The translations under genes and the position numbers were made by a program. Below, in pieces: positions 1 to 64,000 of a DNA stretch of 64,000 bases. Source of the stretch: Bosea sp. PAMC 26642 (lineage in GTDB: Bacteria; Pseudomonadota; Alphaproteobacteria; Rhizobiales; Beijerinckiaceae); NCBI RefSeq assembly GCF_001562255.1, contig NZ_CP014301.1, positions 3,038,001 through 3,102,000 of the forward strand. The letters run 5' to 3'. Positions within the stretch are counted from its first letter, which is position 1. Every line of letters begins with the position of its first letter. The notes beneath the pieces were generated by a model. The model saw only the letters and a list, made by a program, of their open reading frames with translations, did not search any database and was not told the DNA's origin.

Positions 1-1
1 A

Positions 2-625
2 GCCGACCTAATCGATTTCGACAAGGTCCGGGCCTGCGCGGAGGTCAAGCTCTTCATCGCCGCCACAAATGTCCGCACCGGCAGGATCAAGGTCTTCAAC
101 GGCCCGGAAATGACGCCTGACCACCTGATGGCATCGGCCTGCCTGCCGATGCTGTTCCAGGCGGTCGAGATCGGCAAGGAAGCCTATTGGGATGGCGGTT
201 ACATGGGCAATCCGGCCCTGTTCCCGCTGTTCTACGAGGCTCATTGCGACGACATCATGCTGGTGCAGATCAACCCGCTCCAGCGCAAGGATCTGCCCAC
301 GAAGGCGCGGGACATCCAGGACCGGCTGAACGAGATCACCTTCAATGCCTCGCTGCTGCGCGAGCTGCGCGCGATCGAGTTCGTCAACCGCCTCGTCGAT
401 GCCGGCAAACTGCCGACCGACGAATACAAGCGCGTGCTGATGCACCGCATCGACGGCGGCTCGCCGCTGGCGGAACTGACCTCGTCGTCGCGGATGAACG
501 CCGACTGGGACTTCCTGCTCCGCCTGCGCGACATCGGCCGGGCCGCGGCGAAACGTTGGCTCAAGCGCAACTACGAGGCGATCGGAAAGGTCGCGACGCT
601 GGATCTGAAGGAAGCGATCAGCTGA
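2..625 (+). CDS. Patatin-like phospholipase, C-terminal part
   Basis: The 5' end lies outside the window; about 207 codons are visible. The visible part has the patatin D-G-G motif (YWDGG, about residue 64 of the fragment), which carries the catalytic Asp of the Ser-Asp dyad. The Ser motif GxSxG must lie upstream. The C-terminal region with LRELRAIEFVNRLVDAGKL resembles the DUF3734-type tail of alphaproteobacterial patatins. The family are acyl hydrolases acting on phospholipids or storage lipids. It converges on the methyltransferase gene that follows. The family call is fairly secure; the substrate is unknown. Confidence 0.8.
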   Translation, partial: ADLIDFDKVRACAEVKLFIAATNVRTGRIKVFNGPEMTPDHLMASACLPMLFQAVEIGKEAYWDGGYMGNPALFPLFYEAHCDDIMLVQINPLQRKDLPTKARDIQDRLNEITFNASLLRELRAIEFVNRLVDAGKLPTDEYKRVLMHRIDGGSPLAELTSSSRMNADWDFLLRLRDIGRAAAKRWLKRNYEAIGKVATLDLKEAIS

Positions 626-640
626 GGCGGCATCGCGGCA

Positions 641-1291
641 TCACACCATCAGCCGCCAGACCGTGCTGCGCTTGATCTCGGCATCCTCCAGCGACCGCGT
701 CACCGGCACCTCGTAGCTCGCCAGCGGGACCAGCCTGTCGCGAGGCAGATAACTCCGGCCGGGATCGCCGATCAGCACCGTGGCCCCACGCGCCGACAAG
801 ACCGAAAGCCAGGCGACGACGCGCTCTGCCATGTCGCGCTCATAGCAGACATCGCCGGCGCAGATCACGTCCCAGCCGGCGTCGCTCCCGACCATGTCGT
901 CCAGCAGGACGTCTACGGCAACGCCGTTCGCGTCTGCGTTGAGCGCGATCGCCTCCGTCGCGAAGGCGTCGATATCGTTTGCCGTGACGCTGGCCGCGCC
1001 CGCCTTCGCCGCCGCGATCGCCACCAGCCCCGAGCCGCTGGCGAAATCGAGCACGCGCTTACCGGCGACGACGCCGGGATCGTCCAGAAGATAGCGCGCC
1101 AGCGCCTGCCCGCCCGCCCAGGCGAAAGCCCAGAACGGCGGCGGCAGTCCGATCACCGCCAACTCGTCCTCGGTCTTCTGCCACAGCTCCGTCGCCTCCT
1201 GCGCCACATGCAGGCTGATCTCCGGCGCGTGCGGCACGGGCAGCAGACAGGTATTGGCCATGATGAAGCCGCGCCGGTCGAGCGCCGCCAT
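641..1291 (-). CDS. Class I SAM-dependent methyltransferase, ETF-beta lysine methyltransferase-like
   Basis: A protein of 216 residues with SAM-binding motif I (LDFASGSG, residues 81-88) and post-I acidic motif ANDID. The segment PPFWAFAWAGGQALARYLLD just before motif I and the later GDVCYE resemble the METTL20/ETFBKMT family, which methylates lysines of the electron transfer flavoprotein beta subunit; bacterial members are known. I chose the ATG at 1291 because the residues before the second Met (RRGFIMANT) look like the usual N-terminus of relatives; ATG 1261 is the alternative. It lies 8 bp downstream of the glycosyltransferase gene on the same strand, so the two are probably cotranscribed. 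Substrate is inferred, not shown. Confidence 0.75.
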   Translation of the reverse strand: MAALDRRGFIMANTCLLPVPHAPEISLHVAQEATELWQKTEDELAVIGLPPPFWAFAWAGGQALARYLLDDPGVVAGKRVLDFASGSGLVAIAAAKAGAASVTANDIDAFATEAIALNADANGVAVDVLLDDMVGSDAGWDVICAGDVCYERDMAERVVAWLSVLSARGATVLIGDPGRSYLPRDRLVPLASYEVPVTRSLEDAEIKRSTVWRLMV

Positions 1292-1299
1292 GGGCGCGC

Positions 1300-2454
1300 T
1301 CACGCGGCGAGATCCGTCGTCGGCTTGCCCAGAAGCTCGCGATAGAGCGACTTCACCACATCCATCACGTCGCGCTCGGTATAGCCTTCGAGCAGCCGCG
1401 CGCGGGCGCTGCCTCCCATGCGCTCGACCAGATTGGGCGCACCGGCGAGCGCCACCAGCACCTTGGCGAGCGCGGCGGCATCGTCCGGCGGCACCACGAC
1501 CCCGTCGATGCCGTCGCGCACGAAGCTGCGACAGCCCGGCACGTCGGTCGTCAGGATGCCGCGCCCGCAGGCGGCGGCCTCCAGAATGGTGCGCGGCAGC
1601 CCCTCCCCGCCCCGCGACGGCAGGCAGCACAGATGATGCGTGCGCCAGACGCCCTCGATATCGCGCGTCGGTCCCGCCCAGGTGATCCCGGGCCGAGCCG
1701 CCCATTCCGTCAGCGTCGCTTCAGGAATCGCCCTTGGATTGGAGAAATCGGGCGCGCCATGGATGGTGAGTTCGACGCGCACGCCATGGCTGCGCGCAAT
1801 CCGAACCGCTTCGACCGCCAGATCGACGCCCTTCGACCAGAGCAGCCGCGCCACCAGCGCGATCTTCAGCGGCGGCGACGGCGGCATCGCCATCGGCATC
1901 AGGATCAGCGGATCGACGCCCGCCCCGCCGACCAGCACGACCTTGGTCGCCTGCTGCGGCTTGAGATCAAGCATCGCCGGGTCGTCCGGATTCTCGAACA
2001 GGAACCGAACCTGCGGCCCATCGATCGCCTGCCGCAGCCAAAGCCTCGTGCCGAGCCGCGCCGCGTTTGCGAGCGCGCCCCGCTTAGCACCGAGGAAACC
2101 GAGCCCGGTCAGCGCATAAACGCGCCGCTCGATGCCGGCGAGCTTCCCGGCGAGACCGGCGAGCACGATAGGCTTCAGCGCGATACAGTGCAAAATATCG
2201 GGCCGCTCGGCGGCGATGATGCGCCGCAGCGTCCTGACCTGGCGGAACAGCGCGCGCGGATCGAGGCTGCGGCGCTCCGCCTCCAGCGCGATCAGCCTGG
2301 CGCCGGCAGACTCGATCACCCGGCGATGCTGGCGTTCGCGGGCGATCACCACGACCTCGTAGTCGAGTTCGCGCGCCGCCCGCGCCATCGGCAGGAAATG
2401 CGAGGCGAAGAACCAGTCCTCGGTCGCGACGAAGAGAAGTTTTGGCCGGGCCAT
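1300..2454 (-). CDS. Glycosyltransferase family 4 protein
   Basis: A 384-residue GT-B enzyme. The N-terminal acceptor domain starts with KLLFVATEDWFFASHFLPMA. The C-terminal donor domain has LVARLLWSKGVDLAVEA and the nucleotide-sugar site with the E-x7-E pattern in GEGLPRTILEAAACG, then VPGCRSFVRDGIDGVVVPP. Members transfer a sugar from a nucleotide or lipid-linked donor to a polysaccharide or lipid acceptor on the cytoplasmic side of the membrane. No other sugar genes adjoin it, so donor and acceptor cannot be given. It is divergent from the kinase-like gene at 2641. Confidence 0.85.
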   Translation of the reverse strand: MARPKLLFVATEDWFFASHFLPMARAARELDYEVVVIARERQHRRVIESAGARLIALEAERRSLDPRALFRQVRTLRRIIAAERPDILHCIALKPIVLAGLAGKLAGIERRVYALTGLGFLGAKRGALANAARLGTRLWLRQAIDGPQVRFLFENPDDPAMLDLKPQQATKVVLVGGAGVDPLILMPMAMPPSPPLKIALVARLLWSKGVDLAVEAVRIARSHGVRVELTIHGAPDFSNPRAIPEATLTEWAARPGITWAGPTRDIEGVWRTHHLCCLPSRGGEGLPRTILEAAACGRGILTTDVPGCRSFVRDGIDGVVVPPDDAAALAKVLVALAGAPNLVERMGGSARARLLEGYTERDVMDVVKSLYRELLGKPTTDLAA

Positions 2455-2640
2455 GTCGCGACATCAGTCCGATGCGGCGACGAAGGTCAAGCGGGATGGA
2501 GCTGCGCGACGCCGTCATGCCGCGTTTTGGGCAGCAGGCGCGGCAGCCGCGAAGGTCATGGTGAAATTTTTGCCTTCCGCGGCGATCCGGAACCCGGCTA
2601 AAGCATCGGCCTTACATGGCGCACGGACCAACGCGGACCC

Positions 2641-3594
2641 ATGCAGATCTTCCCGACCGTGGCGAGCAGCGGCGCCTTCCGTACCTGGAGATCCGACAGG
2701 GCGAACTGGCTGCCGGTCGCCAAAGCCATCGCGAACCATCACGGACTGGCGGTGGTCAACCCGTTCTCGTTTGCGACCGGCACGAACCTCGTCATCGCGC
2801 TTGACGACGCGCTGATCCTGAAGGTCTTTCCGCCGATCTATCGCAGCCAGTTCGTCTCGGAGCGCGCCACCTTGCGACAGCTTCGGGGGAAGCTGGACCT
2901 CCCGATCCCCGAGATCGTAGCGGAGGGCGGGGCGGACGACTGGTCCTATCTCGTCATCACGCGGTTGGCCGGCATCCTCGGCTCGCAGGCTTGGCGTGGC
3001 CTTCCCGAAGAGCAGAAGGAGCGCGTCCTGCAGCAGATCGGCGAGACGATCGCGCAGGTGCACTCAGTGCCCCTGGGCGAACTCACACGCATCGAGCCCC
3101 GCTGGCCTGAATTCATCGAAAGGCAGATCGCGGGCTGCCGCGAGCGCCATGTCCGCCTGGGACTCCCGAAAAAATATCTCGCCGATCTCGACGCGCTTCT
3201 TGAGAACGCCGCGACGCTGATTCCGATGGATGCTCCGCCCGTCATCCTGACCGGCGAATACATCCCTGAAAACTTCCTTCTCGGTAAGACCAACGGCCGA
3301 TGGGGACTCGCGGGGCTGATCGACTTCGGCGATGTCATGACGGGCTGGCGCGAATATGACCTGCTCGGCCCGAGCGCCTTCATGGCGGCGGGACGGCCGG
3401 GGCGTGTGTGCAGCCTGCTACGGGGCTTCGGTTATGGGGACGCAGTCGATCCCATCGTCAGGCGGCGCCTGCTGACGCTGATCTTCCTGCATCGGGCTAG
3501 CGATCCCATGCGCCATATCTGCATCGAAGGCTGGGAACACCGGATCAATCGATTGACCGATTTGGAAGACCTGATCTGGCCGACAGGCGATTGA
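2641..3594 (+). CDS. Aminoglycoside phosphotransferase (APH) family kinase-like protein with altered Brenner motif
   Basis: A 317-residue protein with the APH/choline-kinase fold. The N-lobe has the glycine-rich NPFSFATGTN and LILKVFPP with a candidate ATP-binding Lys61. The C-lobe has the metal site LIDFGD at 226-231. The catalytic-loop motif, normally HGDxxxxN, reads TGEYIPEN (204-211): His and Asp are replaced by Thr and Glu while Asn is kept. It may be a divergent kinase or a protein that has lost kinase activity. Relatives phosphorylate small hydroxylated compounds, and resistance should not be assumed. It is a single gene ahead of a convergent small secreted protein. Confidence 0.75.
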   Translation: MQIFPTVASSGAFRTWRSDRANWLPVAKAIANHHGLAVVNPFSFATGTNLVIALDDALILKVFPPIYRSQFVSERATLRQLRGKLDLPIPEIVAEGGADDWSYLVITRLAGILGSQAWRGLPEEQKERVLQQIGETIAQVHSVPLGELTRIEPRWPEFIERQIAGCRERHVRLGLPKKYLADLDALLENAATLIPMDAPPVILTGEYIPENFLLGKTNGRWGLAGLIDFGDVMTGWREYDLLGPSAFMAAGRPGRVCSLLRGFGYGDAVDPIVRRRLLTLIFLHRASDPMRHICIEGWEHRINRLTDLEDLIWPTGD

Positions 3595-3610
3595 TAGGTC
3601 TCGGCACCTG

Positions 3611-3646
3611 AAAAAGGAACGGCCTGCCGGGGGCGCCGACAGGCCG
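3611..3646 (-). terminator. Rho-independent terminator of the 3676-4011 gene
   Basis: Read on the minus strand, a perfect 7 bp stem (CGGCCTG / CAGGCCG) with a 13 nt GC-rich loop is followed by TTCCTTTTT. It lies 30 bp past the stop of the minus-strand gene and may also limit readthrough from the converging kinase gene. Confidence 0.7.
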
Positions 3647-3675
3647 GATCTGATGGGGATGGAGCGGGGTCGCGC

Positions 3676-4011
3676 TCAGTAGTAGGTGCGGCAGACCCGG
3701 CGGTGGCCGACGACCTCGCCATAGTAGTTCACGCGTTCGACCATGCGGCAGCGATAGGCGGGACCGTCGCTGACATAGACCGGGTTTCCGTAATATCCGT
3801 GACGGTAGCCGTAACCATGACCGTAGCCGTAGCCATAGGCCGGACGTGCAGTCGCAGCGAGCATGCCGCCGACGGCCAGGGCTCCGATGACGCCAGCTCC
3901 GACGCCCCAGCCGTAGCGGGGACCAGCCTGCGCGGTGCTCGAAGTGAAGACGGAAGCGCCCAGGGCGAGGGCGGTGACGGCGACGGCCAGGCTCTTCTTG
4001 ATCGGTGTCAT
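3676..4011 (-). CDS. Small secreted Gly/Tyr-rich protein, unknown function
   Basis: A protein of 111 residues with a clear Sec signal peptide (KK, then VAVTALALGASVFTSSTAQA, cleavage near residue 29). A glycine/alanine-rich stretch (VGAGVIGALAVGGMLAATA) that could insert in a membrane follows. Then comes a GYGYGHGYGYRHGYYG low-complexity part and two Cys near the C-terminus (YRCRMVERV, RRVCRTYY). Similar short proteins are common in Hyphomicrobiales without known function. Its own terminator follows. I do not assign a role. Confidence 0.65.
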   Translation of the reverse strand: MTPIKKSLAVAVTALALGASVFTSSTAQAGPRYGWGVGAGVIGALAVGGMLAATARPAYGYGYGHGYGYRHGYYGNPVYVSDGPAYRCRMVERVNYYGEVVGHRRVCRTYY

Positions 4012-4160
4012 TGTCGTTCTCCGGTTGACCAGGACGGCGACCCATTCGCCATGTTTCCGCCTTGGTTGGCTCTGAACCGAAATCGCCGGACGCCTCGAAA
4101 AAAATCACGCGCCGATGAAAATAACTGTGCCGCTTGCCTATCGGAGACCAGGCGCGCTTG

Positions 4161-4724
4161 ATGACCGTCCGACTCCAATCGAGGCACGTACAGAGAATGG
4201 GATCAGCGCTGCGCTGGACGGGACCGGCACTCGCCGGTGTGCTGACGGCCTCGCCGCTGGCGGCACAGGAGATGGTGAGCAGCTACACGCGTCATCACTA
4301 CGAGGCCTGCCGCAAATCTCCCGCCGGAAACGACCTGATGGAGACCACCTGCATTGGCCCCGCCGGCATCCGGATCGTCTGGACGGCCGAGGCCGATTCG
4401 ACATCGGTCAATTTTGGCAAGAGGACGATCGGGGAATCCCTCTTTGAAGGACTGGAATTCTTCGAGGCCGGAACCACGATCGAATGGCGCGGCCCGAAGG
4501 GGCGACGGCCGCAGATCGCGATCCTGCGCTACAAGGCGGGCAAGACTATCGGAAACCTCGACGTGACCCGGCTTGTCGTCCACAGGATCGGCCAGGACGA
4601 TGTCTCCTGCATCGTCGGCAGCGTCGATGGCCGCGGCAAGGATGCTAATGCGCAGGCACGGCGCCTTGCCGACGAAAACGGCGGGACGTTCCGCTGCGGG
4701 CAGGACAAGCGTCTCGACCGCTGA
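4161..4724 (+). CDS. Secreted protein of unknown function
   Basis: The product has a hydrophobic signal segment ending in ASPLAAQ, followed by a mature part of about 160 residues with several Cys (YEACRK, TTCIG, VSCIVG, FRCGQ), consistent with disulfides in the periplasm. The start is uncertain: a TTG at 4134, ATG at 4161 and ATG at 4197 are in frame. The last gives the most typical signal peptide (MGSALRWTGPALAGVLTA). No family is recognised. It precedes msrB by about 95 bp on the same strand. Confidence 0.6.
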   Translation: MTVRLQSRHVQRMGSALRWTGPALAGVLTASPLAAQEMVSSYTRHHYEACRKSPAGNDLMETTCIGPAGIRIVWTAEADSTSVNFGKRTIGESLFEGLEFFEAGTTIEWRGPKGRRPQIAILRYKAGKTIGNLDVTRLVVHRIGQDDVSCIVGSVDGRGKDANAQARRLADENGGTFRCGQDKRLDR

Positions 4725-4818
4725 AGCCGGCCGCGCCCTGCGTAACGCCCTCGTGATGCTCCGCTTTGCATCTCCGTTGACCGCAATGCGTTATCGGTAA
4801 GAGGTCTGGAGTCCGATC

Positions 4819-5313
4819 ATGATCACGAGACGCAACCTGCTTCTATCGACGGCCTCGGCGCTCGCCGCCTGCACGGCCGCCTATGGGCTGGGCCTGTTCG
4901 ACGCCTCCGCCGCCGTCGAGGGCAGCTTCGAGGTGACCAGGACCGACGCCGAATGGAAGAGGCTTCTGACACCGGCGCAATATGACGTCCTGCGCCGGGA
5001 GGGCACGGAGCGCGCCGGTTCGAGCCCGCTCGACAAGGAGAAGCGTGCCGGCACGTTCCACTGCGCCGCCTGCGACCTGGCCGTCTATGCCTCGACGACG
5101 AAATTCGACAGCGGGACCGGCTGGCCGAGCTTCTGGGCGCCGCTCGACAATGCGGTCGCGACGAAAACGGACAGATCGTTCTTCATGAGCCGCACGGAGG
5201 TGCATTGTCGGCGTTGCGGCGGCCATCTCGGCCATATCTTCGACGACGGCCCGGCCCCGACCGGCAAGCGTCACTGCCTCAACGGCATCGCACTGAAATT
5301 CGTCACCGCCTGA
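4819..5313 (+). CDS. msrB: Peptide-methionine (R)-S-oxide reductase, exported
   Basis: A 164-residue protein. The MsrB domain (about 37-163) contains both zinc CxxC pairs (Cys82/85 and Cys130/133), the GWPSF motif (101-105) and the catalytic Cys153 in RHCLNG. It reduces methionine-R-sulfoxide residues in proteins. The N-terminus TRRNLLLSTASALAACTA has a twin-arginine pair before a hydrophobic stretch, so export by Tat is likely and the enzyme would act in the periplasm. Cys18 in AACTA could be taken for a lipobox but lacks the usual context. The start ATG 4819 follows an AGAGGTCTGGAG sequence. Confidence 0.9.
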   Translation: MITRRNLLLSTASALAACTAAYGLGLFDASAAVEGSFEVTRTDAEWKRLLTPAQYDVLRREGTERAGSSPLDKEKRAGTFHCAACDLAVYASTTKFDSGTGWPSFWAPLDNAVATKTDRSFFMSRTEVHCRRCGGHLGHIFDDGPAPTGKRHCLNGIALKFVTA

Positions 5314-5347
5314 ATTGTATCGAAGCGGACGGCGCAGTCGCCGCCGA

Positions 5348-5716
5348 TTACTCGGCTGTGGCCCGCTTGGCGGCCTTCTCAGCTTTCTCTGCAGCCTTAG
5401 CCACGCGCTCGGCCGATTTGGCGGCCTTGTCCGTGGCGGTCTTGGTTTTGGCGGCCTTTGCGGCGGCCTTCGCCTCGACGATCTCGGCCTTCGCCTGGGC
5501 CTGCTCGGATGCAACGATCGCGGCCGTCTCCGCCTCGGCGGCTTCCTTGGCAAGACGCTGCGCGCGCAGGCGTGCGGTCTTCTGCAGCACCGCGTCGCGG
5601 GCCGACTGCTCGGCCTCCATGGCGCGGGAAGCTTCCTGCTTGCGGGCGTCGGCCTTGTCGAAAGCCATCTGGGCCCGCCGCTTGATCTCGTCTGGGGAGA
5701 GTCCTCGCGTCGCCAT
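5348..5716 (-). CDS. Ala/Lys-rich coiled-coil protein, unknown function
   Basis: A 122-residue, highly charged protein, nearly all helical and rich in Ala, Lys and Glu (AKAAAKAAKTKTATDKAAKSAERVAKAAEKAEKAAKRA at 83-120 in outline). It resembles histone H1-like or nucleoid-type basic proteins only in composition. It starts MATRGLSPDEIKRRAQMAFDK and forms a same-strand group with the next small charged protein, rpsU and a cold shock gene. No enzymatic motifs are seen, and the function is unknown. Confidence 0.6.
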   Translation of the reverse strand: MATRGLSPDEIKRRAQMAFDKADARKQEASRAMEAEQSARDAVLQKTARLRAQRLAKEAAEAETAAIVASEQAQAKAEIVEAKAAAKAAKTKTATDKAAKSAERVAKAAEKAEKAAKRATAE

Positions 5717-5864
5717 GGCGGCTCGCTCCGATCACGGTTTGAGAGGAGGCGTGTCACGCCGGCCTGAGGTAAAACACCCCGGGCCGGAAACGTCGAGACT
5801 GCCGAGTCTCCCTGCCGCCAGTCGGCGCGAGCGAGAACCCCGTCAGCCGGGCTTGTTCAGCAGG

Positions 5865-6245
5865 TCAGCGACGACCGCCCTTGCCGGCGGCCCGGAGCTG
5901 CGCATATTGCACGGCCTCGAGCAGCACCTTGCGCGGACGCTCGGCATCGCGCTTGGCCTGTTCGGCCTTGCGGGCGACCTCGCGGGCGATTTCGGCCAGG
6001 CGCTCTTCCTCGACCAAACGGACGCGCTCGATCTCGGCAAGGCGTTCGGCCTCGACGCGGGCGGCTGCCTTTTCGGCCTCGCGCTCGGCACGCGCGACGG
6101 CGACGGCCTCGCGTTCCGCGCGGCGCTGCTGCATGATCGGGTCATCCGGACCCGGGCGCGACTTGAAGCGCTCCAGGAGCGCCTTCTTGGCTGCGGCGGA
6201 ATTGGACTGGCGATCAGTAAAGCTACGGTCGTTCGGGTTCTTCAA
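5865..6245 (-). CDS. DUF6481-like coiled-coil protein
   Basis: A 126-residue protein opening with KNPNDRSFTDRQSNSAAAKKALLERFKSRPGPDDP, followed by a long charged helix (about 40-110) of repeating EAE, RAE and RLAEI units. I recall this N-terminal pattern from small alphaproteobacterial proteins annotated DUF6481, which often lie near rpsU or cold shock genes, as here. The biochemical role is unknown. Confidence 0.65.
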   Translation of the reverse strand: MKNPNDRSFTDRQSNSAAAKKALLERFKSRPGPDDPIMQQRRAEREAVAVARAEREAEKAAARVEAERLAEIERVRLVEEERLAEIAREVARKAEQAKRDAERPRKVLLEAVQYAQLRAAGKGGRR

Positions 6246-6329
6246 GGTCGGCCTTCTAGGGGTTCACACGGGCGGATTTGCAGCCCGCGAGCGCGCAATA
6301 ATCCAAATCGCGTCGGAATGGTATAGAAA

Positions 6330-6593
6330 TCAACGCGCAGGTGCTGGGCTTCCAGCGCGGACCGGCTTCGGCTTCACCTTCGGGGCGGCGATCAAACCTT
6401 CGCGCTGCATCTGCTTGCGGGCGACCTTGCGGGCGCGGCGGATGGCATCGGCCTTCTCGCGGACGCGCTTCTCGGAAGGCTTCTCATAAGCCGAGCGGCG
6501 CTTCATCTCGCGAAACACGCCTTCGCGCTGCATCTTCTTCTTCAGAACCCGAAGGGCCTGGTCGACGTTGTTGTCGCGAACGAGAACCTGCAT
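6330..6593 (-). CDS. rpsU: 30S ribosomal protein S21
   Basis: An 87-residue protein with the S21 signature [20 protein letters not shown] and the basic helix [21 protein letters not shown]21 is a late-assembling small-subunit protein near the anti-Shine-Dalgarno region and helps initiation. The C-terminal extension ([15 protein letters not shown]) is longer than in E. coli S21, as is usual in alphaproteobacteria. The gene is preceded by the terminator of the cold shock gene, so it probably has its own promoter in the short gap. Confidence 0.95.
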
Positions 6594-6620
6594 GCCTGTG
6601 TCTCCTGTTTCAAATGACGG

Positions 6621-6650
6621 AAAAAGGGCCGGGATATGATCCCCGACCCT
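6621..6650 (-). terminator. Terminator between cspA-like gene and rpsU
   Basis: On the minus strand GGGTCGGG pairs with CCCGGCCC (one G-U pair) around a short loop and is followed by TTTTT. It lies about 100 bp downstream of the cold shock stop and 28 bp upstream of the rpsU start, separating their transcription. Confidence 0.65.
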
Positions 6651-6747
6651 TCGTCATGCCGCATCGTCGAGGGCGAGAGGGGTAAAGCGCCAGTACATCC
6701 GTGGTCGCCGAACCCGATTCCAATGCCCGCCGAAGCGGCTTAAAGCC

Positions 6748-6957
6748 TCACTCGGCGCGGAGCTGATCGGCCGACATCTTGCCCGAGCGCTTGTCCTGCA
6801 CGAGCTCGAAGGAGATCTTCTGACCTTCCCTGAGATCGCGCATTCCGGCGCGCTCGACGGCGCTGATGTGGACGAACACGTCCTGGCCGCCATCATCCGG
6901 CTGAATGAAGCCGAAACCCTTGGTAGAATTGAACCACTTGACTGTACCGACGCTCAT
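6748..6957 (-). CDS. cspA: Cold shock protein, CspA family
   Basis: A 69-residue single OB-fold protein with the RNA-binding motifs RNP1 (KGFGFI, residues 13-18) and RNP2 (DVFVHI). It binds single-stranded RNA and DNA and melts mRNA structure. The start is the Met of MSVGTVKWF; an in-frame ATG 45 bp upstream would add a non-homologous tail. The 290 bp gap upstream to the divergent proB gene is long enough for the structured 5' leader typical of csp genes, though I did not identify specific elements. Confidence 0.95.
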
Positions 6958-7247
6958 GACGAATTCCTTCGCTGCGTAGAATGGAAGTGCGTGAAACCTC
7001 ACGCACCGGTGTTTTCGATTTTTTGAGCAGGAAGGTCGTCAGCAGGCGCATTCTCATGCGCGGGGCCACGTCGTTCGGCCTAAATATCGACCGCCGTCAT
7101 ATGGGCGCTCGAAACCCGCTTGTCAATCCAAACCGTCTGTCGAGCGTCGATCCTCGCCCCGGCGACCACGGCGCAGACACTTTACAACGCTCCGGTTTTC
7201 GCCAACAGCCAAGGCGATAACGCCTGCTCAAGCCAACCGGTCGCCTC

Positions 7248-8372
7248 GTGACAACGCCGTCCCTCAGCCAATTCCGCCGCATCGTCGTCAAGGTCGGCTC
7301 CAGCCTCCTCGTCGACCGCCAGCGCGGCCGCCTGCGCCAGGCCTGGCTGGCGGCACTCGCCGAGGATCTCGCCGATCTCCATCTGCGCGGCGCCGATGTG
7401 CTCGTCGTCTCCTCGGGCGCGATCGCGCTCGGCCGCACCGTGCTCGGCCTGCCCGGCGGGCCGCTGCGGCTGGAGGAAAGCCAGGCGGCGGCGGCCGTCG
7501 GCCAGATCGCGCTGGCCAGGACCTGGTCGGAGGCCCTCGGCCATCACGGCCTGACCGCGGGCCAGATCCTGCTGACGCTCGCCGACACCGAGGAACGCAG
7601 GCGCTATCTCAACGCCCGAGCGACGCTTGGCCGCCTGCTCGACCTGCGCGCGATTCCCGTGATCAACGAGAACGACACCGTCGCCACCACCGAAATCCGC
7701 TATGGCGACAACGACCGGCTCGCCGCCCGCGTCGCGACCATGGCCGGCGCCGACCTCTTGATACTCTTCTCGGATATCGACGGGCTCTATACGGCGCCAC
7801 CCGCGAGCGACCCGTCGGCCCGCCATATCCCGCTGGTCGAGCGCATTACGCCGCAGATCGACGCCATGGCCGGCGGTGCGGCGTCGGAACTCTCGCGCGG
7901 CGGTATGCGCACTAAGATCGAGGCCGGCAAGATCGCCGCAGCTGGCGGCACCCACATGCTGATCGCCGACGGACGGGCCAAGAACCCGCTCGCCGCGATC
8001 GACGCCGGCGCCCGCTGCACCTGGTTCCTGACCGCCTCCACGCCCGCCACGGCGCGCAAGACCTGGATTGCGGGCTCGCTGGAGCCGCGCGGCTCGCTTC
8101 ATGTCGATGTCGGAGCGGCCCGCGCCTTGCGCGGCGGAGCGAGCCTGCTGCCGGTCGGTGTCAGCCGGATCGAGGGTGAATTCGCGCGCGGCGACGCCGT
8201 CCTGATCCGCGATACGGCAGGCGCGGTGCTCGGCCGGGGGCTCGTCGCCTATGATGCGCATGAGGCGGCGCGCGTCATCGGCAAGGCTTCGCGCGACATC
8301 GAGGCGATCCTCGGCTATCCCGGCCGCGCCGAGATGATCCACCGGGACGACATGGCGCTCGGGCTCGGCTAA
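7248..8372 (+). CDS. proB: Glutamate 5-kinase
   Basis: A 374-residue enzyme, the usual length for the two-domain form. The amino acid kinase domain (about 10-255) has KVGSSLLVD and [10 protein letters not shown] near the N-terminus, and NENDTVAT and [12 protein letters not shown] further on. The PUA domain (about 280-370) follows. It phosphorylates glutamate to gamma-glutamyl phosphate, the first step of proline synthesis, and is feedback-inhibited by proline in this family. The start is GTG 7248. proA follows 34 bp downstream, so both steps are in one operon. Confidence 0.95.
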
Positions 8373-8406
8373 GGTTGCGTGGATCAGGCAATGGCAGGTT
8401 CACCAA

Positions 8407-9714
8407 ATGACGAGCGATAAGACGCTCCGCATAGTCGCGACAAACGATGCGGACGATGTTGGGGCATTGATGCACGCGCTTGGCCGGCGTGCCCGCGCCG
8501 CTGCGCGTGCCGTGGCGCTCGCGCCGGCTGCCCAGCGCGACGCTGCGCTGCACGCGATGGGCAACGCCCTGACCGCGCGCGCCGCCGCCATCCTCGCCGC
8601 CAATGCCCAGGATATCGCCGAGGCGAAGGCCGCCGGCCAGAACGCCGCCTTCATCGACCGCCTGATGCTGGACGAGAAGCGCCTTGCCGAAGTCGCTCAC
8701 GCCGTCGCCGATATCGCAAAGCTGCCCGACCCCGTCGGTCGCGTGCTGGCGCAGTGGACACAAGCCTCCAACGGGCTTCGCTTCGAGCGCGTCGCGACCC
8801 CGCTCGGCGTCATCGCCGTGATCTTCGAGAGCCGGCCAAACGTCACGGCAGATGCCGGCGCGCTCTGCCTCAAGAGCGGCAACGCCGCGATCCTGCGAGC
8901 AGGCTCCGACAGCTTCCGCACCTCGACCGAAATCGCCGCCGCGCTCCGGCAGGGGCTGGAGGAGGCGGGCCTGCCGGCCGACGCGATCCAGCTCGTGCCG
9001 ACGCGCGACCGTGCGGCGGTCGGCGAAATCCTGAAAGGTCTCGACGGCGCGATCGACGTCGTCGTGCCGCGCGGCGGCAAGAGCCTCGTTGCCCGCGTCC
9101 AAAGCGATGCGCGGGTGCCGGTCTTCGCCCATCTCGACGGCAACTGCCATGTCTATATCCATGAGCGGGCCGATCTCGACATGGCCCAGGCGATCGTTCT
9201 GAACGCCAAGCTGCGGCGCACCGGCGTCTGCGGTTCTGCCGAGACGCTGCTGGTGGACGAAGCCTGCGCGGCGACGCATCTCGCGTCGCTGGTGAAAGCC
9301 CTGCTCGACGCCGGCTGCGCCGTGCGCGGCGATGGGGCGACGCAAGCCGTCGACGCCCGCGTCACGCCTGCGACGGAGCAGGACTGGGCGACCGAATTCC
9401 TCGATCGCATCATCGCGGTGAAGCTGGTGGCCGGGCTCGACGAGGCGATCGACCATATCGAGCGCTACGGCTCGCACCACACCGAGGCGATCATCACGGC
9501 CGATGCCGAGGCGGCCCGCCGATTCCTCGCCGAGGTCGATTCCGCGATCGTTCTGCACAACGCCTCGACCCAGTTCGCCGATGGCGGCGAATTCGGCTTC
9601 GGCGCCGAGATCGGCATCGCCACGGGCCGCATGCATGCGCGCGGTCCTGTCGGTGTCGAGCAGCTCTGCTCCTTCAAGTACCGCGTCCATGGCGATGGCC
9701 AGATCCGGCCGTGA
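8407..9714 (+). CDS. proA: Gamma-glutamyl phosphate reductase
   Basis: A 435-residue aldehyde-dehydrogenase-fold enzyme that reduces gamma-glutamyl phosphate to glutamate semialdehyde with NADPH, the second step of proline synthesis. The catalytic Cys275 lies in [31 protein letters not shown] and [10 protein letters not shown] are typical family motifs. The stop overlaps the GTG start of nadD by 4 bp, indicating translational coupling. Confidence 0.95.
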
Positions 9715-10340
9715 GCCAGCCTCCCGTTGCGACGCAGGAATATCTGCGGCTGCCGCCTCATGCGCCGGGCCTGCGCATCGGGCTGTTCGGCGGCAGCTTC
9801 AACCCGGCCCATGACGGCCACCGCCTGGCGAGCCTGACCGCGCTGCGACGGCTCCAGCTCGACCGGATCTGGTGGTTGGTGACGCCGGGCAATCCCCTGA
9901 AGGACAATGCCGCCCTTCCCCCGCTCGCGCAGCGCGTCGGCTTCGCCCGCGAGGTCGCCGACCATGCCCATATCCACGTCACCGGCATCGAGGCGCGCCT
10001 GCGCACCCGCTACACCGCCGACACGCTGCGCGCGCTGAAGCTGCGCTGTCCCGGCGTGCGCTTCGTCTGGGTGATGGGCTCCGACAATCTCGCCAGCTTC
10101 CACCGCTGGAACGAGTGGCGAGCAATCGCCCGGATGATGCCGATCGCGGTGATCGACCGGCCGGGCTCGACCCATCGCTCCATCGCCTCGCCGGCCGCCG
10201 GCTGGCTGTCGCGCTGGCGGATCTCGGAAAGCCAGGCGGCGGCGCTTGCCGGCGCCTGCGCACCGGCCTGGATCGTCCTGCATGGGCGGCGCTCGGCGCT
10301 CTCCTCCACCCAATTGCGGCAACAGGCTAAATCCGATTGA
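9711..10340 (+). CDS. nadD: Nicotinate-nucleotide adenylyltransferase
   Basis: A 209-residue nucleotidyltransferase with the signature [14 protein letters not shown] near residues 24-37 and the C-terminal SSTQLR (normally ISSTxIR). It joins ATP and nicotinate mononucleotide to deamido-NAD in NAD synthesis. The GTG start at 9711 overlaps the proA stop. Its place between proA and rsfS is the usual order in this group. Confidence 0.93.
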
Positions 10341-10442
10341 ATTTCAGCCCCGTCAGGCGTATTTTGATGATGTCGCGCTCCGAGCGCGTCGTCATGTGAG
10401 GATACGGAACTGAACCGTCAAACCCTTGGTGAGGCCGAGCCC

Positions 10443-10820
10443 ATGCCGCTTCCCCAGGCTGCTGTGTCGGACAACCCGTCCGCCGACAGCATAGCCCTCG
10501 CAATCCATGTTCTCGAAGAGATGAAGGCCGAGGACGTCACCGTCATCGACCTCGTCGGAAAAACCTCTCTGGCCGACGCCATGATCATCGCGTCCGGGCG
10601 GGTGAACCGTCACGTCGCCTCGATCGCTGACAGCCTGGTCGAAGCCCTCAAGGGCTCCGGCCTGCCCACGCCCAAGGTCGAGGGCATGCCGGCCTGCGAC
10701 TGGGTGCTGATCGACACCGGCGACATCATCATTCACATCTTCCGTCCGGAAGTGCGCCAGTTCTACAATCTGGAGAAGATGTGGGGCGCCGACCGGCCCA
10801 ATGAGCGGCTCGTGAGCTGA
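10443..10820 (+). CDS. rsfS: Ribosomal silencing factor RsfS
   Basis: A 125-residue RsfS/DUF143 protein (LVGKTSLADAMIIASGRVNRHV, CDWVLIDTGDIIIHIF, FYNLEKMW). It binds L14 on the 50S subunit and blocks subunit joining under nutrient stress. ATG 10443 is chosen; upstream in-frame codons look unrelated. It is followed at 13 bp by rlmH, another ribosome-related gene, as in most bacteria. Confidence 0.93.
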   Translation: MPLPQAAVSDNPSADSIALAIHVLEEMKAEDVTVIDLVGKTSLADAMIIASGRVNRHVASIADSLVEALKGSGLPTPKVEGMPACDWVLIDTGDIIIHIFRPEVRQFYNLEKMWGADRPNERLVS

Positions 10821-10833
10821 AGCGCATCGCGCG

Positions 10834-11313
10834 ATGCGCCTTGCCCTGATCGCTGTCGGGCGTCTCAAGGATGGACCCGAGCGCGAGCTCTGCGAGCGCT
10901 ATCGCGAGCGGGCGCTCGCGCTGGGACGCGGGCTCGGCTTCAGCGGGCCCGAGATCGTCGAGATCACCGAGAGCCGCGGCCGACGGCCCGACGAGCGCAA
11001 GCGCGACGAGGCCGAGGCGATCCTCGCAAAACTCCAGCCCGGTCTGCTGATCGCGCTCGACGAACGCGGCCGCAGCCTGAACAGCGACGCCTTCGCTGAC
11101 AGGATCGCGGCGGCTCGCGACGCCGGCACGGCATCAGCCAGCCTCGTGATCGGCGGCGCCGATGGCCTCGCCGACGAGATCCGAAGCCGCGCCGACATCA
11201 CGCTCGCCTTCGGCGCCTTGACGATTCCGCATCAACTTGTGCGCGTGCTGGTGCTCGAACAGCTTTACCGGGCACTGACGATCGGCGCCGGACACCCCTA
11301 TCATCGCGCATGA
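10834..11313 (+). CDS. rlmH: 23S rRNA pseudouridine-1915 N3-methyltransferase
   Basis: A 159-residue SPOUT methyltransferase. Motifs ALDERGRSLNSDAFADRI and VIGGADGLADEI form the knotted SAM site, and the C-terminus LEQLYRALTIGAGHPYHRA is diagnostic. It methylates pseudouridine 1915 in helix 69 of 23S rRNA. Its stop overlaps the first codon of the downstream envC-like gene by 4 bp. Confidence 0.95.
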   Translation: MRLALIAVGRLKDGPERELCERYRERALALGRGLGFSGPEIVEITESRGRRPDERKRDEAEAILAKLQPGLLIALDERGRSLNSDAFADRIAAARDAGTASASLVIGGADGLADEIRSRADITLAFGALTIPHQLVRVLVLEQLYRALTIGAGHPYHRA

Positions 11314-12752
11314 CGAACTGGCGCTCCCTGATTCGCAGATGGCACGGGCTGGCAATTGCCCCTGCCGGCCTGCCGTCATTGCGAGCGCAGCGAAACAATC
11401 CAGGCGTCTCGCGCATACCTCTGGATTGCTTCGCTGCGCTCGCAATGACGGCGGTGCTTCTCGCGTCCGGACCGGGGGCCGCCCAATCCCCCTCCCCCGA
11501 TCCCGACCAGCTCACCCGCGAAGCCGAGCAGAAGCGGGTCGAGAAGCAGGCGCGCGAGGTCGAACTCAAGGCGATCGAGCAGCGCCTCGCCGGCAATGCC
11601 GAGCGCCGCGCCAAGCTCGATGCCGAGATCGCGGCGATCCGTGCCGACCGGGCCGCGCTGAACAAGGCGCTGCTCGACACGACCTCCCGCACCCAGTCGA
11701 TCGAACGGCGGGTCAGCGGGCTCGAATCCCGGCTGAGCCTGCTGCAGTCGAGCGAGACCGCGATCCGCCGCTCGCTGGAGGGCCGGCGCGGCCTGATCGC
11801 CGAAGTCCTCGCCGCGCTGCAGCGCATCGGGAGGCGCCCGCCGCCTGCCGTCCTCGTCAGGCCCGAGGACATTCTCGAAGCGGTGCGCGCCTCGATGCTG
11901 CTCGGCGCCGTTGTCCCCGACCTGCGCCAGGAGATCGAGATCCTCGGCACCGATCTCGGCGAACTCGTTCGTCTGCGGGACGGCATTGCCAGCGAACGCA
12001 AGGCGATGTCGTCGGAGATGGAGGACCTCGCCGGCGAGCGCCAGCGTCTCGCCTCCCTCGTCGAGGCCAGGCGCGAGCGCGAGGCCGGCGCCACCCGCGA
12101 TGCCGAGACCCAGCGCGGGCTCGACGGCGAACTCGCCGCCCAGGCCAAGGGCCTGCGCGATTTCGTCGAGCGCATGGAGAAGGAGATATCCGTCGCCAGC
12201 CGCGCCGCCGATTCGGCCCGCACGGCGCTCGAATCCGAGACGCGCGAGCAGCGCCAGCGCATGGCGGCGCTCGCCTTCAAGGATCCGGCCCGCCTCGGCC
12301 CCAAGATCGCCTTCGCCGAGGCGCGCGGCCTTCTTCCCTTGCCGGCAGTGGGTTCACAATTGCGTGGCTTTGGCGAAAACGACACAACCGGCGGCACGAC
12401 GCGCGGGATTTCGCTGAGCACCCGGCCCGGCGCCCTAGTTTCGGCGCCTTCTGACGCTTGGGTGGTCTATGCTGGTCCGTTCCGCTCCTTCGGGCAACTC
12501 TTGATCCTGAACGCGGGCGGCGGGTACTATATGTTGTTGGCCGGTATGCAGCGTATCGATGTTTCACTGAATCAATTCGTTCTCGCGGGAGAACCGGTTG
12601 CAGTGATGGGCGAAACGTCGGAAGCTGCTGCCTCGATAACGGGTTCTGGAGCCGGGCAACCCGTGCTCTATATCGAATTCAGAAAAGACGGCGTTTCGGT
12701 CGATCCGACGCCGTGGTGGACGAAATCGCAAGGCGAAAAGGCTGGCGGATGA
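11310..12752 (+). CDS. EnvC-like murein hydrolase activator with degenerate LytM domain
   Basis: A 480-residue exported protein. A long coiled coil (about 65-320) is followed by a C-terminal LytM/M23-like domain (about 360-470) with APSDAWVVYAGPFRSFGQLLIL and YYMLLAGM. The zinc ligands HxxxD and HxH of active M23 peptidases are missing, as in EnvC and related activators of amidases at division. The N-terminus is odd. The first 60 residues contain the translation of a 77 bp palindromic repeat (see 11374-11450), and the hydrophobic part of the signal peptide is partly encoded by it. It overlaps rlmH and ctpA by 4 bp at each side. Confidence 0.8.
   Translation: MTNWRSLIRRWHGLAIAPAGLPSLRAQRNNPGVSRIPLDCFAALAMTAVLLASGPGAAQSPSPDPDQLTREAEQKRVEKQAREVELKAIEQRLAGNAERRAKLDAEIAAIRADRAALNKALLDTTSRTQSIERRVSGLESRLSLLQSSETAIRRSLEGRRGLIAEVLAALQRIGRRPPPAVLVRPEDILEAVRASMLLGAVVPDLRQEIEILGTDLGELVRLRDGIASERKAMSSEMEDLAGERQRLASLVEARREREAGATRDAETQRGLDGELAAQAKGLRDFVERMEKEISVASRAADSARTALESETREQRQRMAALAFKDPARLGPKIAFAEARGLLPLPAVGSQLRGFGENDTTGGTTRGISLSTRPGALVSAPSDAWVVYAGPFRSFGQLLILNAGGGYYMLLAGMQRIDVSLNQFVLAGEPVAVMGETSEAAASITGSGAGQPVLYIEFRKDGVSVDPTPWWTKSQGEKAGG
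11374..11450. repeat. REP-like palindromic repeat inside a coding region
   Basis: The arms at 11374-11403 and 11421-11450 are 30 bp inverted repeats with one mismatch, beginning CGTCATTGCGAGCGCAGCG, around a 17 bp loop. This is the common dispersed alphaproteobacterial type seen in intergenic DNA (TCATTGCGAGCG...CGCAATGA). Here it lies in frame within the envC-like gene, with no stop codon. Confidence 0.8.
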
Positions 12753-14086
12753 TGCGCAAGGTTTCTCTCGTATTCGCCGGCGCGGTGGTGGGCGCAAGCC
12801 TCACGGGCGTCGTCACACAGACGCGCCTGTTCTCCTCGACCAGCGCGGTCGCGGCCTCGGCCGAGGTCTATCGCAGCCTGAACCTTTTCGGTGACATCTT
12901 CGAGAAGATCCGCACCGATTATGTCGAGAAGCCCGATGAACAGAAGCTGATCGAGGCCGCCATCAATGGCATGGTCTCGTCGCTCGATCCCCATTCCGGC
13001 TATCTCGACGCCAAGAGCTTCCGCGACATGGACACCGACATGCGCGGCCAGTTCGGCGGGCTCGGCATCGAGGTCACGATGGAGGAAGGCGTCCTCAAGG
13101 TCGCCAAGCCGATCCGCGACACGCCCGCCTCCAAGGCCGGAATCCTGACCAACGACATTATCCGCCAGATCGACGGCGACGAGGTCAAGGGCCTCAGCCT
13201 GACTCAGGCCGTCGAGAAGATGCGCGGCCTGATCAACACGCAGGTCAAGCTCAAGATCGAGCGGCCGGGCAAGCCCGACCAGCTCGAATTCACCCTGACC
13301 CGCTCGACCATCGTCGTGCCGGCCGTCGAGGAGCGTGTCGAGGCCGATGTCGGCTATGTCCGCATCGGCACCTTCAGCGAGCAGACCTATGAGGGCCTGC
13401 GCAGGGGCATCGACAAGGTCAATGCCGATATCGGCATTGACAAGGTCAAGGGCTATGTCATCGATCTGCGCAATAACCGCGGCGGCCGTCTCGATCAGTC
13501 GGTCCTGGTCTCCGATGCCTTCCTGGAGCGCGGCAAGATCGTCTCGACGCGCGGCCGGAACGCCGAGGAGACCCAGGTCTTCAACGCCAAGGCAGGCGAC
13601 CTGACCCGGGGCAAGCCCGTCGTCGTGCTGATCAACGGCTCGTCGGCCTCGGCGGCCGAGATCGTCGCCGGCGCCCTGCAGGACCATAAGCGCGCCACCA
13701 TCATGGGCACGCGCTCCTTCGGCAAGGGCTCGGTCCAGACGGTCATCCCGCTCGGCGGCAATGGCGGCCTGCGCCTGACCACGGCGCGCTACTACACCCC
13801 CTCGGGCAACTCGATCCAGGCCAAGGGCATCACGCCCGATATCGAGGTCATCCAGGACATCCCGGCCGAGCTGAAGGACAAGCTGACCGAGAACAAGGGT
13901 GAGGCGGCGCTGAAGGGCCATCTCAAGGCCGGCGACGGCAAGGACGAACAGTCCGGCTCGGCCTCTTACGTTCCCAACGACCCGACCAAGGACACGCAGC
14001 TGATCGCGGCGCTCGACCTGCTGCGCGGCGTCAAGAAGGACGCCGCCGCCCCGGCGCCCACGACCGACGCCCCCAAGCCGAACTGA
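12749..14086 (+). CDS. ctpA: Carboxy-terminal processing protease, S41 family
   Basis: A 445-residue exported protease. An N-terminal signal or anchor segment (FAGAVVGASLTGVV) is followed by a PDZ domain with FGGLGIEVTMEEGVLKVAKP and SKAGILTNDII. The S41 catalytic domain then has Ser301 (NGSSASAAE) and Lys326 (SFGKGSVQT) at the 25-residue spacing typical of the family. It cleaves periplasmic proteins at their C-termini. The start ATG 12749 overlaps the stop of the envC-like gene. Pairing of an EnvC-type activator with Ctp suggests a role in cell envelope turnover. Confidence 0.93.
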   Translation: MMRKVSLVFAGAVVGASLTGVVTQTRLFSSTSAVAASAEVYRSLNLFGDIFEKIRTDYVEKPDEQKLIEAAINGMVSSLDPHSGYLDAKSFRDMDTDMRGQFGGLGIEVTMEEGVLKVAKPIRDTPASKAGILTNDIIRQIDGDEVKGLSLTQAVEKMRGLINTQVKLKIERPGKPDQLEFTLTRSTIVVPAVEERVEADVGYVRIGTFSEQTYEGLRRGIDKVNADIGIDKVKGYVIDLRNNRGGRLDQSVLVSDAFLERGKIVSTRGRNAEETQVFNAKAGDLTRGKPVVVLINGSSASAAEIVAGALQDHKRATIMGTRSFGKGSVQTVIPLGGNGGLRLTTARYYTPSGNSIQAKGITPDIEVIQDIPAELKDKLTENKGEAALKGHLKAGDGKDEQSGSASYVPNDPTKDTQLIAALDLLRGVKKDAAAPAPTTDAPKPN

Positions 14087-14198
14087 AGGCTGAGGCCGAA
14101 TATGCGGCCGCTCTCGACGGCGGCCGCCGCAACCGCCAAGATGAGCGTTGGCGGGCCGCTGATTCGGGTCCGGTTCGACTAGCTGAGGACGGCTGCCC

Positions 14199-15404
14199 TT
14201 GGCCGGAATGCCGCTCACCGAGATCAATCGGCCACTCGGCCAGGATCGTATCGCCACGCCGGGCAGGCCGTGGCTGCGGTTGGCCGCCCGCGCCGCCGCC
14301 GGTATCGTCTCGGCAGCACTTCTGGTCCTTGTTGTCTACATTGCCGTCAGCCGCGATCCCGATGGCGGCGAGCCGATCGCCAGCGCCCCGATCGAGAAGC
14401 GCGCGCCGGCGCAGGTCGCCTCCGCTCCCCAGCCGGGCCCCGCCCCGGCTCCGCGCTCCCAGTCCAGCGCAGGCCAACTCGAAACCGAATCGGGCGTCAC
14501 CGTCGTCCGGCCGGGCTCCGAAGCGCCGGGCAGCATCGTCATCACCGTCCCCGACGCGGAAGGCGTGATCAAGCTCGCCCCTGCCCCCGACAACCGCCTC
14601 GTCGAACGCACCCGCCAGGGCATCCTCCCCAGGATCGGCCCCGACGGCTCGACCTCTTTGCAGGTCTATGCCCGCCCGCTCGGCCCGCAGCCCACGACCA
14701 GACCCGCCGGCCGCATCGCGCTGCTTGTAGGCGGTCTCGGCATCAGCCAGAGCGGCACCGCAGACGCGATCGCGAAATTGCCCGGCCCGGTCTCGCTCGC
14801 CTTTGCGCCCTATGGCGCCGATCTCGAACGCACCGTCCAGCGCAGCCGCGGCGCCGGTCACGAGGTCTTCCTCCAGGTTCCGATGGAACCTTTCGACTAT
14901 CCCGACAACGACCCCGGCCCCCACACCTTGCTGGCCGGTCCCAAGGCGGCCGAAAACGGCGAACGGCTGCAATGGCTGCTGGGCCGCTTCACCGGCTATG
15001 TCGGCATCGTCAATTTCCTCGGCGGCCGCCTGACCGCCGACGAGACCGCGCTGTCCCCCGTGCTGCGCGAAATCGCCGGGCGCGGGCTGATGGTCGTCGA
15101 TGACGGCTCCTCCTCGCGCAGCCTGCTTGCGGCCTCGGCCGCGCGCGCCCAGATTCCAGCACTCAAGGTCGACCGCGTCATCGACAGCGTCGCGCGCGCC
15201 GACGCGATCGACAAGGAACTCGACAGGCTCGAAGCGCTCGCCCGTGAACGGGGCGTCGCCATCGCAGCCGCCAGCGCCCTGCCTGTAACGATCGAACGGA
15301 TCGCGCGCTGGGCCGCGACATTGGAGGGCAAGGGATTGCAACTCGTTCCCGTCAGCGCCGCACGCGGACTGCGCGACCCCGGCAAGACAGGCTCGCTGCC
15401 ATGA
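14199..15404 (+). CDS. Divergent polysaccharide deacetylase family protein (YibQ-like)
   Basis: A 401-residue protein. A transmembrane anchor at about 30-50 (GIVSAALLVLVVYIAV) is followed by a Pro/Ala-rich linker to about 130. The YibQ/DUF610 domain (about 168-390) has RIALLVGGLGISQS, LPGPVSLAFAPYG, VFLQVPMEPFDYP and LMVVDDGSS. The family folds like NodB deacetylases and is predicted to act on periplasmic glycans. The TTG at 14199 is preceded at 9-10 nt by GAGGA, so I prefer it to ATG 14208. The stop overlaps the rppH start. Confidence 0.85.
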   Translation: MAGMPLTEINRPLGQDRIATPGRPWLRLAARAAAGIVSAALLVLVVYIAVSRDPDGGEPIASAPIEKRAPAQVASAPQPGPAPAPRSQSSAGQLETESGVTVVRPGSEAPGSIVITVPDAEGVIKLAPAPDNRLVERTRQGILPRIGPDGSTSLQVYARPLGPQPTTRPAGRIALLVGGLGISQSGTADAIAKLPGPVSLAFAPYGADLERTVQRSRGAGHEVFLQVPMEPFDYPDNDPGPHTLLAGPKAAENGERLQWLLGRFTGYVGIVNFLGGRLTADETALSPVLREIAGRGLMVVDDGSSSRSLLAASAARAQIPALKVDRVIDSVARADAIDKELDRLEALARERGVAIAAASALPVTIERIARWAATLEGKGLQLVPVSAARGLRDPGKTGSLP

Positions 15405-15910
15405 CCGAAAAACCCCCATACGGCTATCGCCCCTGCGTCGGGCTGGCGCTGTTCAATCGTCAGGGGCTGGTGTTCCTGGGCCGTCGCGCCAACAAGGCGC
15501 TACGCGAGCATGTCGCCCCCGACCATGAGTGGCAGATGCCGCAGGGCGGCATCGACAAGGGGGAGACCCCGCTCGAGGCGGCGCGCCGCGAATTGCAGGA
15601 AGAGACCAACGTCACCTCCGTCACGTTGCTCGCGCAGGCGCCGGGCTGGCTGAGCTACGACCTCCCCGTCGATATCGGCAAGGAAGCCTGGAGGGGCCGT
15701 TGGCGCGGCCAGGTGCAAAAATGGTTCGCCTTCCGCTTCGAGGGCGACGAAAAGGAGATCGACATCCTCAGTCCGGCAGGTGGACACAAGGCCGAATTCG
15801 ATGCCTGGCGCTGGGACAGGCTGGAGCGGACGCCTGAATTGATCATCCCGTTCAAGCGCGACGTCTACACCGAGGTCGCAAGGTTCTTTGCTCCCTTCGC
15901 AGCGGACTGA
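15401..15910 (+). CDS. rppH: RNA pyrophosphohydrolase
   Basis: A 169-residue Nudix hydrolase with the complete Nudix box (from GGIDKGETPLEAARRE through QEET). The RppH-type sequences GYRPCVGLALFNRQG and VQKWFAFRFEG are also present. It removes pyrophosphate from the 5' end of primary transcripts and so starts mRNA decay. It overlaps the preceding gene by 4 bp. Confidence 0.92.
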   Translation: MTEKPPYGYRPCVGLALFNRQGLVFLGRRANKALREHVAPDHEWQMPQGGIDKGETPLEAARRELQEETNVTSVTLLAQAPGWLSYDLPVDIGKEAWRGRWRGQVQKWFAFRFEGDEKEIDILSPAGGHKAEFDAWRWDRLERTPELIIPFKRDVYTEVARFFAPFAAD

Positions 15911-15935
15911 CCGGGCGCGTCCAACTCGTGCCACC

Positions 15936-16370
15936 ATGCCCGATCGTCACGAAACTCTCATGTCGCAGGATGACTCTGGCCAGATGGCTGATTCGATTCA
16001 CCGGCTGCACGCCGCCGTCCTTGCCGCCCGCTCACGCGATCCGGCCTTCTCGCGAACAGCCAAGCTGCTGAGCGAGGGCGTGCCGAAGATGGCCAAGAAG
16101 CTGGCCGAGGAAGCCGTCGAGGTCGGTCTCGAAGCAGTCCAGGGCGACCGTGGCCGTGTGATCCTGGAAAGCGCCGACCTCGTCTACAATCTGGTCGTCC
16201 TCTGGAGCGAACTCGGCATCGCACCTGACGATGTCTGGCGTGAAATCGACCGCCGCGAGCAGCTTTATGGAATCGCGGAAAAACTGCCCAAGATTCGCAG
16301 GACCCGCCTTGCCCGGCAAGACATCACCGCGGGCGAGGCGGCAAAGCCGATCATCATACGAGACGATTGA
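15936..16370 (+). CDS. Phosphoribosyl-ATP pyrophosphatase (HisE) family protein
   Basis: The HisE/MazG-like all-alpha domain shows TAKLLSEGVPKMAKKLAEEA, VEVGLEAVQGDRGRV and ILESADLVYNLVVLW. The paired Glu residues and the late Glu-x-x-Asp (ILESAD) are the usual Mg-binding positions. Family members hydrolyse phosphoribosyl-ATP in histidine synthesis. No his genes are nearby and the protein is longer than a typical HisE at both ends, so it may be a second, divergent copy. Start choice is uncertain: ATG 15936 or 15960; an in-frame codon at 15888 would overlap rppH. Confidence 0.75.
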   Translation: MPDRHETLMSQDDSGQMADSIHRLHAAVLAARSRDPAFSRTAKLLSEGVPKMAKKLAEEAVEVGLEAVQGDRGRVILESADLVYNLVVLWSELGIAPDDVWREIDRREQLYGIAEKLPKIRRTRLARQDITAGEAAKPIIIRDD

Positions 16371-16539
16371 AGGCCGCCGCGGCGGGGACGGATCCCTTGC
16401 CGGCAGGTTCGCATGAAAATGCTTCAGTCTCTGGATGCTCCGGAAGACGAAACCGACTTTTCAGGGTTGCCAAGTCGAGAGCGAGCAGCTATTCCGCCAC
16501 CATCGAAACGACGCGGCCAAGGCGCGTGTCGATCGGTAC

Positions 16540-16616
16540 GCGCCCGTAGCTCAGCTGGATAGAGCATCAGACTACGAATCTGAGGGTCAGAGGTTCGAAT
16601 CCTTTCGGGCGCGCCA
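16540..16616 (+). tRNA. tRNA-Arg (anticodon ACG)
   Basis: The acceptor arms GCGCCCG (16540-16546) and CGGGCGC (16606-16612) pair fully. D-arm TAGCTCAGCTGGATAGAGC, anticodon loop CTACGAA in stem TCAGA/TCTGA, T-loop GGTTCGAATCC and an encoded CCA at 16614-16616 are all present. Its 3' part doubles as the left attachment site of the 39 kb element, which keeps the tRNA intact. Confidence 0.96.
16571..16616 (+). other. attL: 46 bp tRNA-derived direct repeat, left end of element
   Basis: The 46 bases from the anticodon loop to the CCA end of tRNA-Arg (starting ACTACGAATCTGAGGGTCAG) recur without a mismatch at 55900-55945. Flanking bases differ on both sides, so these are the true limits of the repeat. 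An integrase gene lies next to the other copy. Confidence 0.93.
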
Positions 16617-16649
16617 ACTAACTTCCTGAAATTACGTCGTATTTGCTTA

Positions 16650-16669
16650 GGCCGCGAGAGCGGCCTTTT
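16650..16669 (+). terminator. Terminator downstream of tRNA-Arg
   Basis: GGCCGC, a GAGA loop, GCGGCC and TTTT form a strong hairpin 34 bp past the tRNA end. It lies inside the element, so it was brought in by the insertion and would stop tRNA transcription from entering it. Confidence 0.75.
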
Positions 16670-16732
16670 GCGTGTCTGCGGTCGGGTCGCCACGGGGTCG
16701 CCGCGGCCCGCTAAAATGCGTCGCTAGATATG

Positions 16733-16764
16733 AAAAAGGCCGGCCCTTACGGACCGGCCCTTTT
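16733..16764. terminator. Bidirectional terminator
   Basis: AAAAAGGCCGG and CCGGCCCTTTT form a stem of at least 6 bp flanked by A-run and T-run on either side. It ends the minus-strand gene that stops at 16781 and insulates the element's left end from the tRNA side. Confidence 0.75.
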
Positions 16765-16780
16765 GCTTGATACCGTGGTC

Positions 16781-17134
16781 TCACACGCCTGTAGGATCGA
16801 CCATCGGGTCGAGGCCTGCAAACTTCAGCAGAAGGCGACGGGCCATCGCGTTGTGCCAATCCAAATCCTCATCTTCACCGAGCCAGCTTGCCGGCATGAC
16901 GTGGTTCAATAGAATGCGGACCTGAGCTGCGCGGTCGGAATCTGTCTCGGCGGGCAGTGCCAGCGACAGTTCCACCAGTGCCGAATGCTCATCGCAGATT
17001 GCGTCAGAAGCCTCTGTGCCGGTCTCTTCTAGAGCGGAATTCAGCTCGCGCAGCTGCTTTTCTGCCAGGGAGAGCATCGAAGAGGTCATGTTTGCGACGG
17101 GGGCGAAGGAAGCGAGGGAGAGCTGAGCGGTCAT
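16781..17134 (-). CDS. Unknown protein near attL
   Basis: A 117-residue acidic, helical protein (MTAQLSLASFAPVANMTSSM, SLAEKQLRELNSALEETGTE, DEDLDWHNAMARRLLLKFAG). No domain is recognised. It is divergent from the small HTH regulator at 17224, with two palindromes in the shared gap. It is therefore probably controlled by that regulator, an arrangement typical of phage or island switch regions. Confidence 0.55.
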   Translation of the reverse strand: MTAQLSLASFAPVANMTSSMLSLAEKQLRELNSALEETGTEASDAICDEHSALVELSLALPAETDSDRAAQVRILLNHVMPASWLGEDEDLDWHNAMARRLLLKFAGLDPMVDPTGV

Positions 17135-17158
17135 GGCGTATGTCCCTAGGGGTTGCGA

Positions 17159-17205
17159 TAATCAGACAACCTGATTACCCTGTAAACATGCTCTAACATG
17201 TTTAC
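17159..17205. promoter_or_regulatory. Two palindromic operator-like sites between divergent genes
   Basis: Site 1 is TAATCAG-ACAAC-CTGATTA (17159-17177), a 7 bp perfect inverted repeat with a 5 bp spacer. Site 2 is GTAAACATG-CTCTAA-CATGTTTAC (17182-17205), a 9 bp perfect inverted repeat with a 6 bp spacer. They fill the gap between the gene at 16781 and the regulator at 17224 and lie just before the regulator's AGGAA ribosome site. Autoregulation is inferred. Confidence 0.65.
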
Positions 17206-17223
17206 CGTGTCAACAGGTAGGAA

Positions 17224-17478
17224 ATGAAAATCTCGCCTAGCCAATGCCGGATGGCCCGCGCAGCCCTTCAAATCGGCGTGCGCGACCTCGCGGAGATGTC
17301 AGGGGTGTCAGCCATGACGATCACCCGCTTCGAGAATGGCCGCTCAAAAGGCTACCCTGATACATGGGAGCGGCTGGGCCAGGCGCTTGAGGTCGCGGGG
17401 CTTGAGTTCATCCCAGAGGACGCAAAGGGCGCAGGCGTTCGGTACCAGCGGCCAGGCGATCTGACCCCCGCTCCCTAA
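17224..17478 (+). CDS. XRE-type helix-turn-helix regulator
   Basis: An 84-residue protein consisting of one lambda-repressor-like HTH (about 5-62). It reads QCRMARAALQIGVRDLAEMS, then GVSAMTITRFENGRSKGYPD, then WERLGQALEVAGLEFI. The 3' end is a short Pro-rich tail. Start ATG 17224 follows TAGGAA. It resembles the many small XRE regulators of alphaproteobacterial islands. It probably binds the palindromes immediately upstream and controls its own and the divergent gene. Confidence 0.8.
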   Translation: MKISPSQCRMARAALQIGVRDLAEMSGVSAMTITRFENGRSKGYPDTWERLGQALEVAGLEFIPEDAKGAGVRYQRPGDLTPAP

Positions 17479-17582
17479 AACGCGATACCACCCCCTGGGG
17501 AGGGGGCGGCCCACATGGTCCGCGACGCCCGGAGGCCGCTCGCCAAATTTTCCGATTTTTGAAAACCTCGGATGGCTAACTC

Positions 17583-18260
17583 CTACCCGAGCTTTCGAGC
17601 CAGGATCAAACGGCGCGTCATCGCTCGCTGCACATACGCCCAAGGGCCGAGCTCCCCTACTCTTCTTCTCGATTTCGTCGTCTGGATCGGCCTCATCAAC
17701 TGGCGGTAAGTCATGTGTGACGGGTCAACGTTCAAGGTGATGTCCGGCATGTCATTTTCGATTATCCTCTGCCACCTTCTAGCGTATCGCGCGATCTTTC
17801 TGAGTAATTGTAGCTCTTTTCGAATTTGATAGTGGATTTCTCGCAGCTGAATCTCAGTAGTGTTGTCGTTTACCAGTTCTGAAATGCGGCTTTCGGCATA
17901 AAAAAGGCAGTCTTTATCTCTAATCTCCTGCAAGGATTTTTGGCCAAACCCATTTATCAACTTCAAGTATATCGCAATTTTTTCATCTGAATTATCAGTT
18001 TTCATGTCGGGCGCAGACATAAAATCAGAAATGGCTCGGTGCACCGACATACCCATGACAGGCCGCGGCGCAGAAATCGTTGCTTGCTCTAATTCCTCAA
18101 AGAGCCACCAATAATACAGCTTTCTCGCCACGTCCTGATTGTCAGTTTTCAAATCTATCAGCGCAAAATCGTGAACCCTACGATCGAAGAAACGTATATT
18201 CCACCACTTTCCCTCCCTGGTTGTCAGTCTGGCAATCTTCTTATCTTGGTCTGGCTTCAT
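17583..18260 (-). CDS. AT-rich unknown gene, weakly like an integrase core-binding region
   Basis: A 225-residue basic, helical protein. WWNIRFFDRRVHDFALIDLK followed by a helical middle (LYYWWLFEELEQ, LKLINGFGQKSLQEIRDKDC, LLRKIARYARRWQ) recalls the arm- and core-binding domains of tyrosine recombinases. No catalytic R...HxxR...Y part is present. Base composition is clearly more AT-rich than neighbouring genes, which suggests a different source. It could be a recombinase relic or an unrelated accessory gene. The ATG at 18260 follows GAGGCAGGGG. Confidence 0.5.
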   Translation of the reverse strand: MKPDQDKKIARLTTREGKWWNIRFFDRRVHDFALIDLKTDNQDVARKLYYWWLFEELEQATISAPRPVMGMSVHRAISDFMSAPDMKTDNSDEKIAIYLKLINGFGQKSLQEIRDKDCLFYAESRISELVNDNTTEIQLREIHYQIRKELQLLRKIARYARRWQRIIENDMPDITLNVDPSHMTYRQLMRPIQTTKSRRRVGELGPWAYVQRAMTRRLILARKLG

Positions 18261-18540
18261 CGCCCCTGCCTCGATTTTCTCTGATTTTATTCATCTAGTA
18301 TTTCTGATATTTTGAGTCAACACGCTTACAAATGGCTATATTGTCTCCTTTAGTGATTTTTACTTGAAATATGACTGGCTAAAGAGGCGACAACGCGTAG
18401 CGTTCTGTCTCCTGCCCTCGCCTTCAGAGATTCCGAAGGATGGGAGTTTCGTCTCCACGGAAGGCATGTTATCCTAGCGACAGTGGGCGTTCTCGCTGGT
18501 TTCGCCGCGCCAGGTCCTGATTTTACAGGCGAGAACCGTT

Positions 18541-20142
18541 ATGGCGCAGCCGACACCCTACAACCGCCAGTTCAACTTCCAGGACTATCAGGCGCAGCAG
18601 CCGACGTCGCCATTGCCTGGCGACGAGGTCGACAACGAGCTGAATGCCGTCAAGCTGACGTTCGACCAGACGCTGGTGGCGCTGGCGAAGATCCAGCGCG
18701 ACGATGGCGCGCTGAAGAATGGCAACGTCACGCAGGACTCGCTCTCCAATTCGCTTTCGATCGGATTCACGTTCCGCGGAACGTGGGCGTCGGGCATCAA
18801 CTACCTCATCAGCGACGGCGTCGCGGTCGGCTCGATTTTTTACAAGGCCAAGTCGTCGCACCTCTCATCGGGTGCAAATCAACCGCCGAATGCGACCTTC
18901 TGGGATGCCATCGCAGACATCACCCCTCTCGCGATCAGCCCCAATAGTGTCAGCACCGCAGCAATCCAGAACCTCGCGGTCACGACGGCGAAGCTCGCCG
19001 ATGGCGCCGTCTCCACGCAGAAGATCGTCGATGCTAACGTCACGACGGCGAAGATCGCCGATGGCGCGCTGAGCGCCAACGCTACGGGCCGAGCCAAAAT
19101 GGCTGCCGGGTATATCGACGCGCTCAGGCTGGCGAGTTCTGCAGTGCCTGCGCGGGCGGGCGTGTTGAATGGTAAGATTGTTCAGACACGCACCGGTGGT
19201 GCGGAGACCTTTGCACTGAAGACGCTGGCGGGCAGCGACCCTTCCGCCTCAGACCCCGCTCTTTTCGTCTTCCAGGATGGCACCGGTGGCTTTGTCGTCC
19301 GCACGGTCACAGCGGCACTCTCTGTCACGGCGTCGAGCGGCTCGACGCTCGGCGCGAGCAATGGCGCCCCCTTCCGCATCTGGATCGTGGCGGCGGATGA
19401 TGCCGGCGCGGTCCGGCTGGGCATCGTCAAGACCACCGCCACCTCCGCGACGTCAGCCAATGTCATGTCGCTGGCGGAGTGGTCGGCATTCTCGGGCACG
19501 GCGGAGGGTGGCGCCGGTGCTGCCGACAGCGCGCAGGTGATCTACTCCGACACCGCCTTTACCTCGAAATTCATCTGCCTGGTCGGTTTCGCCGATTGGG
19601 ATAGCGGCCTCACCACGGCCGGCTCCTGGAACTCGGCTCCCACCCGCACCGTCCTATTCGGCCCCGGCGTGGCCCGCCCCGGCGAGCCGACAGGGAACCG
19701 TCGCCATGTCGTCCTGCCCGGCACTTTCACGTCCACGACTGCCGGAGTCCTGACGGACGTCACCGGTCTGACGGTCGATATTACTCCTGGCTCCGGCGCC
19801 AATCTCATCAGGGCGGTCCCTCGCCTACAAGCCTTCTCCGACGTCAATGCAACGGCCTTCGCACTTGTGCGCGCGTCGGCCAACGTCGGGGGCGGCACGG
19901 CTGCATCGAACCGCGTTTCCGCCTTTGGGGGGACGACACGGGTATCGGACGGCAACAGCATTCAGGTCGTCACCGCCGAGATCATCGACGCACCGGGCGC
20001 GACGATCGCCACAACCTACAGGGTGCAGTTCATCCTCCAGTCGCCGGGTCGGCTCGATGTGAACCGCACGCTCACTGACACCGACGCCGCTGGCATCGGC
20101 CGATTTTCATCATCCCTGACACTCGAGGAGATCATGGCATGA
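18541..20142 (+). CDS. Phage tail fibre / tail spike-like protein
   Basis: A 533-residue protein. The N-terminus AQPTPYNRQFNFQDYQAQQP, with GDEVDNELNAVK and LIQ/KIQRDDGALKNGNVTQ downstream, is of a type I know from podovirus tail proteins. Residues about 135-185 hold degenerate repeats of the form VTTAKLADGAVSTQKI, typical of phage fibre shafts. The rest is a beta-rich, Ser/Thr/Ala-rich region likely to form the distal part. The next gene overlaps it by 4 bp. It would act in host adsorption if the virion were made. Confidence 0.75.
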   Translation: MAQPTPYNRQFNFQDYQAQQPTSPLPGDEVDNELNAVKLTFDQTLVALAKIQRDDGALKNGNVTQDSLSNSLSIGFTFRGTWASGINYLISDGVAVGSIFYKAKSSHLSSGANQPPNATFWDAIADITPLAISPNSVSTAAIQNLAVTTAKLADGAVSTQKIVDANVTTAKIADGALSANATGRAKMAAGYIDALRLASSAVPARAGVLNGKIVQTRTGGAETFALKTLAGSDPSASDPALFVFQDGTGGFVVRTVTAALSVTASSGSTLGASNGAPFRIWIVAADDAGAVRLGIVKTTATSATSANVMSLAEWSAFSGTAEGGAGAADSAQVIYSDTAFTSKFICLVGFADWDSGLTTAGSWNSAPTRTVLFGPGVARPGEPTGNRRHVVLPGTFTSTTAGVLTDVTGLTVDITPGSGANLIRAVPRLQAFSDVNATAFALVRASANVGGGTAASNRVSAFGGTTRVSDGNSIQVVTAEIIDAPGATIATTYRVQFILQSPGRLDVNRTLTDTDAAGIGRFSSSLTLEEIMA

Positions 20143-21371
20143 GCAGCATCGACTTGATTATCGACGCCCGCGTCAGCGCGGAGGTCGCTAGCCAAATTGA
20201 GCAGACCGTTGTTGTCGCGAAGGGGGAGCGGGGCGAGAAGGGCGACCGAGGGGTCGACGGGTCTCGCGCATCGTTCCCTCCATGGACGTCGGCGCCCGGA
20301 CATTTCGCGGAAGGCTATTCTGCCTACGCCTCCGCGAAAGAAGGGTTGAGCCAACGTCTGTCCGATCTGATCAAGCCGTCGGCAGCAAAGCTCGTCCATC
20401 CTGATCCGATGCCTGGAGCTCACAGCAACTCGTTCTCTGCGGTGGTCCGAATGCCAGATAGCGGCAGCTATTTTCTGGTCCCGTATTCAAGCGCCACCGC
20501 CCGGATCTATCGCTCCCGCACCGGCAAATTCGTCACGCCCGGCGGCGCATATGCCGGGGCTGGTGCTCATAATGGCGGCGCCTTGATGCCCAGCGGCCGA
20601 ATCATGATGGCGCCCCACAATTCGACGAGCTTGATCGCCTACAATCCGTCGTGGGAGCTGGTCGAGACGCTAAAGACCGATCTGCCCGGCAACAGCGCGT
20701 ATACCGGCGTCGTCGTAACCAGGAACGGACTGGCCGTCTTCGTCCCGCATAACGCATCTCGCGTAGGCGTATTTCTCGAATCCGAGACGACCTGGTCCTT
20801 TGGCTCCGACGAGATCGGTGGTGGCATGTCCTACGCCGGCGGTGTCGCGCTGCCGGACGGCAAGGTGCTCATGGTGCCTCACTGCGCAAGTCGAGCGGCG
20901 GTCTATGATCCCGACACAAACGCGACGACCCTGGGTGCGCAGCAGTTTCCGGCCTCGGAGAGCTTCTTCGGGGGCGCCCTTATCGACGACACGAAGGTGA
21001 TGCTCTTTCCGCACAAGCACGGAATGCCCGCAATCTACGACTTCGTTTCCGATATTCTTACGCCGTTCCCAGCCCATGTCGGCGACGCCGGAGTTGCCAA
21101 CTTCGCCGGCGGTGTAGCGCTGCCGGATGGTCGATTCTTCCTCGTGCCATTCCAGAGCACCGTCGGCAAGATCATCGACCTTGGCAGCAACAACGCGCGG
21201 TCGACGCCGGGCACCTATGGCGGCGGCGCTTGCCATGGCGGCGTTCTCATGGACGACGGCGACGTGCTGATGGCGCCCTTTAACAGCGAAAACGCCTTCT
21301 TTGCTGCCACAGGCTACGGCGTGCCCCTGGACGTGGAGTTCGTCACTTCCCCTCACAACAACCGCTCGTGA
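20139..21371 (+). CDS. Tail-associated protein with collagen-like stretch and seven beta-propeller-like repeats
   Basis: A 410-residue protein. After a short helical N-terminus comes a Gly-x-y stretch (GERGEKGDRGVDG, about 30-42). From about residue 95 there are seven imperfect repeats of 34-45 residues, each centred on a pattern like GGVALPDGKVLMVPH followed by a YD or YN turn. Seven repeats of this size suggest a closed seven-bladed beta-propeller. Its place in a tail operon suggests a receptor-binding role. No family name is assigned. It starts by ATGA overlap with the fibre gene. Confidence 0.65.
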   Translation: MSSIDLIIDARVSAEVASQIEQTVVVAKGERGEKGDRGVDGSRASFPPWTSAPGHFAEGYSAYASAKEGLSQRLSDLIKPSAAKLVHPDPMPGAHSNSFSAVVRMPDSGSYFLVPYSSATARIYRSRTGKFVTPGGAYAGAGAHNGGALMPSGRIMMAPHNSTSLIAYNPSWELVETLKTDLPGNSAYTGVVVTRNGLAVFVPHNASRVGVFLESETTWSFGSDEIGGGMSYAGGVALPDGKVLMVPHCASRAAVYDPDTNATTLGAQQFPASESFFGGALIDDTKVMLFPHKHGMPAIYDFVSDILTPFPAHVGDAGVANFAGGVALPDGRFFLVPFQSTVGKIIDLGSNNARSTPGTYGGGACHGGVLMDDGDVLMAPFNSENAFFAATGYGVPLDVEFVTSPHNNRS

Positions 21372-21378
21372 GGTCGCG

Positions 21379-24300
21379 ATGACGCAGCCTCTCTTCAACT
21401 CCACGCAGCTAGTCCCTCCGCGCCAGCCGACCTATGTTCCGGTGGATCACGATCCTTTTGCGACCGCCGCTGCAGCGAAGCCTGATCGCCTTATCGAGTT
21501 TGAGGGCCGCACTCTTCAGGTGCCCGGCGACGCAACCGACGACGAGATCATCAGCATCTTGTCGACTCCGCCGAGCGCCCCGAAAGGCTCCTTTCAGCGA
21601 ATCCAGGCCCCGAACGGAGACATCGTCGAGTTCCCGCTCGACATGTCCGATGACGCCATGGCCGCGGTCATGCGCCGCGAGTACGGGGGTCCGCCTGAGC
21701 GCGCTCCTGACACGCAAGCCCCGTCAGCTCCCCTCGCTGCATTTCAGCCGCCGAACTTCGCGCCGCGGCCAACGCCGCAGCAGCGTGCGACGGATCCGTT
21801 CTGGCAGAACTCGACCAAGCGCGCTGAGGAGGCGCGGCAGGACGACGCGAAGTACGAGGCGCTAGGCCAAGGCCCTCGCAAGGCGTCCAGCGTCCCGCTC
21901 GACCAGCGCGGCTATGCGCCGGTCGAGGCGGCGATCCAAGGCGGCGCTCGCACTGCGGCTGACCTCGCGGGAATGCCCGTCGATCTGGCCACGGCGCTCC
22001 ACAATGCCACTCGTGGCATCATCAACACCCCTGGCGCGATCAAGAGCGCGATCACCGGCCAGCCGCGCAACCACGTCGCGCCTTTCATCGAAAAGCCCGT
22101 CGGTGGCAGCGATTGGATCGCCGATCGCGCTTCGGAGGTTGCCACCGCGGCCGGCGTCGAGCCGCTCGACTATGACAGCATGGACGCCCGCGGTAAGACG
22201 GCCTACCAGGCCACCCGGTTCGGTCTTGCCGGCTTGCTGCAGGGACTTGGCCTTCGCAGTGTCGCCGCCTCGCGCGCACCGTCCGACAAGCCCCGGATCG
22301 CCGACGCCTTGCTCGACGCCTATGAAGGGCAGCATGCGAGCAAAGCCGTCGCGCGGGATGCCGTCGCTGGTGTTGGAACCGGCACCGGCCTGGCTGCAGC
22401 AGATACGATGCTGCCGGAGGACTATCGCGGGCCGTTCACGTCGTTGCTCGCCGGCTTGGCTGGCGGCGTCGGCGCTACCTCGCTGAGCGATGCGCTCACG
22501 CTCGGCCCCAAGGCAACCTACGCTTGGGCGACGGCCGGCCGGCCGGATCGCGACCTCCCTTTCAATCCCGACGGCTCCTATGTCAGCAAGGCGACGTCGC
22601 GAGACGCTGCGAAGTTCCTGCAGGCGGAAGCTGGCGGCTCGACCGCTGCGCGAGAGGCCGCCGACACCATCGGCCGCAACGCCGACGAGTTCGTCGCGAT
22701 GGGCGCGCCCGTGCCGACAACCGGCCAGATTTCCGAGAACGTTGGCTTGGCGCGGGTCGAGCGCGGCGTGCGCAACACGTCCACTCCGGCAGCGACGCCA
22801 ATCTTCGAACGCGATCGTGAGATCAATACCTACGCCGGTCAGCAGATCCGCGGGATGGGGCCAGATGGCGCCGATCCGAACCAGTTCCCAAAAGCCGCCG
22901 GCCAGGTCGCTGCGGATATGCGCCGACCGGTCGAGGCCGACCTTGCCCGCACGCAAGCTGGCCAGGAAAGCATCGGCGCCCAGCGGTTTTCCGAAGGCGC
23001 TGCTCTGACCGACGGGGCTGCCACTCGCCAGACGACCGCGAGCCAGAAGATGGACAGCGTCATCACAGGAGACATGCGGAACCTGCGTACCAAGCGGGCC
23101 GACGCTCTACGCTCTTCGACCATCGACCCGACCAACGAAGTTCGGCTCGACGCAACCCCGATCTTCGACGCAGCCGATCGCGCCCTCGCGGCCGGCGTGA
23201 ACCTGCCTGATGCTTTCCGCAAGCGCGTGCCAGGCGCATCGGAGCTCGCCGGCAGGCGCCCGCACGACGTCACCGTCGAGAGCCCGATCCTGGACGCCAG
23301 CGGCGCCCCGATCACGCGCACGGAGACGCGCGGCATCGCAGAGATGACCCTCGTCGAGCTCAACGATTTGAGGCCTGAGCTGGCGCAGCTGTCGGACACC
23401 TACGCGAAGGCGATCGGCAACGGCAACACGTCGGCGATCAAGCAGCGCGAAGCTGTGGACGGGCTCCGCACCGCCATCAACCAGCAGCTACGCGGCTATG
23501 CGGAGACAGGCGGGACGCCGCAGGCGGAGCGCCTGGCGAAGGGACTGCAGGCCGGAGACGAGTTCAACGCTCGCTATCGGACGCCCGGTCCCGGCGACCC
23601 GGTGGTCGAAATCTATGGTGACATGCGCAAGGAGCGCGGTGATCTCACCGGGCGCACGCTTACGCCGCCGGAGCAGACGGCCGGCCGCTTCATCAAGCCG
23701 CCGGCGCCGGGCGGCATACAGGGGATGCAATCGCTCAACCGCGTCATGGAGACCTCGAGCGACCCGATGACAATCGTACAGGCGCGTCGAGACTTCCTCG
23801 TCGGGCTCGCAGCGCAGAAGATCGTCGAGAACGGCAAAGTCAGCCCGAGACGGCTGGGAAAGTTCATCGACGAGTACGGCCCGGTGCTGGCCCACGCTCC
23901 CGAGAGCAAAGTGCAGTTCGACTCCATGATCGCCAGCGCCCGCGCCGGCAAAGCGCTGGAGGATGGCTTCACGCAGGCCGTCGAGGCGGTGAAGGGGCGG
24001 CTGAAGCTTACCGACGCCGAGGTCGCCGACAGTGCGCTGGCCACTGTGATGGGCACCAGCGGCCGCAAGGGCGTCCAGGCCATCATCGGGAGCCGCAACC
24101 CGCCGGCGCAGATGGCTGACCTTGCCGCCCGCATCGAGAAGGTGCCCGGCGGCACGGACAGCCTGCGTCGTGCCTTGGCCGATTATCTGGCCGATCGCGT
24201 GACCAACACCAACCGGCAAGCGACGACCGATGGTGGCCTGCCTCCCTCCTACTCCAAGCTTGTCGGGCTCGAGAAGGATCCTGACCTCGATCGCGTCATC

Positions 24301-24708
24301 GCCGCGGCGTGGAAGGACGACGCGTCGGCAATGCAGGCGCTTCAGCGCGCTCGCCGCGTCCTGGAACCGCGGGAGTTCCTCGCGACGGTACAGGGCACCT
24401 CCGGCTCGCCGACGGCCAGCAACATGGCTGCTGCGATGCGCGTGCTCGAGCTTGGCCTGCGTACGGTCCAGGGCGGCTTCCGCGGCGGCAACACCGCCCG
24501 CAACATCAAGGTCGGGCTCGGCACGCTGCTGCAGGGCCGCGACAACGAGGTCGTCAACCTAGTGGCACGTAGCCAAGTCGATCCGGCAGTCGCCCGTCAT
24601 CTCCTCTCGAAGGAGCTTCCGGAGAACCCGACGGTCTGGGCCTCCAAGATGCGCAAGATCCTGAATTGGGAAGAGGCCGCCCGGCAGACTAACGAAGGGG
24701 AGGAGTGA
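21379..24708 (+). CDS. Large phage internal-virion-like protein
   Basis: A 1109-residue protein. Near the N-terminus are two copies of the short motif found in podovirus internal or ejected proteins: FEGRTLQVPGDATDDEIISI and PNGDIVEFPLDMSDDAMAAV. Long Ala/Arg-rich helical regions without a recognised enzyme follow, and I see no lysozyme or transglycosylase site. Start ATG 21379 has GAGG 6 bp upstream; the open frame extends further 5' but overlaps the previous gene. Such proteins usually lie beside tail genes, as here. Confidence 0.6.
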   Translation: MTQPLFNSTQLVPPRQPTYVPVDHDPFATAAAAKPDRLIEFEGRTLQVPGDATDDEIISILSTPPSAPKGSFQRIQAPNGDIVEFPLDMSDDAMAAVMRREYGGPPERAPDTQAPSAPLAAFQPPNFAPRPTPQQRATDPFWQNSTKRAEEARQDDAKYEALGQGPRKASSVPLDQRGYAPVEAAIQGGARTAADLAGMPVDLATALHNATRGIINTPGAIKSAITGQPRNHVAPFIEKPVGGSDWIADRASEVATAAGVEPLDYDSMDARGKTAYQATRFGLAGLLQGLGLRSVAASRAPSDKPRIADALLDAYEGQHASKAVARDAVAGVGTGTGLAAADTMLPEDYRGPFTSLLAGLAGGVGATSLSDALTLGPKATYAWATAGRPDRDLPFNPDGSYVSKATSRDAAKFLQAEAGGSTAAREAADTIGRNADEFVAMGAPVPTTGQISENVGLARVERGVRNTSTPAATPIFERDREINTYAGQQIRGMGPDGADPNQFPKAAGQVAADMRRPVEADLARTQAGQESIGAQRFSEGAALTDGAATRQTTASQKMDSVITGDMRNLRTKRADALRSSTIDPTNEVRLDATPIFDAADRALAAGVNLPDAFRKRVPGASELAGRRPHDVTVESPILDASGAPITRTETRGIAEMTLVELNDLRPELAQLSDTYAKAIGNGNTSAIKQREAVDGLRTAINQQLRGYAETGGTPQAERLAKGLQAGDEFNARYRTPGPGDPVVEIYGDMRKERGDLTGRTLTPPEQTAGRFIKPPAPGGIQGMQSLNRVMETSSDPMTIVQARRDFLVGLAAQKIVENGKVSPRRLGKFIDEYGPVLAHAPESKVQFDSMIASARAGKALEDGFTQAVEAVKGRLKLTDAEVADSALATVMGTSGRKGVQAIIGSRNPPAQMADLAARIEKVPGGTDSLRRALADYLADRVTNTNRQATTDGGLPPSYSKLVGLEKDPDLDRVIAAAWKDDASAMQALQRARRVLEPREFLATVQGTSGSPTASNMAAAMRVLELGLRTVQGGFRGGNTARNIKVGLGTLLQGRDNEVVNLVARSQVDPAVARHLLSKELPENPTVWASKMRKILNWEEAARQTNEGEE

Positions 24709-24710
24709 TC

Positions 24711-25001
24711 ATGTCCATCGCAACAGACCGCCAGCGGGCGTACGCCTTGCGGGGACGCCGTTTTCGAACTTTGCCGGTGGCCGATCTGACGACGCTCTTC
24801 GTCGCCGGTTATCACGCTTGGCTCGATACGTTCCCCCGCCGCCATGACTCGGTCGATGACGTACAGGCCGAGTTCGAACTGCGCGGCGAGGCCGTGCCGT
24901 TCGATCTTGTGGAGAAGCAGATCGATGAGATCGCAGCCCTTGTCACAGAGCTATCGGGTTTCGCCGAGCCGCAATTGACCGCGCAGTTCATGCTCGCATG
25001 A
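24711..25001 (+). CDS. Small phage-associated protein, unknown
   Basis: A 96-residue helical protein (SIATDRQRAYALRGRRFRTL, FELRGEAVPFDLVEKQIDEI). ATG 24711 follows GGGGAGGAG directly after the stop of the large virion-like gene, so it is the last gene of the tail operon. No domain is recognised. Confidence 0.55.
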   Translation: MSIATDRQRAYALRGRRFRTLPVADLTTLFVAGYHAWLDTFPRRHDSVDDVQAEFELRGEAVPFDLVEKQIDEIAALVTELSGFAEPQLTAQFMLA

Positions 25002-25390
25002 CGCTGGCCGAACACAGAAGAGCATTGGAGGCCACAAGGGGACGGCTTTCCTGCGCAGGTATTGTTGATGGAAGCCGGCTGGCCACTTGTTAAGACGCAG
25101 GAAAACCTCGGCCAGTTGCGCGCACTTGTGGCGCGAAGGATATGTCCTAAGCAAACTCAAAATCCTCTTACAGGCGGCTGAATCTCCAGCGGACATTCTG
25201 ATAGTTGACACCTCGAGACCTTGAGGCGCGATTTGCCGCGCCTCAAGCCGCGAAACGTTCCACACCTGCTGCGTTCGCTCTTCGCAACGGCGAACCGAGA
25301 TGACGAGCGGCCGGAAGATCAGCATCCAACCTTACAACGGACCGTCCGGTGGTTTTGGCTCGCAGAAGTCGGTCGCGCGCATGCGCTCGG
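25002..25390. other. 389 bp gap with an 11 bp perfect hairpin, no gene seen
   Basis: No convincing coding region is visible. At 25220-25247 CTTGAGGCGCG, loop ATTTGC and CGCGCCTCAAG form a perfect 11 bp hairpin without a T-run. It may be the decayed end of the tail operon before the insertion of the IS. Confidence 0.5.
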
Positions 25391-25454
25391 TGACGTTGCC
25401 CCTCGGGCTTGATCCGGTTTGAAGTTCGTTCTGGCCCCTTGAGAGGACCAGAAC

Positions 25455-25721
25455 ATGAAGCGCAGCCGCTTTTCGGAAGAGCAGATCATCGCGATCCTGA
25501 AGGAACAGGAATCGGGTGTCTCGGTCGCCGATCTCTGCCGCAAGCACGGTGTGAGCGACGCCAGCATTTACAAGTGGAAGGCGAAGTTCGGCGGGATGGA
25601 CGTGTCGGAGGCCAGGCGCCTGCGCACGCTGGAGGACGAGAACGCCAAGCTGAAGCGGATGCTGGCCGATGCGATGCTCGACAATGTCGCGCTGAAGGAT
25701 CTGCTGGGAAAGAAATGGTGA
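25455..25721 (+). CDS. IS3-family transposase OrfA
   Basis: An 88-residue protein with an N-terminal HTH ([20 protein letters not shown], then [20 protein letters not shown]) and a leucine-zipper-like helix ([20 protein letters not shown]). It binds the IS ends. Its 3' end overlaps OrfB by 7 bp in another frame, the arrangement that allows programmed -1 frameshifting to an OrfAB fusion in this family. Confidence 0.92.
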
Positions 25722-26644
25722 CGCCCGCTGCCGAGCGGAAAGCCGTCGCGCATCTCGTGGAGCATCACGCGATGAGCGAACGGCGTGCGTGTAAAGCCAT
25801 CGGCTGCTGCCGCATGACCGTCCGATACCAATCCGCGCGCCCTGACGATCGCGCTCTGCGGGATCGCATGATTGCGATCGCCCGCGAGCGCCGACGCTTC
25901 GGCTATCGGCGTCTACATGTCCTGCTCAAACGCGAAGGCCATGTCGTGTACCACAAGCGGCTCTTCCGGCTGTATCGGGAGGAGAAGCTGGCGGTGCGCC
26001 GGCGCGGTGGCCGCAAGCGGGCCATCGGCACCAGAGCGCCGATGCTGGTGCCCCTCGGGCCCAACGAGCGCTGGTCTCTCGACTTCGTCTCCGACCAGTT
26101 CACCGATGGCCGCCGCTTCCGGATCCTGGCCATCGTGGATGACTGCACGCGAGAGAACGTGGCGCTGCTCGCCGACACCTCACTGTCGGGGATTCGGGTC
26201 GCGCGCGAACTCGACCGTGTGATCGCCGGGCGCGGCAGGCCCAAGATGGTCGTCAGCGACAATGGCAGCGAGTTCACCAGCAACGCGATCCTGGCATGGG
26301 CGGATCAGTCCAGCGTCGAATGGCACTACATCGCGCCCGGCAAGCCGATGCAGAACGGCTTCATCGCGAGCTTCAATGGCCGCCTGCGAGACGAACTGTT
26401 GAACGAGACGCTGTTCTCGTCCCTCTCACAGGCCCGGACCGCCTTGGCCAACTGGCGCTCAGACTACAACACCGAACGCCCTCACTCCCAGCTCGGGTGG
26501 CAGACGCCGTCTGTCTTCGCCTCGACCTTCACCCCGCGACGAGCTCTGACGCCGCGCTATGCGACAAGCACAGCGCCAGAGCCCGTCGCTTCACCAGCCC
26601 GGACGGGCTCCACAACCGCCGGAAACGAACTCAAGGCTGGATAA
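25715..26644 (+). CDS. IS3-family transposase OrfB (DDE integrase)
   Basis: A 309-residue protein. The HTH_21-type N-terminus ([17 protein letters not shown]) precedes an rve integrase core. The three catalytic acids are in [21 protein letters not shown] and the Glu of [10 protein letters not shown]. The C-terminus [18 protein letters not shown] is typical. ATG 25715 is in the OrfA overlap; normally the product is made as a frameshift fusion. No internal stop is seen. Confidence 0.92.
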
Positions 26645-26862
26645 AAACCGGGGGCAACGTCATCGGGTTTAAATTTGGTTTCGATTGCTCGAGACGACGG
26701 CCACGTTGAGTTTGCAGGGACGTTAGCACGGTGAACATACCAACTGGCCCAGCGCTGGGTTAGAGTTTAAGCGCTGCGATCGTTGCACCACGAAGCGGTC
26801 GGAGAACGAGGTCAGACTGCATGCTGCCACGCTGCTTACCACCTTCACGGCGCTCGCTTTCG

Positions 26863-27789
26863 TCAGTATCCGCGCTGTCGATCAATCAATCCGATTGGAT
26901 CCTTGCCTGCCCGAAGCAATTGAAGGTTATCTAAGATAACCTCTACGGATGTCTCCGGCTGTGCGGCACTCGCGATATGCGGGGTGAGCAGAATGCGCGG
27001 ATGCTGCCACATTGGGTGATTCGAAGGCAGTGGCTCAGGATCAGTCACATCGAGCACGGCTCCGGAAATTTGACCACTGTCTAGAGCCGCCAACAGTGCG
27101 GCCTGATCAAGATGGCCACCACGCCCGACATTCACAATCATGGCACCATGTGGAAGGCGGGAAAAAACACTGCCGCCCAGTATGCCTTGGGTAGCCGGTG
27201 TCAGTGGCAAAAGGCAAACCAGAATGTCGGTCCGCCCCAGGAACGCGTCGAACTCGTCCGCCCCTACAAACGTCTCGATACTGTCTATCTCGTGCCGGGA
27301 GCGGCTCCACCCGGCGACCCGGAAGCCGGCGGTAGCCAGTTTGTTGCAAGCAAGTCTGCCCAATTGGCCAAGGCCGAGCACGCCCACGCGCCTGCTTCCC
27401 GCGGAGCGGGACGGCAGCGGATTCCATATCCCGCTCTGTTGCTGAGCTGCGTGGGTCAGGACGTCGCAATGCAAGGATAGCACTGCGGTGACAACATATT
27501 CAGCCATAATCTCAGGGACGCTCGGATCGAGCATCCTAACGACTTTCACATGCGACGGCACAGCGTCCAAATCGAGTTGGTCTACACCGGCCCCGACGGA
27601 GAATAAGACTTCGAGGTTTGGATATGCGGTTGCAATGTCGTCTGGCGGTAGCCAAGCCGCTATGTACCGAACCAGCGCGGGATCACCTACATCGGGCCAC
27701 ATCCGAAAGGGTAGATTCGGCTCTCGTGTCGCGAAAATGGACTTCCAGTGATTACCGCGAGCCACTTCGGATTTGTACAGGAACGTCAT
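26863..27789 (-). CDS. 2-hydroxyacid dehydrogenase, GhrA-like
   Basis: A 308-residue NAD(P)-dependent D-2-hydroxyacid dehydrogenase. The nucleotide-binding loop is VGVLGLGQLGRLA, the substrate-binding Arg is in NVGRGGHLD and the catalytic His is in LLTPHIASAAQP. The N-terminus (FLYKSEVARGNHWKS) resembles the GhrA glyoxylate/hydroxypyruvate reductase group. It is the last gene of the minus-strand cargo cluster, 165 bp after the flavin oxidase gene, so it may have its own promoter. The start is Met 27789; the open frame continues 48 bp upstream. Confidence 0.85.
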   Translation of the reverse strand: MTFLYKSEVARGNHWKSIFATREPNLPFRMWPDVGDPALVRYIAAWLPPDDIATAYPNLEVLFSVGAGVDQLDLDAVPSHVKVVRMLDPSVPEIMAEYVVTAVLSLHCDVLTHAAQQQSGIWNPLPSRSAGSRRVGVLGLGQLGRLACNKLATAGFRVAGWSRSRHEIDSIETFVGADEFDAFLGRTDILVCLLPLTPATQGILGGSVFSRLPHGAMIVNVGRGGHLDQAALLAALDSGQISGAVLDVTDPEPLPSNHPMWQHPRILLTPHIASAAQPETSVEVILDNLQLLRAGKDPIGLIDRQRGY

Positions 27790-27953
27790 TGTTTGGCTCC
27801 AACGTGTGTCGCGGAGCATAGCATCTACACAGCGCACTGTTTTGGACGAAATTTACTCGCAGTGTCATGGCATACTGCACTCGTCCCGTAGTCCTACCAA
27901 AAGGAGACAAAATTTCGCGAGTTTGAGAGAATACCAGCGAGCTGCTTCGGTAA

Positions 27954-29099
27954 TCAGCATCGTAGATCGGCCAGTCTGTGTGCGCCTAGCATGCCCATGG
28001 TGACATTGAGTTCGTGCGCAAGGATATCGAGCACGCGCCCGGATCCGGCGGCACCGCCGATCGCCACGCCATAGAGCGTCGCGCGGCCGATCAGGACGCC
28101 GCTCGCGCCGAGCGCGAGAAAGCGAGCGATGTCGGAGCCCCGGCGCACGCCGCTATCGGCCAAGATCTCCATCCGTCCGGCGACCGCCTCGACTATGGCC
28201 GGCAGCACCTCCGTCGGGCCCGGCGCGCAGTCAAGATTGCGCGCGCCATGGTTGGAAACGACGACCGCATCGACGCCGTGGGAGAGCGCGGTCAGGGCAT
28301 CATGGACGCGTAGGATGCCTTTCAGGACGAGCTTGCCCTTCCAGCTTTGGCGCAGCAGGCGGACATCCTCCCAGGTCACGTCCGTCGCCAGGTTCAGCTC
28401 GTCGGAGAGGGCCGTACGTCCAAGCTGGGTGCGGAATTCGTCGGGGTAGTGCGCATAGGTCGGCACGCCCGAGGCGACCAGCGAGCGCAGCATCACGGAA
28501 GCCGTCCAGCGCGGATGCAGTATCATGTCGACGCCGGCGCGCACCGAGGCCTTGAGCGGGATGCCGAAGCCGTTGCGCTGATTATATTCGCGGTTGGGGC
28601 CGACGGCGGTATCGACCGTCAGCACCAGCGTCTCGGCGCCTGCCGCCCAGGCCCGGTCGAGCAGCGCCAGCATGCGCTGTCGGTTCTTCCAGACATAGAG
28701 CTGGAACCACAGCTTCGCGCCCGATTCCGCCGCGATGCGCTCGATTGAGGTGATCGACTGCGTCGAGACGCAGAACGGGATGCCGGCGGCGGCGGCAGCC
28801 TTGGCGATCGCGATCTCGCCATCGTGCCAGACCAGTCCAGCCGCGGCGGTGGGGGCGATGACAAGTGGGATCGGCTGCGGTTGGCCGAGGATTTCGGTGG
28901 CGGTCGAGCGCTGCGACACGTCGACAAGGACCGAGGGCGACAGGCGGATCGCGTCGAGCCGCTGCCGGTTGGCGGCGATCGAGATCTCGTCCTCGCTGCC
29001 CCGGTCGATATATTCGAACAGTCCATGCGGCAGCCGCCGCCTAGCGGCGCGGCGCGCGTCCTCGACGTTCAGGATGTGGGCGAAGGCAGGTCTGGTCAT
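27954..29099 (-). CDS. FMN-dependent alpha-hydroxy-acid oxidase/dehydrogenase (LldD family)
   Basis: A 381-residue FMN TIM-barrel enzyme. Motifs include FEYIDRGSEDEISIAANR, PLVIAPTAAAGLVW (FMN site), LTVDTAVGPNREYN and the catalytic His in VSNHGARNLD (usual form SNHGGRQLD). LADSGVRRGSDIARFLALGA binds the FMN phosphate. It oxidises L-2-hydroxy acids such as lactate, glycolate or mandelate; this sequence does not tell which. ATG 29099 overlaps the stop of the upstream gene by 4 bp. Confidence 0.88.
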   Translation of the reverse strand: MTRPAFAHILNVEDARRAARRRLPHGLFEYIDRGSEDEISIAANRQRLDAIRLSPSVLVDVSQRSTATEILGQPQPIPLVIAPTAAAGLVWHDGEIAIAKAAAAAGIPFCVSTQSITSIERIAAESGAKLWFQLYVWKNRQRMLALLDRAWAAGAETLVLTVDTAVGPNREYNQRNGFGIPLKASVRAGVDMILHPRWTASVMLRSLVASGVPTYAHYPDEFRTQLGRTALSDELNLATDVTWEDVRLLRQSWKGKLVLKGILRVHDALTALSHGVDAVVVSNHGARNLDCAPGPTEVLPAIVEAVAGRMEILADSGVRRGSDIARFLALGASGVLIGRATLYGVAIGGAAGSGRVLDILAHELNVTMGMLGAHRLADLRC

Positions 29100-30064
29100 C
29101 GCGGCAGCCTCGTGCCGATGCCTGCGGCGCGCGCCTTGCCGAGGACCAGATGCGCGAGCGCGAGGTCGGCAAGAGCAAAGCCGCGAAAACAGAAGAGGGA
29201 GCGGCCGGCAGGTGCCGTGGGATGGGTTGCGCCGGACAGCCCGACGAGATCGTGCTGGAAACGGACCGTCGTCACCGGCTGCCCGTCGATGTCGTACGGC
29301 GCGCTCGATTGGGCGAGGCTGTCGGTCGCGAGCACTTCGAAGGCGGTCAGCGTCTCCGGGCGCCAACTCCGACCGAGATCCACCGCCGAGGCGAAGGAGA
29401 CCGGCTTCATGCGCGCGGCATCGAGAAAGGGGCGCAATCCCGGTGCGCCGGGAACCATCGAAATCACGATGTCGCTGCGTGCGAGCAGGTTATCGACATC
29501 ATCGACCACCTCTGCGGCGAGGCCTCGCGCGGCAGCAGCCTCGGCGAGACGCTGCGCCGAGGCGCGGCTGCGGCTGAACATCAGTGCGGAATCCAGCCCG
29601 GGGTAGAGGTCGAGAAAAGCGGCGAGATGGGCATGCGCCTGCAGTCCGCAGCCGATGAAGCCGATCATGCGCGGGGCCGGCGGCGCCAGCCGCGACGCTC
29701 CCGCAGCCGACAGCGCGGCCGTGCGGATCAGGGTGATCTCGTCGCCGTCGAGCACAGCAAGCAGGGCGCCCGTGGCGTAGTCGCTGACGCAGATCAACGC
29801 ATTGATGCCCGGCACCGTGCTGTCGGGAGCGACGGGCGCCATCGCGACCCATTTCAGCGTGGCTATGGCCTGCGCCGACGAGGCTGCCGTCATCGCCTGG
29901 AAGCCGTGGCCGGGACCGAGCCCGAGCGCGCTCTTGGGCAGGCTCTGGTTCAGCCCGGCGGCATGGTCCCGGAAGGCCTGCAGCACGGCCGCGCGCGCCT
30001 CGGACGGGGCGATCGCCAACGCCTGGACATCGCCGCGAGAGAGATAGAGCAGGCCGTCGCTCAT
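29096..30064 (-). CDS. Ornithine cyclodeaminase / mu-crystallin family protein
   Basis: A 322-residue protein with the OCD fold: substrate region FQAMTAASSAQAIATLKW, LDGDEITLIRTAALSAAGA and the Rossmann motif IGFIGCGLQAHAHLAAF. Family members include ornithine cyclodeaminase, pyrroline-2-carboxylate or ketimine reductases and alanine dehydrogenases. Next to a D-amino-acid-oxidase-like enzyme, a ketimine (cyclic imine) reductase is the most plausible role, but this is inference. It overlaps both neighbours by 4 bp. Confidence 0.82.
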   Translation of the reverse strand: MSDGLLYLSRGDVQALAIAPSEARAAVLQAFRDHAAGLNQSLPKSALGLGPGHGFQAMTAASSAQAIATLKWVAMAPVAPDSTVPGINALICVSDYATGALLAVLDGDEITLIRTAALSAAGASRLAPPAPRMIGFIGCGLQAHAHLAAFLDLYPGLDSALMFSRSRASAQRLAEAAAARGLAAEVVDDVDNLLARSDIVISMVPGAPGLRPFLDAARMKPVSFASAVDLGRSWRPETLTAFEVLATDSLAQSSAPYDIDGQPVTTVRFQHDLVGLSGATHPTAPAGRSLFCFRGFALADLALAHLVLGKARAAGIGTRLPR

Positions 30065-31338
30065 CCGCCGAATCTCCGTGCACAATAGGGTGAGGGATCG
30101 AAGGGTGGTTTGCGTCCGTCGATCAGGGCCGCGACCAGCCTGGCCGTCGCCGGAGCCTGGATCAGTCCGGTATGGGCGTGACCGAAAGCGTGGAACAAGT
30201 CCGGGCATGCGGAGGCTGCTCCGATACAGGGCAGCCCGTCCGGCGTCGAGGGCCGGTGGCCCATCCAGCGGTCGATCGTGGCGCTGTCGAAGGTCTCGGC
30301 GAGCGCGGGGAACATGGTGCGGGCGAAACCGAGCAGGATGTCGGCGCGGCGCCAGTCCGGAGGCGTCGACACGGCCGCGAGTTCGACCTGCCCGGCTACG
30401 CGCAGGCCCTGCGGTGTCGAAACCACCGCCATCTTGCCGTCGGACGGCATCAGCCCCGCCGCGAGCGCGATGCCGGGATCGGGTATCACGACATGATAGC
30501 CGCGCTCCGAGATCAGGGGGACGGCGTCGCCGGCTTGAACGGCGAGTGCGCGCGAGCCGATGCCGGCCGCGATCACGGCCCGGTCGCAGGCGACGGGTCC
30601 GCCCTCGGTCTCGACGGCGCTCAGCCGGCCGCCGGCGATGGTGAAGCCGGTCGCGCCTGCGGCGACGCGCATGGCTCCGCGCTTGAACGCCAGTTCAGCC
30701 AGGGCGCGGCAATAGGCGCCGGGATCGGCCACCTGCCCGCCATCGTCGAGCCGCGCGCCAAAGCGATAGGCCGGCCCCAGCTGCGGCAGCAGACGACGCA
30801 GGTCTGCCTCCGCAATCTCGGAGAAGCGCACGCCGAGCGCGGCGCGCATCCGCCATTCGCGGGCCTCCGCCAGGAACTCGGCGCGATCGCGATAGACGAA
30901 GATCAGCCCTTCTCGCGTGATCAGTTGCGGCACGCCCGCCTCGTCGGCGAGCGCGGCATGGTCGGTCACCGTGCCCTTGCAGAGCGGGTAGCGGGCCGCG
31001 ACGCAGGTCTCGATGCGCCGCCAGCTTCGTCCAGCCAGTATGAAGCGCGTCAGCCAGCAGGCTAGGTGTGGCAGATCGCGCCAGGCGATCGTGAAAGGGC
31101 CGGTCGGATCGAGCAGGAACCGCGGGATCTTGCGCCAGAGCCCGGGGACCGAGATCGGCATGATCGCGGCGGGGCTGAGCCAGGCGCCGTTGCCATAGGA
31201 CGCGGCCTGTCGCCCGCCCGGCTCGTCGGGCTCGATGATCACGACGCGGTGCCCCGCGCGCTGGATTTCCAGCGCCGCGCAGAGGCCGACGATGCCGGCG
31301 CCGATGACGGCCACGGTTAGGGGCGTTTCGCGCGTCAC
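30061..31338 (-). CDS. FAD-dependent amino acid oxidoreductase, DadA/DAO-like
   Basis: A 425-residue flavoprotein. The FAD-binding GxGxxG is in VAVIGAGIVGLCAALEI, with the later NGAWLSPAAIMP. The C-terminal WMGHRPSTPDGLPCIG and FHAFGHAHTGLIQAPATARL are characteristic of the DadA group. Such enzymes oxidise D-amino acids, or cyclic ones such as D-hydroxyproline, to imino acids and pass electrons to quinones or oxygen. No transmembrane segment is obvious. It starts 15 bp after the ABC ATPase gene ends. Confidence 0.87.
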   Translation of the reverse strand: MTRETPLTVAVIGAGIVGLCAALEIQRAGHRVVIIEPDEPGGRQAASYGNGAWLSPAAIMPISVPGLWRKIPRFLLDPTGPFTIAWRDLPHLACWLTRFILAGRSWRRIETCVAARYPLCKGTVTDHAALADEAGVPQLITREGLIFVYRDRAEFLAEAREWRMRAALGVRFSEIAEADLRRLLPQLGPAYRFGARLDDGGQVADPGAYCRALAELAFKRGAMRVAAGATGFTIAGGRLSAVETEGGPVACDRAVIAAGIGSRALAVQAGDAVPLISERGYHVVIPDPGIALAAGLMPSDGKMAVVSTPQGLRVAGQVELAAVSTPPDWRRADILLGFARTMFPALAETFDSATIDRWMGHRPSTPDGLPCIGAASACPDLFHAFGHAHTGLIQAPATARLVAALIDGRKPPFDPSPYCARRFGG

Positions 31339-31352
31339 GACCCCCGTCCGCC

Positions 31353-32114
31353 TCAGCCGCGGGTGTGGAAATGGTTAAGGAAGGCGCGGGTCGCGTCCTG
31401 GGTCGGGTTCTCGATGATCTCGCGCGCCGGGCCTTCCTCGACAATCACGCCGTCGCGCATGAAGATGACGCGGTCGGCAACCTCGCGGGCAAAGCCCATC
31501 TCATGGGTGACGATGATCATGGTCATGCCCTCGGCGGCGAGATCGCGCATCACGCCCAGAACCTCGCCGACGAGTTCGGGGTCGAGCGCCGAGGTCGCCT
31601 CGTCGAAGAGCATGACCTCGGGCTCCATCGCCAGCGCCCGGGCGATGGCGACGCGCTGCTTCTGGCCGCCGGAGAGCTTGTTGGGATAGGCGTCGACCTT
31701 GTCGCTCAGGCCCACCTTGGCGAGCAGCCGTCGCGCCAGCGCCTGTGCCTCGGCCTTCGGCATGTTCTTCACCGAGAGCGGCCCCTCCATGACGTTCTGG
31801 AGGACGCTCATATGCGGGAACAGGTTGAAGTGCTGGAACACCATGCCGGTGTTGGAGCGGAAGCGGGCCTGTTCGCGCACGCCGGGCAGCTTCGAGCCGT
31901 CGCCGAAGGAAAAGCTGCTCTCACCGATCCGGATCCGGCCGCCCTCGGGGACCACCAGCAGGTTCAGGCAACGCAGCAGCGTCGATTTGCCGGAGCCCGA
32001 CGGACCGATCAGCGCGACCACCGCGCCCGGCTCTACCGCCAGATTGATGTCGCGGAGCACGGTCAGAGCGCCAAAACTCTTGCGCAGCCCGGAAACCTCG
32101 ATTTTTGATGTCAT
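31353..32114 (-). CDS. Polar amino acid ABC transporter, ATP-binding protein
   Basis: A 253-residue ATPase of the GlnQ/HisP type with Walker [13 protein letters not shown], signature [15 protein letters not shown], Walker [15 protein letters not shown] and the H-loop [15 protein letters not shown]. It energises uptake through the permease encoded just upstream. The order binding protein, permease, ATPase then three oxidoreductases in one strand suggests import of the substrate they degrade. Confidence 0.93.
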
Positions 32115-32124
32115 CGTCGCGGCC

Positions 32125-32790
32125 TCAGTTGCTGTGAGCGAGCTGCTTTTCCGCCCGCTTGACGATTGCCGTCAGCGGCAGAAGCACGGCGACGTAGATC
32201 GCGGCGACGACGGTATAGACCTCGAGCGCGCGATAGGTGTCCATCGCCGCAACCTGGCCCTGATAGAGCAGGTCGGGCACCGCCAGCACCGAGACCAGCG
32301 AGGTGTTCTTGAACTGGATAATCGACTGGTTCATCAGCGGCGGGATCATCCGCTTGATCGCCTGCGGCAGCACGATGCGTCGCATCACCCGTGCCGGCGT
32401 CATGCCCAGCGCCAGCCCGGCCTCGCTCTGGCCGGGTTCGATCGAAACGATGCCGCCCCGTATCACCTCGGCATAAAACGATCCGCCATATAGCGAGAGC
32501 GTGATGATCGCGGCGGAGAGCGCGTCGAGTTTGATGCCGGTCAGGATCGGCAGCGCGTAGTAGAACCAGAGCAGCAGCACCAGCAGCGGCGTCAGCCGGA
32601 ACATCTCGATATAGGCCCAGGACAGCCAGCGCAGCACCGGCGATCGCGAGATCTGGGCGATCCCGGCGACGAGTCCGACCGCCATGCCGAGCACGACGAT
32701 CGCGATCGTCAGGCCGATGGTGACGGCAGTGCCGGTCAGGAAGAGCCAGCGGTAGCCCCAGATCACATCGAAATGCCAAGTGTAAGCCAT
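32125..32790 (-). CDS. Polar amino acid ABC transporter, permease
   Basis: A 221-residue inner membrane protein with about five transmembrane helices ([20 protein letters not shown] near the N-terminus). It has the HisM/GlnP-type cytoplasmic coupling loop [20 protein letters not shown] ([16 protein letters not shown]). Only one permease gene is present, so it may act as a homodimer. It lies 10 bp before the ATPase gene. Confidence 0.9.
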
Positions 32791-32904
32791 GCCGTCTACC
32801 CATGCTCAAATCTGCTGCGGCGCAGCTCTCGGCCCGCTACGCGGTGCCATTCCAAGAATGGTAGCGTTCGGCTCCCCGCGTGAAATGCGGGGAGCCTACT
32901 GCCA

Positions 32905-33759
32905 TCAGAGCGTAATGCCCGGGGGCAGATCGTCGGGCATCACGCCGACCTGTTCGAGGCTGGACACGACGGCTTCGCGAACCAGCCCTAGGCCGCGCGC
33001 GTAGACGATCCAGGTGTTGACGAAATCGCGCCAGGTCTTGTCGGATTCCCGACGGAACGCGGCGTTCGATGTCGACCCGAAGAAGGGCTGGGGCACGATC
33101 ACCTTGCCGAGGGCAGCATCGGCCTTTACCGCGCGCACGCCACCCATCCAGAAGATGCACTGGGCATCGACGCGGCCGCTGCGCAGCGCCAGCATGGCCT
33201 CGCTGATGGTCTTGAAGCGCGTGATCTGTGCTTTCGGGCACAGCCGAGAGGCGATCTGGTCATGAGCCGAGCCGACATCGACGGAGATCTTGATTTCCGG
33301 CTTGTTCATGTCGGCCCAGCTCTTGGGCTCGAAGCCGGGCTTGGCGATGACGACCAGCGCGCTGTCGTAGACAGTGCCGGAGAAGTCCACCGCCATGGCC
33401 CGTTTCGGCGTGGGGTTGAGGCCGAACATGATGTCGATCTTGTCGGCCTGGAGATCGAGGACGGCGTTGCCCCAGGTCGTCTCGACGAGTTCCAGCTCGA
33501 CCTCCATGTCGGCAGCGAGCGCCGCGCCGATCGTGTAGAAATGGCCGGCCCATTTGCCCGTCGCCGGGTCCTTCATGAACCAGGGCGCGCTGGAGGTCAC
33601 TGCGCCGAGGCGCATCTTCTTCTTGGCCATGACGCGGTCGAAGGTGTTTTGCGTCGCGCTCTGGGCGCTGGCGCTGTTGGCGGTCAGCGTCAGCGCCGTG
33701 GCTGCCACTGCTCCGGCCCCGATCAGGCCTGCAAGATCTCTGCGTGCAATCATGTCCAT
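32905..33759 (-). CDS. Amino acid ABC transporter, substrate-binding protein (family 3)
   Basis: A 284-residue periplasmic binding protein. The signal peptide has an RR pair before a hydrophobic core (IARRDLAGLIGAGAVAATAL, cleavage after ASAQ), possibly Tat. The family-3 fold shows KKKMRLGAVTSSAPWF, DLQADKIDIMFGLNPTPKRA and DFSGTVYDSALVVIAKPG. A 114 bp gap separates it from the permease gene. The ligand is probably an amino acid but cannot be named. Confidence 0.88.
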   Translation of the reverse strand: MDMIARRDLAGLIGAGAVAATALTLTANSASAQSATQNTFDRVMAKKKMRLGAVTSSAPWFMKDPATGKWAGHFYTIGAALAADMEVELELVETTWGNAVLDLQADKIDIMFGLNPTPKRAMAVDFSGTVYDSALVVIAKPGFEPKSWADMNKPEIKISVDVGSAHDQIASRLCPKAQITRFKTISEAMLALRSGRVDAQCIFWMGGVRAVKADAALGKVIVPQPFFGSTSNAAFRRESDKTWRDFVNTWIVYARGLGLVREAVVSSLEQVGVMPDDLPPGITL

Positions 33760-33881
33760 TCTCCCGATTTATGTAAGGTGAGCCCCGGCATAGAAGTGAG
33801 GCAGGCACCCGCTAGCGTTGGCGGGCCTCCGGTCCTGCGCCCCCCTCATCGAAGGCGACAGCGGATCATTTTTCGGCTTGC

Positions 33882-35309
33882 TCAAGCAGATTTCGCCGCG
33901 AGCAGGACGCCGGGATTCATCAAGTTCAGAGGGTCGAAGAGCGACTTGACCCGCTGCATCAGTTCGTAGCGGAGCGGGTCCGCGAGACGGGACAGTTCCT
34001 CGGTCAGCTTGCGGCCGACGCCATGCTCGGCGCTGAAGGTGCCCTCGAAGACCGCCGCGGCATCATGGATCGCCCGCTCGACCTCCAGCGCGAAGGCATC
34101 GGCGTCGTTCAAGCTGTCCCAGAACGCACGCTGGAACATCAGGATGTAGTGCACATTGCCGTCGCCAAGATGGCAGACGACCTGTGTCACGGCCTGCGGG
34201 AAGCGCTTGGCGGCGACGGCGTCGGCAGAAGCAATGAAGGCGGCGGCATCAGATGTCCGCACGGCAACGTCGTGGACGATGCCGATGCCCTCTTTCTTGT
34301 TAGCCTCCGAAACCGAATGTCGGACATGCCAAAAATCGGCGGCCTGCTGCTCCGATGCGGCCACGACGGCATCTTCGATAGCGCTGGTTTCGAGGAAGGC
34401 GCCCAATACCTCTTCGAGGATGGCGTTCAGCGCCGTCGTGGTGTCCTCGCTGCCGAGTTCGATCAGCACCGACCAGGCCGGGATTTCGCCGAAGGGAAAG
34501 CGCACCCGCTCGACATGCCGGCGCACCAGCTCGAACTGCGAGGCGGATACCAATTCGAAGGCAAGGATGTAAGAGCCGGCGCGCTCCTGCAGCGCTGTCA
34601 GCAGCAAGACGGCAGCGGCCGGATCGGCGACAGAAACCCAGGCATGCGCCGTATTGGGGGTTTGTGGATGCAGCTTGAGCGCCGCGCCGGTGATGATCCC
34701 CAGCGTGCCTTCCGCGCCGATAAAGAGATGGCGCAGCATATAGCCCGTGTTGTCTTTGCGAAGGGCGGCCAGATCCGTGAGCACGCGCCCGTCCGCGAGC
34801 ACGACCTCGATCCCGGCGACGAGATCTCGCATTGGGCCGTAACGCACGACGCCCGTGCCACCGGCATTGGTCGAAATCAGGCCGCCTATCTGGGCGCTGC
34901 CCTCGCTGCCGAGATGCAGCGGAAACTGGCGCCCGGCATCCGATGCAGCCTCATGCAGGTCGCCGAGGACAACACCGGCATCGACCGTCGCGATGCCTGT
35001 AGCCCGATCGATCGCCCGAATGCGGTTCATCCGGCGCAGCGACAGCACAATGCCGATCCTGTCCAGCCGGTCGCTTTCGGGCACGGCCCCAAAGCACAGG
35101 CCGGTATTGCCGCCGACCGGAAAGACCGGCTGCTGCTGAGCGGCACACAGCGTCACCACCGCCGACACTTCCGACGTTGTCGCTGGAGAGACGACACACA
35201 GCGCCTTGCCGCGGCGGCGCTGACGCCAGTCGGTCAGCCAGGGTTCCATTTCACCGGGATCGGTGATCAGGCCCTTCTCTCCGACGATGGCGCGCAGCCG
35301 CTCGAGCAC
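33882..35309 (-). CDS. FAD-binding oxidase, GlcD / D-lactate or 2-hydroxyglutarate dehydrogenase-like
   Basis: A 475-residue flavoenzyme. The PCMH FAD-binding domain holds PVFPVGGNTGLCFGAVPES and SEGSAQIGGLISTNAGGTGV. The C-terminal FAD-oxidase domain contains HLGDGNVHYILM and FSAEHGVGRKLTEELSRL. The histidines in these two motifs bind metal or substrate in the D-2-hydroxyglutarate dehydrogenase group. It oxidises a D-2-hydroxy acid to a 2-oxo acid. It follows the DapA-family gene by 18 bp. Confidence 0.87.
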   Translation of the reverse strand: MLERLRAIVGEKGLITDPGEMEPWLTDWRQRRRGKALCVVSPATTSEVSAVVTLCAAQQQPVFPVGGNTGLCFGAVPESDRLDRIGIVLSLRRMNRIRAIDRATGIATVDAGVVLGDLHEAASDAGRQFPLHLGSEGSAQIGGLISTNAGGTGVVRYGPMRDLVAGIEVVLADGRVLTDLAALRKDNTGYMLRHLFIGAEGTLGIITGAALKLHPQTPNTAHAWVSVADPAAAVLLLTALQERAGSYILAFELVSASQFELVRRHVERVRFPFGEIPAWSVLIELGSEDTTTALNAILEEVLGAFLETSAIEDAVVAASEQQAADFWHVRHSVSEANKKEGIGIVHDVAVRTSDAAAFIASADAVAAKRFPQAVTQVVCHLGDGNVHYILMFQRAFWDSLNDADAFALEVERAIHDAAAVFEGTFSAEHGVGRKLTEELSRLADPLRYELMQRVKSLFDPLNLMNPGVLLAAKSA

Positions 35310-35327
35310 GACGGGGGTCCTTTCAGA

Positions 35328-36227
35328 TCAGGCGAGATCGATGGTTTTTGCGCCTTGCGCGGCGGCCTTGAGCTTCTCCAGCGTGCCGGGGCTCGGGCCG
35401 AGCAGCGGCAGGCGCACGCCCCCGACAGGCCTGCCGACAAGCTCCATATAGGCCTTGAGCGGCCCGGGATTGGTTTCGACATAGATCGAGTCGATCACGG
35501 GATCGATCCGGTCTTGCAGCTTCAAGGCTTCCCGGAGCTTGCCCTGGCGGGCAAGCTCGAAAATCTCAAGCCAGATTTTCGGGTAGATCGTCGCCGAAGC
35601 CAAGACGCCGCCCTTGGCGCCCAGCGCGATATGGGTGGCGAAGAGCGGCTCCTCACCACTTAGAATCGCGATCTTGTCGCCGGCGTATTTCACGGTACGG
35701 ATGAAGTCCGGCATGTCGTAGGACGAGTATTTCATGCCGATGATCGAGCCGTCCTCGGCCATTGCTTGCACTGTGTCGGCAAACGCCGCGACCGTGGTGC
35801 GGCGCGGAATCTGGTAGAGCATCACCGGAAGGTCGAGCGCGTCGCGGTAGCGCCGGAAATAAGCGCGCATGCCCTCCTGGGTTCCAGGTGCGTAGTAGGG
35901 CGTCACCGTCATCACTGCGGCAGCTCCGGCTTCGGCAAAGTCGAGGCCAGCCTCCAGTGCGTCCTCAAACCCGGTCGATAGCACCCCTGGGATGACCGGC
36001 TTGCCGGCGGCTGCCTCGACGCAGGCCGACACGATGCTGCGACGCTCGCTGCGCGAGAAGGCGGGATATTCTCCCGTGCCACCGATCGGCACGATGCCGG
36101 CCGCGCCGGCGGCGAGCTGAAAGCGGACGAGAGCCTGCAACCCCGTGATGTCGACGGCGCCGTCCTGCGTCAACGGCGTGACGATCGCGGTGTAGAGACC
36201 GCTCAATTGGTCCGGCGTGAGTGTCAT
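35328..36227 (-). CDS. DapA-family (dihydrodipicolinate synthase-like) lyase
   Basis: A 299-residue class I aldolase-fold protein. The pyruvate-binding motif is GGTGEYPAFS, the catalytic Tyr is in MLYQIPRRT and the Schiff-base Lys is in IIGMKYSSYD. Departures from the DapA consensus (GTTGES, GIKEAS) argue for a catabolic lyase or dehydratase rather than lysine synthesis; hydroxy-pyrroline carboxylate deaminases and keto-acid aldolases belong here. It is the first gene of the minus-strand cargo operon and divergent from the regulator. Confidence 0.85.
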   Translation of the reverse strand: MTLTPDQLSGLYTAIVTPLTQDGAVDITGLQALVRFQLAAGAAGIVPIGGTGEYPAFSRSERRSIVSACVEAAAGKPVIPGVLSTGFEDALEAGLDFAEAGAAAVMTVTPYYAPGTQEGMRAYFRRYRDALDLPVMLYQIPRRTTVAAFADTVQAMAEDGSIIGMKYSSYDMPDFIRTVKYAGDKIAILSGEEPLFATHIALGAKGGVLASATIYPKIWLEIFELARQGKLREALKLQDRIDPVIDSIYVETNPGPLKAYMELVGRPVGGVRLPLLGPSPGTLEKLKAAAQGAKTIDLA

Positions 36228-36386
36228 CCGAGTTCTCCCTTGGCGCGTAAAGCGCGGCGCTCCTGGCGAGCGACGGAAACCCGCCGGCCCTGCCAGAGTT
36301 TTGCCGGCACGTCATTGGAAGCCGAGCCTCATCCAGCATTAGTGCGCTGTCAACATCAAAATGGATAAATTGTCCGATCCGATAAT

Positions 36387-36406
36387 TCATGCATCATGAG
36401 GCATGA
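36387..36406. promoter_or_regulatory. Inverted repeat in the divergent promoter region
   Basis: TCATGC-ATCATGAG-GCATGA is a perfect 6 bp inverted repeat with an 8 bp spacer. It lies in the 247 bp gap between the cargo operon and its divergent regulator. It could be an operator for the regulator at 36475. Confidence 0.4.
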
Positions 36407-36474
36407 CGACTTCCCATCGGCGAAAGCCGTGTCTAAGTGTGTGGCGTGTCGCGCCGCGGAAGAGGGAGCAATTA

Positions 36475-37149
36475 ATGCCGGAGATTTCGCTTGCCGAGTT
36501 GGGCATGTCGGGCGATTCTACGGTCGCGTTCAGCGAGCGCGACCCGGTGCGGACGGTCGATGACCGCAATGGCGTCGATGCGCGCGGCGGCGTCGATATC
36601 GGCACGCGGCTGTTGAAGTTGCGTAAGAGTCGCCGCCTTACCTTGCAGGATGTCAGCGTGCTGACCGGCGTATCAGCTTCGGCGTTCTCCAAGATCGAGC
36701 GCAACGAGCTCTCGCCGACGATCTCGACCATGCAGCGGATTGCGCAGGGCCTGGGGATCGAATTGGTGACCCTGCTGACGGATCAAGACAACAGTCTCGG
36801 CAACGTCGGCGGGCGGCGGAGCATAAGCAGGGCTGGGGCCGGCAGCCGCCACACGACGGGCACCTGCAATAACGTTCTGCTGTGCGCGGATCTGAAGAAC
36901 AAGCGCGCGACGCCGATCCTGACCACGGTGACGGCGCGTTCTCCGGACGAATATCCGGCTTGGGCGAAGTCCGAGGCGGAAATCTTCGTTACGGTGCTTG
37001 ACGGCACGCTCATCGTTCACAGCCGCCTCTACGAGCCGCTCGAGCTCAACAAGGGCGACTCGGTCTATTACGATGCCACGACCGAGCACACGTGGACCTC
37101 GAAGGGGCCGACGGACGCCGCAGTGCTCTGGGTTCTCGTGGATATCTGA
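36475..37149 (+). CDS. XRE-cupin transcriptional regulator
   Basis: A 224-residue protein with an HTH at about 45-98 (GTRLLKLRKSRRLTLQDVSV, SASAFSKIERNELSPTISTM). The C-terminal cupin is at about 145-222 (EIFVTVLDGTLIVHSRLYEP, LELNKGDSVYYDATTEHTW). Such regulators sense a small metabolite in the cupin and control adjacent catabolic genes. ATG 36475 follows GAGGGAGCAATTA; an upstream in-frame codon lacks this. It is divergent from the nine-gene cargo operon, which is probably its target. Confidence 0.85.
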   Translation: MPEISLAELGMSGDSTVAFSERDPVRTVDDRNGVDARGGVDIGTRLLKLRKSRRLTLQDVSVLTGVSASAFSKIERNELSPTISTMQRIAQGLGIELVTLLTDQDNSLGNVGGRRSISRAGAGSRHTTGTCNNVLLCADLKNKRATPILTTVTARSPDEYPAWAKSEAEIFVTVLDGTLIVHSRLYEPLELNKGDSVYYDATTEHTWTSKGPTDAAVLWVLVDI

Positions 37150-37726
37150 CGGAGTCTGGACAGGGAGTAGATCAGTTAGTGACGGATTGCCCTCTCTTGC
37201 GTCATTCGGCGCTACCGAAATAGCGGCCCGTTGGCTGCCGCACTACTTAACGTGTGAAATCTAGTTACGCGCATGGAGGCGGGACAAGCGTTTCAGGCCG
37301 CTTCCGCAGGCGCCTCGAATGCCACGCCTTAGTTGCTCATTGCTTCATTCGCGAGGTCGCGAAGTCTCGATGAAGCTCGAAATGCTTCCCGTCGATCAGC
37401 GCGACAACGGCACGATGTGGTAGCTGCATCAGTCCCAAATCAGGTGATCCGACCAGACGTGATGCGGCAGCAAAAGCTGAGATGCTATCGAGGGAGCGAG
37501 TCCAGGACCCGGCAGCGCTCTACCTGGTCATGCTGAACCAGACCCAGAGCATATCGTTCCACCACAGCAGCAAGTGGCGCCCTAGGAGAGCGCCTTGGCA
37601 GCGGGTATGGCGAACCACATGCTAGGCCACGCGACCTCGTCCTGGCCGATCTTGCCGCGGGCTACATCACAATACACCGGCCGAACCCGACTACGAACTC
37701 CACGCCAAACAGCAGGACGACAGATC
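37150..37726. other. 577 bp without a recognisable gene
   Basis: No open frame here has coding-like composition or a recognisable family. It separates the regulator from the SDR gene. Some stretches look like broken coding DNA, but I could not assign them. Confidence 0.5.
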
Positions 37727-38479
37727 ATGACCGCTAGACCCATCGCCTTGGTAACCGGCGCCGCGCAAGGCATCGGCTATGCCTGCGCCGAAGCCATCGC
37801 CGAAAGCGGCGCACGTCTTGTGCTCGCCGACATCAATGCCGAGGGGGTCACGGCTGCTGCAGAGCGGCTGGGCGGCGGCGCCGTCGGGATGGTCTGTGAT
37901 ATGGCTGAACCCGAGCAGATCGCGGCGCTGTTTGCCCGGATTGCCGAGGAGATCGGTCCGATCTCGATTCTCGTCAACAATGCCGGCATCGCGTTGCCCG
38001 GCGATTTCCTGGAGACGTCTCTGGAGCAATTCCGCAAGGTCATCGACATCAATTTGATTGGTGTCTTCCTGGCGACCCAACACGCAGCGAAGGCGATGGT
38101 TGCAAATGGCACAAAGGGATCGATCGTCAACATGTCGTCGATCAACGCAGTTCTGGCGATCCCGACGATCGCCGCCTATTGCGCGTCCAAGGGCGGCGTG
38201 ATGCAGCTTACCAAGGCGACCTCGCTCGCGCTGGCGCCCCATGGCATCCGTGTAAACGCCGTCGGCCCCGGTTCGATCGACACGAGCATGCTGGCAGCCG
38301 TCAATGCCAACCCGAAGGCAATTGCCACCGTGATGTCGCGCACGCCGCTGCAACGCCTGGGCACAGCGCGCGAAATCGGCGACGTCGTCGCCTTTCTCGC
38401 CAGCGAGAAGGCCGCTTACATCACCGGCGAGACGATCTATGTCGATGGCGGCAGGGCCGCACTGAACTACACCTGTTGA
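37727..38479 (+). CDS. Short-chain dehydrogenase/reductase
   Basis: A 250-residue classical SDR. NAD(P) site VTGAAQGIGYA (9-19), NNAG motif, catalytic Ser in NMSSINAV and Tyr/Lys in AAYCASKGG, and the C-terminal YITGETIYVDGG. The acidic residue in LVLADINAEG favours NAD. It interconverts an alcohol and a ketone; substrate unknown. ATG 37727 follows AGGAC. It may belong with the metabolic cargo, although 577 bp separate it from the regulator. Confidence 0.88.
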   Translation: MTARPIALVTGAAQGIGYACAEAIAESGARLVLADINAEGVTAAAERLGGGAVGMVCDMAEPEQIAALFARIAEEIGPISILVNNAGIALPGDFLETSLEQFRKVIDINLIGVFLATQHAAKAMVANGTKGSIVNMSSINAVLAIPTIAAYCASKGGVMQLTKATSLALAPHGIRVNAVGPGSIDTSMLAAVNANPKAIATVMSRTPLQRLGTAREIGDVVAFLASEKAAYITGETIYVDGGRAALNYTC

Positions 38480-38713
38480 ACCCGTGACGAACTTTTTACA
38501 GGTTCGTTGGCCGGCGTCCGCAAGGCGCATGCGTTCGGTAGCACGTGCCCGCTCGTATAAAGATGTCTATTTACGGAAAACTGCCCCAGCAGCGGACTTC
38601 TTGGCCTCGGCAACGCGCCACTTCCGGAATAAGGCCTCCGTGGCCCGCCCCCGCAGCGGAACTTCCACACCTCCCTCCCGTTGCCGCTTTGCTTAACAGA
38701 GGAGGAACCGGTC

Positions 38714-38953
38714 ATGATGTTCGTCGAACAGATCAAAGAGGGTCAGAAGGTTGTAGGCTCGGACGGTGCTCATGTCGGTACTGTCGATGGTCTTAGTGGG
38801 CAGTTGTTGAAGCTGAAAAAGAATGACCCGGAATCAGGCGGATCGCATCACTACCTTGATATCGGGCTGGTCGTGGCCCTTGATGACGAGACGTTGAAGT
38901 TGATTGTTCCAGCGGCCGAAGCAAAGGAGCGTTGGTCCGAGGCTACCGAGTGA
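38714..38953 (+). CDS. DUF2171 domain protein
   Basis: A 79-residue PRC-barrel-like small protein ([20 protein letters not shown], then [20 protein letters not shown]). Such proteins are common in soil alphaproteobacteria, often near stress genes, and have no proven function. ATG 38714 has AGAGGAGG at a good distance. It lies just upstream of, and in the same frame as, the broken DNA ligase. Confidence 0.75.
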
Positions 38954-38974
38954 GCTCCGTCCGTCAGAGAGATT

Positions 38975-39808
38975 GTGTGGTTGGCTTATTCGCCGCCGGA
39001 GCCGCCACAGCGGTTAGCGTCCAAGCTTCCGACCATCGCTCACGATATGCGAGACCTGAAAGTCGACAGCGCCATTCTCGACGGCGAGGCGGTCGTCCTG
39101 GACGATCGGGGGGCCTCAGACTTCGGCGCGCTGCAGCAGGCCCTTGGCGGTCGAGGTGGAAGGCGGTCTTCAGCGTCGGCGCTGCTCTATGCCTTTGATC
39201 TGCTCTATCTGAACGGGCACGACCTTCGATCCATGCCGCTGGCGGACCGGCGCGCCATGCTCGAAGACCTGATCGGGAAGCAGCACTCGTCGATCAGAAT
39301 GAGCGAAGAGGTAGATTCCGAGGGCGCGCCCTTCCTGAAGCTCGCCTGCGAGCTGGGCCTTGAGGGAATCATCGCCAAGCGTCTGGACGCGCCCTACAGG
39401 TCCGGCCGGGGCGGGGACTGGCTCAAGATCAAGTGCGTCCAGTCTGAGACTTTCCTGATCATCGGCTACGAGCCATCTGCAGCGGCGCTCGGCGGCATCG
39501 GGCGCCTGCTCTTGGCAGCGCGGAAGGGCAAGACGCTGGCATATGTGGGGAGCGTTGGGACGGGCTTCACAACCAAGACGGCGACCGAGCTCAAGCGCCG
39601 CCTGATGAGCGTCCTGATCGAGAAATCAGCAGTTGCAGGCGTGACCACCAAAGGAATGCGTTGGGTCGAACCGACGCTCGCCGCCGAGGTCGATTTCAGG
39701 GCCTGGACGGGTGACGGAAAGCTCCGGCACGCATCGTTCAAAAGCGTGCGCGACGATGCTGACGTCGGCCAGATCTACGCGCTTGATCCGATCAGCCCCG
39801 GCGCCTGA
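38975..39808 (+). pseudogene. N-terminally truncated ATP-dependent DNA ligase (LigD type)
   Basis: The visible 277 codons begin at about ligase motif Ia and include motif III (ILDGEAVVLDDRGASDFG), motif IV (LEGIIAKRLDAPYRSGR), motif V (WLKIKCVQ) and the OB-fold domain ending GKLRHASFKSVRDDADVGQI. The adenylation motif with the catalytic Lys (KxDG), normally about 45 residues before motif III, is missing. The frame opens directly after the DUF2171 stop. A ligase from this reading frame could not self-adenylate, so I call it a remnant. The intact family works in NHEJ repair with Ku; no ku is seen. Confidence 0.8.
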
Positions 39809-39917
39809 TATCGGACAGCCGTTGGTCTCGGCTCACATGCAGGCGCCGGTCTGGGACGGAAAGCATCGACCCGCAACTCAGTCCAGCGTTACGCTTTTTC
39901 TCTGCTTGCGGGGAGCA

Positions 39918-39947
39918 TGAAAAGGCCCCCGGATTTCTCCGGAGGCT
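39918..39947 (-). terminator. Terminator of the stress-protein gene
   Basis: On the minus strand GCCTCCGGA, loop GAAA and TCCGGGGGC are followed by CTTTT. It lies 24 bp past the stop of the gene at 39971-40534. Confidence 0.75.
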
Positions 39948-39970
39948 TCGGTGTCCGTAGGCGTTGAAGA

Positions 39971-40534
39971 TCAGACGACTGGCGGCGTCATACGGCCGGA
40001 CGCGGTTGCCTCGCGATCGTAGGGATCGGCGTTTTCGTCAAAGCGCGACCAGCCCTCCTGGCGATACTGAGCTGTCCGCTCGGTGCGATCGATCGGTTTC
40101 GCTCCGTCAAGAATCGCCTCGACGTTCAACACTTGATCGGCCTCTGCACGGACGGATACGACCGAGCCGCCGCGACGGACGGTCTCGGCGTAATAGTTTG
40201 CTTCGTCCTCGTCGTGGCCTTCCTTGATGAAGGAGCCGACTAGGCCGCCCGCAGCTGCACCCGCGACTGCGCCGACTGCGGTTGCAGCGAGCCAACCGGC
40301 CGCGACGACAGGGCCGACGCCGGGAATGGCCAGCAGGCCCAGACCGGTAAGAAGGCCGGCTGCGCCACCAACGCCCGCGCCAATGCCGGCACCTTCCTCG
40401 GCATTGGTCTCACCGTCGCCATTGCGGCCGACGATGCTGACGTTGCTGCTGGAAATGCCGGCTTCCTCAAGCCGCTCGACAACTGAGCGGGCGGTTTCGT
40501 AGTCGCCGTAGGACCGAGTAAGCGTGCGGGTCAT
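39971..40534 (-). CDS. Glycine-zipper general stress-like protein
   Basis: A 187-residue protein. The N-terminal part (RSYGDYETARSVVERLEEAG, ISSSNVSIVGRNG) resembles the YflT/DUF1269-type general stress domain. A Gly/Ala-rich double membrane-like segment (GAGIGAGVGGAAGLLTGLGL and AVGAVAGAAAGGLVGSFIKE) follows, then a charged tail. The order suggests membrane association. ATG 40534 is chosen over 40567 because relatives start MTRT-like; TTGGAGA precedes it. It lies just downstream of a secreted small protein on the same strand. Confidence 0.7.
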   Translation of the reverse strand: MTRTLTRSYGDYETARSVVERLEEAGISSSNVSIVGRNGDGETNAEEGAGIGAGVGGAAGLLTGLGLLAIPGVGPVVAAGWLAATAVGAVAGAAAGGLVGSFIKEGHDEDEANYYAETVRRGGSVVSVRAEADQVLNVEAILDGAKPIDRTERTAQYRQEGWSRFDENADPYDREATASGRMTPPVV

Positions 40535-40570
40535 GTTGGTCTCCAAAGGTCTAGGTGAGAGGGGCATCCG

Positions 40571-40864
40571 TCAGTTCTTGACGATGTTGCCGCGGTAATC
40601 GACCGAGACGTTAACCTCGGTGCCGGCGTTGGTGGCCTTGCCCTTCCAGACGCCATTGTCGTCCTTCGTCAGGCCGGTCACGTTGGTGTAGCCGTTGGCC
40701 TCCAGCCGGCTCTTCGCCTGGCCCTCGGTGAAGCTGTTGGCGCCCGGCAGCGGGGCATTGGCATCTACCGGCGAGGTCGGCGTCGGTGCGGTCGTAGACG
40801 TCTGGGCCACGGCGCCGAAGGAGGTCGCGGTGGCGATCAACGAAGCGATGATCAGCTTTTTCAT
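40571..40864 (-). CDS. Small exported PepSY-like protein
   Basis: A 97-residue protein with signal peptide KKLIIASLIATATSFGAVAQ and a mature part with FTEGQAKSRLEANGYTNVTG and WKGKATNAGTEVNVSVDYRG. The latter matches the small YPEB/PepSY-type fold. Function unknown. It lies 36 bp upstream of the stress protein gene and is probably cotranscribed. Confidence 0.7.
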   Translation of the reverse strand: MKKLIIASLIATATSFGAVAQTSTTAPTPTSPVDANAPLPGANSFTEGQAKSRLEANGYTNVTGLTKDDNGVWKGKATNAGTEVNVSVDYRGNIVKN

Positions 40865-41089
40865 GGTGGTCTCCCGATGGGGTTGCGGCTGTGCCGCGAT
40901 GCCCGGGAAAACGGCACTTGCTCAGATTGGTTCCATTCCAAACACGAGGGCGTGAGCGGAATTCGAGCGGCCTTTCACAGGGGGCGACGATTAACGGAGA
41001 GCTAAGGATAACCCGGACAATTCTTTCTATCGGCAGGCAACAACTATCTCCGGCGGTAGTTGGCTAACTGTCACAACCGGAAGTTCGCT

Positions 41090-41443
41090 ATGGCAATCCT
41101 GGTCCTAGTCGTCGAAGACGAGCCCATCATCCGCATGAACACGGTCGCGATGGTAGAGGACGCGGGCTACGAGGTCGTCGATGTCTCGAACGCAGACGAT
41201 GCCATCCTGCTCCTGGAAGCCCGTCCCGAGATTCGTGTTGTCTTCTCAGACATCGAGATGCCCGGATCGATGGATGGCCTGAAGCTGATCCACACCATCC
41301 GGAGGCGCTGGCCACCGGCGGTCCTGATTCTGGCATCTGGCCGCATCATGCCGCACATCGAGGACATGCCGCGGGATACCGCCTTCCTTAGGAAGCCGTA
41401 TGCGGAACGAGATCTCCTGAAAGCGTTGGAAGCGGCCGCCTAG
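41090..41443 (+). CDS. Single-domain response regulator
   Basis: A 117-residue CheY-like receiver: acidic pair VVEDEP, phospho-acceptor Asp in VVFSDIEMPGSMDG, Lys in FLRKPYAE. There is no output domain, so it acts through protein contacts. ATG 41090 is preferred to an upstream TTG. Its last 56 bp overlap the 3' end of the opposite-strand response regulator. Confidence 0.85.
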   Translation: MAILVLVVEDEPIIRMNTVAMVEDAGYEVVDVSNADDAILLLEARPEIRVVFSDIEMPGSMDGLKLIHTIRRRWPPAVLILASGRIMPHIEDMPRDTAFLRKPYAERDLLKALEAAA

Positions 41444-41807
41444 ACAACGCTTCAGAGACAGCCGTCACGATCCTCTGGCCTGGCGCCGGCTTCTCCAGCC
41501 AGATTCCGTTGGCAAAGATCGGGTCGAGGGTCTCGTCGGTATCCGAGCCACCCGAGAAGATTACGAACGGGATACCCAGCTCGACCAGCCGCTTGGCCAC
41601 CGGCTCGCACGATCCGTCCAGCAGGTGCATGTCGAGGAGGGCAACGTCGGCGTGGTACGTGCCGAGCCATTCCAGTGCAGCCGCGCACGTCGCCAAGGTT
41701 GCCTTAACCACCAGGCCGGCGTCCGTCAGGATGCCTTCCAAGTCCATCGCGATGATGGTCTCATCTTCGAGGACGAGAACGCTCTTCCCCCCGGTAGGCG
41801 TGCTCAT
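41388..41807 (-). CDS. Single-domain response regulator
   Basis: A 139-residue receiver: VLVLEDETIIAMDLEGIL, phospho-acceptor Asp in VALLDMHLLDG, Lys in WLEKPAPG, Ser/Thr position in VIFSGGSD. It is related to receivers that work with HWE-type kinases in this group. Convergent with, and overlapping, the receiver at 41090. No histidine kinase gene adjoins either. Confidence 0.85.
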   Translation of the reverse strand: MSTPTGGKSVLVLEDETIIAMDLEGILTDAGLVVKATLATCAAALEWLGTYHADVALLDMHLLDGSCEPVAKRLVELGIPFVIFSGGSDTDETLDPIFANGIWLEKPAPGQRIVTAVSEALSRRPLPTLSGDLVPHTAS

Positions 41808-41929
41808 TCGGTCAACCCCGACGATGCTTCTTAGAATCTCTATAGAGTGTGCCTATAGCCGATACGGGACTGGAGGCAACAGCGGCCCGTCGCACGGGTC
41901 GATTAGGTGGCGAGCCTTCGCCAAACAGG

Positions 41930-42007
41930 GGCAAGCTCCGGCACGCATCGTTTCAGGGTGTGCGCGACGATGCGGATGCCGGGGAGATATTCATCCTCGC
42001 GACCTGA
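41930..42007 (+). pseudogene. C-terminal scrap of a second LigD-type ligase
   Basis: The translation GKLRHASFQGVRDDADAGEI ending in FILAT and a stop matches the C-terminus of the ligase remnant at 39808 (GKLRHASFKSVRDDADVGQI). DNA identity is high over about 50 bp. Nothing of the ligase lies upstream, so this is a second broken copy. Confidence 0.75.
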
Positions 42008-42095
42008 CGCGAGACCACTTGTCAAAGGTAATTGCGGAACTCCGCCCGCCGTCCTCGATTGATCGATCTCCTGGCGAGGGTATCGGTAGACGGCC

Positions 42096-42320
42096 ATGCG
42101 GAACGACAACTTGGTTTCAACCGCTGAGCTTGCTCGCGGAGACCTTGCGCTCATGCTGGCCGTTTGTGAGGTCGTCTGCATATCGACCAAGGCAACGTCC
42201 CTACAGGTGGAAGCCGCTACAAATACTCGGCGATCAATTGTCTCGGCGATCAACGGCGCGACAAAGTTAAAGGTCCAGGTCGCAAACGCTCGATTCGAAA
42301 AGCTAGTTGCCCTTCTCTAG
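42096..42320 (+). CDS. Possible small protein, unknown
   Basis: A 74-residue open frame (STAELARGDLALMLAVCEVV, ATNTRRSIVSAINGATKLKV) with an ATG start but weak ribosome site. No family is recognised; it may not be expressed. Confidence 0.35.
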   Translation: MRNDNLVSTAELARGDLALMLAVCEVVCISTKATSLQVEAATNTRRSIVSAINGATKLKVQVANARFEKLVALL

Positions 42321-42522
42321 GCGACGGCCCCCTTGCTCGAATCACAACCGATGCGCATTTTTCCAGGACGCTGCGGCGGGCCTGAACCCCAGGGTCTCGC
42401 GGAATAGTCGCCAGCGGAGAGAGGCCTCCGCTGGCGGCGATCCGTCTGACCGTTCGAGATCAGCTTCTAAGCAGCACCAGAAGCGTCTTCCTCCCGCCCC
42501 GACTGGCGGTCCGTCCGCATTT

Positions 42523-42774
42523 TCAGAGCGCCCGGATCTGCTCTTCGAATTCCTCCGGGATCAGCCCATGGCGCGCCAGGACTTCGATCGAGCTGACTTC
42601 CCCGGTGTCGTCATCTGCAACGACGTGAACGACCGCCAACCCCTCCGCCGTGCGGCCGAGGCGCTCGCCGTCCCGTAGGGCGTGATGCTTCGTTTTGGAC
42701 GCCACGCGCTGGCTCGGGACTAGCCGCTTTCGGTGCGTCTTGAAGGGCTGCAGAAAGAAGGTATCGACGTTCAT
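42523..42774 (-). CDS. Small protein divergent from umuD, unknown
   Basis: An 83-residue protein (VDTFFLQPFKTHRKRLVPSQ, EGLAVVHVVADDDTGEVSSI, ending PEEFEEQIRAL). Similar small proteins are frequent in Hyphomicrobiales, without known function. ATG 42774 has GGGGAG upstream. The only intergenic signal between it and umuD is a LexA box, so it may also be DNA-damage inducible. Confidence 0.6.
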   Translation of the reverse strand: MNVDTFFLQPFKTHRKRLVPSQRVASKTKHHALRDGERLGRTAEGLAVVHVVADDDTGEVSSIEVLARHGLIPEEFEEQIRAL

Positions 42775-42797
42775 GGCTTGACTCCCCGGCCGGCTAT

Positions 42798-42812
42798 GTT
42801 CTCATTACGTTC
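42798..42812 (+). promoter_or_regulatory. LexA (SOS) box upstream of umuD
   Basis: GTTC-TCATTAC-GTTC exactly matches the alphaproteobacterial LexA site GTTC-N7-GTTC. It is 21 bp before the umuD start and 23 bp before the divergent small gene. Confidence 0.85.
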
Positions 42813-42833
42813 TCATTTCGGGGAACGCAATCG

Positions 42834-43319
42834 ATGTCTGCTCAAACCCTTCGACACACGACCGACGGGGATCGCGTAGAGACGATGGCGAAGCCATGGA
42901 CCGCAGCGCCCGTCAGGCTCGGGCCGCCCATGTTGCTTCCGGTTTACCTGCGCGCGGTGCGAGCCGGCTTCCCCTCGCCGGCGGATGATTACCAGGATCA
43001 GCCCATCGATTTGTCACGCGCCCTTATCCAGAACGCGCCAGCCACCTTCATCATGACTGTGGCCGGCGACAGCGCGATCGACGTCGGTATATTCGATGGT
43101 AGCCTCATCACCGTCGATCGCAGCCTGGTCCCGCGGGATGGCGATGTGGTGGTTGTGGATGTGAACGGCGAGCGCTCGATCAAGATATTCCGGATTGCCG
43201 GCGGGCGGTCGTCGCTTACCTTCGGGAACCGGCGCTATCCCGAGTACGAGCCAGGGGCTGATGCCGAGATCGATATTTTCGGCGTCGTGACGAACACGGT
43301 GCGGCGCTTCCGGCGATGA
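42834..43319 (+). CDS. umuD: UmuD-like translesion polymerase subunit (S24 peptidase)
   Basis: A 161-residue protein. Self-cleavage site [10 protein letters not shown] between Ala44 and Gly45, catalytic Ser80 ([10 protein letters not shown]) and Lys117 (RSIKIF). The spacings 44 to 80 and 80 to 117 are identical to E. coli UmuD (24, 60, 97). The N-terminus is about 20 residues longer. After RecA-promoted cleavage it forms Pol V with UmuC. The umuC start overlaps its stop by 4 bp, and a LexA box lies upstream. Confidence 0.92.
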
Positions 43320-44596
43320 GCCGGAGCTTCGCCCTCATCGACGGCAACAGCTTCTATTGCTCATGCGAGCGTGTGTTCGATCCCAAGCTCCGGCGCCGGC
43401 CCGTCATCGTCCTGTCGAACAACGACGGCTGCGCGGTCGCCAGGACTGCGGAGGCGAAGGCGCTCGGGATCAAGATGGGCGCGCCCATGTTTACGATTCG
43501 CGACCTCTGCAAGCGCGAGGGCGTGGTCGTGTTCTCGTCGAACTACACGCTCTATGGCGACATGAGCCGGCGGATGAACCGGGTCTACGAGGGGTTCGCT
43601 CCCGACATTGAGGTCTACTCGATCGACGAGAGCTTCCTCGATCTGACGCCCGTTGCGCCACAACATCGCGAAGAGCTCGGCCGCGACCTGCGAACGACCG
43701 TCTCGACCTGGACGGGCGTCCCGACCTGCGTTGGCATTGGGCCAACGAAGACGTTGGCCAAGCTCGCCAACAAGATCGCCAAGAGCACCCCGCAGCTCGG
43801 CGGTGTCTGCGACCTGACGAGCGACGAGGGCCGGCGCGAGTGGCTGCCTCTCGTCGCCCTGGAGGACGTATGGGGCATCGGGAGGGCCAGCCAGGCCAAG
43901 CTAAACGCCTTCGGCTGCAAGACCGCTGCAGACGTCGCCCGGCTCGACCCTAAGCTTGCCAGGAAGACGCTGACCGTCGTCGGCGAGCGGATCATCCATG
44001 AACTGCGAGGGCAGCCCTGCATCGACCTGGAGACCGTCGCGCCGACGCGGAAGGGTTGCGCGGTAACCCGGTCGTTCGCCGGCCGCGTCGAGTGTCTGGA
44101 CATGATGCAGGAGGCAATCGCCGCTCACGCGACCCGGCTGGGTGAGAAGCTTCGCCATCACGGCTTGGCGACGGATCATGTGACGGTGTTCTTCCACACC
44201 TCTCCGCACGATCGAGGGCCGGCGCGATCTGTCTCGACGACGGTCGATTTCCCCGAAGCCAGCAATGACACGCTGGTTCTGGTCCGGGCGGCGAAGTGGG
44301 GCGCCCGCCGCATTTGGAAAAGCGGCTATCGTTACGCCAAGGCCGGCCTGATGACGGTGGACATCGTGCCGCTCGAGGCTTCGCAGCGTGCGTTGATCGG
44401 TGCGCTCGATCGAGAGAAAAGCAGCCGCCTCATGAACGCCCTCGACGCCTGCAATGCTAGGCACGGCACGGGCGCTGTGTTCTCGGCCGCTGCCGGCATT
44501 GCCCGCCAGCGCAAGGCATGGATCACGAAGTTCGAGATGCGTTCGCCGCGATACACGACGCGGCTCGAGGAAGTGCCAGTCGTAGGGAGGGCGTGA
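43316..44596 (+). CDS. umuC: Translesion DNA polymerase V catalytic subunit UmuC
   Basis: A 426-residue Y-family polymerase. Catalytic acids are in [16 protein letters not shown] (N-terminal) and [11 protein letters not shown]. The YGDMSRRMN motif, helix-hairpin-helix ([16 protein letters not shown]) and little finger follow. The C-terminal DUF4113-like part ends near [10 protein letters not shown]. It copies damaged DNA with low fidelity. It is the second gene of the SOS-controlled operon and overlaps the next small gene by 1 bp. Confidence 0.94.
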
Positions 44597-44886
44597 TGAC
44601 GTTTGCGTACCAAGTGGAATTGAAACTTGATCCAACGGCAGACGGTGAACGACTAAGCCGAGTCGAAAGCTGGTGCACGGAATGGCAGCTCGGGTTCCGG
44701 ATATTGCAGACACTCGACCGCACCGTGCGAGTAGCTTTCGAAGACCCACGCTACGCCAGGGCGTTTCACTCGCAATTCGGCGGGGCCGTGGTTCCGATCG
44801 ACGACGTGAACCGGGCAATGGGAGCCGATGCCGATGCGGAGGACGCTTACGACCGGCTGGCCAACGAATACGATTTTCAGGCCTGA
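44596..44886 (+). CDS. Third gene of the umuDC operon, unknown
   Basis: A 96-residue acidic protein ([57 protein letters not shown]). ATG 44596 overlaps the umuC stop by one base and follows GGGAGGG, so it is translated with umuDC and would be SOS-induced. I recognise no family. Confidence 0.65.
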   Translation: MTFAYQVELKLDPTADGERLSRVESWCTEWQLGFRILQTLDRTVRVAFEDPRYARAFHSQFGGAVVPIDDVNRAMGADADAEDAYDRLANEYDFQA

Positions 44887-44965
44887 TCCTATATTCGTGT
44901 GAACCCGTTGCGTCTGATTTCCGTGCGATTACGATCCCGAAGCCCAACAAACATGAGGTTTCGAG

Positions 44966-45220
44966 ATGATAACCCAAAATGCAGCTGGCAACGACACTGC
45001 GTCGATTACCATTGAGTTGTCATCGAAGGGCCAAAGATCCTACGGGTCCAAATTTAAGATTGGCAAGATGACTCGATATGATGGCGTGGTCATAATCCAC
45101 TGCACCATGATATCTGGCGACGCGACATATACGGACGCAACGATTCGAGTCGGGCTGTCGTCCTTATCGACCCTGCTGACCAAAGCCGTCATGAGCTTGC
45201 CGGACCACGACGCCGAGTGA
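44966..45220 (+). CDS. Small protein, unknown
   Basis: An 84-residue, beta-rich protein (ASITIELSSKGQRSYGSKFK, DGVVIIHCTMISGDATYTDA). GAGG precedes ATG 44966. No family is recognised. Confidence 0.5.
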   Translation: MITQNAAGNDTASITIELSSKGQRSYGSKFKIGKMTRYDGVVIIHCTMISGDATYTDATIRVGLSSLSTLLTKAVMSLPDHDAE

Positions 45221-45248
45221 ACGCCAATCAATCCGTTTCCGGCCCGCC

Positions 45249-45473
45249 CTACATGCCGATCACTTTACCTGTCCGTGCGGCGATCTCGCGGGCAACAGCA
45301 CCCCAAAAGCGGTCAGCCTTTTCATTCCGCTCTGTGCGGGCTTTGCGACTGAGCCTTCTGGCCGCAAAGTATGCGCCGTCGCCCTCGTCGCGGATGAGTA
45401 TGCCCGCGGACAGCGAGACCGCGCTTTTCCAGGCCCTTCGTTTGGCAAGTATTTTTGACGTAAGACCGAACAT
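45249..45473 (-). CDS. Small protein, unknown
   Basis: A 74-residue basic protein (GLTSKILAKRRAWKSAVSLS, DEGDGAYFAARRLSRKARTE, FWGAVAREIAARTGKVIG). The pattern of an acidic DEGD, alternating Ala/Arg and a final W-x-x-V-A resembles small proteins common in alphaproteobacteria. A 321 bp frame on the other strand looks less like a real gene. Confidence 0.45.
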   Translation of the reverse strand: MFGLTSKILAKRRAWKSAVSLSAGILIRDEGDGAYFAARRLSRKARTERNEKADRFWGAVAREIAARTGKVIGM

Positions 45474-45548
45474 ACACCGATGTGATCGACTGCAAACATC
45501 GGGTCAATTCCATCCCCAAGTTCATAATAATCGTTAGGCTTACCTCGC

Positions 45549-46074
45549 ATGTGCAACCTCTACAGCATGACCAAGGGCCAGCAGGCGATCCGCGAACTTG
45601 CCAGGGCTATGCGCGACACCACCGGCAACCTGCCGCCGCTGCCGGGCATCTTCCCTGACTATCCCGCTCCGATCGTGCGCAATGCCTCTGACGGCGTCCG
45701 TGAGCTCGCCATGGTGCGATGGGGAATGCCGTCGTCGAAGCGGGCGATATACGACGCAGCAACCAAGCGCGCGGACAAGCTCCGGGCCAAAGGCAAGGCG
45801 GTAGACTTTGACGAGCTCCTTCGCATGGAGCCCGACGGCGGCACGACTAACGTCCGCAATACGACGTCGGCCCATTGGAAGCCCTGGCTCGGCATCGCGA
45901 ACCGCTGCGTCGTGCCGCTGACGAGCTTTTCGGAATTCGACCACGCGACGAAGCAGGATGTTTGGTTCGCACTCGACCAGAGCCGGCCGCTGGCGTTCTT
46001 CGCCGGGATCTGGACGCCTCAATGGACCGGCGTTCGTAAGATCAAGACGGGGATCGAGACGGCCGACCTCTTCG
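45549..46074 (+). pseudogene. 3'-truncated SOS response-associated peptidase (SRAP/YedK)
   Basis: Starts MCNLYS with the catalytic Cys2, then FPDYPAPIVRNASDG, MVRWGMPS, NVRNTTSAHW and RCVVPLTSFSEF, ending in the family's WTPQWTGVRKIKTGIETADL at about 46074. The remaining third, with the conserved HPKAMPVIL-type His motif, is missing in all three frames. The open frame runs on to 46406 with unrelated residues and overlaps the TIR gene. SRAP proteins form covalent links to abasic sites; the His is needed for release, so this copy is probably non-functional or altered. Confidence 0.7.
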
Positions 46075-46240
46075 TGCCTTCCGCCCCTATGCTCGCTCAG
46101 TCTGCGCTGCGCTTTGGCCGGCTCACAGGCGGGCGAGAAGGGCCCGCGTACCCGCAGCCATACTTGCCGCGGCCCAAACGAGCCTACTTCCTCTCGCCCG
46201 TTATCGGATCGTGGGGCATTCTGGCGACTTCTGCGTCCGT

Positions 46241-47155
46241 CTACCTACCCAACGTGCGGTGGGTGGCCGCTAAGAGATCGGCGTCTGTCGAGCCCAGCAG
46301 ATCACGGAAGATCGGATGGAGCGTCCTGCTGATCTCATGTGTGAGGTTCGTGATCTGGTGCGCAGCCGCGGCATCGACGATCAGCTTCCCTGCGTTTTCG
46401 AGCTGAACCAGTAGAGTCAGGATTTTTCGGCGGCGAGCCTCCAGATCGACGATAGTTTTTCCTGAAATCGCTAGAGCAGAAACAATATCGGCGCCGATAT
46501 CCGCGGCATGACCACGGCTCGCTGCTAATTTCCTATGCATGGCAGCGGCATCGACGGCGGTTGAGGCCGTGCTTGCTTGCGAACGTACGAGGGTCAGAAT
46601 TTCATCCATCGATTCTCTGATGACATCGAGAGGATTTGCAGGAACCGTCCCATCATTATGATTGATGATCTCTTCCTGCGCGCTGATCTCGTCAAACGCT
46701 TCCTTCAGCCCCGGCCAAGCCTGTTCGAACGATTTGATGAGCACTTTCTCTGGCAGAGACAAGTCACCCATTAGGTCATTGATAGTTTTGACCAGACGTA
46801 GAAAATCGTCATGCTCTGCTCTGGTCAAGTTGAACTGACTGAGCGGAGGGCGGATATCGGCTGGGCTTAAGCCGAGAAGGAGAGGCATCACGCAGCTATC
46901 TGCAACAGACTTAGAAAGCGCTCCGGCCTCAAACATGATCCAAGGCGCCTCGAGGTTTGAGCGCGTCATACAGATGATCCCTACGCCGGTACTTTCCAGA
47001 GCATCGGAAAGTTCAAGCTGCCAGCGGCCACCTTTGCGGAGATCTTCTACAGATATAAACGGTTTTACGGTCTGGATGATTACGGGAAGAGTGTCTGCCA
47101 AAAGTTCGGCAATTGCCTTACTGCTAGGTCCGGACCAGCTAATGAAAACTTTCAT
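46241..47155 (-). CDS. TIR domain protein
   Basis: A 304-residue protein. The N-terminal TIR domain (1-130) has KVFISWSGPSSKAIAELL, PFISVEDLRKGGRWQLELSD, ICMTRSNLEAPWIMFEAGAL. Glu76 in the W-x-x-x-E context is the position of the NAD-cleaving glutamate of enzymatic TIRs. The rest (130-304) is helical with no recognised domain (TLVRSQASTASTAVDAAAMH, LEARRRKILTLLVQLENAGK). It has no obvious partner gene. Its place in a phage-derived element makes an anti-phage or NADase role plausible but unproven. The 3' end overlaps the run-on of the broken SRAP frame. Confidence 0.8.
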   Translation of the reverse strand: MKVFISWSGPSSKAIAELLADTLPVIIQTVKPFISVEDLRKGGRWQLELSDALESTGVGIICMTRSNLEAPWIMFEAGALSKSVADSCVMPLLLGLSPADIRPPLSQFNLTRAEHDDFLRLVKTINDLMGDLSLPEKVLIKSFEQAWPGLKEAFDEISAQEEIINHNDGTVPANPLDVIRESMDEILTLVRSQASTASTAVDAAAMHRKLAASRGHAADIGADIVSALAISGKTIVDLEARRRKILTLLVQLENAGKLIVDAAAAHQITNLTHEISRTLHPIFRDLLGSTDADLLAATHRTLGR

Positions 47156-47343
47156 ATCCGCCTCTTCCGTCCGCTCAGCGCTGTGCCGCCGCCAACTTGC
47201 ATTTGAAGCCTTCCACAAATTTGATACACCCGCAGGCCATAACCAGATCGTCCTAAGGGGATGTGGAAAACCTGTTCAGACGAAAGACGAGAGCTATGCT
47301 CGGCGGCTCCATGTAGAAGAAACATAGCCTTGCTGTCGCGCCC

Positions 47344-47535
47344 CTACAAAGGGCGCTTATAGACGGCCACAGACCAAGGCAGATCGGGGTCCTTGGTTGG
47401 AAGCGGCGTGATCGACACAAGCTCCCACCCGTCGCGCGCTGCCGTGTTCAAGATGCGGCTCATTGCAGATACATCCGCCAGGAACAGCGGGTCGCAGTGA
47501 TACTCCCATTCCTGTCCGCGCGGTTGTTCGGGCAT
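47344..47535 (-). CDS. Small DUF4177-like protein
   Basis: A 63-residue protein (QEWEYHCDPLFLADVSAMSR, ILNTAARDGWELVSITPLPT, ending VAVYKRPL). The W-E-Y start, GWELV centre and final KR match the small DUF4177 type. ATG 47535 is chosen over a GTG one codon earlier. Function unknown. Confidence 0.65.
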   Translation of the reverse strand: MPEQPRGQEWEYHCDPLFLADVSAMSRILNTAARDGWELVSITPLPTKDPDLPWSVAVYKRPL

Positions 47536-47809
47536 CACCCTCGTCCTTTGCCACGCGCCCGGCCAATCACCCTGGCTCGTCGGTCAGCGAGCCGCGGCGG
47601 GTGGCCTTCTCTTGCTTCGTCGCATCCATGCCGCGCATGGCCGCGTTGGCGGCGTCCGCCGCATCCGATTAGGAGCCATCGGTGAGTGACCTGTTCGTTG
47701 CATAAGGCGGCCTTGATACTGCGTTCACAGCAGGGGTCGCCGACCATTGGCACGAGGTGACGAAGTTTAAGTTTCGGTCCTACTCGTCCCATTGCCGTCC
47801 GCGGGGATC

Positions 47810-48793
47810 TTAATCGACGCCGCGCCAATTGCCCTTTTCGTCTTTCATGCTCGTGCTTTCCGAACTGCTATCAAAATCGACGCAAACTCTAATGTCCCCA
47901 AACGTATTGAATCTGCACATATCTCTTTTTAAGATTGATCCCGCAACATTTTCCACCTGCCTAATCATTGCATCCGATCCATCCGACTTTTTATAGAAAA
48001 CGGCCGTGCTGCATGACTTGATCTCGGGTTGGCAAACCCGATTTTTTACCGGCTTTCCCCCATTTTGTTGACTGGAAATAGCAACGACCATCTCGATCAG
48101 CTCGCCCCAAGTCGGCTTTTTATTTGTGGTTGAAGTAGGGTTTGTTTGCTGTGGCAGCGATGCGCGCGAGCCATCTCCTGACACTTGACCATTGCTTTGC
48201 GCGTCAGGGCGAGCTTGAAGTGGCTTGCCAGTCATCGTCGTGCCCATTGATCGAAAGTCTTCGAGTGTTAGCCACACCATCTCGGTCGGTGGTGTGACCA
48301 CCATTTTACCGATTATCGAGTGAGGAACGCCTAACTCCCTGGCAATCCGAGCCATGGTAACAGTTGCAGCGTTCGACCCAACCGTTTCTTTGCCGTTTTG
48401 GTCGGAGGCGCCGTGAACGCCAACCTCGCTTGTATAGCTTGCGAATTTCTCATTGCCCGCCGCGAAAATGAGAAAACAAGCGGACGCACACTTCTTCGTG
48501 CTTGCTACAACAGATGCGATCTTCGCAAATTTCACGGCGTCTGCTAGTTTGGTCCCCTCGGCCAAATCACCGCCTGGAGAGCTGAGTCGTATACCTGATA
48601 CTGTCCGGCCAGCGTCGTTTGCTGCCTTAATTAGCCGCTGTAACGAGTCTGTGTCGCCGACGGCAATTTCGCCCTCGAGAATTATGACGTCGCGGCCTTC
48701 CTTTGTTGTCAGGCTTTTCAGTGTCGCGGCCTGCACTGAGGCGGAGGCGGAGGCCAAGGTCATCGCCAGCAGGGCTCCGAAAACGCTACGCAT
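47810..48793 (-). CDS. Secreted ClpP/crotonase-fold protein
   Basis: A 327-residue protein with a signal peptide (RSVFGALLAMTLASASASVQA). Residues 25-190 follow the ClpP-like pattern of exported proteins (COG3904 type): ILEGEIAVGDTDSLQRLI, IRLSSPGGDLAEGTKLADAV, the nucleophile-type Ser in KKCASACFLIFAAG, and VGVHGASDQNGK with a candidate His. A low-complexity linker (about 195-225) leads to a C-terminal part with several Cys (RVCQPEIKSCSTAVF, RDMCRFN, IRVCVDF). It may be a periplasmic protease of unknown target. Confidence 0.7.
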   Translation of the reverse strand: MRSVFGALLAMTLASASASVQAATLKSLTTKEGRDVIILEGEIAVGDTDSLQRLIKAANDAGRTVSGIRLSSPGGDLAEGTKLADAVKFAKIASVVASTKKCASACFLIFAAGNEKFASYTSEVGVHGASDQNGKETVGSNAATVTMARIARELGVPHSIIGKMVVTPPTEMVWLTLEDFRSMGTTMTGKPLQARPDAQSNGQVSGDGSRASLPQQTNPTSTTNKKPTWGELIEMVVAISSQQNGGKPVKNRVCQPEIKSCSTAVFYKKSDGSDAMIRQVENVAGSILKRDMCRFNTFGDIRVCVDFDSSSESTSMKDEKGNWRGVD

Positions 48794-48865
48794 AGGAAGC
48801 CTCGAAAGTTACCGCATTTGACCATTAAGCAGTTTGTAATGGGTCTGGAAAGCGCCCGTTTATGA

Positions 48866-49360
48866 TTAGGCTAATGGGTCGAGCTCCTCTCCCTCTTCGG
48901 CCTCTTCCTCCTCGACCACCACGCCGTCGATCTGCTTGCCCTCCTCCAGGGCGCGCTTCTCCTCGAGCGTGGCCACCAGGCGCTCGAGTTCTTCAACGGT
49001 GTACTGGCTCAGCAGCCGGTCGTCAGGGCCTGACGGCTTGGCCGCGGAGGAGAAGCCAGCGCGATCGAGCACGGCCTTGGCAGCGTCCACGCGCACGCGG
49101 CCGGCCACCTTTTCATCGAGCATGATCTCGCTCAGCACCTTGATGGCTTTCGGCGCCAGGTCGTCGGCCAGATACTTCGACAGCGACTGCCGCAGGACGA
49201 GGGAAAACTCCTGCGTCTTGGCGAAGTTATAGGTTCGAACCGAGTTGGGAAGGCCTGCTCGCTTTGAGGCTTCCTCCGGGCTGCAGCCCTTGGCGATCCA
49301 CCAGCAGAGCTCTCGCTGCGTTGCATCGTCGAGGCCGGTTCGGCTCGGTGGACGGGGCAT
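48866..49360 (-). CDS. Phage terminase small subunit-like protein
   Basis: A 164-residue protein. An N-terminal HTH-like part (DDATQRELCWWIAKGCSPEE, ASKRAGLPNS) is followed by an oligomerisation helix (DDLAPKAIKVLSEIMLDEKV, RVRVDAAKAVLDRAGF). The C-terminal QYTVEELERLVATLEEKRAL and acidic tail are typical of podovirus-type small terminases. It recognises packaging sites on DNA. No large terminase gene is in the element. A TTAACC palindrome precedes it. Confidence 0.65.
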   Translation of the reverse strand: MPRPPSRTGLDDATQRELCWWIAKGCSPEEASKRAGLPNSVRTYNFAKTQEFSLVLRQSLSKYLADDLAPKAIKVLSEIMLDEKVAGRVRVDAAKAVLDRAGFSSAAKPSGPDDRLLSQYTVEELERLVATLEEKRALEEGKQIDGVVVEEEEAEEGEELDPLA

Positions 49361-49384
49361 TTTTCGGATCTCCGGATTAGATAC

Positions 49385-49400
49385 TTAACCACAAGGTTAA
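49385..49400. promoter_or_regulatory. Palindrome upstream of the small-terminase-like gene
   Basis: TTAACC-ACAA-GGTTAA is a perfect 6 bp inverted repeat 25 bp upstream of the gene's start, in a locally AT-rich stretch. It could be an operator. Confidence 0.4.
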
Positions 49401-49530
49401 ATCATAACGGATCCGAAACGATTTGGCCAGAACTACCCTTGAGCCGGACCGTCCTAATGAGCTGAAAAGGGGTGTTTGGAGCGCGCGGCCGCTCCCGCGC
49501 TCACTCCAAAACTTTTGGATTCCGACGTGG

Positions 49531-49959
49531 TCAGGCCGACAACATATCGACCGTACGCTGATCCAGCGCCCCGCCGCCATAACGGTCGAGGGCGACACGG
49601 AATGCGCTTTGGGGGTTTCTGGAGGCCAGGGCGAAGAGCGTCATGCAGGAGATGAACTTCATATCGTCCGGCGAGCCGAATATCTGCTGGAGCGTCCGTC
49701 GCTCGATGGAAAGCACGATGTCCGTGCATGCGAAGAGCCGGCGGCCGAGCAGCGGGTGCGCGAGATAAGCATTGGCCTCGTCGAGATCCGCGATCCCGTA
49801 ACGCTGCGCCGTCGGGGACATGCCCAACCCGCGCAACTGCGGGAATACGAACCACATCCAATGGCTGCGCTTCTGGCCGGCGTGCAGTTCCGTCAGGGCG
49901 TCGGCGATGACATCAGCCTGCGCAGCGACGAAGCGGTTGAGATCGTATGAGACGGCCAT
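49531..49959 (-). CDS. DUF1810 family protein
   Basis: A 142-residue protein with the family sequences DLNRFVAAQADV, KRSHWMWFVFPQLRGLGMSP and HPLLGRRLFACTDIVL. DUF1810 proteins are widespread, calpastatin-like in name only, and of unknown function. ATG 49959. It is divergent from the DUF427 gene. Confidence 0.85.
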   Translation of the reverse strand: MAVSYDLNRFVAAQADVIADALTELHAGQKRSHWMWFVFPQLRGLGMSPTAQRYGIADLDEANAYLAHPLLGRRLFACTDIVLSIERRTLQQIFGSPDDMKFISCMTLFALASRNPQSAFRVALDRYGGGALDQRTVDMLSA

Positions 49960-50085
49960 GCCTGAGTAGACTGGCCGGGACGGCGTGCGGCTTCAAGGGG
50001 TCCGCTCGTCGATACAGAGACGGCCGAGGAGCTTTCCATCCCATGCGCCGGCCCTACCTACCTGGTGGATTGGAGGGCTTCCCCA

Positions 50086-50580
50086 ATGAACGTTACCCCC
50101 GAACCAACCGGGCCAGGCCAGGAGAGCGTCTGGTCATTCCCGCGGCCGGCAGTCGCAGAAGCGTGCTCACACCACATCTTGATCCGTCATCGCGGCGAGA
50201 CGATCGCGGAGGCCAGGGACTCGGTTCGCGTCATCGAGACGAGCCATCCGCCGACTTACTATCTCCCGCCCGACAGCATCGCCAACGCGCGGCTCATACC
50301 ATCGCCACATCGCTCCATCTGCGAATGGAAGGGGCAAGCCAGCTATGTCGATCTCGAGATCGGAAGCGAAATGCTTCGGCAGGTCGGCTGGCTGTATCCG
50401 TCGCCGACGCCCGCATTCCAGCTCCTCGCCAACTTCATCGCGTTCTATGCCGAGCCGTTCGATGAATGCCTGGTCGACGGCCGCCGAGTGACGCCGCAGC
50501 CTGGCGGCTTCTATGGCGGGTGGATCACGCCTCATGTGGCCGGACCATTCAAGGGGAGTCCAGGCAGCCGGTTCTGGTAG
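50086..50580 (+). CDS. DUF427 domain protein
   Basis: A 164-residue protein with the DUF427 fold sequences ILIRHRGETIAEARDSVRVI, YYLPPDSI, HRSICEWKGQASYVDLEI and the C-terminal GFYGGWITP. The family adopts a small beta fold of unknown biochemical role. ATG 50086 has GGAGGG 8 bp upstream; an upstream GTG is less likely. It converges on the element's replication module. Confidence 0.85.
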   Translation: MNVTPEPTGPGQESVWSFPRPAVAEACSHHILIRHRGETIAEARDSVRVIETSHPPTYYLPPDSIANARLIPSPHRSICEWKGQASYVDLEIGSEMLRQVGWLYPSPTPAFQLLANFIAFYAEPFDECLVDGRRVTPQPGGFYGGWITPHVAGPFKGSPGSRFW

Positions 50581-50583
50581 GAA

Positions 50584-51351
50584 TCAGAAGGTCTGTTGCC
50601 GAAGGCGTTGCTGCCGCTCGACCTCCATTGCGAGAACTTCAGCCATCGGAACGCCGAGCAGCCAGGCCGTTCGCTGGAGAGCCTGCCGCGTCTTGCGGAT
50701 TTGGCGCTGCTCCGCCTGTAGGAGGTCGCCGAGGCTGATGTCTTGCGGCACAGGCTGCCCCATCGCCACGGAGAGCTTCTGGATCCGGCGCAGGTACAAC
50801 GCGTCCAGGCGGAGCCTCTCCGCCTCTGCGGCCTTCTGACGGCGCCGTTCGCGAGCCAAGAATGCACCGGCGCGAGTGGGCTTGCCGGGCGCCTTGCACC
50901 TTTCGCAGCGGCGGCGGAGCTGGTCGCGCCGGATCGCAGCGCGCGTTGCCAACTGCTGGAAGGGAAGTTCGCAATCTTCGCACTTCATCGCCAGGCGGTA
51001 GTGGCGGATCCGAAAGCCCATATTCGTGGGCTCGAGGTCACTGCCACGTACGATGACCACCCGCCCGACTGACAGGAAACGCTCACCCTTGATGAAGTGA
51101 CGGGTACGATTCCGCAGGGCGCGCGACATGGTCTTTTGGGGTTTGGCTGGCGGGGCCTCACGACCAGGGTGAAGGGCTAAAGCATCCGGCTTGCTACCCG
51201 GAACCCCGAATGACGACGTTTCGGCCCCCTTAAGGGTGGCCGAAACTCTCGTCATTTCATTCGGAGAGTTCAAATCAATCTCGTCATTTCTCGTCATTCT
51301 CGTCATTGGGTCGCAACCCACTGAGCACGCTTGATTTTTTTGACGAGACAT
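50584..51351 (-). CDS. Unknown protein with zinc-ribbon-like Cys pairs, downstream of the RepA-like ATPase
   Basis: Up to 255 residues. The middle holds two CxxC pairs (MKCEDCELPF and RRRCERCKAPG, about 30 residues apart), consistent with one zinc site. A basic helical region (ERRRQKAAEAERLRLDALYL) follows, then a C-terminal part with QAEQRQIRKTRQALQRTAWL. The start is ambiguous: ATG 51351 overlaps the ATPase gene by 49 bp, while ATGs at 51306 and 51297 sit in a run of AATGACGAG repeats. It may be a DNA-binding accessory factor of replication; no family is recognised. Confidence 0.5.
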   Translation of the reverse strand: MSRQKNQACSVGCDPMTRMTRNDEIDLNSPNEMTRVSATLKGAETSSFGVPGSKPDALALHPGREAPPAKPQKTMSRALRNRTRHFIKGERFLSVGRVVIVRGSDLEPTNMGFRIRHYRLAMKCEDCELPFQQLATRAAIRRDQLRRRCERCKAPGKPTRAGAFLARERRRQKAAEAERLRLDALYLRRIQKLSVAMGQPVPQDISLGDLLQAEQRQIRKTRQALQRTAWLLGVPMAEVLAMEVERQQRLRQQTF

Positions 51352-52817
51352 TTCTCCAAAAGCGCCAGCCGATGCGTATCGAGAGTCTGCCTGGACCGCC
51401 CGCCAATTGGCGAAAGACGAGAGCCCACCTCGTCAAATTTGGCGTCCCATTCCTTCGATGACAGCACGAAAGCGTCGTCCCCTGGCCTATAGCGATCGCC
51501 GTACTTGTTGGCCGCCGCGGATTTAAACGCGGCCAACATGCGTTCCTGCGCTGGGGTAAGAACGTCGGCAAAATCGTCATCGCGCGACGCTTCCACCCGA
51601 GCTATTGCCGACGATACCGCGTTGCCGTCGGTGTCGAGCCCAAGCGCGACGCTTTCCAAATGAAAGCGGATCGGCTTGGGCTTTTCGCTGTCGCGCTGCT
51701 TGTCCACATGGATCGCCCCGTCCTTGATTTCTATCTCCGTATCCACCGCGCCTTTAAACCCCGACCATCCTCGCCCGCCACGGCTGGCATCTTTGCCGGT
51801 ATGGTGGATCAACATGATATGTGCGCCTAATGCCTCTCTGACCTCGTCGACGTTCTTCACAAGCGCGCCGCCATCAACCGAGCTGTTCTCGTCGCCGCCG
51901 GCGAGCACCCTGGAGAGCGTGTCGATCGCGAGGATGCTGCAGGGCTGGTCAAAGCGCTCCTCGGCCGCCCTGATGGTGGCGATCAGCCTTTTGCAATCGA
52001 CTTTATTTGACCTGAGGTCCGCGGAGACCGAGATCAGCACAAGCGGCAGATCCTCGGCGCAGCCATAGGTCACATCGTAAGCCTTGTACCGCTTGCGCAC
52101 GCCGCCGCCTCCTTCGGCCGCCAGGTGGACCGCGAGGCCTTTCGTGACCTTTCTGCCCGCCCATTCCTTGCCCGCGGCGATGTGGTAGAGCAGGTCTATG
52201 GTAACGAACGTCTTGCCGGTGCCAGGCGGCGCAAAAAGGATGCTCATAGCGCCTTGGTCGAGCAGCCCTCGGATGAGGGGTTTGGCTGACTGCGTGAGCG
52301 CCATGGCCGACGCCTCTGCTGCGCTCTGGTATTCGAACGGGTTGTTGCCTGACGTGACGGGCATGTCGTCATCGTTTTGAACAGCTTCCGATTCGGAAGT
52401 AGTTGCCAGCTCGACATGGTCGAACTCGACATCGGCGCTGCTCGAGCCGATCGGGCTGTGCCTGTACTGCGCCGCGTTATTGACGATGACGCCTAACCGT
52501 TCGTCTTCCCACGGCGGCTGACACTGGTCGTTCCACCAGCCGAGCATCAGGTCGAGCGTGTCGTCGGGGCTAAGCCCAAAGTCCATCACCTTAGCGGCGA
52601 CACGATACGCCGTGGCGTCGCCACCGTCGCCTTCGATCGATAATGGCGCGTGTTTCCGTAACCAGTCGTCGGCCCTTGCGATGGCGATGTCCTGGTCGAC
52701 GCCTTCGAGTGCCTCGACGCTATCGAACCTTACCGGTCTGGCACCAGCCACCACTGGCAAAAGCCACCCTGGCGCCGGAACGGCCATACGCGGTTCCGCC
52801 GCATCTTGAGGAACCAT
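51303..52817 (-). CDS. RepA-like AAA/RecA-fold ATPase (replicative helicase candidate)
   Basis: A 504-residue protein. The N-terminal 140 residues resemble the region after prim-pol in fused primase-helicases (RADDWLRKHAPLSIEG, MLGWWNDQCQPPWEDERLG). The ATPase core (about 190-400) has Walker A LFAPPGTGKTFVTI, Walker B CSILAIDTLSRVLAGGDE and HIMLIHHTGKDASRGGRGWS. These are the features of RepA/RSF1010-type hexameric helicases in phages and islands. Its ATG overlaps the prim-pol stop by one base, so the two form a split primase-helicase. Confidence 0.8.
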   Translation of the reverse strand: MVPQDAAEPRMAVPAPGWLLPVVAGARPVRFDSVEALEGVDQDIAIARADDWLRKHAPLSIEGDGGDATAYRVAAKVMDFGLSPDDTLDLMLGWWNDQCQPPWEDERLGVIVNNAAQYRHSPIGSSSADVEFDHVELATTSESEAVQNDDDMPVTSGNNPFEYQSAAEASAMALTQSAKPLIRGLLDQGAMSILFAPPGTGKTFVTIDLLYHIAAGKEWAGRKVTKGLAVHLAAEGGGGVRKRYKAYDVTYGCAEDLPLVLISVSADLRSNKVDCKRLIATIRAAEERFDQPCSILAIDTLSRVLAGGDENSSVDGGALVKNVDEVREALGAHIMLIHHTGKDASRGGRGWSGFKGAVDTEIEIKDGAIHVDKQRDSEKPKPIRFHLESVALGLDTDGNAVSSAIARVEASRDDDFADVLTPAQERMLAAFKSAAANKYGDRYRPGDDAFVLSSKEWDAKFDEVGSRLSPIGGRSRQTLDTHRLALLEKCLVKKIKRAQWVATQ

Positions 52818-53389
52818 CAGCTAGGCTCCCGAACATATTGACGGCCGTTGAGGACGGAGCCTGGCCCGACGACGTATCCGCCATCACCACGAATATCGAT
52901 ACCGATGCCGAGTTTCCCGGCCGAGTTCGGAATCCAGACGCTCGGATCAACTCTGAAGTATAGATGGCGGCCGCCGGACGGTGTTTTTACGGTAAAGGTG
53001 GGGGGCGCCGCGCCGTGTAGTGCTTCCAAGGCGGCCCAAGTGGCGCTCCCCTCCTTACCGTTCTTGTCATCAATATCGACGACAAATAGACCATTACCCG
53101 TCGCGATGCCGATATTGAAAGGCGCGGGGCTGTCTTCCATCGGCGGGAACCACATGTTCCTAATGGCAGCAGGGGAGCGGCTCGCTCTTGAGCTAAAATT
53201 CTGTATGGCTGGTGTCTTCGCGCCGAACTTTAGCGGAAACACAGGTAGCCCCCAGGAAGCCAAGAGCAATGATTGCTCATAGAGCGCCATCGCGACTGCA
53301 CTCTCATCGCTACCGCTCGATAAAAAGCTTTTACGATAGGGAATTATAGTTGCCGAAGAGGGCAAATCTGGTTTATCGTTCATCTGCAA
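52817..53389 (-). CDS. Prim-pol (bifunctional DNA primase/polymerase domain) protein
   Basis: A 190-residue protein formed by a single prim-pol domain: WGLPVFPLKFGAKTPAI, the catalytic acids in GLFVVDIDDKNGKEG, the His motif SGGRHLYFR and IDIRGDGGYVVGPGS. It synthesises primers for element replication. The gene is immediately followed by the RepA-like ATPase. In many islands both are one polypeptide; here they are separate. Confidence 0.85.
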   Translation of the reverse strand: MQMNDKPDLPSSATIIPYRKSFLSSGSDESAVAMALYEQSLLLASWGLPVFPLKFGAKTPAIQNFSSRASRSPAAIRNMWFPPMEDSPAPFNIGIATGNGLFVVDIDDKNGKEGSATWAALEALHGAAPPTFTVKTPSGGRHLYFRVDPSVWIPNSAGKLGIGIDIRGDGGYVVGPGSVLNGRQYVREPS

Positions 53390-53466
53390 AGCCTAAATTT
53401 TGCCCGGTGTCCGCGTGCTGGCGGCGCCGGGCATTTTTGCTCCGGCGGGCAGGTGACGGGGACGGA

Positions 53467-53679
53467 TCAGGCTGCTTCAAGCGCGTGGTCGGACGTCGAC
53501 CGGCGTTTACTGGCCGCTAGCCAAGCGCGCAGGTCCGCAATCTCATAGAGAACCCGCCGGCCAACTTTGCAGTAGCTCGGGCCACCGCCAGTCAGACGGA
53601 GTTTCTCAAGAGTGCTTTCGCCCATCGATACAAAGGCGGCGGCTGATCGCGTGTCGAGATAGTCGGAGTTGGTATTCAA
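53467..53679 (-). CDS. AlpA/excisionase-type HTH protein
   Basis: A 70-residue MerR-like winged HTH (LDTRSAAAFVSMGESTLEKL, GGGPSYCKVGRRVLYEIADL, RAWLAASKR). It is the usual small DNA-binding protein next to integrases, which directs excision or activates island genes. I chose the TTG at 53679, which has AGGAG exactly 7 bp upstream; the open frame extends to 53763 but its extra residues look unrelated. It lies upstream of the prim-pol gene on the same strand. Confidence 0.75.
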   Translation of the reverse strand: MNTNSDYLDTRSAAAFVSMGESTLEKLRLTGGGPSYCKVGRRVLYEIADLRAWLAASKRRSTSDHALEAA

Positions 53680-53772
53680 TGTCGCTCTCCTGTGAACGGG
53701 CGCCGGGAGACAGCGCGCATTCAAAGGAGACACCAGGCGGCAGCCGGAAATTGCCGACTTCAATTGGCAGGC

Positions 53773-54450
53773 TCACCGCGTCCGCGGGCGGCCCACTTTG
53801 AACCAGGTTCCAACATTCCACCGCTGCCTGTCTGCCTCTTCGACAGAAATGCACAATTCGGCAGCGCCGCAATCCGATCTGACGTCCCTTGAACAGGTGC
53901 AGCAGATAAGCGCAATCGATCCAATGGCTACATCGCGTCCCTCGGCGAAGAGACGACTTACGATAGGCTCACGGTCTTCAGACCCTATGCCTATGGCTAG
54001 CGCTTTGAGCAGATCAATTCGCGGATGGTCCGAGATTGGCTTTGGTTTCTGACGCATCGCCCGGGCGAGCCTATCGACATGCGCCTGCTCCAGATGACGC
54101 TTATGGGCATTGCCAGGCCCCGCGCTGGGCCAGAGCGTCCGAATGTCTGCGCTGCGAAGTTCGCCGCGCGAGCTTTCGCGGACATGTCGACATGCGATTG
54201 CCGCGTCGAGCGCTGCCACCGCGTCGACCGGCTCAACGATGAAACGTCCATATCGCGGGTAGGGCCGGTCAAGTGCCTCTGTCAGTGCCGTGAGTGCTCC
54301 GGCATCGATAGGAGGTAGCGCGACGCCCTCATGCTCCGCGCCGAATGGGCCGTCTCGCCCAACGGCGGCTTCGGTGCGATGCATAACCCAAGCAAGGGCC
54401 TGGTAGCGGGTCCACCAGGCCCGTCGTGCGATGTCACGAGAACCGCTCAC
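53773..54450 (-). CDS. Unknown protein between integrase and Xis-like gene
   Basis: A 225-residue protein (SRDIARRAWWTRYQALAWVM, YGRFIVEPVDAVAALDAAIA, HPRIDLLKALAIGIGSEDRE). A region with several Cys (ICCTCSRDVRSDCGAAELCI) is near the C-terminus. Its ATG overlaps the integrase stop by 4 bp, so it is cotranscribed. No known domain is recognised; a role in recombination or regulation is possible. Confidence 0.55.
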   Translation of the reverse strand: MSGSRDIARRAWWTRYQALAWVMHRTEAAVGRDGPFGAEHEGVALPPIDAGALTALTEALDRPYPRYGRFIVEPVDAVAALDAAIACRHVRESSRGELRSADIRTLWPSAGPGNAHKRHLEQAHVDRLARAMRQKPKPISDHPRIDLLKALAIGIGSEDREPIVSRLFAEGRDVAIGSIALICCTCSRDVRSDCGAAELCISVEEADRQRWNVGTWFKVGRPRTR

Positions 54451-55742
54451 GGCGACGCGCGTTGGGGGAATGGCACGACATGCGCGCCGTTGTTGCTCTC
54501 GCCAAGTGCATTTGCGACAGAAGCGCCAATGGAATTGGCAGCGCGCCGCAACGGGTCATTGTCCAAATGGGCGTAGCGCTGGGTCGTGCGCGCCTCGACG
54601 TGGCCTAAGAGCTTTCCAATGATTGGAAGCCCAAGACCTCCGCCCGCTCCGAATGATGCGAAGGTGTGGCGGATGTCGTGGATCCGAACGCCGGTCAGTC
54701 CCGCCCGCTTAGACACTGCTGTCCATGGGCGCTTCAAATCCGAACGCGGCTTCTCATCCTCCGCCCCCGCGCTCTCGCTAGCGATCACATATCGTCCGAC
54801 GCGCTTGAGCTTTGTCAGCACGGCCATCGCGGGGGCATTCAACACAACAGCCTTCTGGCCGGTCTTGGAATCGGGCAGCAGCAGGAGCCCGCGCTCGGCG
54901 TCAACATGCTGCCACTCAAGGTGCAGCACTTCTCTCAAACGGGCGCCGGTGAAAAGGAGGAGTCGGATAGCCGCTGCCGCGTGCTCGCCGATCACAGTCG
55001 CGCGTTGCTCCTTCGGCAGATGTTTAGCCTGCTTGTCTGGATCGACCTGCCATGGGATCCCGGAAGTCTCGGCCTCACGGATGGCATCGCCCAAGCGAGC
55101 GAGCTCGAGCGACGACAGGAAGCGTTCTCGCCGATGCTCAGGGTATTTCTCGACACCTTGAACCGGGTTTGTGCCTTGAGGTAGTAGGCCAGTGCTCGAT
55201 GCGAAGCTGAACATCGAGCCCACCACCGCCAGCATTCTATTGGCCTGGAATTTCGTGCGCTTCCACGAAAGATGCAGTCGAGCGATATCGGCCCGCGTCA
55301 CATCTTTTGCCTTAAAAGACCCAATCGCAGGCACGACAATACGGTTCAGGATGTCCGCGTAGTGCGCTTCAGTCCGGCTTTTGCGCTTGGCCGCGACATG
55401 GTCGCGTAGGAAAATAGCCGATACCTCTGCGATCGTCAGCGCCGCGCGGTGATCACTTTTGGCCTTGGCGGGATCCTCACCCACCTTTGCTCGTGACCGC
55501 AACTTGTCGGCGATTTTACGGGCTTCGTCCGGTGTGAACTCGTGAGCCGCCCCGATCGTCATGCGCTTCTTGGCTGCGCGGCGGCCACCGTCTCCTGCTC
55601 GGTACTCGAAAATCCAGGATTTGTTACCGGACGGGAATACCCGCAGTCCAAAGCCGCGGATTTCGCTATCGAAGACGACATAGCGAGTCGTGCGAGGTTC
55701 GGACGCATCGACCAGACGTTTGGTCAGTTTCACAGCTGTCAT
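54447..55742 (-). CDS. int: Tyrosine site-specific integrase
   Basis: A 431-residue P4-like phage integrase. An N-terminal DUF4102-type arm-binding domain (LTKRLVDASEPRTTRYVVFD, FGLRVFPSGNKSWIFEYR) is followed by a core-binding domain (about 100-195). The catalytic domain has Arg268 (TGARLRE), Lys293, His355-x-x-Arg358 (HDIRHTFAS), His381 (LLGH) and Tyr390 (TTQRYAHL), all intact. Met 55742 has GGAGGGCGAT upstream; the longer frame to 55844 is less likely. It lies beside attR and should catalyse integration at tRNA-Arg. Confidence 0.93.
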   Translation of the reverse strand: MTAVKLTKRLVDASEPRTTRYVVFDSEIRGFGLRVFPSGNKSWIFEYRAGDGGRRAAKKRMTIGAAHEFTPDEARKIADKLRSRAKVGEDPAKAKSDHRAALTIAEVSAIFLRDHVAAKRKSRTEAHYADILNRIVVPAIGSFKAKDVTRADIARLHLSWKRTKFQANRMLAVVGSMFSFASSTGLLPQGTNPVQGVEKYPEHRRERFLSSLELARLGDAIREAETSGIPWQVDPDKQAKHLPKEQRATVIGEHAAAAIRLLLFTGARLREVLHLEWQHVDAERGLLLLPDSKTGQKAVVLNAPAMAVLTKLKRVGRYVIASESAGAEDEKPRSDLKRPWTAVSKRAGLTGVRIHDIRHTFASFGAGGGLGLPIIGKLLGHVEARTTQRYAHLDNDPLRRAANSIGASVANALGESNNGAHVVPFPQRASP

Positions 55743-55899
55743 ATCGCCCTCCCAAACTAACGGGTCGCCACCGGGTCGCCACACTTGCGTCATGCCCGAG
55801 AGGGCCAACGGATACATGGTATGAAATAAGCGGCTGTAAATCAACGAATTGGGAAAGATACAAAGGCGAAGGAAAAGCTGCGGAAACGTCCGCCCTCAA

Positions 55900-55945
55900 A
55901 CTACGAATCTGAGGGTCAGAGGTTCGAATCCTTTCGGGCGCGCCA
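55900..55945 (+). other. attR: 46 bp repeat of tRNA-Arg 3' end
   Basis: A perfect copy of 16571-16616, without the 5' half of the tRNA. The integrase gene begins 158 bp away. This marks the right end of the integrated element. Confidence 0.93.
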
Positions 55946-56195
55946 TTTTCTAAATAAAACATAGACTTACGACAAGAAGCCGGCAGGTCCTCCACTGCCG
56001 CCCGGAGAAATACCGGATAGGCACCGTTTTTGGTGCCCGGGCGATCAGCCTCTGAGCCCTGAGCCTTGCCGCGCAGGCGGCTTCCGGAACCGCGGGTCGG
56101 AGGTTCGAACCCCTTCACAAGGGCCGTCGCTCCGCTTCCAATCCAGCCTGGCGCTACTGCGTTTTGCACGTCGCCCCCCGTCGAGTGGCCCGCCA

Positions 56196-56452
56196 TCGCG
56201 CCCGGCAAGCCGATGCAGAAGCGCATCGAAAGCTGCAAGGGCCGCTTGGGTGACGAACTGCTGAACGAGACGCCCTTCTCGTTCCTGGCGCAGGCCCGAA
56301 CCGCATGGGCCAACTCGCGCACCGACGACAGCACCGCGCGCCCTTACTCCCAACTCGGCTGCCAGACGCCACGGCCTTCGCCACGGCTTCCGAACAGGCT
56401 CCAAAAGCGCTTGGTACGACTCAGCGCTGAATAAAACAGGGGGCAACCTCAC
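56196..56452 (+). pseudogene. Decayed 3' end of an IS3-family transposase
   Basis: The translation APGKPMQKRIESCKGRLGDE, then LLNETPFSFLAQARTAWANS and RPYSQLGCQTP matches the last part of the intact OrfB at 25715-26644 with many substitutions. The DNA ends GGGGGCAACCTCA, like the intact right terminus GGGGGCAACGTCA. The left two thirds are gone. It lies between attR and glpR, so it is outside the element. Confidence 0.85.
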
Positions 56453-56549
56453 CTTGGCGGAACTCCGCAATGTCTGGCCGCTCCCGGCCTTGACGATTGA
56501 CGCAGACCCTCCTTGCCGCCAGCCTGCCGCCTGCCAACCGGAGCCTGCC

Positions 56550-57344
56550 ATGGAGACCATCACGCCACGTCAGCGCGAAATCGTGACGCTGGCGCGCAGC
56601 CAGGGGCGCGTCGCTGTCGAGGACTTGGCGGCGCGCTACGATGTCAGCGCGCAGACCATCCGCAAGGACCTCAATCAGCTCTGCGAGCACCGCATCATGT
56701 CGCGCGTCCATGGCGGCGCTGTCGTGGCCTCCAGCGTCGAGAACCTTGCATACGAGGCGAGGCGCTTCATTGCTCGTGATGAGAAGATCGCGATCGGTCG
56801 CGCCGCTGCGGCGCTGATCCCCAACGACGCCTCGCTCTTCATCAATATCGGCACGACCACGGAAGAGGTCGCTCGTGCGCTCGCCGACCATAGCGGCCTG
56901 CTCGTCATCACCAACAACCTGCATGTCGCGACCTTGCTCTACCCGCATCCTCGCATCGAGGTCATTATCGCTGGCGGCCCGGTGCGGCGCTCCGACGGCG
57001 GTGTCGTCGGCTCGGCTGCGGTCGATCTGATCCGCCAGTTCAAGGTCGACTACGCCGTCATCGGCACCTCCGCGATCGACCCGGACGGAGCCCTGCTTGA
57101 TTTCGACTATCGCGAGGTTCGCGTCTCGCAGGCGATCATCGAGAACGCCCGTCAATGCGTACTTGTCGCCGACAGCCTCAAGCTCGAGCGCTCCGCCCCG
57201 ATCCGCATCGGCCATCTGCGCGATATCGACGTCTTCGTCACGGACCGCATGAGCTCGGAACCTCTGCGCGAACTGTGCCGTGTCACCGGGATTTCCGTGA
57301 TTGAGACCGTTGGACCGGAGGCACCAATCGAAAACGAAGGTTGA
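56550..57344 (+). CDS. glpR: DeoR-family repressor of glycerol metabolism
   Basis: A 264-residue DeoR/GlpR regulator. The N-terminal HTH (about 4-57) has TPRQREIVTLARSQGRVAVE and YDVSAQTIRKDLNQLCE. The sugar-phosphate sensor domain has LFINIGTTTEEVARALADHS, LLVITNNLHVATLL, VIIAGGPVRRSDGGVVG and DFDYREVRVSQAII. It is expected to release DNA when glycerol-3-phosphate binds. The ATG 56550 matches the family N-terminus. Its upstream region borders the IS remnant. Repeats resembling its operator lie at the end of the gene. Confidence 0.9.
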   Translation: METITPRQREIVTLARSQGRVAVEDLAARYDVSAQTIRKDLNQLCEHRIMSRVHGGAVVASSVENLAYEARRFIARDEKIAIGRAAAALIPNDASLFINIGTTTEEVARALADHSGLLVITNNLHVATLLYPHPRIEVIIAGGPVRRSDGGVVGSAAVDLIRQFKVDYAVIGTSAIDPDGALLDFDYREVRVSQAIIENARQCVLVADSLKLERSAPIRIGHLRDIDVFVTDRMSSEPLRELCRVTGISVIETVGPEAPIENEG

Positions 57345-57367
57345 ACTTTCGTTTTCACTTTCGTTTT
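57331..57367. promoter_or_regulatory. Repeated CTTTCGTTTT elements before glpD, candidate GlpR operators
   Basis: CTTTCGTTTT occurs at 57346-57355 and 57358-57367, a 12 bp period. An inverted relative AAAACGAAG is at 57331-57339. Repeats with TTCG cores are typical DeoR-family sites. They lie 78 bp before the glpD start, where its promoter should be. Confidence 0.6.
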
Positions 57368-57444
57368 GTCATTGCCCGCAAGGAAAACACTGGCTAGCTT
57401 CTGATTCAGGAAGGGCGCTGAAGCCGCCTGCCTGGAGGAAATGC

Positions 57445-59004
57445 GTGACGGGTCCGGTCTACGACATCGCCATCATCGGCGGCGGGGTGAATGGCTGCAG
57501 CATCGCGCGCGATGCGGCCGGGCGCGGCGCTTCCATCGTGCTGTTCGAGCAGGGCGATCTCGCCAGCGCGACCTCCTCGGCCTCGACCAAGCTGATCCAT
57601 GGCGGCCTGCGCTATCTCGAGCATTACGAGTTTCGGCTGGTGCGCGAGGCGCTGGCCGAGCGCGAGGTGATGTGGCGGGCAGCGCCCCATATCGTCTGGC
57701 CGCTGCGTTTCGTGCTGCCGCATCATGATGGCCTGCGGCCCTGGTGGATCCTGCGGCTCGGCCTCTTCCTCTATGACCATCTCGGCGGCCGCCGCCTGCT
57801 GCCGGCCGCTCGCTCGCTCGATCTCAGCCGCGATGCCGCGGGCGAAGCGCTGAAGCCGCGCTTCACCAGGGCCTTTGAATATTCCGATTGCTGGGTCGAG
57901 GATTCGCGCCTCGTCGTACTCAATGCGCGCGATGCGGCCGAGCATGGCGCGACCATACTGCCGCGCACCAAGGTAATCTCGGCCCGCCGCGAGGCCGGGC
58001 ATTGGCTGGTCACCTCCCAAGGCCCCGACGGTGCCGAGGTCACGATCCGCGCCCGCGCGCTCGTCAATGCCGCCGGCCCCTGGGTCGCCGATGTGCTGAA
58101 CGGCATCGTGCCGAGCAACCGGCCGGCCTCGGTCCGGCTGGTCCAGGGCAGCCATATCGTCGTGCGCCGGCTGTTCGAGCATGAGCGCTGCTACATCTTC
58201 CAGAACGCCGATGGGCGCATCGTCTTCGCCATCCCCTACGAGAACGACCTCACCCTGATCGGCACGACCGACAAGGACTACGAGGGCGATCCGGCTGAGG
58301 TCGCGGCCGGTGAGGACGAGATCGCCTATCTCTGCGCCGCGGCGAGCGATTATTTCCGCCACCCGATCACGCGCGAGGATGTGGTCTGGACCTATTCCGG
58401 CGTGCGCCCGCTCTATGACGACGGCGCCAGCAAGGCGCAGGAAGCCACGCGCGACTATGTGCTGACGCTGGACGAGCCGGACGGCGGAGCCCCGATGCTC
58501 TCGGTTTTCGGCGGCAAGATCACGACCTCGCGCCGCCTTGCCGAAGCCGCCGTGGCCAAGCTCGCCGGCGCCAGATCCGCCGCTGCCCTGCCGACTTTGC
58601 GCGCGGCGCCCTGGACCGCGGCCGCGACACTTCCGGGCGGCGATTTCCCCCCCGACGGGTTCAAGGCGCTGGTCGCCGAGACCTGCGCCCGGCGCCCCTG
58701 GCTCGATCGCGATCTGGCGCGCCGGCTGGTGCGCGCCTATGGTACGCGCGCGGAACGCATTCTCGACGGCGCGACCGGCATGGCCGATCTCGGCCGCGTT
58801 TTCGGAGCCGATCTGACCGAGCGCGAGGTCGTCTATCTGATGGCGCAGGAATGGGCGGCGAGCGCCCATGATGTGCTGTTCAGGCGTAGCAAGCTCGGCT
58901 TGCGGCTGTCGCCGGCCGAGCGGGAGGCGCTCGACGCCTTTATGCGCCATCCCCCGGCGGGCCAAGACGCGTCGCGGGCCTTGCAGGCGGAGAGCCGGTC
59001 ATGA
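57445..59004 (+). CDS. glpD: Glycerol-3-phosphate dehydrogenase (quinone), aerobic
   Basis: A 519-residue FAD enzyme. FAD motif IAIIGGGVNGCSIARDAAGR, the DASATSSASTKLIHGGLRYL-like segment (LASATSSASTKLIHGGLRYL), LVNAAGPWVADVL, LIGTTDKDYEGDP, YSGVRPLYDDG and the C-terminal DAO_C domain are present. It oxidises glycerol-3-phosphate to dihydroxyacetone phosphate and feeds electrons to quinone at the inner membrane. GTG 57445 has GGAGG upstream at 57434-57438; the frame's upstream part is not homologous. It overlaps glpS by 4 bp. Confidence 0.95.
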   Translation: MTGPVYDIAIIGGGVNGCSIARDAAGRGASIVLFEQGDLASATSSASTKLIHGGLRYLEHYEFRLVREALAEREVMWRAAPHIVWPLRFVLPHHDGLRPWWILRLGLFLYDHLGGRRLLPAARSLDLSRDAAGEALKPRFTRAFEYSDCWVEDSRLVVLNARDAAEHGATILPRTKVISARREAGHWLVTSQGPDGAEVTIRARALVNAAGPWVADVLNGIVPSNRPASVRLVQGSHIVVRRLFEHERCYIFQNADGRIVFAIPYENDLTLIGTTDKDYEGDPAEVAAGEDEIAYLCAAASDYFRHPITREDVVWTYSGVRPLYDDGASKAQEATRDYVLTLDEPDGGAPMLSVFGGKITTSRRLAEAAVAKLAGARSAAALPTLRAAPWTAAATLPGGDFPPDGFKALVAETCARRPWLDRDLARRLVRAYGTRAERILDGATGMADLGRVFGADLTEREVVYLMAQEWAASAHDVLFRRSKLGLRLSPAEREALDAFMRHPPAGQDASRALQAESRS

Positions 59005-60086
59005 GCCTGACGCTGGAGCATGTCGGCCTGGAGCGCGGCGGCGAGAGCCAACTCCGCGACATCTCGCTGACGCTGGAGAAAGGCTCGCTCAACGTCCTGC
59101 TCGGCGCGACGCTCGCGGGCAAGACCTCGCTGATGCGGCTGATGGCCGGGCTCGACGCGCCGACGACCGGCCGCGTGCTCGTCGGCGGGCGCGACGTTAC
59201 CGGCCTGCCGGTGCAGAAGCGCGATGTCGCCATGGTCTACCAGCAGTTCATCAACTACCCCTCGCTGAGCGTCTACGAGAACATCGCCTCGCCTCTGCGG
59301 GTCGCCCGGCTCGGGGCCGACGAGATCGCAGCGCGGGTCAGGGCCGCCGCCGGCCTGCTCAGGCTCGAGCCCTATCTGCAGCGCAAGCCGCTGGAACTTT
59401 CGGGCGGCCAGCAGCAGCGCACCGCAATCGCGCGCGCGCTGGTGAAGCGGGCCGAGCTGGTGCTGCTCGACGAGCCGCTCGCCAATCTCGACTACAAGCT
59501 GCGCGAGGAACTGCGCGAGGAACTGCCGCGCATCTTCGCCGAATCGGGCGCGATCTTCGTCTATGCCACCACCGAGCCGAGCGAGGCGCTCCTGCTCGGC
59601 GGCGCGACCGCGACCCTGTTCCAGGGCGAGGTGACGCAGTTCGGCCCGACCGCGCAGGTCTACCGCCAGCCGCATGACCTGGTGACGGCGCAGGTCTTCT
59701 CCGATCCGCCGCTGAACGTCCTGTCCGGGCGCAAGCACGGCGGCGAGGTCACGCTGGCCACCGGCGCGAGCGTGCCGGCCGCCGGCGCCTTCGCTGCGGT
59801 GCCCGACGGGCGCTATAGCATCGGCTTCCGCGCCCATCATCTGGCGCTCGATCCCTTGCCGGCTCCGGCGATCGCGCTCTCCGCCACCGTCTCGGTTTCC
59901 GAGATCACCGGCTCGGAAAGCTATGTCCATCTCGATCTCGGCGCGCATCGTCTCGTTGCGCTGGTTCCGGGCGTGCGCCGGCTGGAGCCGGGCTCGGCCG
60001 TGACGGCCTGGCTCGATCCGCGCCGTATCTTCCTGTTCGACGAGAGCGGGGCGCTTGCCGCCAGCGCTGTCGCGAAGGCCGCGTGA
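59001..60086 (+). CDS. glpS: Glycerol ABC importer, ATP-binding protein GlpS
   Basis: A 361-residue MalK-type ATPase. Walker A LGATLAGKTS (variant in the loop), Q-loop VYQQFINYPSLSVYEN, signature LSGGQQQRTAIARAL, Walker B LVLLDEPLANLDYKL, then a TOBE/OB regulatory domain from about 240. With GlpT it should form the heteromeric ATPase of the glycerol importer known from rhizobia. It is translationally coupled to glpD and precedes glpT by 7 bp. Confidence 0.9.
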   Translation: MSLTLEHVGLERGGESQLRDISLTLEKGSLNVLLGATLAGKTSLMRLMAGLDAPTTGRVLVGGRDVTGLPVQKRDVAMVYQQFINYPSLSVYENIASPLRVARLGADEIAARVRAAAGLLRLEPYLQRKPLELSGGQQQRTAIARALVKRAELVLLDEPLANLDYKLREELREELPRIFAESGAIFVYATTEPSEALLLGGATATLFQGEVTQFGPTAQVYRQPHDLVTAQVFSDPPLNVLSGRKHGGEVTLATGASVPAAGAFAAVPDGRYSIGFRAHHLALDPLPAPAIALSATVSVSEITGSESYVHLDLGAHRLVALVPGVRRLEPGSAVTAWLDPRRIFLFDESGALAASAVAKAA

Positions 60087-60093
60087 GAGCGCC

Positions 60094-61206
60094 ATGGCCC
60101 AGATCACGCTCGACAAGCTCGCCCATGCCTACAAGCCCAATCCGCAGGGTCCGCAGGACTATGCCCTGACCGAAGTCGACCATGTCTGGCGCCAGGGCGG
60201 GGCCTATGCCCTGCTCGGTCCGTCCGGCTGCGGCAAGACCACACTGCTCAACATCATTTCCGGCCTCGTCGTGCCGACGCGCGGGCGCATCCTGTTCGAC
60301 GGCGTCGACGTCACGAGGCTGCCGACCGAGGCACGCAACATCGCCCAGGTCTTCCAGTTCCCGGTCGTCTACGACACCATGACGGTCCGCGAGAACCTGG
60401 CCTTTCCGCTGAAGAACCGCGGCGTCGAGCGCAAGCTGATCGAGGCCCGCGTCGCCGAGATCGCCGGCCTGCTCGACCTGACCGGCGTGCTCGATCGCAA
60501 GGCAAGCCATCTCGGCGCCGACGCCAAGCAGAAGATCTCGCTCGGACGCGGGCTGGTGCGCCCCGATGTGGCGGCGATCCTGTTCGACGAGCCGCTGACG
60601 GTGATCGACCCGCATCTGAAATGGCAGTTGCGCTCGATGCTGAAGGAACTGCACCGCAAGCTCGATCTGACCATGATCTACGTCACCCACGACCAGACCG
60701 AGGCGTTGACCTTCGCCGACACGGTCGTGGTCATGCATGAGGGCGGCGTGGTCCAGACCGGCACGCCGGAGGAACTGTTCCAGCATCCGGCCCACACCTT
60801 CGTCGGCCATTTCATCGGCTCGCCGGGCATGAACGTCCTGCCCTGCGCGGTTTCGGGCGCGCTCGCCAGCCTCGCCGGCCAGACGATCGCGCTGGTGCGG
60901 GCCTATCCCGCGCTCGACGCCGGCCGGATCGAACTCGGCATCCGGCCGGAATACGCGCTTCTGCGTCCGCGCGGCGAGGGTCTGCCGGTGCGGATCCGCC
61001 GGATCGACGATATCGGCCGCGTCCGCATCGCCCGCGTCGAGCTGGATGGCCTGGCGCTGGCGGCGACAGTGCCCGACGAGGCGAATTTCGACGGCGACTC
61101 GGCCGCGCTCGCCCTCGATCCGAACCAGATCCACATCTATTGCGACGGGCATCTCGTGCAGGGCCAGCCCCTCCATGCCGCTTCGCCAGCCACGGAGGGT
61201 GTCTGA
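60094..61206 (+). CDS. glpT: Glycerol ABC importer, ATP-binding protein GlpT
   Basis: A 370-residue MalK-type ATPase. Walker A GPSGCGKTTLLN, Q-loop VFQFPVVYDTMTVREN, Walker B AAILFDEPLTVIDPH and H-loop YVTHDQTEAL are normal. The ABC signature is degenerate: LGADAKQKISLGRGLV in place of LSGGQxQR. I recall the same form from other GlpT proteins, so one of the two ATP sites is probably weak. Met 60094 is chosen; an upstream ATG-like start gives an unrelated tail. This is not the E. coli GlpT antiporter. Confidence 0.9.
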   Translation: MAQITLDKLAHAYKPNPQGPQDYALTEVDHVWRQGGAYALLGPSGCGKTTLLNIISGLVVPTRGRILFDGVDVTRLPTEARNIAQVFQFPVVYDTMTVRENLAFPLKNRGVERKLIEARVAEIAGLLDLTGVLDRKASHLGADAKQKISLGRGLVRPDVAAILFDEPLTVIDPHLKWQLRSMLKELHRKLDLTMIYVTHDQTEALTFADTVVVMHEGGVVQTGTPEELFQHPAHTFVGHFIGSPGMNVLPCAVSGALASLAGQTIALVRAYPALDAGRIELGIRPEYALLRPRGEGLPVRIRRIDDIGRVRIARVELDGLALAATVPDEANFDGDSAALALDPNQIHIYCDGHLVQGQPLHAASPATEGV

Positions 61207-61208
61207 GC

Positions 61209-62111
61209 ATGCGCAAGCCCGTCAACCAGAAGGCCTGGTTCCTGGTGCTGCCGGTGCTGCTGATCGTGGCCTTCTCGGCCGTGATCCCGCTGATGACCGT
61301 GGTCAATTATTCGACGCAGGATTCCTTCGGCAACAACCAGTTCTTCTGGAACGGCGTCGGCTGGTTTTCCGAACTGCTCGACCCCAAGAGCGACCTCGGC
61401 TCGCGCTTTTACGACTCGCTCTGGCGCAACCTCGCCTTCTCGGGAATCATCCTGGCGATCCAGATTCCGCTCGGCATCGTCGTGGCGCTGTCGATGCCGC
61501 GCGAGGGCTGGCAGGTCTCGGTGACGCTGGTGCTGATGGCGCTGCCGCTGCTGATCCCGTGGAACGTCGTCGGCACGATCTGGCAGATCTTCGCCCGCGG
61601 CGATATCGGCCTGTTCGGCGCCGCCGTGAACGGGCTCGGCATCCGCTACAACTATGTTTCCGACCCGATCGCGGCCTGGTTCACCATCATCATCATGGAT
61701 GTCTGGCATTGGACCTCGCTGGTGGCGCTGCTCTGCTACGCCGGCCTGAAATCGATCCCCGACGCCTATTACCAAGCCGCCCGCATCGACGGCGCCTCGC
61801 GCTGGGCCGTGTTCCGCACCATCCAGCTGCCGAAGATGAGCCGCGTCCTGCTCATCGCCGTTCTGCTGCGCTTCATGGATTCCTTCATGATCTATACCGA
61901 GCCCTTCGTCGTCACCGGCGGCGGCCCGGGCAATTCCACCACTTTCCTGTCGATCGAACTGGTCAAGCTCGCGCTCGGGCAGTTCGACCTCGGCAAGGCC
62001 GCGGCGCTCTCGATCGTCTACAACCTGATCATTCTGGCCGTGTGCTGGGTCTTCTACACGGTCATGACCGCGGCCGACGCCAGGGCCGACGCGAACGCGG
62101 GGAGGGCCTGA
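61209..62111 (+). CDS. glpP: Glycerol ABC importer, permease GlpP
   Basis: A 300-residue membrane protein with six predicted helices (first: AWFLVLPVLLIVAFSAVIPL). The binding-protein-dependent EAA loop is YYQAARIDGASRWAVFRTIQ. It corresponds to the MalF-type permease of the glycerol importer. ATG 61209 lies directly after glpT. The stop overlaps the glpQ start by one base. Confidence 0.92.
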   Translation: MRKPVNQKAWFLVLPVLLIVAFSAVIPLMTVVNYSTQDSFGNNQFFWNGVGWFSELLDPKSDLGSRFYDSLWRNLAFSGIILAIQIPLGIVVALSMPREGWQVSVTLVLMALPLLIPWNVVGTIWQIFARGDIGLFGAAVNGLGIRYNYVSDPIAAWFTIIIMDVWHWTSLVALLCYAGLKSIPDAYYQAARIDGASRWAVFRTIQLPKMSRVLLIAVLLRFMDSFMIYTEPFVVTGGGPGNSTTFLSIELVKLALGQFDLGKAAALSIVYNLIILAVCWVFYTVMTAADARADANAGRA

Positions 62112-62908
62112 TGCGCGGCGGTCGTCTTATTCTCGTCCTCTACCTCGTCGGGCTGATGCTGCCGATCTACTGGCTCGTCAACATGAGCTTCAAGACCAAC
62201 ACCGAGATCACCAACGCGCTGACGCTCTGGCCGCAGGTTTTCACCTTCGACAACTACCGCAAGATCTTCACCGACCCGAGCTGGTATAACGGCTATCTCA
62301 ACTCGCTGAAATACGTGGCGCTGAACACGCTGCTCTCGATTTCCTTCGCCCTGCCGGCGGCTTACGCCTTCTCGCGCTACCGTTTCCTCGGCGACAAGCA
62401 TCTGTTCTTCTGGCTGCTTTCGAACCGGATGGCGCCGCCGGCGGTGTTCGCGCTGCCCTTCTTCAACCTCTATTCGGCGATCGGCCTGTTCGACACGCCC
62501 TGGGCCGTGGCGCTGGCGCATTGCCTGTTCAACGTGCCGCTCGCGGTCTGGATCCTCGAGGGCTTCATGTCCGGCGTGCCGCGCGAGATCGACGAGACGG
62601 CGGCGATCGACGGCTATTCATTTCCGCGCTTCTTCGTGAAGATCTTCCTGCCGCTGATCGCCTCCGGCGTCGGGGTCGCGGCCTTCTTCTGCTTCATGTT
62701 CTCCTGGGTCGAACTCTTGCTGGCACGCACCCTGACCAGCGTCAGCGCCAAGCCGATCGCCGCCACCATGACGCGCACCGTCTCGGCCGCCGGCATGGAC
62801 TGGGGCGTGCTCGCGGCGGCAGGCGTTTTGACGCTGATCCCCGGCGCGCTCGTGATCTGGTTCGTGCGCAACTACATCGCCAAGGGCTTCGCCCTGGGGA
62901 GGGTGTGA
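62111..62908 (+). CDS. glpQ: Glycerol ABC importer, permease GlpQ
   Basis: A 265-residue MalG-type permease with six helices (first: LILVLYLVGLMLPIYWLVNM) and the coupling loop EIDETAAIDGYSFPRFFVKI. It pairs with GlpP in the membrane. ATG 62111; the stop overlaps the next gene's ATG by one base. The name follows the rhizobial glpVPQST operon, not the E. coli phosphodiesterase GlpQ. Confidence 0.92.
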   Translation: MRGGRLILVLYLVGLMLPIYWLVNMSFKTNTEITNALTLWPQVFTFDNYRKIFTDPSWYNGYLNSLKYVALNTLLSISFALPAAYAFSRYRFLGDKHLFFWLLSNRMAPPAVFALPFFNLYSAIGLFDTPWAVALAHCLFNVPLAVWILEGFMSGVPREIDETAAIDGYSFPRFFVKIFLPLIASGVGVAAFFCFMFSWVELLLARTLTSVSAKPIAATMTRTVSAAGMDWGVLAAAGVLTLIPGALVIWFVRNYIAKGFALGRV

Positions 62909-63186
62909 TGGATCTCGCCTGGATGGCCTGGACCTGGCAGACCGGTCTGTTCTTCGCCGGCATCGCCTCGCTGCTCGTCCTGCTGACGCTGCTGGCGATC
63001 TGGCGCCCCGAGACCGAGCGCGTCGGCGCGCTGGGCATCGCCACCACCCGTGGCGACCGGCTCTTCATCTCGCTGCTCGGCAGCGCCTTCATTCACCTCG
63101 CCTGGCTCGGCCTCGTCGGTCCGGCCCTGGGGTGGGCTTCCGGCCTTGCGCTCCTCTATGCCGCAGCGGTGTTCCGCTGGGTATGA
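62908..63186 (+). CDS. DUF2160 small membrane protein of the glycerol operon
   Basis: A 92-residue protein with two or three hydrophobic helices (TGLFFAGIASLLVLLTLLAI and WLGLVGPALGWASGLALLYA) around the conserved WRPETERVGALGIATTRGDR. It belongs to DUF2160, which regularly occurs between the permease genes and glpV in glycerol uptake operons. Its role in transport is not known. Confidence 0.88.
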   Translation: MDLAWMAWTWQTGLFFAGIASLLVLLTLLAIWRPETERVGALGIATTRGDRLFISLLGSAFIHLAWLGLVGPALGWASGLALLYAAAVFRWV

Positions 63187-63258
63187 GGACAGGCCCAACA
63201 ACAAGAAACGACCGAACCCGAAAAGGGACGGCAACGCACAAAACCACCGGAGGATATG

Positions 63259-64000
<742 letters not shown>

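Follow-up and report, generated by a model that had tools for sequence, protein, structure and literature searches.

The window, a stretch of 64,000 nucleotides from Bosea sp. PAMC 26642 (NZ_CP014301.1, positions 3,038,001 to 3,102,000), contains a 39.4-kb island (16540-55945) between a tRNA-Arg(acg) gene and an exact 46-bp att repeat. Judging from its genes alone, we regard it, with slightly better than even confidence, as a phage satellite that depends on a helper and descends from a podovirus-like temperate phage. The label "podovirus-like" comes from the gene order, compared with the arrangement in T7-type phages.

Boundaries and gene content of the island

The sequence-only reading had placed a satellite resembling phage-inducible chromosomal islands (PICIs) at 48866-55742 and expected a size of 10-15 kb. 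A compact PICI at this position is ruled out by the 39.4 kb lying between the tRNA repeats; that module is only the integrase end of the enclosed element (Table 1). Its seven minus-strand reading frames (54447, 53773, 53467, 52817, 51303, 50584 and 48866) are all where they were said to be. As to the two genes reported among them, the DUF1810 gene is real, whereas the minus-strand frame 50167-50535 is doubtful, as it overlaps a conserved plus-strand gene, which we annotate in its place. Family matches bear out the assignments of prim-pol, RepA and the small terminase subunit (TerS); the protein called AlpA/Xis is AlpA/Xis-like according to HTH_17 and PHROG_66, but has no match to Pfam AlpA itself at E <= 0.05.

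Table 1. Features of the island in window coordinates (par, second island of the same genome; BT-24-1, island of Boseaceae BT-24-1; percentages are amino-acid identities)
Feature	Position	Strand	Evidence or conservation
tRNA-Arg(acg), attL side	16540..16616	+	ARAGORN, Rfam
117-aa conserved end gene, no assigned role	16781..17134	-	79-80% in par, BT-24-1; dN/dS 0.21-0.24
84-aa helix-turn-helix-like regulator (by eye)	17224..17478	+	96% par, 42% BT-24-1; dN/dS 0.03 window/par
225-aa conserved gene	17583..18260	-	94% par, 39% BT-24-1; no Pfam, PHROG or PADLOC family
Tail fibre, 533 aa	18541..20142	+	PHROG_892 tail fibre 1.2e-8; HMM of three phage fibres 3.2e-31
410-aa protein, short collagen-like stretch and repeated GG-DG motifs	20139..21371	+	Motif scan; no family
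~1,110-aa virion protein (start picked by eye)	21376..24708	+	HMM from 5 head-bearing phages 1.5e-95
98-aa gene after virion protein, common to three closest islands	24705..25001	+	85% par, 62% BT-24-1
IS3-type transposase (rve)	25409..26644	+	Pfam
Cargo: amino-acid or opine-like catabolism genes	26863..38479		Pfam
umuD-umuC	42834..44596	+	Peptidase_S24 and IMS families; 87-94% in par
SRAP peptidase gene	45549..46406	+	Relatives match residues 1-175 only, 3' part differs
TIR-TM defence-like protein (cargo)	46241..47218	-	PADLOC TIR-TM 1.1e-62
terS, small terminase subunit	48866..49360	-	PHROG terS 1.4e-4; solved small terminase 7joq
DUF1810 gene	49531..49959	-	PF08837 9.7e-55; 75-77% in par and BT-24-1
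171-aa conserved gene, replacing minus-strand reading 50167-50535	50065..50580	+	90% par; dN/dS 0.17
255-aa gene after RepA, no family	50584..51351	-	81% BT-24-1; dN/dS 0.28
RepA-like AAA_25 ATPase, 504 aa	51303..52817	-	Pfam 5.8e-37; 66% BT-24-1
prim-pol, 190 aa	52817..53389	-	PF09250 1.7e-35
AlpA/Xis-like HTH_17 protein	53467..53763	-	HTH_17 2.4e-6; PHROG_66 excisionase/regulator 5.1e-6
225-aa gene, no family	53773..54447	-	Pfam/PHROG without match
Tyrosine integrase	54447..55742	-	PF00589 1.8e-19; Arm-DNA-bind_3 1.5e-17
attR, exact 46-bp copy of tRNA-Arg 3' part	55900..55945	+	Equals tRNA positions 32-77

The prim-pol stop codon overlaps the RepA start (TGATG) in the window island, while the two form a single fused protein in par, BT-24-1, the G575 island and phage G115. 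The integrases of the window island, par and BT-24-1 each comprise arm and catalytic domains; that of the window is 55% identical (tblastn) to the integrase of G152, a headless island of another family. The gene 53773-54447 has no match in the other 15 regions compared (tblastn), and among these is found in the window island only.

The TerS protein alone matches the solved small terminase 7joq with E 4e-5, and a three-row profile including the G115 TerS does so with 1.1e-8, while the Pfam match (PF20901, 0.0026) lies under the cut-off. The family is sporadic: it is present in 4 of 67 genus genomes (one of the four being a head-bearing phage) and in 2 of 149 family genomes, and a scan of the order at E <= 1e-12 reported 2 of 397 genomes, this one and G238, where the match is on a different contig from the phage. 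Phage records yielded three weak matches, all from Pseudomonas (29-36%), viral contigs no relative and plasmids no match.

The opposite end of the island, within the same att sites, carries fibre and ejection-like genes, which comes close to the "fusion with a podovirus remnant" of the sequence-only reading. The first ~100 residues of the fibre are conserved and the remainder is variable (identity in 50-residue bins); the following 410-aa protein is possibly its tip. In full phages the structural block ends with the homologue of the large virion protein, and this position suggests that it is likely an ejection protein (gp16-like). Its profile found one chance-level match (0.06) among solved structures. 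The window protein and a 9-row alignment found no relative in viral contigs; a 3-row alignment found four there, all with head genes (two are G115's phage), and no match in genome contigs. Searches of phage records with the virion proteins returned no match.

The catabolic cargo includes dehydrogenases, DAO, OCD, an ABC transporter, SBP, DHDPS, a cupin regulator and SDR; it has no blastn match in par. The BT-24-1 island contains a complete Gabija defence system.

Related islands in Bosea

Four Bosea islands are bounded by exact att repeats at three different tRNA genes: that of the window, par (29.5 kb) and BT-24-1 (39.7 kb), both at tRNA-Thr, and G575 (23.1 kb) at tRNA-Gly. All are smaller than one full prophage (46.1 kb). 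TerS, prim-pol/RepA and the large ejection-like protein are found in all four, the fibre in three and a second ejection-like (gp15-like) protein in two; the islands were located by gp16-like and terS searches, so the retention of these two genes is partly ascertainment. Par is without a fibre, the window island without a gp15-like gene and with an altered SRAP gene, and in G575 the virion protein is truncated at the N-terminus (~last 610 residues left). The presumed G575 integrase (by eye, L047:14938-16398) gave no match in Pfam or PHROG. As to an empty tRNA-Thr site, the listed matches conserve the tRNA side, and none of them spans to the integrase side.

Head genes, related phages and candidate helpers

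Profile models of TerL, portal, scaffold, capsid and TTPA-, TTPB-, 211- and 209-like proteins, covering relatives of the six phages used, reported nothing at E <= 0.1 in five elements, and the large frames of the window island, par and the other islands gave no terminase or portal match in Pfam. The absence of a large terminase, portal and capsid noticed in the sequence-only reading is thereby upheld within this scope. In a hold-out control, the seven testable models built without G531 (the 209-like model stands outside this control) all recovered its copy (6e-23 to 3e-155), and the same search identified gp16-like proteins in 5/5 elements, TerS in 4/5, and fibre and gp15-like proteins in 3/5 each. 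By these profiles the island does not qualify as a complete temperate podovirus: TerL, portal, capsid and tail-tube genes are undetectable in it.

Homologues lying consistently in full-size phages with complete head and packaging genes were to count against a satellite. This holds by half: some phages with head genes do encode homologues (G115 and G531 of TerS; G115, G255 and G531 of the fibre; G115, G255, G238, L021 and L022 of the virion protein), but these are distant (TerS 32-36% to G115, virion protein 23-29%), whereas the closest ones with known context, a set that does not include the eleven related virion proteins P0003-P0013, are in headless islands (93-96% and 86-94%, respectively). 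Among the unclassified head-bearing prophages of the G115/G255/G238 type, G115 has homologues of the islands' TerS, fibre N-terminus, gp15-/gp16-like proteins and prim-pol/RepA; the prophages also possess genes for TerL, portal, scaffold, capsid and tail-tube-like proteins, which the profile models did not detect in the islands.

At E <= 1e-60, TerL of this phage family was detected in one genome out of 67 from the genus, and the three genomes with islands had no match. We considered a helper residing in this genome and rejected it: the two TerL matches have 24-31% identity, one setting contains a ParB-like gene (by eye) and the surroundings are otherwise cellular, and the 40 kb around each gave no further match to the phage gene set.

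Selection and phylogeny

TerS and the virion protein are strongly constrained among the three closest islands (dN/dS 0.03-0.06 and 0.08-0.11, the latter computed over 21730-24708; dS 0.43-0.82). Between par and BT-24-1, dN/dS is 0.05 for terS, 0.11 for the gp16-like, 0.18 for the gp15-like and 0.08 for the integrase gene, and both islands contain a junction of a 137-aa gene with the gp15-like and gp16-like genes, devoid of head genes. Since the 137-aa gene has no match in any phage region compared and the junction is shared, the constraint outlasted the loss of the heads; head loss thus looks old and the retained genes look to be in use.

The main rival of the satellite reading is prophage decay, in which integrated podovirus-like prophages shed the genes for head and tail tube and acquired cargo; TerS, fibre and virion protein would then be leftovers whose constraint stems from ancestral full phages. 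The homologous genes stand in phage order in full prophages, the losses differ from copy to copy, and in G575 RepA, terS, fibre and the truncated virion gene adjoin one another, as if the segment from TerL to gp15 had been excised from a phage. The virion-protein tree places G152 beside phage G115 and apart from the Bosea islands (99/97; long branches are flagged), so head loss probably happened more than once; the headless label requires 4 changes against a shuffled mean of 4.6 (as low in 160/500 shuffles), i.e. its clustering is not significant. The tree leaves out P0001 and P0002 (the par and BT-24-1 proteins), P0015, G400 (match at a contig end) and G531 (no gp16-like match). Against decay stand the constrained genes at the common headless junction, the conserved integrases and exact att repeats, and the occurrence of four Bosea islands at three tRNA genes versus one full family prophage in 67 genomes. 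On balance we consider decay a serious but rather unlikely explanation.

It is improbable that these are resident defence or metabolic islands, in which TerS and the virion protein do some other work for host or island, e.g. by interfering with phage packaging or entry, and which are not transferred in particles. Defence genes are indeed present and no resident helper of the phage family was found; moreover, par and BT-24-1 share their tRNA-Thr site, and the dS of their shared element genes (terS, virion, gp15-like, int; 0.67-0.93) against 0.55 for the flanking helicase makes long residence possible. However, the integrase, att sites and replication genes have been kept and differ between islands as those of mobile modules do, the occurrence is sporadic, and a fibre would hardly be worth keeping if no particles were involved.

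Comparison with known satellites and predicted transfer

Known satellites seize the capsid size, the capsid or the packaging of the helper. Many PICIs, though not all, carry terS for redirected packaging, and cf-PICIs have their own portal and terminases. Tycheposons and VEIMEs, to which we liken the Bosea islands by description only, are tRNA-integrated cargo islands with a tyrosine recombinase.

Like phage satellites in general, the window island has its own integrase and flanking att sites and lacks detectable particle-building genes (within the scope of the six phages' relatives and Pfam on large frames). The PICI core genes listed in the accessible text of PMC11773190 (integrase, AlpA-like regulator, primase/helicase) are present, with an HTH_17/excisionase-like regulator instead of Pfam AlpA, and so is terS, which is absent from the PICI EcCIMP1 described there; redirection of packaging is only predicted. 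With 39 kb, however, the island far exceeds the 9.5-kb PICI mean, and island sizes here lie above the averages of 10-18 kb given for four satellite families (both from the part of PMC10803314 available to us). It also carries a fibre and ejection-type genes, unlike phage satellites as characterized in the accessible text of PMC13376191 (no structural genes). What stands of the proposed alphaproteobacterial satellite is therefore a tRNA-integrated headless element with integrase, prim-pol/RepA and a genuine TerS; its membership in the PICIs is not supported, given its size and structural genes.

Satellites with their own particle genes include cf-PICIs, which encode capsid genes (PMC11389934, which also names Tycheposons and VEIMEs), and Streptomyces Mulch/Flayer (PMC10690885). 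As far as the accessible texts go, theirs are capsids or encapsidation machinery, while the Bosea islands carry a packaging selector, fibre and ejection protein and, by profiles and Pfam, no TerL, portal or capsid. I55, compared by description only, is likewise an oversized satellite with defence cargo, but a large one transduced by a jumbo-phage helper (PMC12595487, accessible part). We found no publication on satellites with fibre, TerS and podovirus, ejection or internal virion proteins, or on a Bosea podovirus prophage; most subscription papers were beyond reach and we do not claim absence from print.

In the satellite reading, the integrase would excise the island and prim-pol/RepA would replicate the circle. 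A related infecting phage would provide TerL, portal, capsid and tail tube, and the island TerS would direct the helper motor to island DNA. The ejection protein, and the fibre where kept, would join the particle, and the delivered DNA would be inserted by the integrase into a tRNA gene, the host being repaid by defence and catabolic cargo. We tentatively propose, as a possibility we hold at less than even confidence, a lineage of large satellites that customise helper particles at the delivery end, with their own TerS, ejection protein and mostly fibre, and with head, motor and tail tube borrowed.

If so, terS and the virion gene would be expected to be dispensable for residence and required for transfer. 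At 23-40 kb the islands would, like I55, lie beyond the ~20 kb that the accessible text of PMC12595487 gives as the limit set on satellites by ordinary capsids. Delivery would be a hijackable step, exploited by a satellite with an ejection protein and fibre and no head, which would govern the DNA loaded, its entry and possibly the cells hit, and Alphaproteobacteria would possess in it a carrier for defence and catabolic genes.

Limits and content of the island

The element is 39.4 kb long, since it is bounded by a tRNA-Arg gene and an exact 46-bp copy of the 3' part of that gene, located ~160 bp past the integrase. All seven genes of the integrase-to-TerS module described in the sequence-only reading are present. 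The genes of the opposite end, which that reading had suspected to be a separate remnant, are phage-like and belong to the same element as the integrase module. The island also holds IS3, a catabolic block, umuDC, SRAP, TIR and others. The catabolic block (2-hydroxyacid and FMN dehydrogenases, DAO, an ornithine cyclodeaminase-like protein, an ABC importer and DHDPS) is island cargo and resembles genes for amino-acid or opine use. Close to the tRNA end, a conserved 225-aa gene without family looks by eye like the arm/core-binding part of an integrase, without the catalytic domain. Outside attR, a 3' tRNA-like fragment (64% identity with the 3' half of the tRNA-Arg) may be a scar left by an earlier insertion, and an IS3 transposase fragment shows 81-86% identity to part of the island's own IS3.

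Features of the window island, the related islands and the source genome
Feature	Position	Strand	tRNA gene	Size
tRNA-Arg(acg)	16540-16616
225-aa gene	17583-18260			225 aa
Phage-like genes	18541-24708
Part of IS3 matched outside attR	26314-26508
Catabolic block	26863-36227	-
TerS	48866-49360	-
tRNA-Arg 3' copy (attR)	55900-55945			46 bp
tRNA-like fragment	56077-56126
IS3 transposase fragment	56179-56370
par island, same genome, att-bounded			tRNA-Thr	29.5 kb
BT-24-1 island, same layout			tRNA-Thr	39.7 kb
Gabija pair, BT-24-1 island	L036:13604-17156
G575 island			tRNA-Gly	23.1 kb
LuxI/LuxR-like pair, G575 island	G575:C33:142341-143791
G152 headless island	C1:773622-811276		tRNA-Arg(cct)
Solitary terminase large subunit gene	G000:C1:2691880-2693115
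Solitary terminase large subunit gene	G000:C1:4677845-4679047

Genes retained and missing

The window TerS is, judging from its matches, a genuine small terminase subunit. Pfam reported it only at 0.0026 and PHROG terS at 1.4e-4, while a solved small terminase was matched at 4e-5 by the sequence alone and at 1.1e-8 by a three-row profile (window, par and the phage of genome G115). The protein search with this profile yielded 156 proteins at E <= 0.001, and among the best 120 of them many bear Terminase_2 (PF03592). PHROG terS families were also matched, weakly (2e-4), by the TerS of BT-24-1 and G575.

The G115 prophage is a full phage of 46.1 kb between 48-bp repeats, identified with PHROG (TerL 1.3e-86, portal 8e-11, capsid 2.7e-112, TerS 2.5e-10), with a fibre and a fused prim-pol/RepA. 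Its gene order is TerL, portal, scaffold, capsid, two tail-tube-like genes, two ~210-aa genes (211 and 209), a 466-aa gene and a 996-aa gene. The labels TTPA, TTPB, gp15-like and gp16-like are assigned from this order by analogy with that of T7-type phages. PHROG gave only a weak tail match (0.003) for the TTPA of phage genome G255 and none for TTPB, gp15-like and gp16-like; the gp15- and gp16-like proteins of par also had no Pfam match.

Five att-bounded elements were searched in six-frame translation with profiles built from two to six head-bearing phages. No match at E <= 0.1 was found for TerL, portal, scaffold, capsid, TTPA, TTPB, 211 or 209. The gp16-like gene was found in 5/5 elements and TerS in four (absent: G152), a conservation among the found islands that is inflated by ascertainment; the fibre (absent: par, G152) and the gp15-like gene (absent: window, G575) were found in three each. 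With head-bearing G531 held out, 7/8 missing-gene models recovered its copies (6e-23 to 3e-155), the 209 model lying outside this control. Pfam revealed no terminase or portal in the large window frames, in ten par and BT-24-1 island frames (integrases included), or in five further BT-24-1, three G575 and two G152 frames. Wholly unrelated head genes may reside in small frames without family, though not TerL or portal, which are too long for them.

Sister islands and their occurrence

A second TerS in the same genome, 96% identical, lies inside par. The window virion (gp16-like) protein had one match in the genome collection, in Boseaceae BT-24-1 (88% aa). The genus scan with the TerS profile, where G561 and G528 gave identical coordinates (BT-24-1), found 4/67 genomes: the source genome, BT-24-1, G575 and G531, whose match belongs to a head-bearing phage. 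The family scan with the virion protein found 2/149 (source genome and G115). The order scan with its profile found 5/397: the source genome, G255 and G238 (head-bearing phages), G400 (a contig end) and G152. In a larger family scan, 8/397 genomes were positive, strongly only the source genome, BT-24-1 and G575, the other five ranging from 9e-4 to 6e-7.

The G152 island, from another family, carries gp15- and gp16-like genes, a DUF3987 protein, a PD-T4-6-like kinase and an integrase 55% identical to that of the window; no terS was found in it. In the BT-24-1 island, GajA (777 bits) and GajB (799 bits) form a complete Gabija pair adjoining an Mrr-like nuclease; a neprosin gene and a weak match to MACPF lie beyond these. 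The LuxI/LuxR-like pair of the G575 island, recognized by eye, is possible quorum-sensing cargo; the G575 integrase was assigned by eye, the family search giving no match.

In the gp16-like tree (22 rows, relatives drawn from a protein search of 8000 best candidates), the four Bosea islands and 11 context-less proteins form a group (100/99) apart from five head-bearing phages, G152 and the database relative P0014. Long branches were flagged, including G575 at 1.75, the join may be false, and the headless label is not significantly clustered (as low in 160/500 shuffles); a separate island lineage is suggestive only. The window and BT-24-1 fibres are identical at 75/100 positions over residues 1-100, then at 13/50 in the next bin, and the first two 50-residue bins against two G115 fibres give 18/50 and 18/50, and 17/50 and 13/50. 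A shared anchor with a variable tip is the pattern that would be expected of a fibre docking on a common tail.

Selection, decay and a possible helper

Losses of individual genes in separate copies, the large island sizes, the G575 integrase assigned by eye, the ascertainment noted above and the lack of close relatives in the viral-contig searches count against a satellite reading, and simple decay of phages could be invoked instead. The main counter-argument is constraint (dN/dS by Nei-Gojobori). Between par and BT-24-1, dN/dS is 0.18 for the gp15-like gene and 0.08 for the integrase (flanking helicase 0.19), and both islands share a headless junction with a 137-aa gene (0.14, dS near saturation), so this constraint acted on headless elements; the argument would be weaker if genes had been swapped with full phages after the par/BT-24-1 split. 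Values are 0.03-0.06 for terS, 0.08-0.11 for the gp16-like gene and 0.24-0.35 for the 98-aa gene; 0.06 for umuC (window/par); and, for window/BT-24-1, 0.24 for RepA, 0.31 for the fibre N-terminus and 0.28 for the 255-aa gene. Genes common to both tRNA-Thr islands have dS of 0.67-0.93 versus 0.55 in the flank; with divergence at least that of the flank, long residence is possible.

At E <= 1e-60, G531 is the single one of 67 genus genomes with a match to the family TerL, and the three island genomes have none; a helper from this family would therefore have to enter the cell from outside rather than reside in the genome. In the source genome, two solitary genes for the terminase large subunit adjoin ParB-like genes, with no other phage genes seen by eye nearby. 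No close relatives were found in the viral-contig searches, nor any description of such a retained gene set in the openly licensed papers searched.

The islands are a real headless family. Rather than phage-inducible chromosomal islands, we class them as a variant phage satellite: most likely they are satellites of podovirus-like phages, and the set of genes that they retain is unusual.
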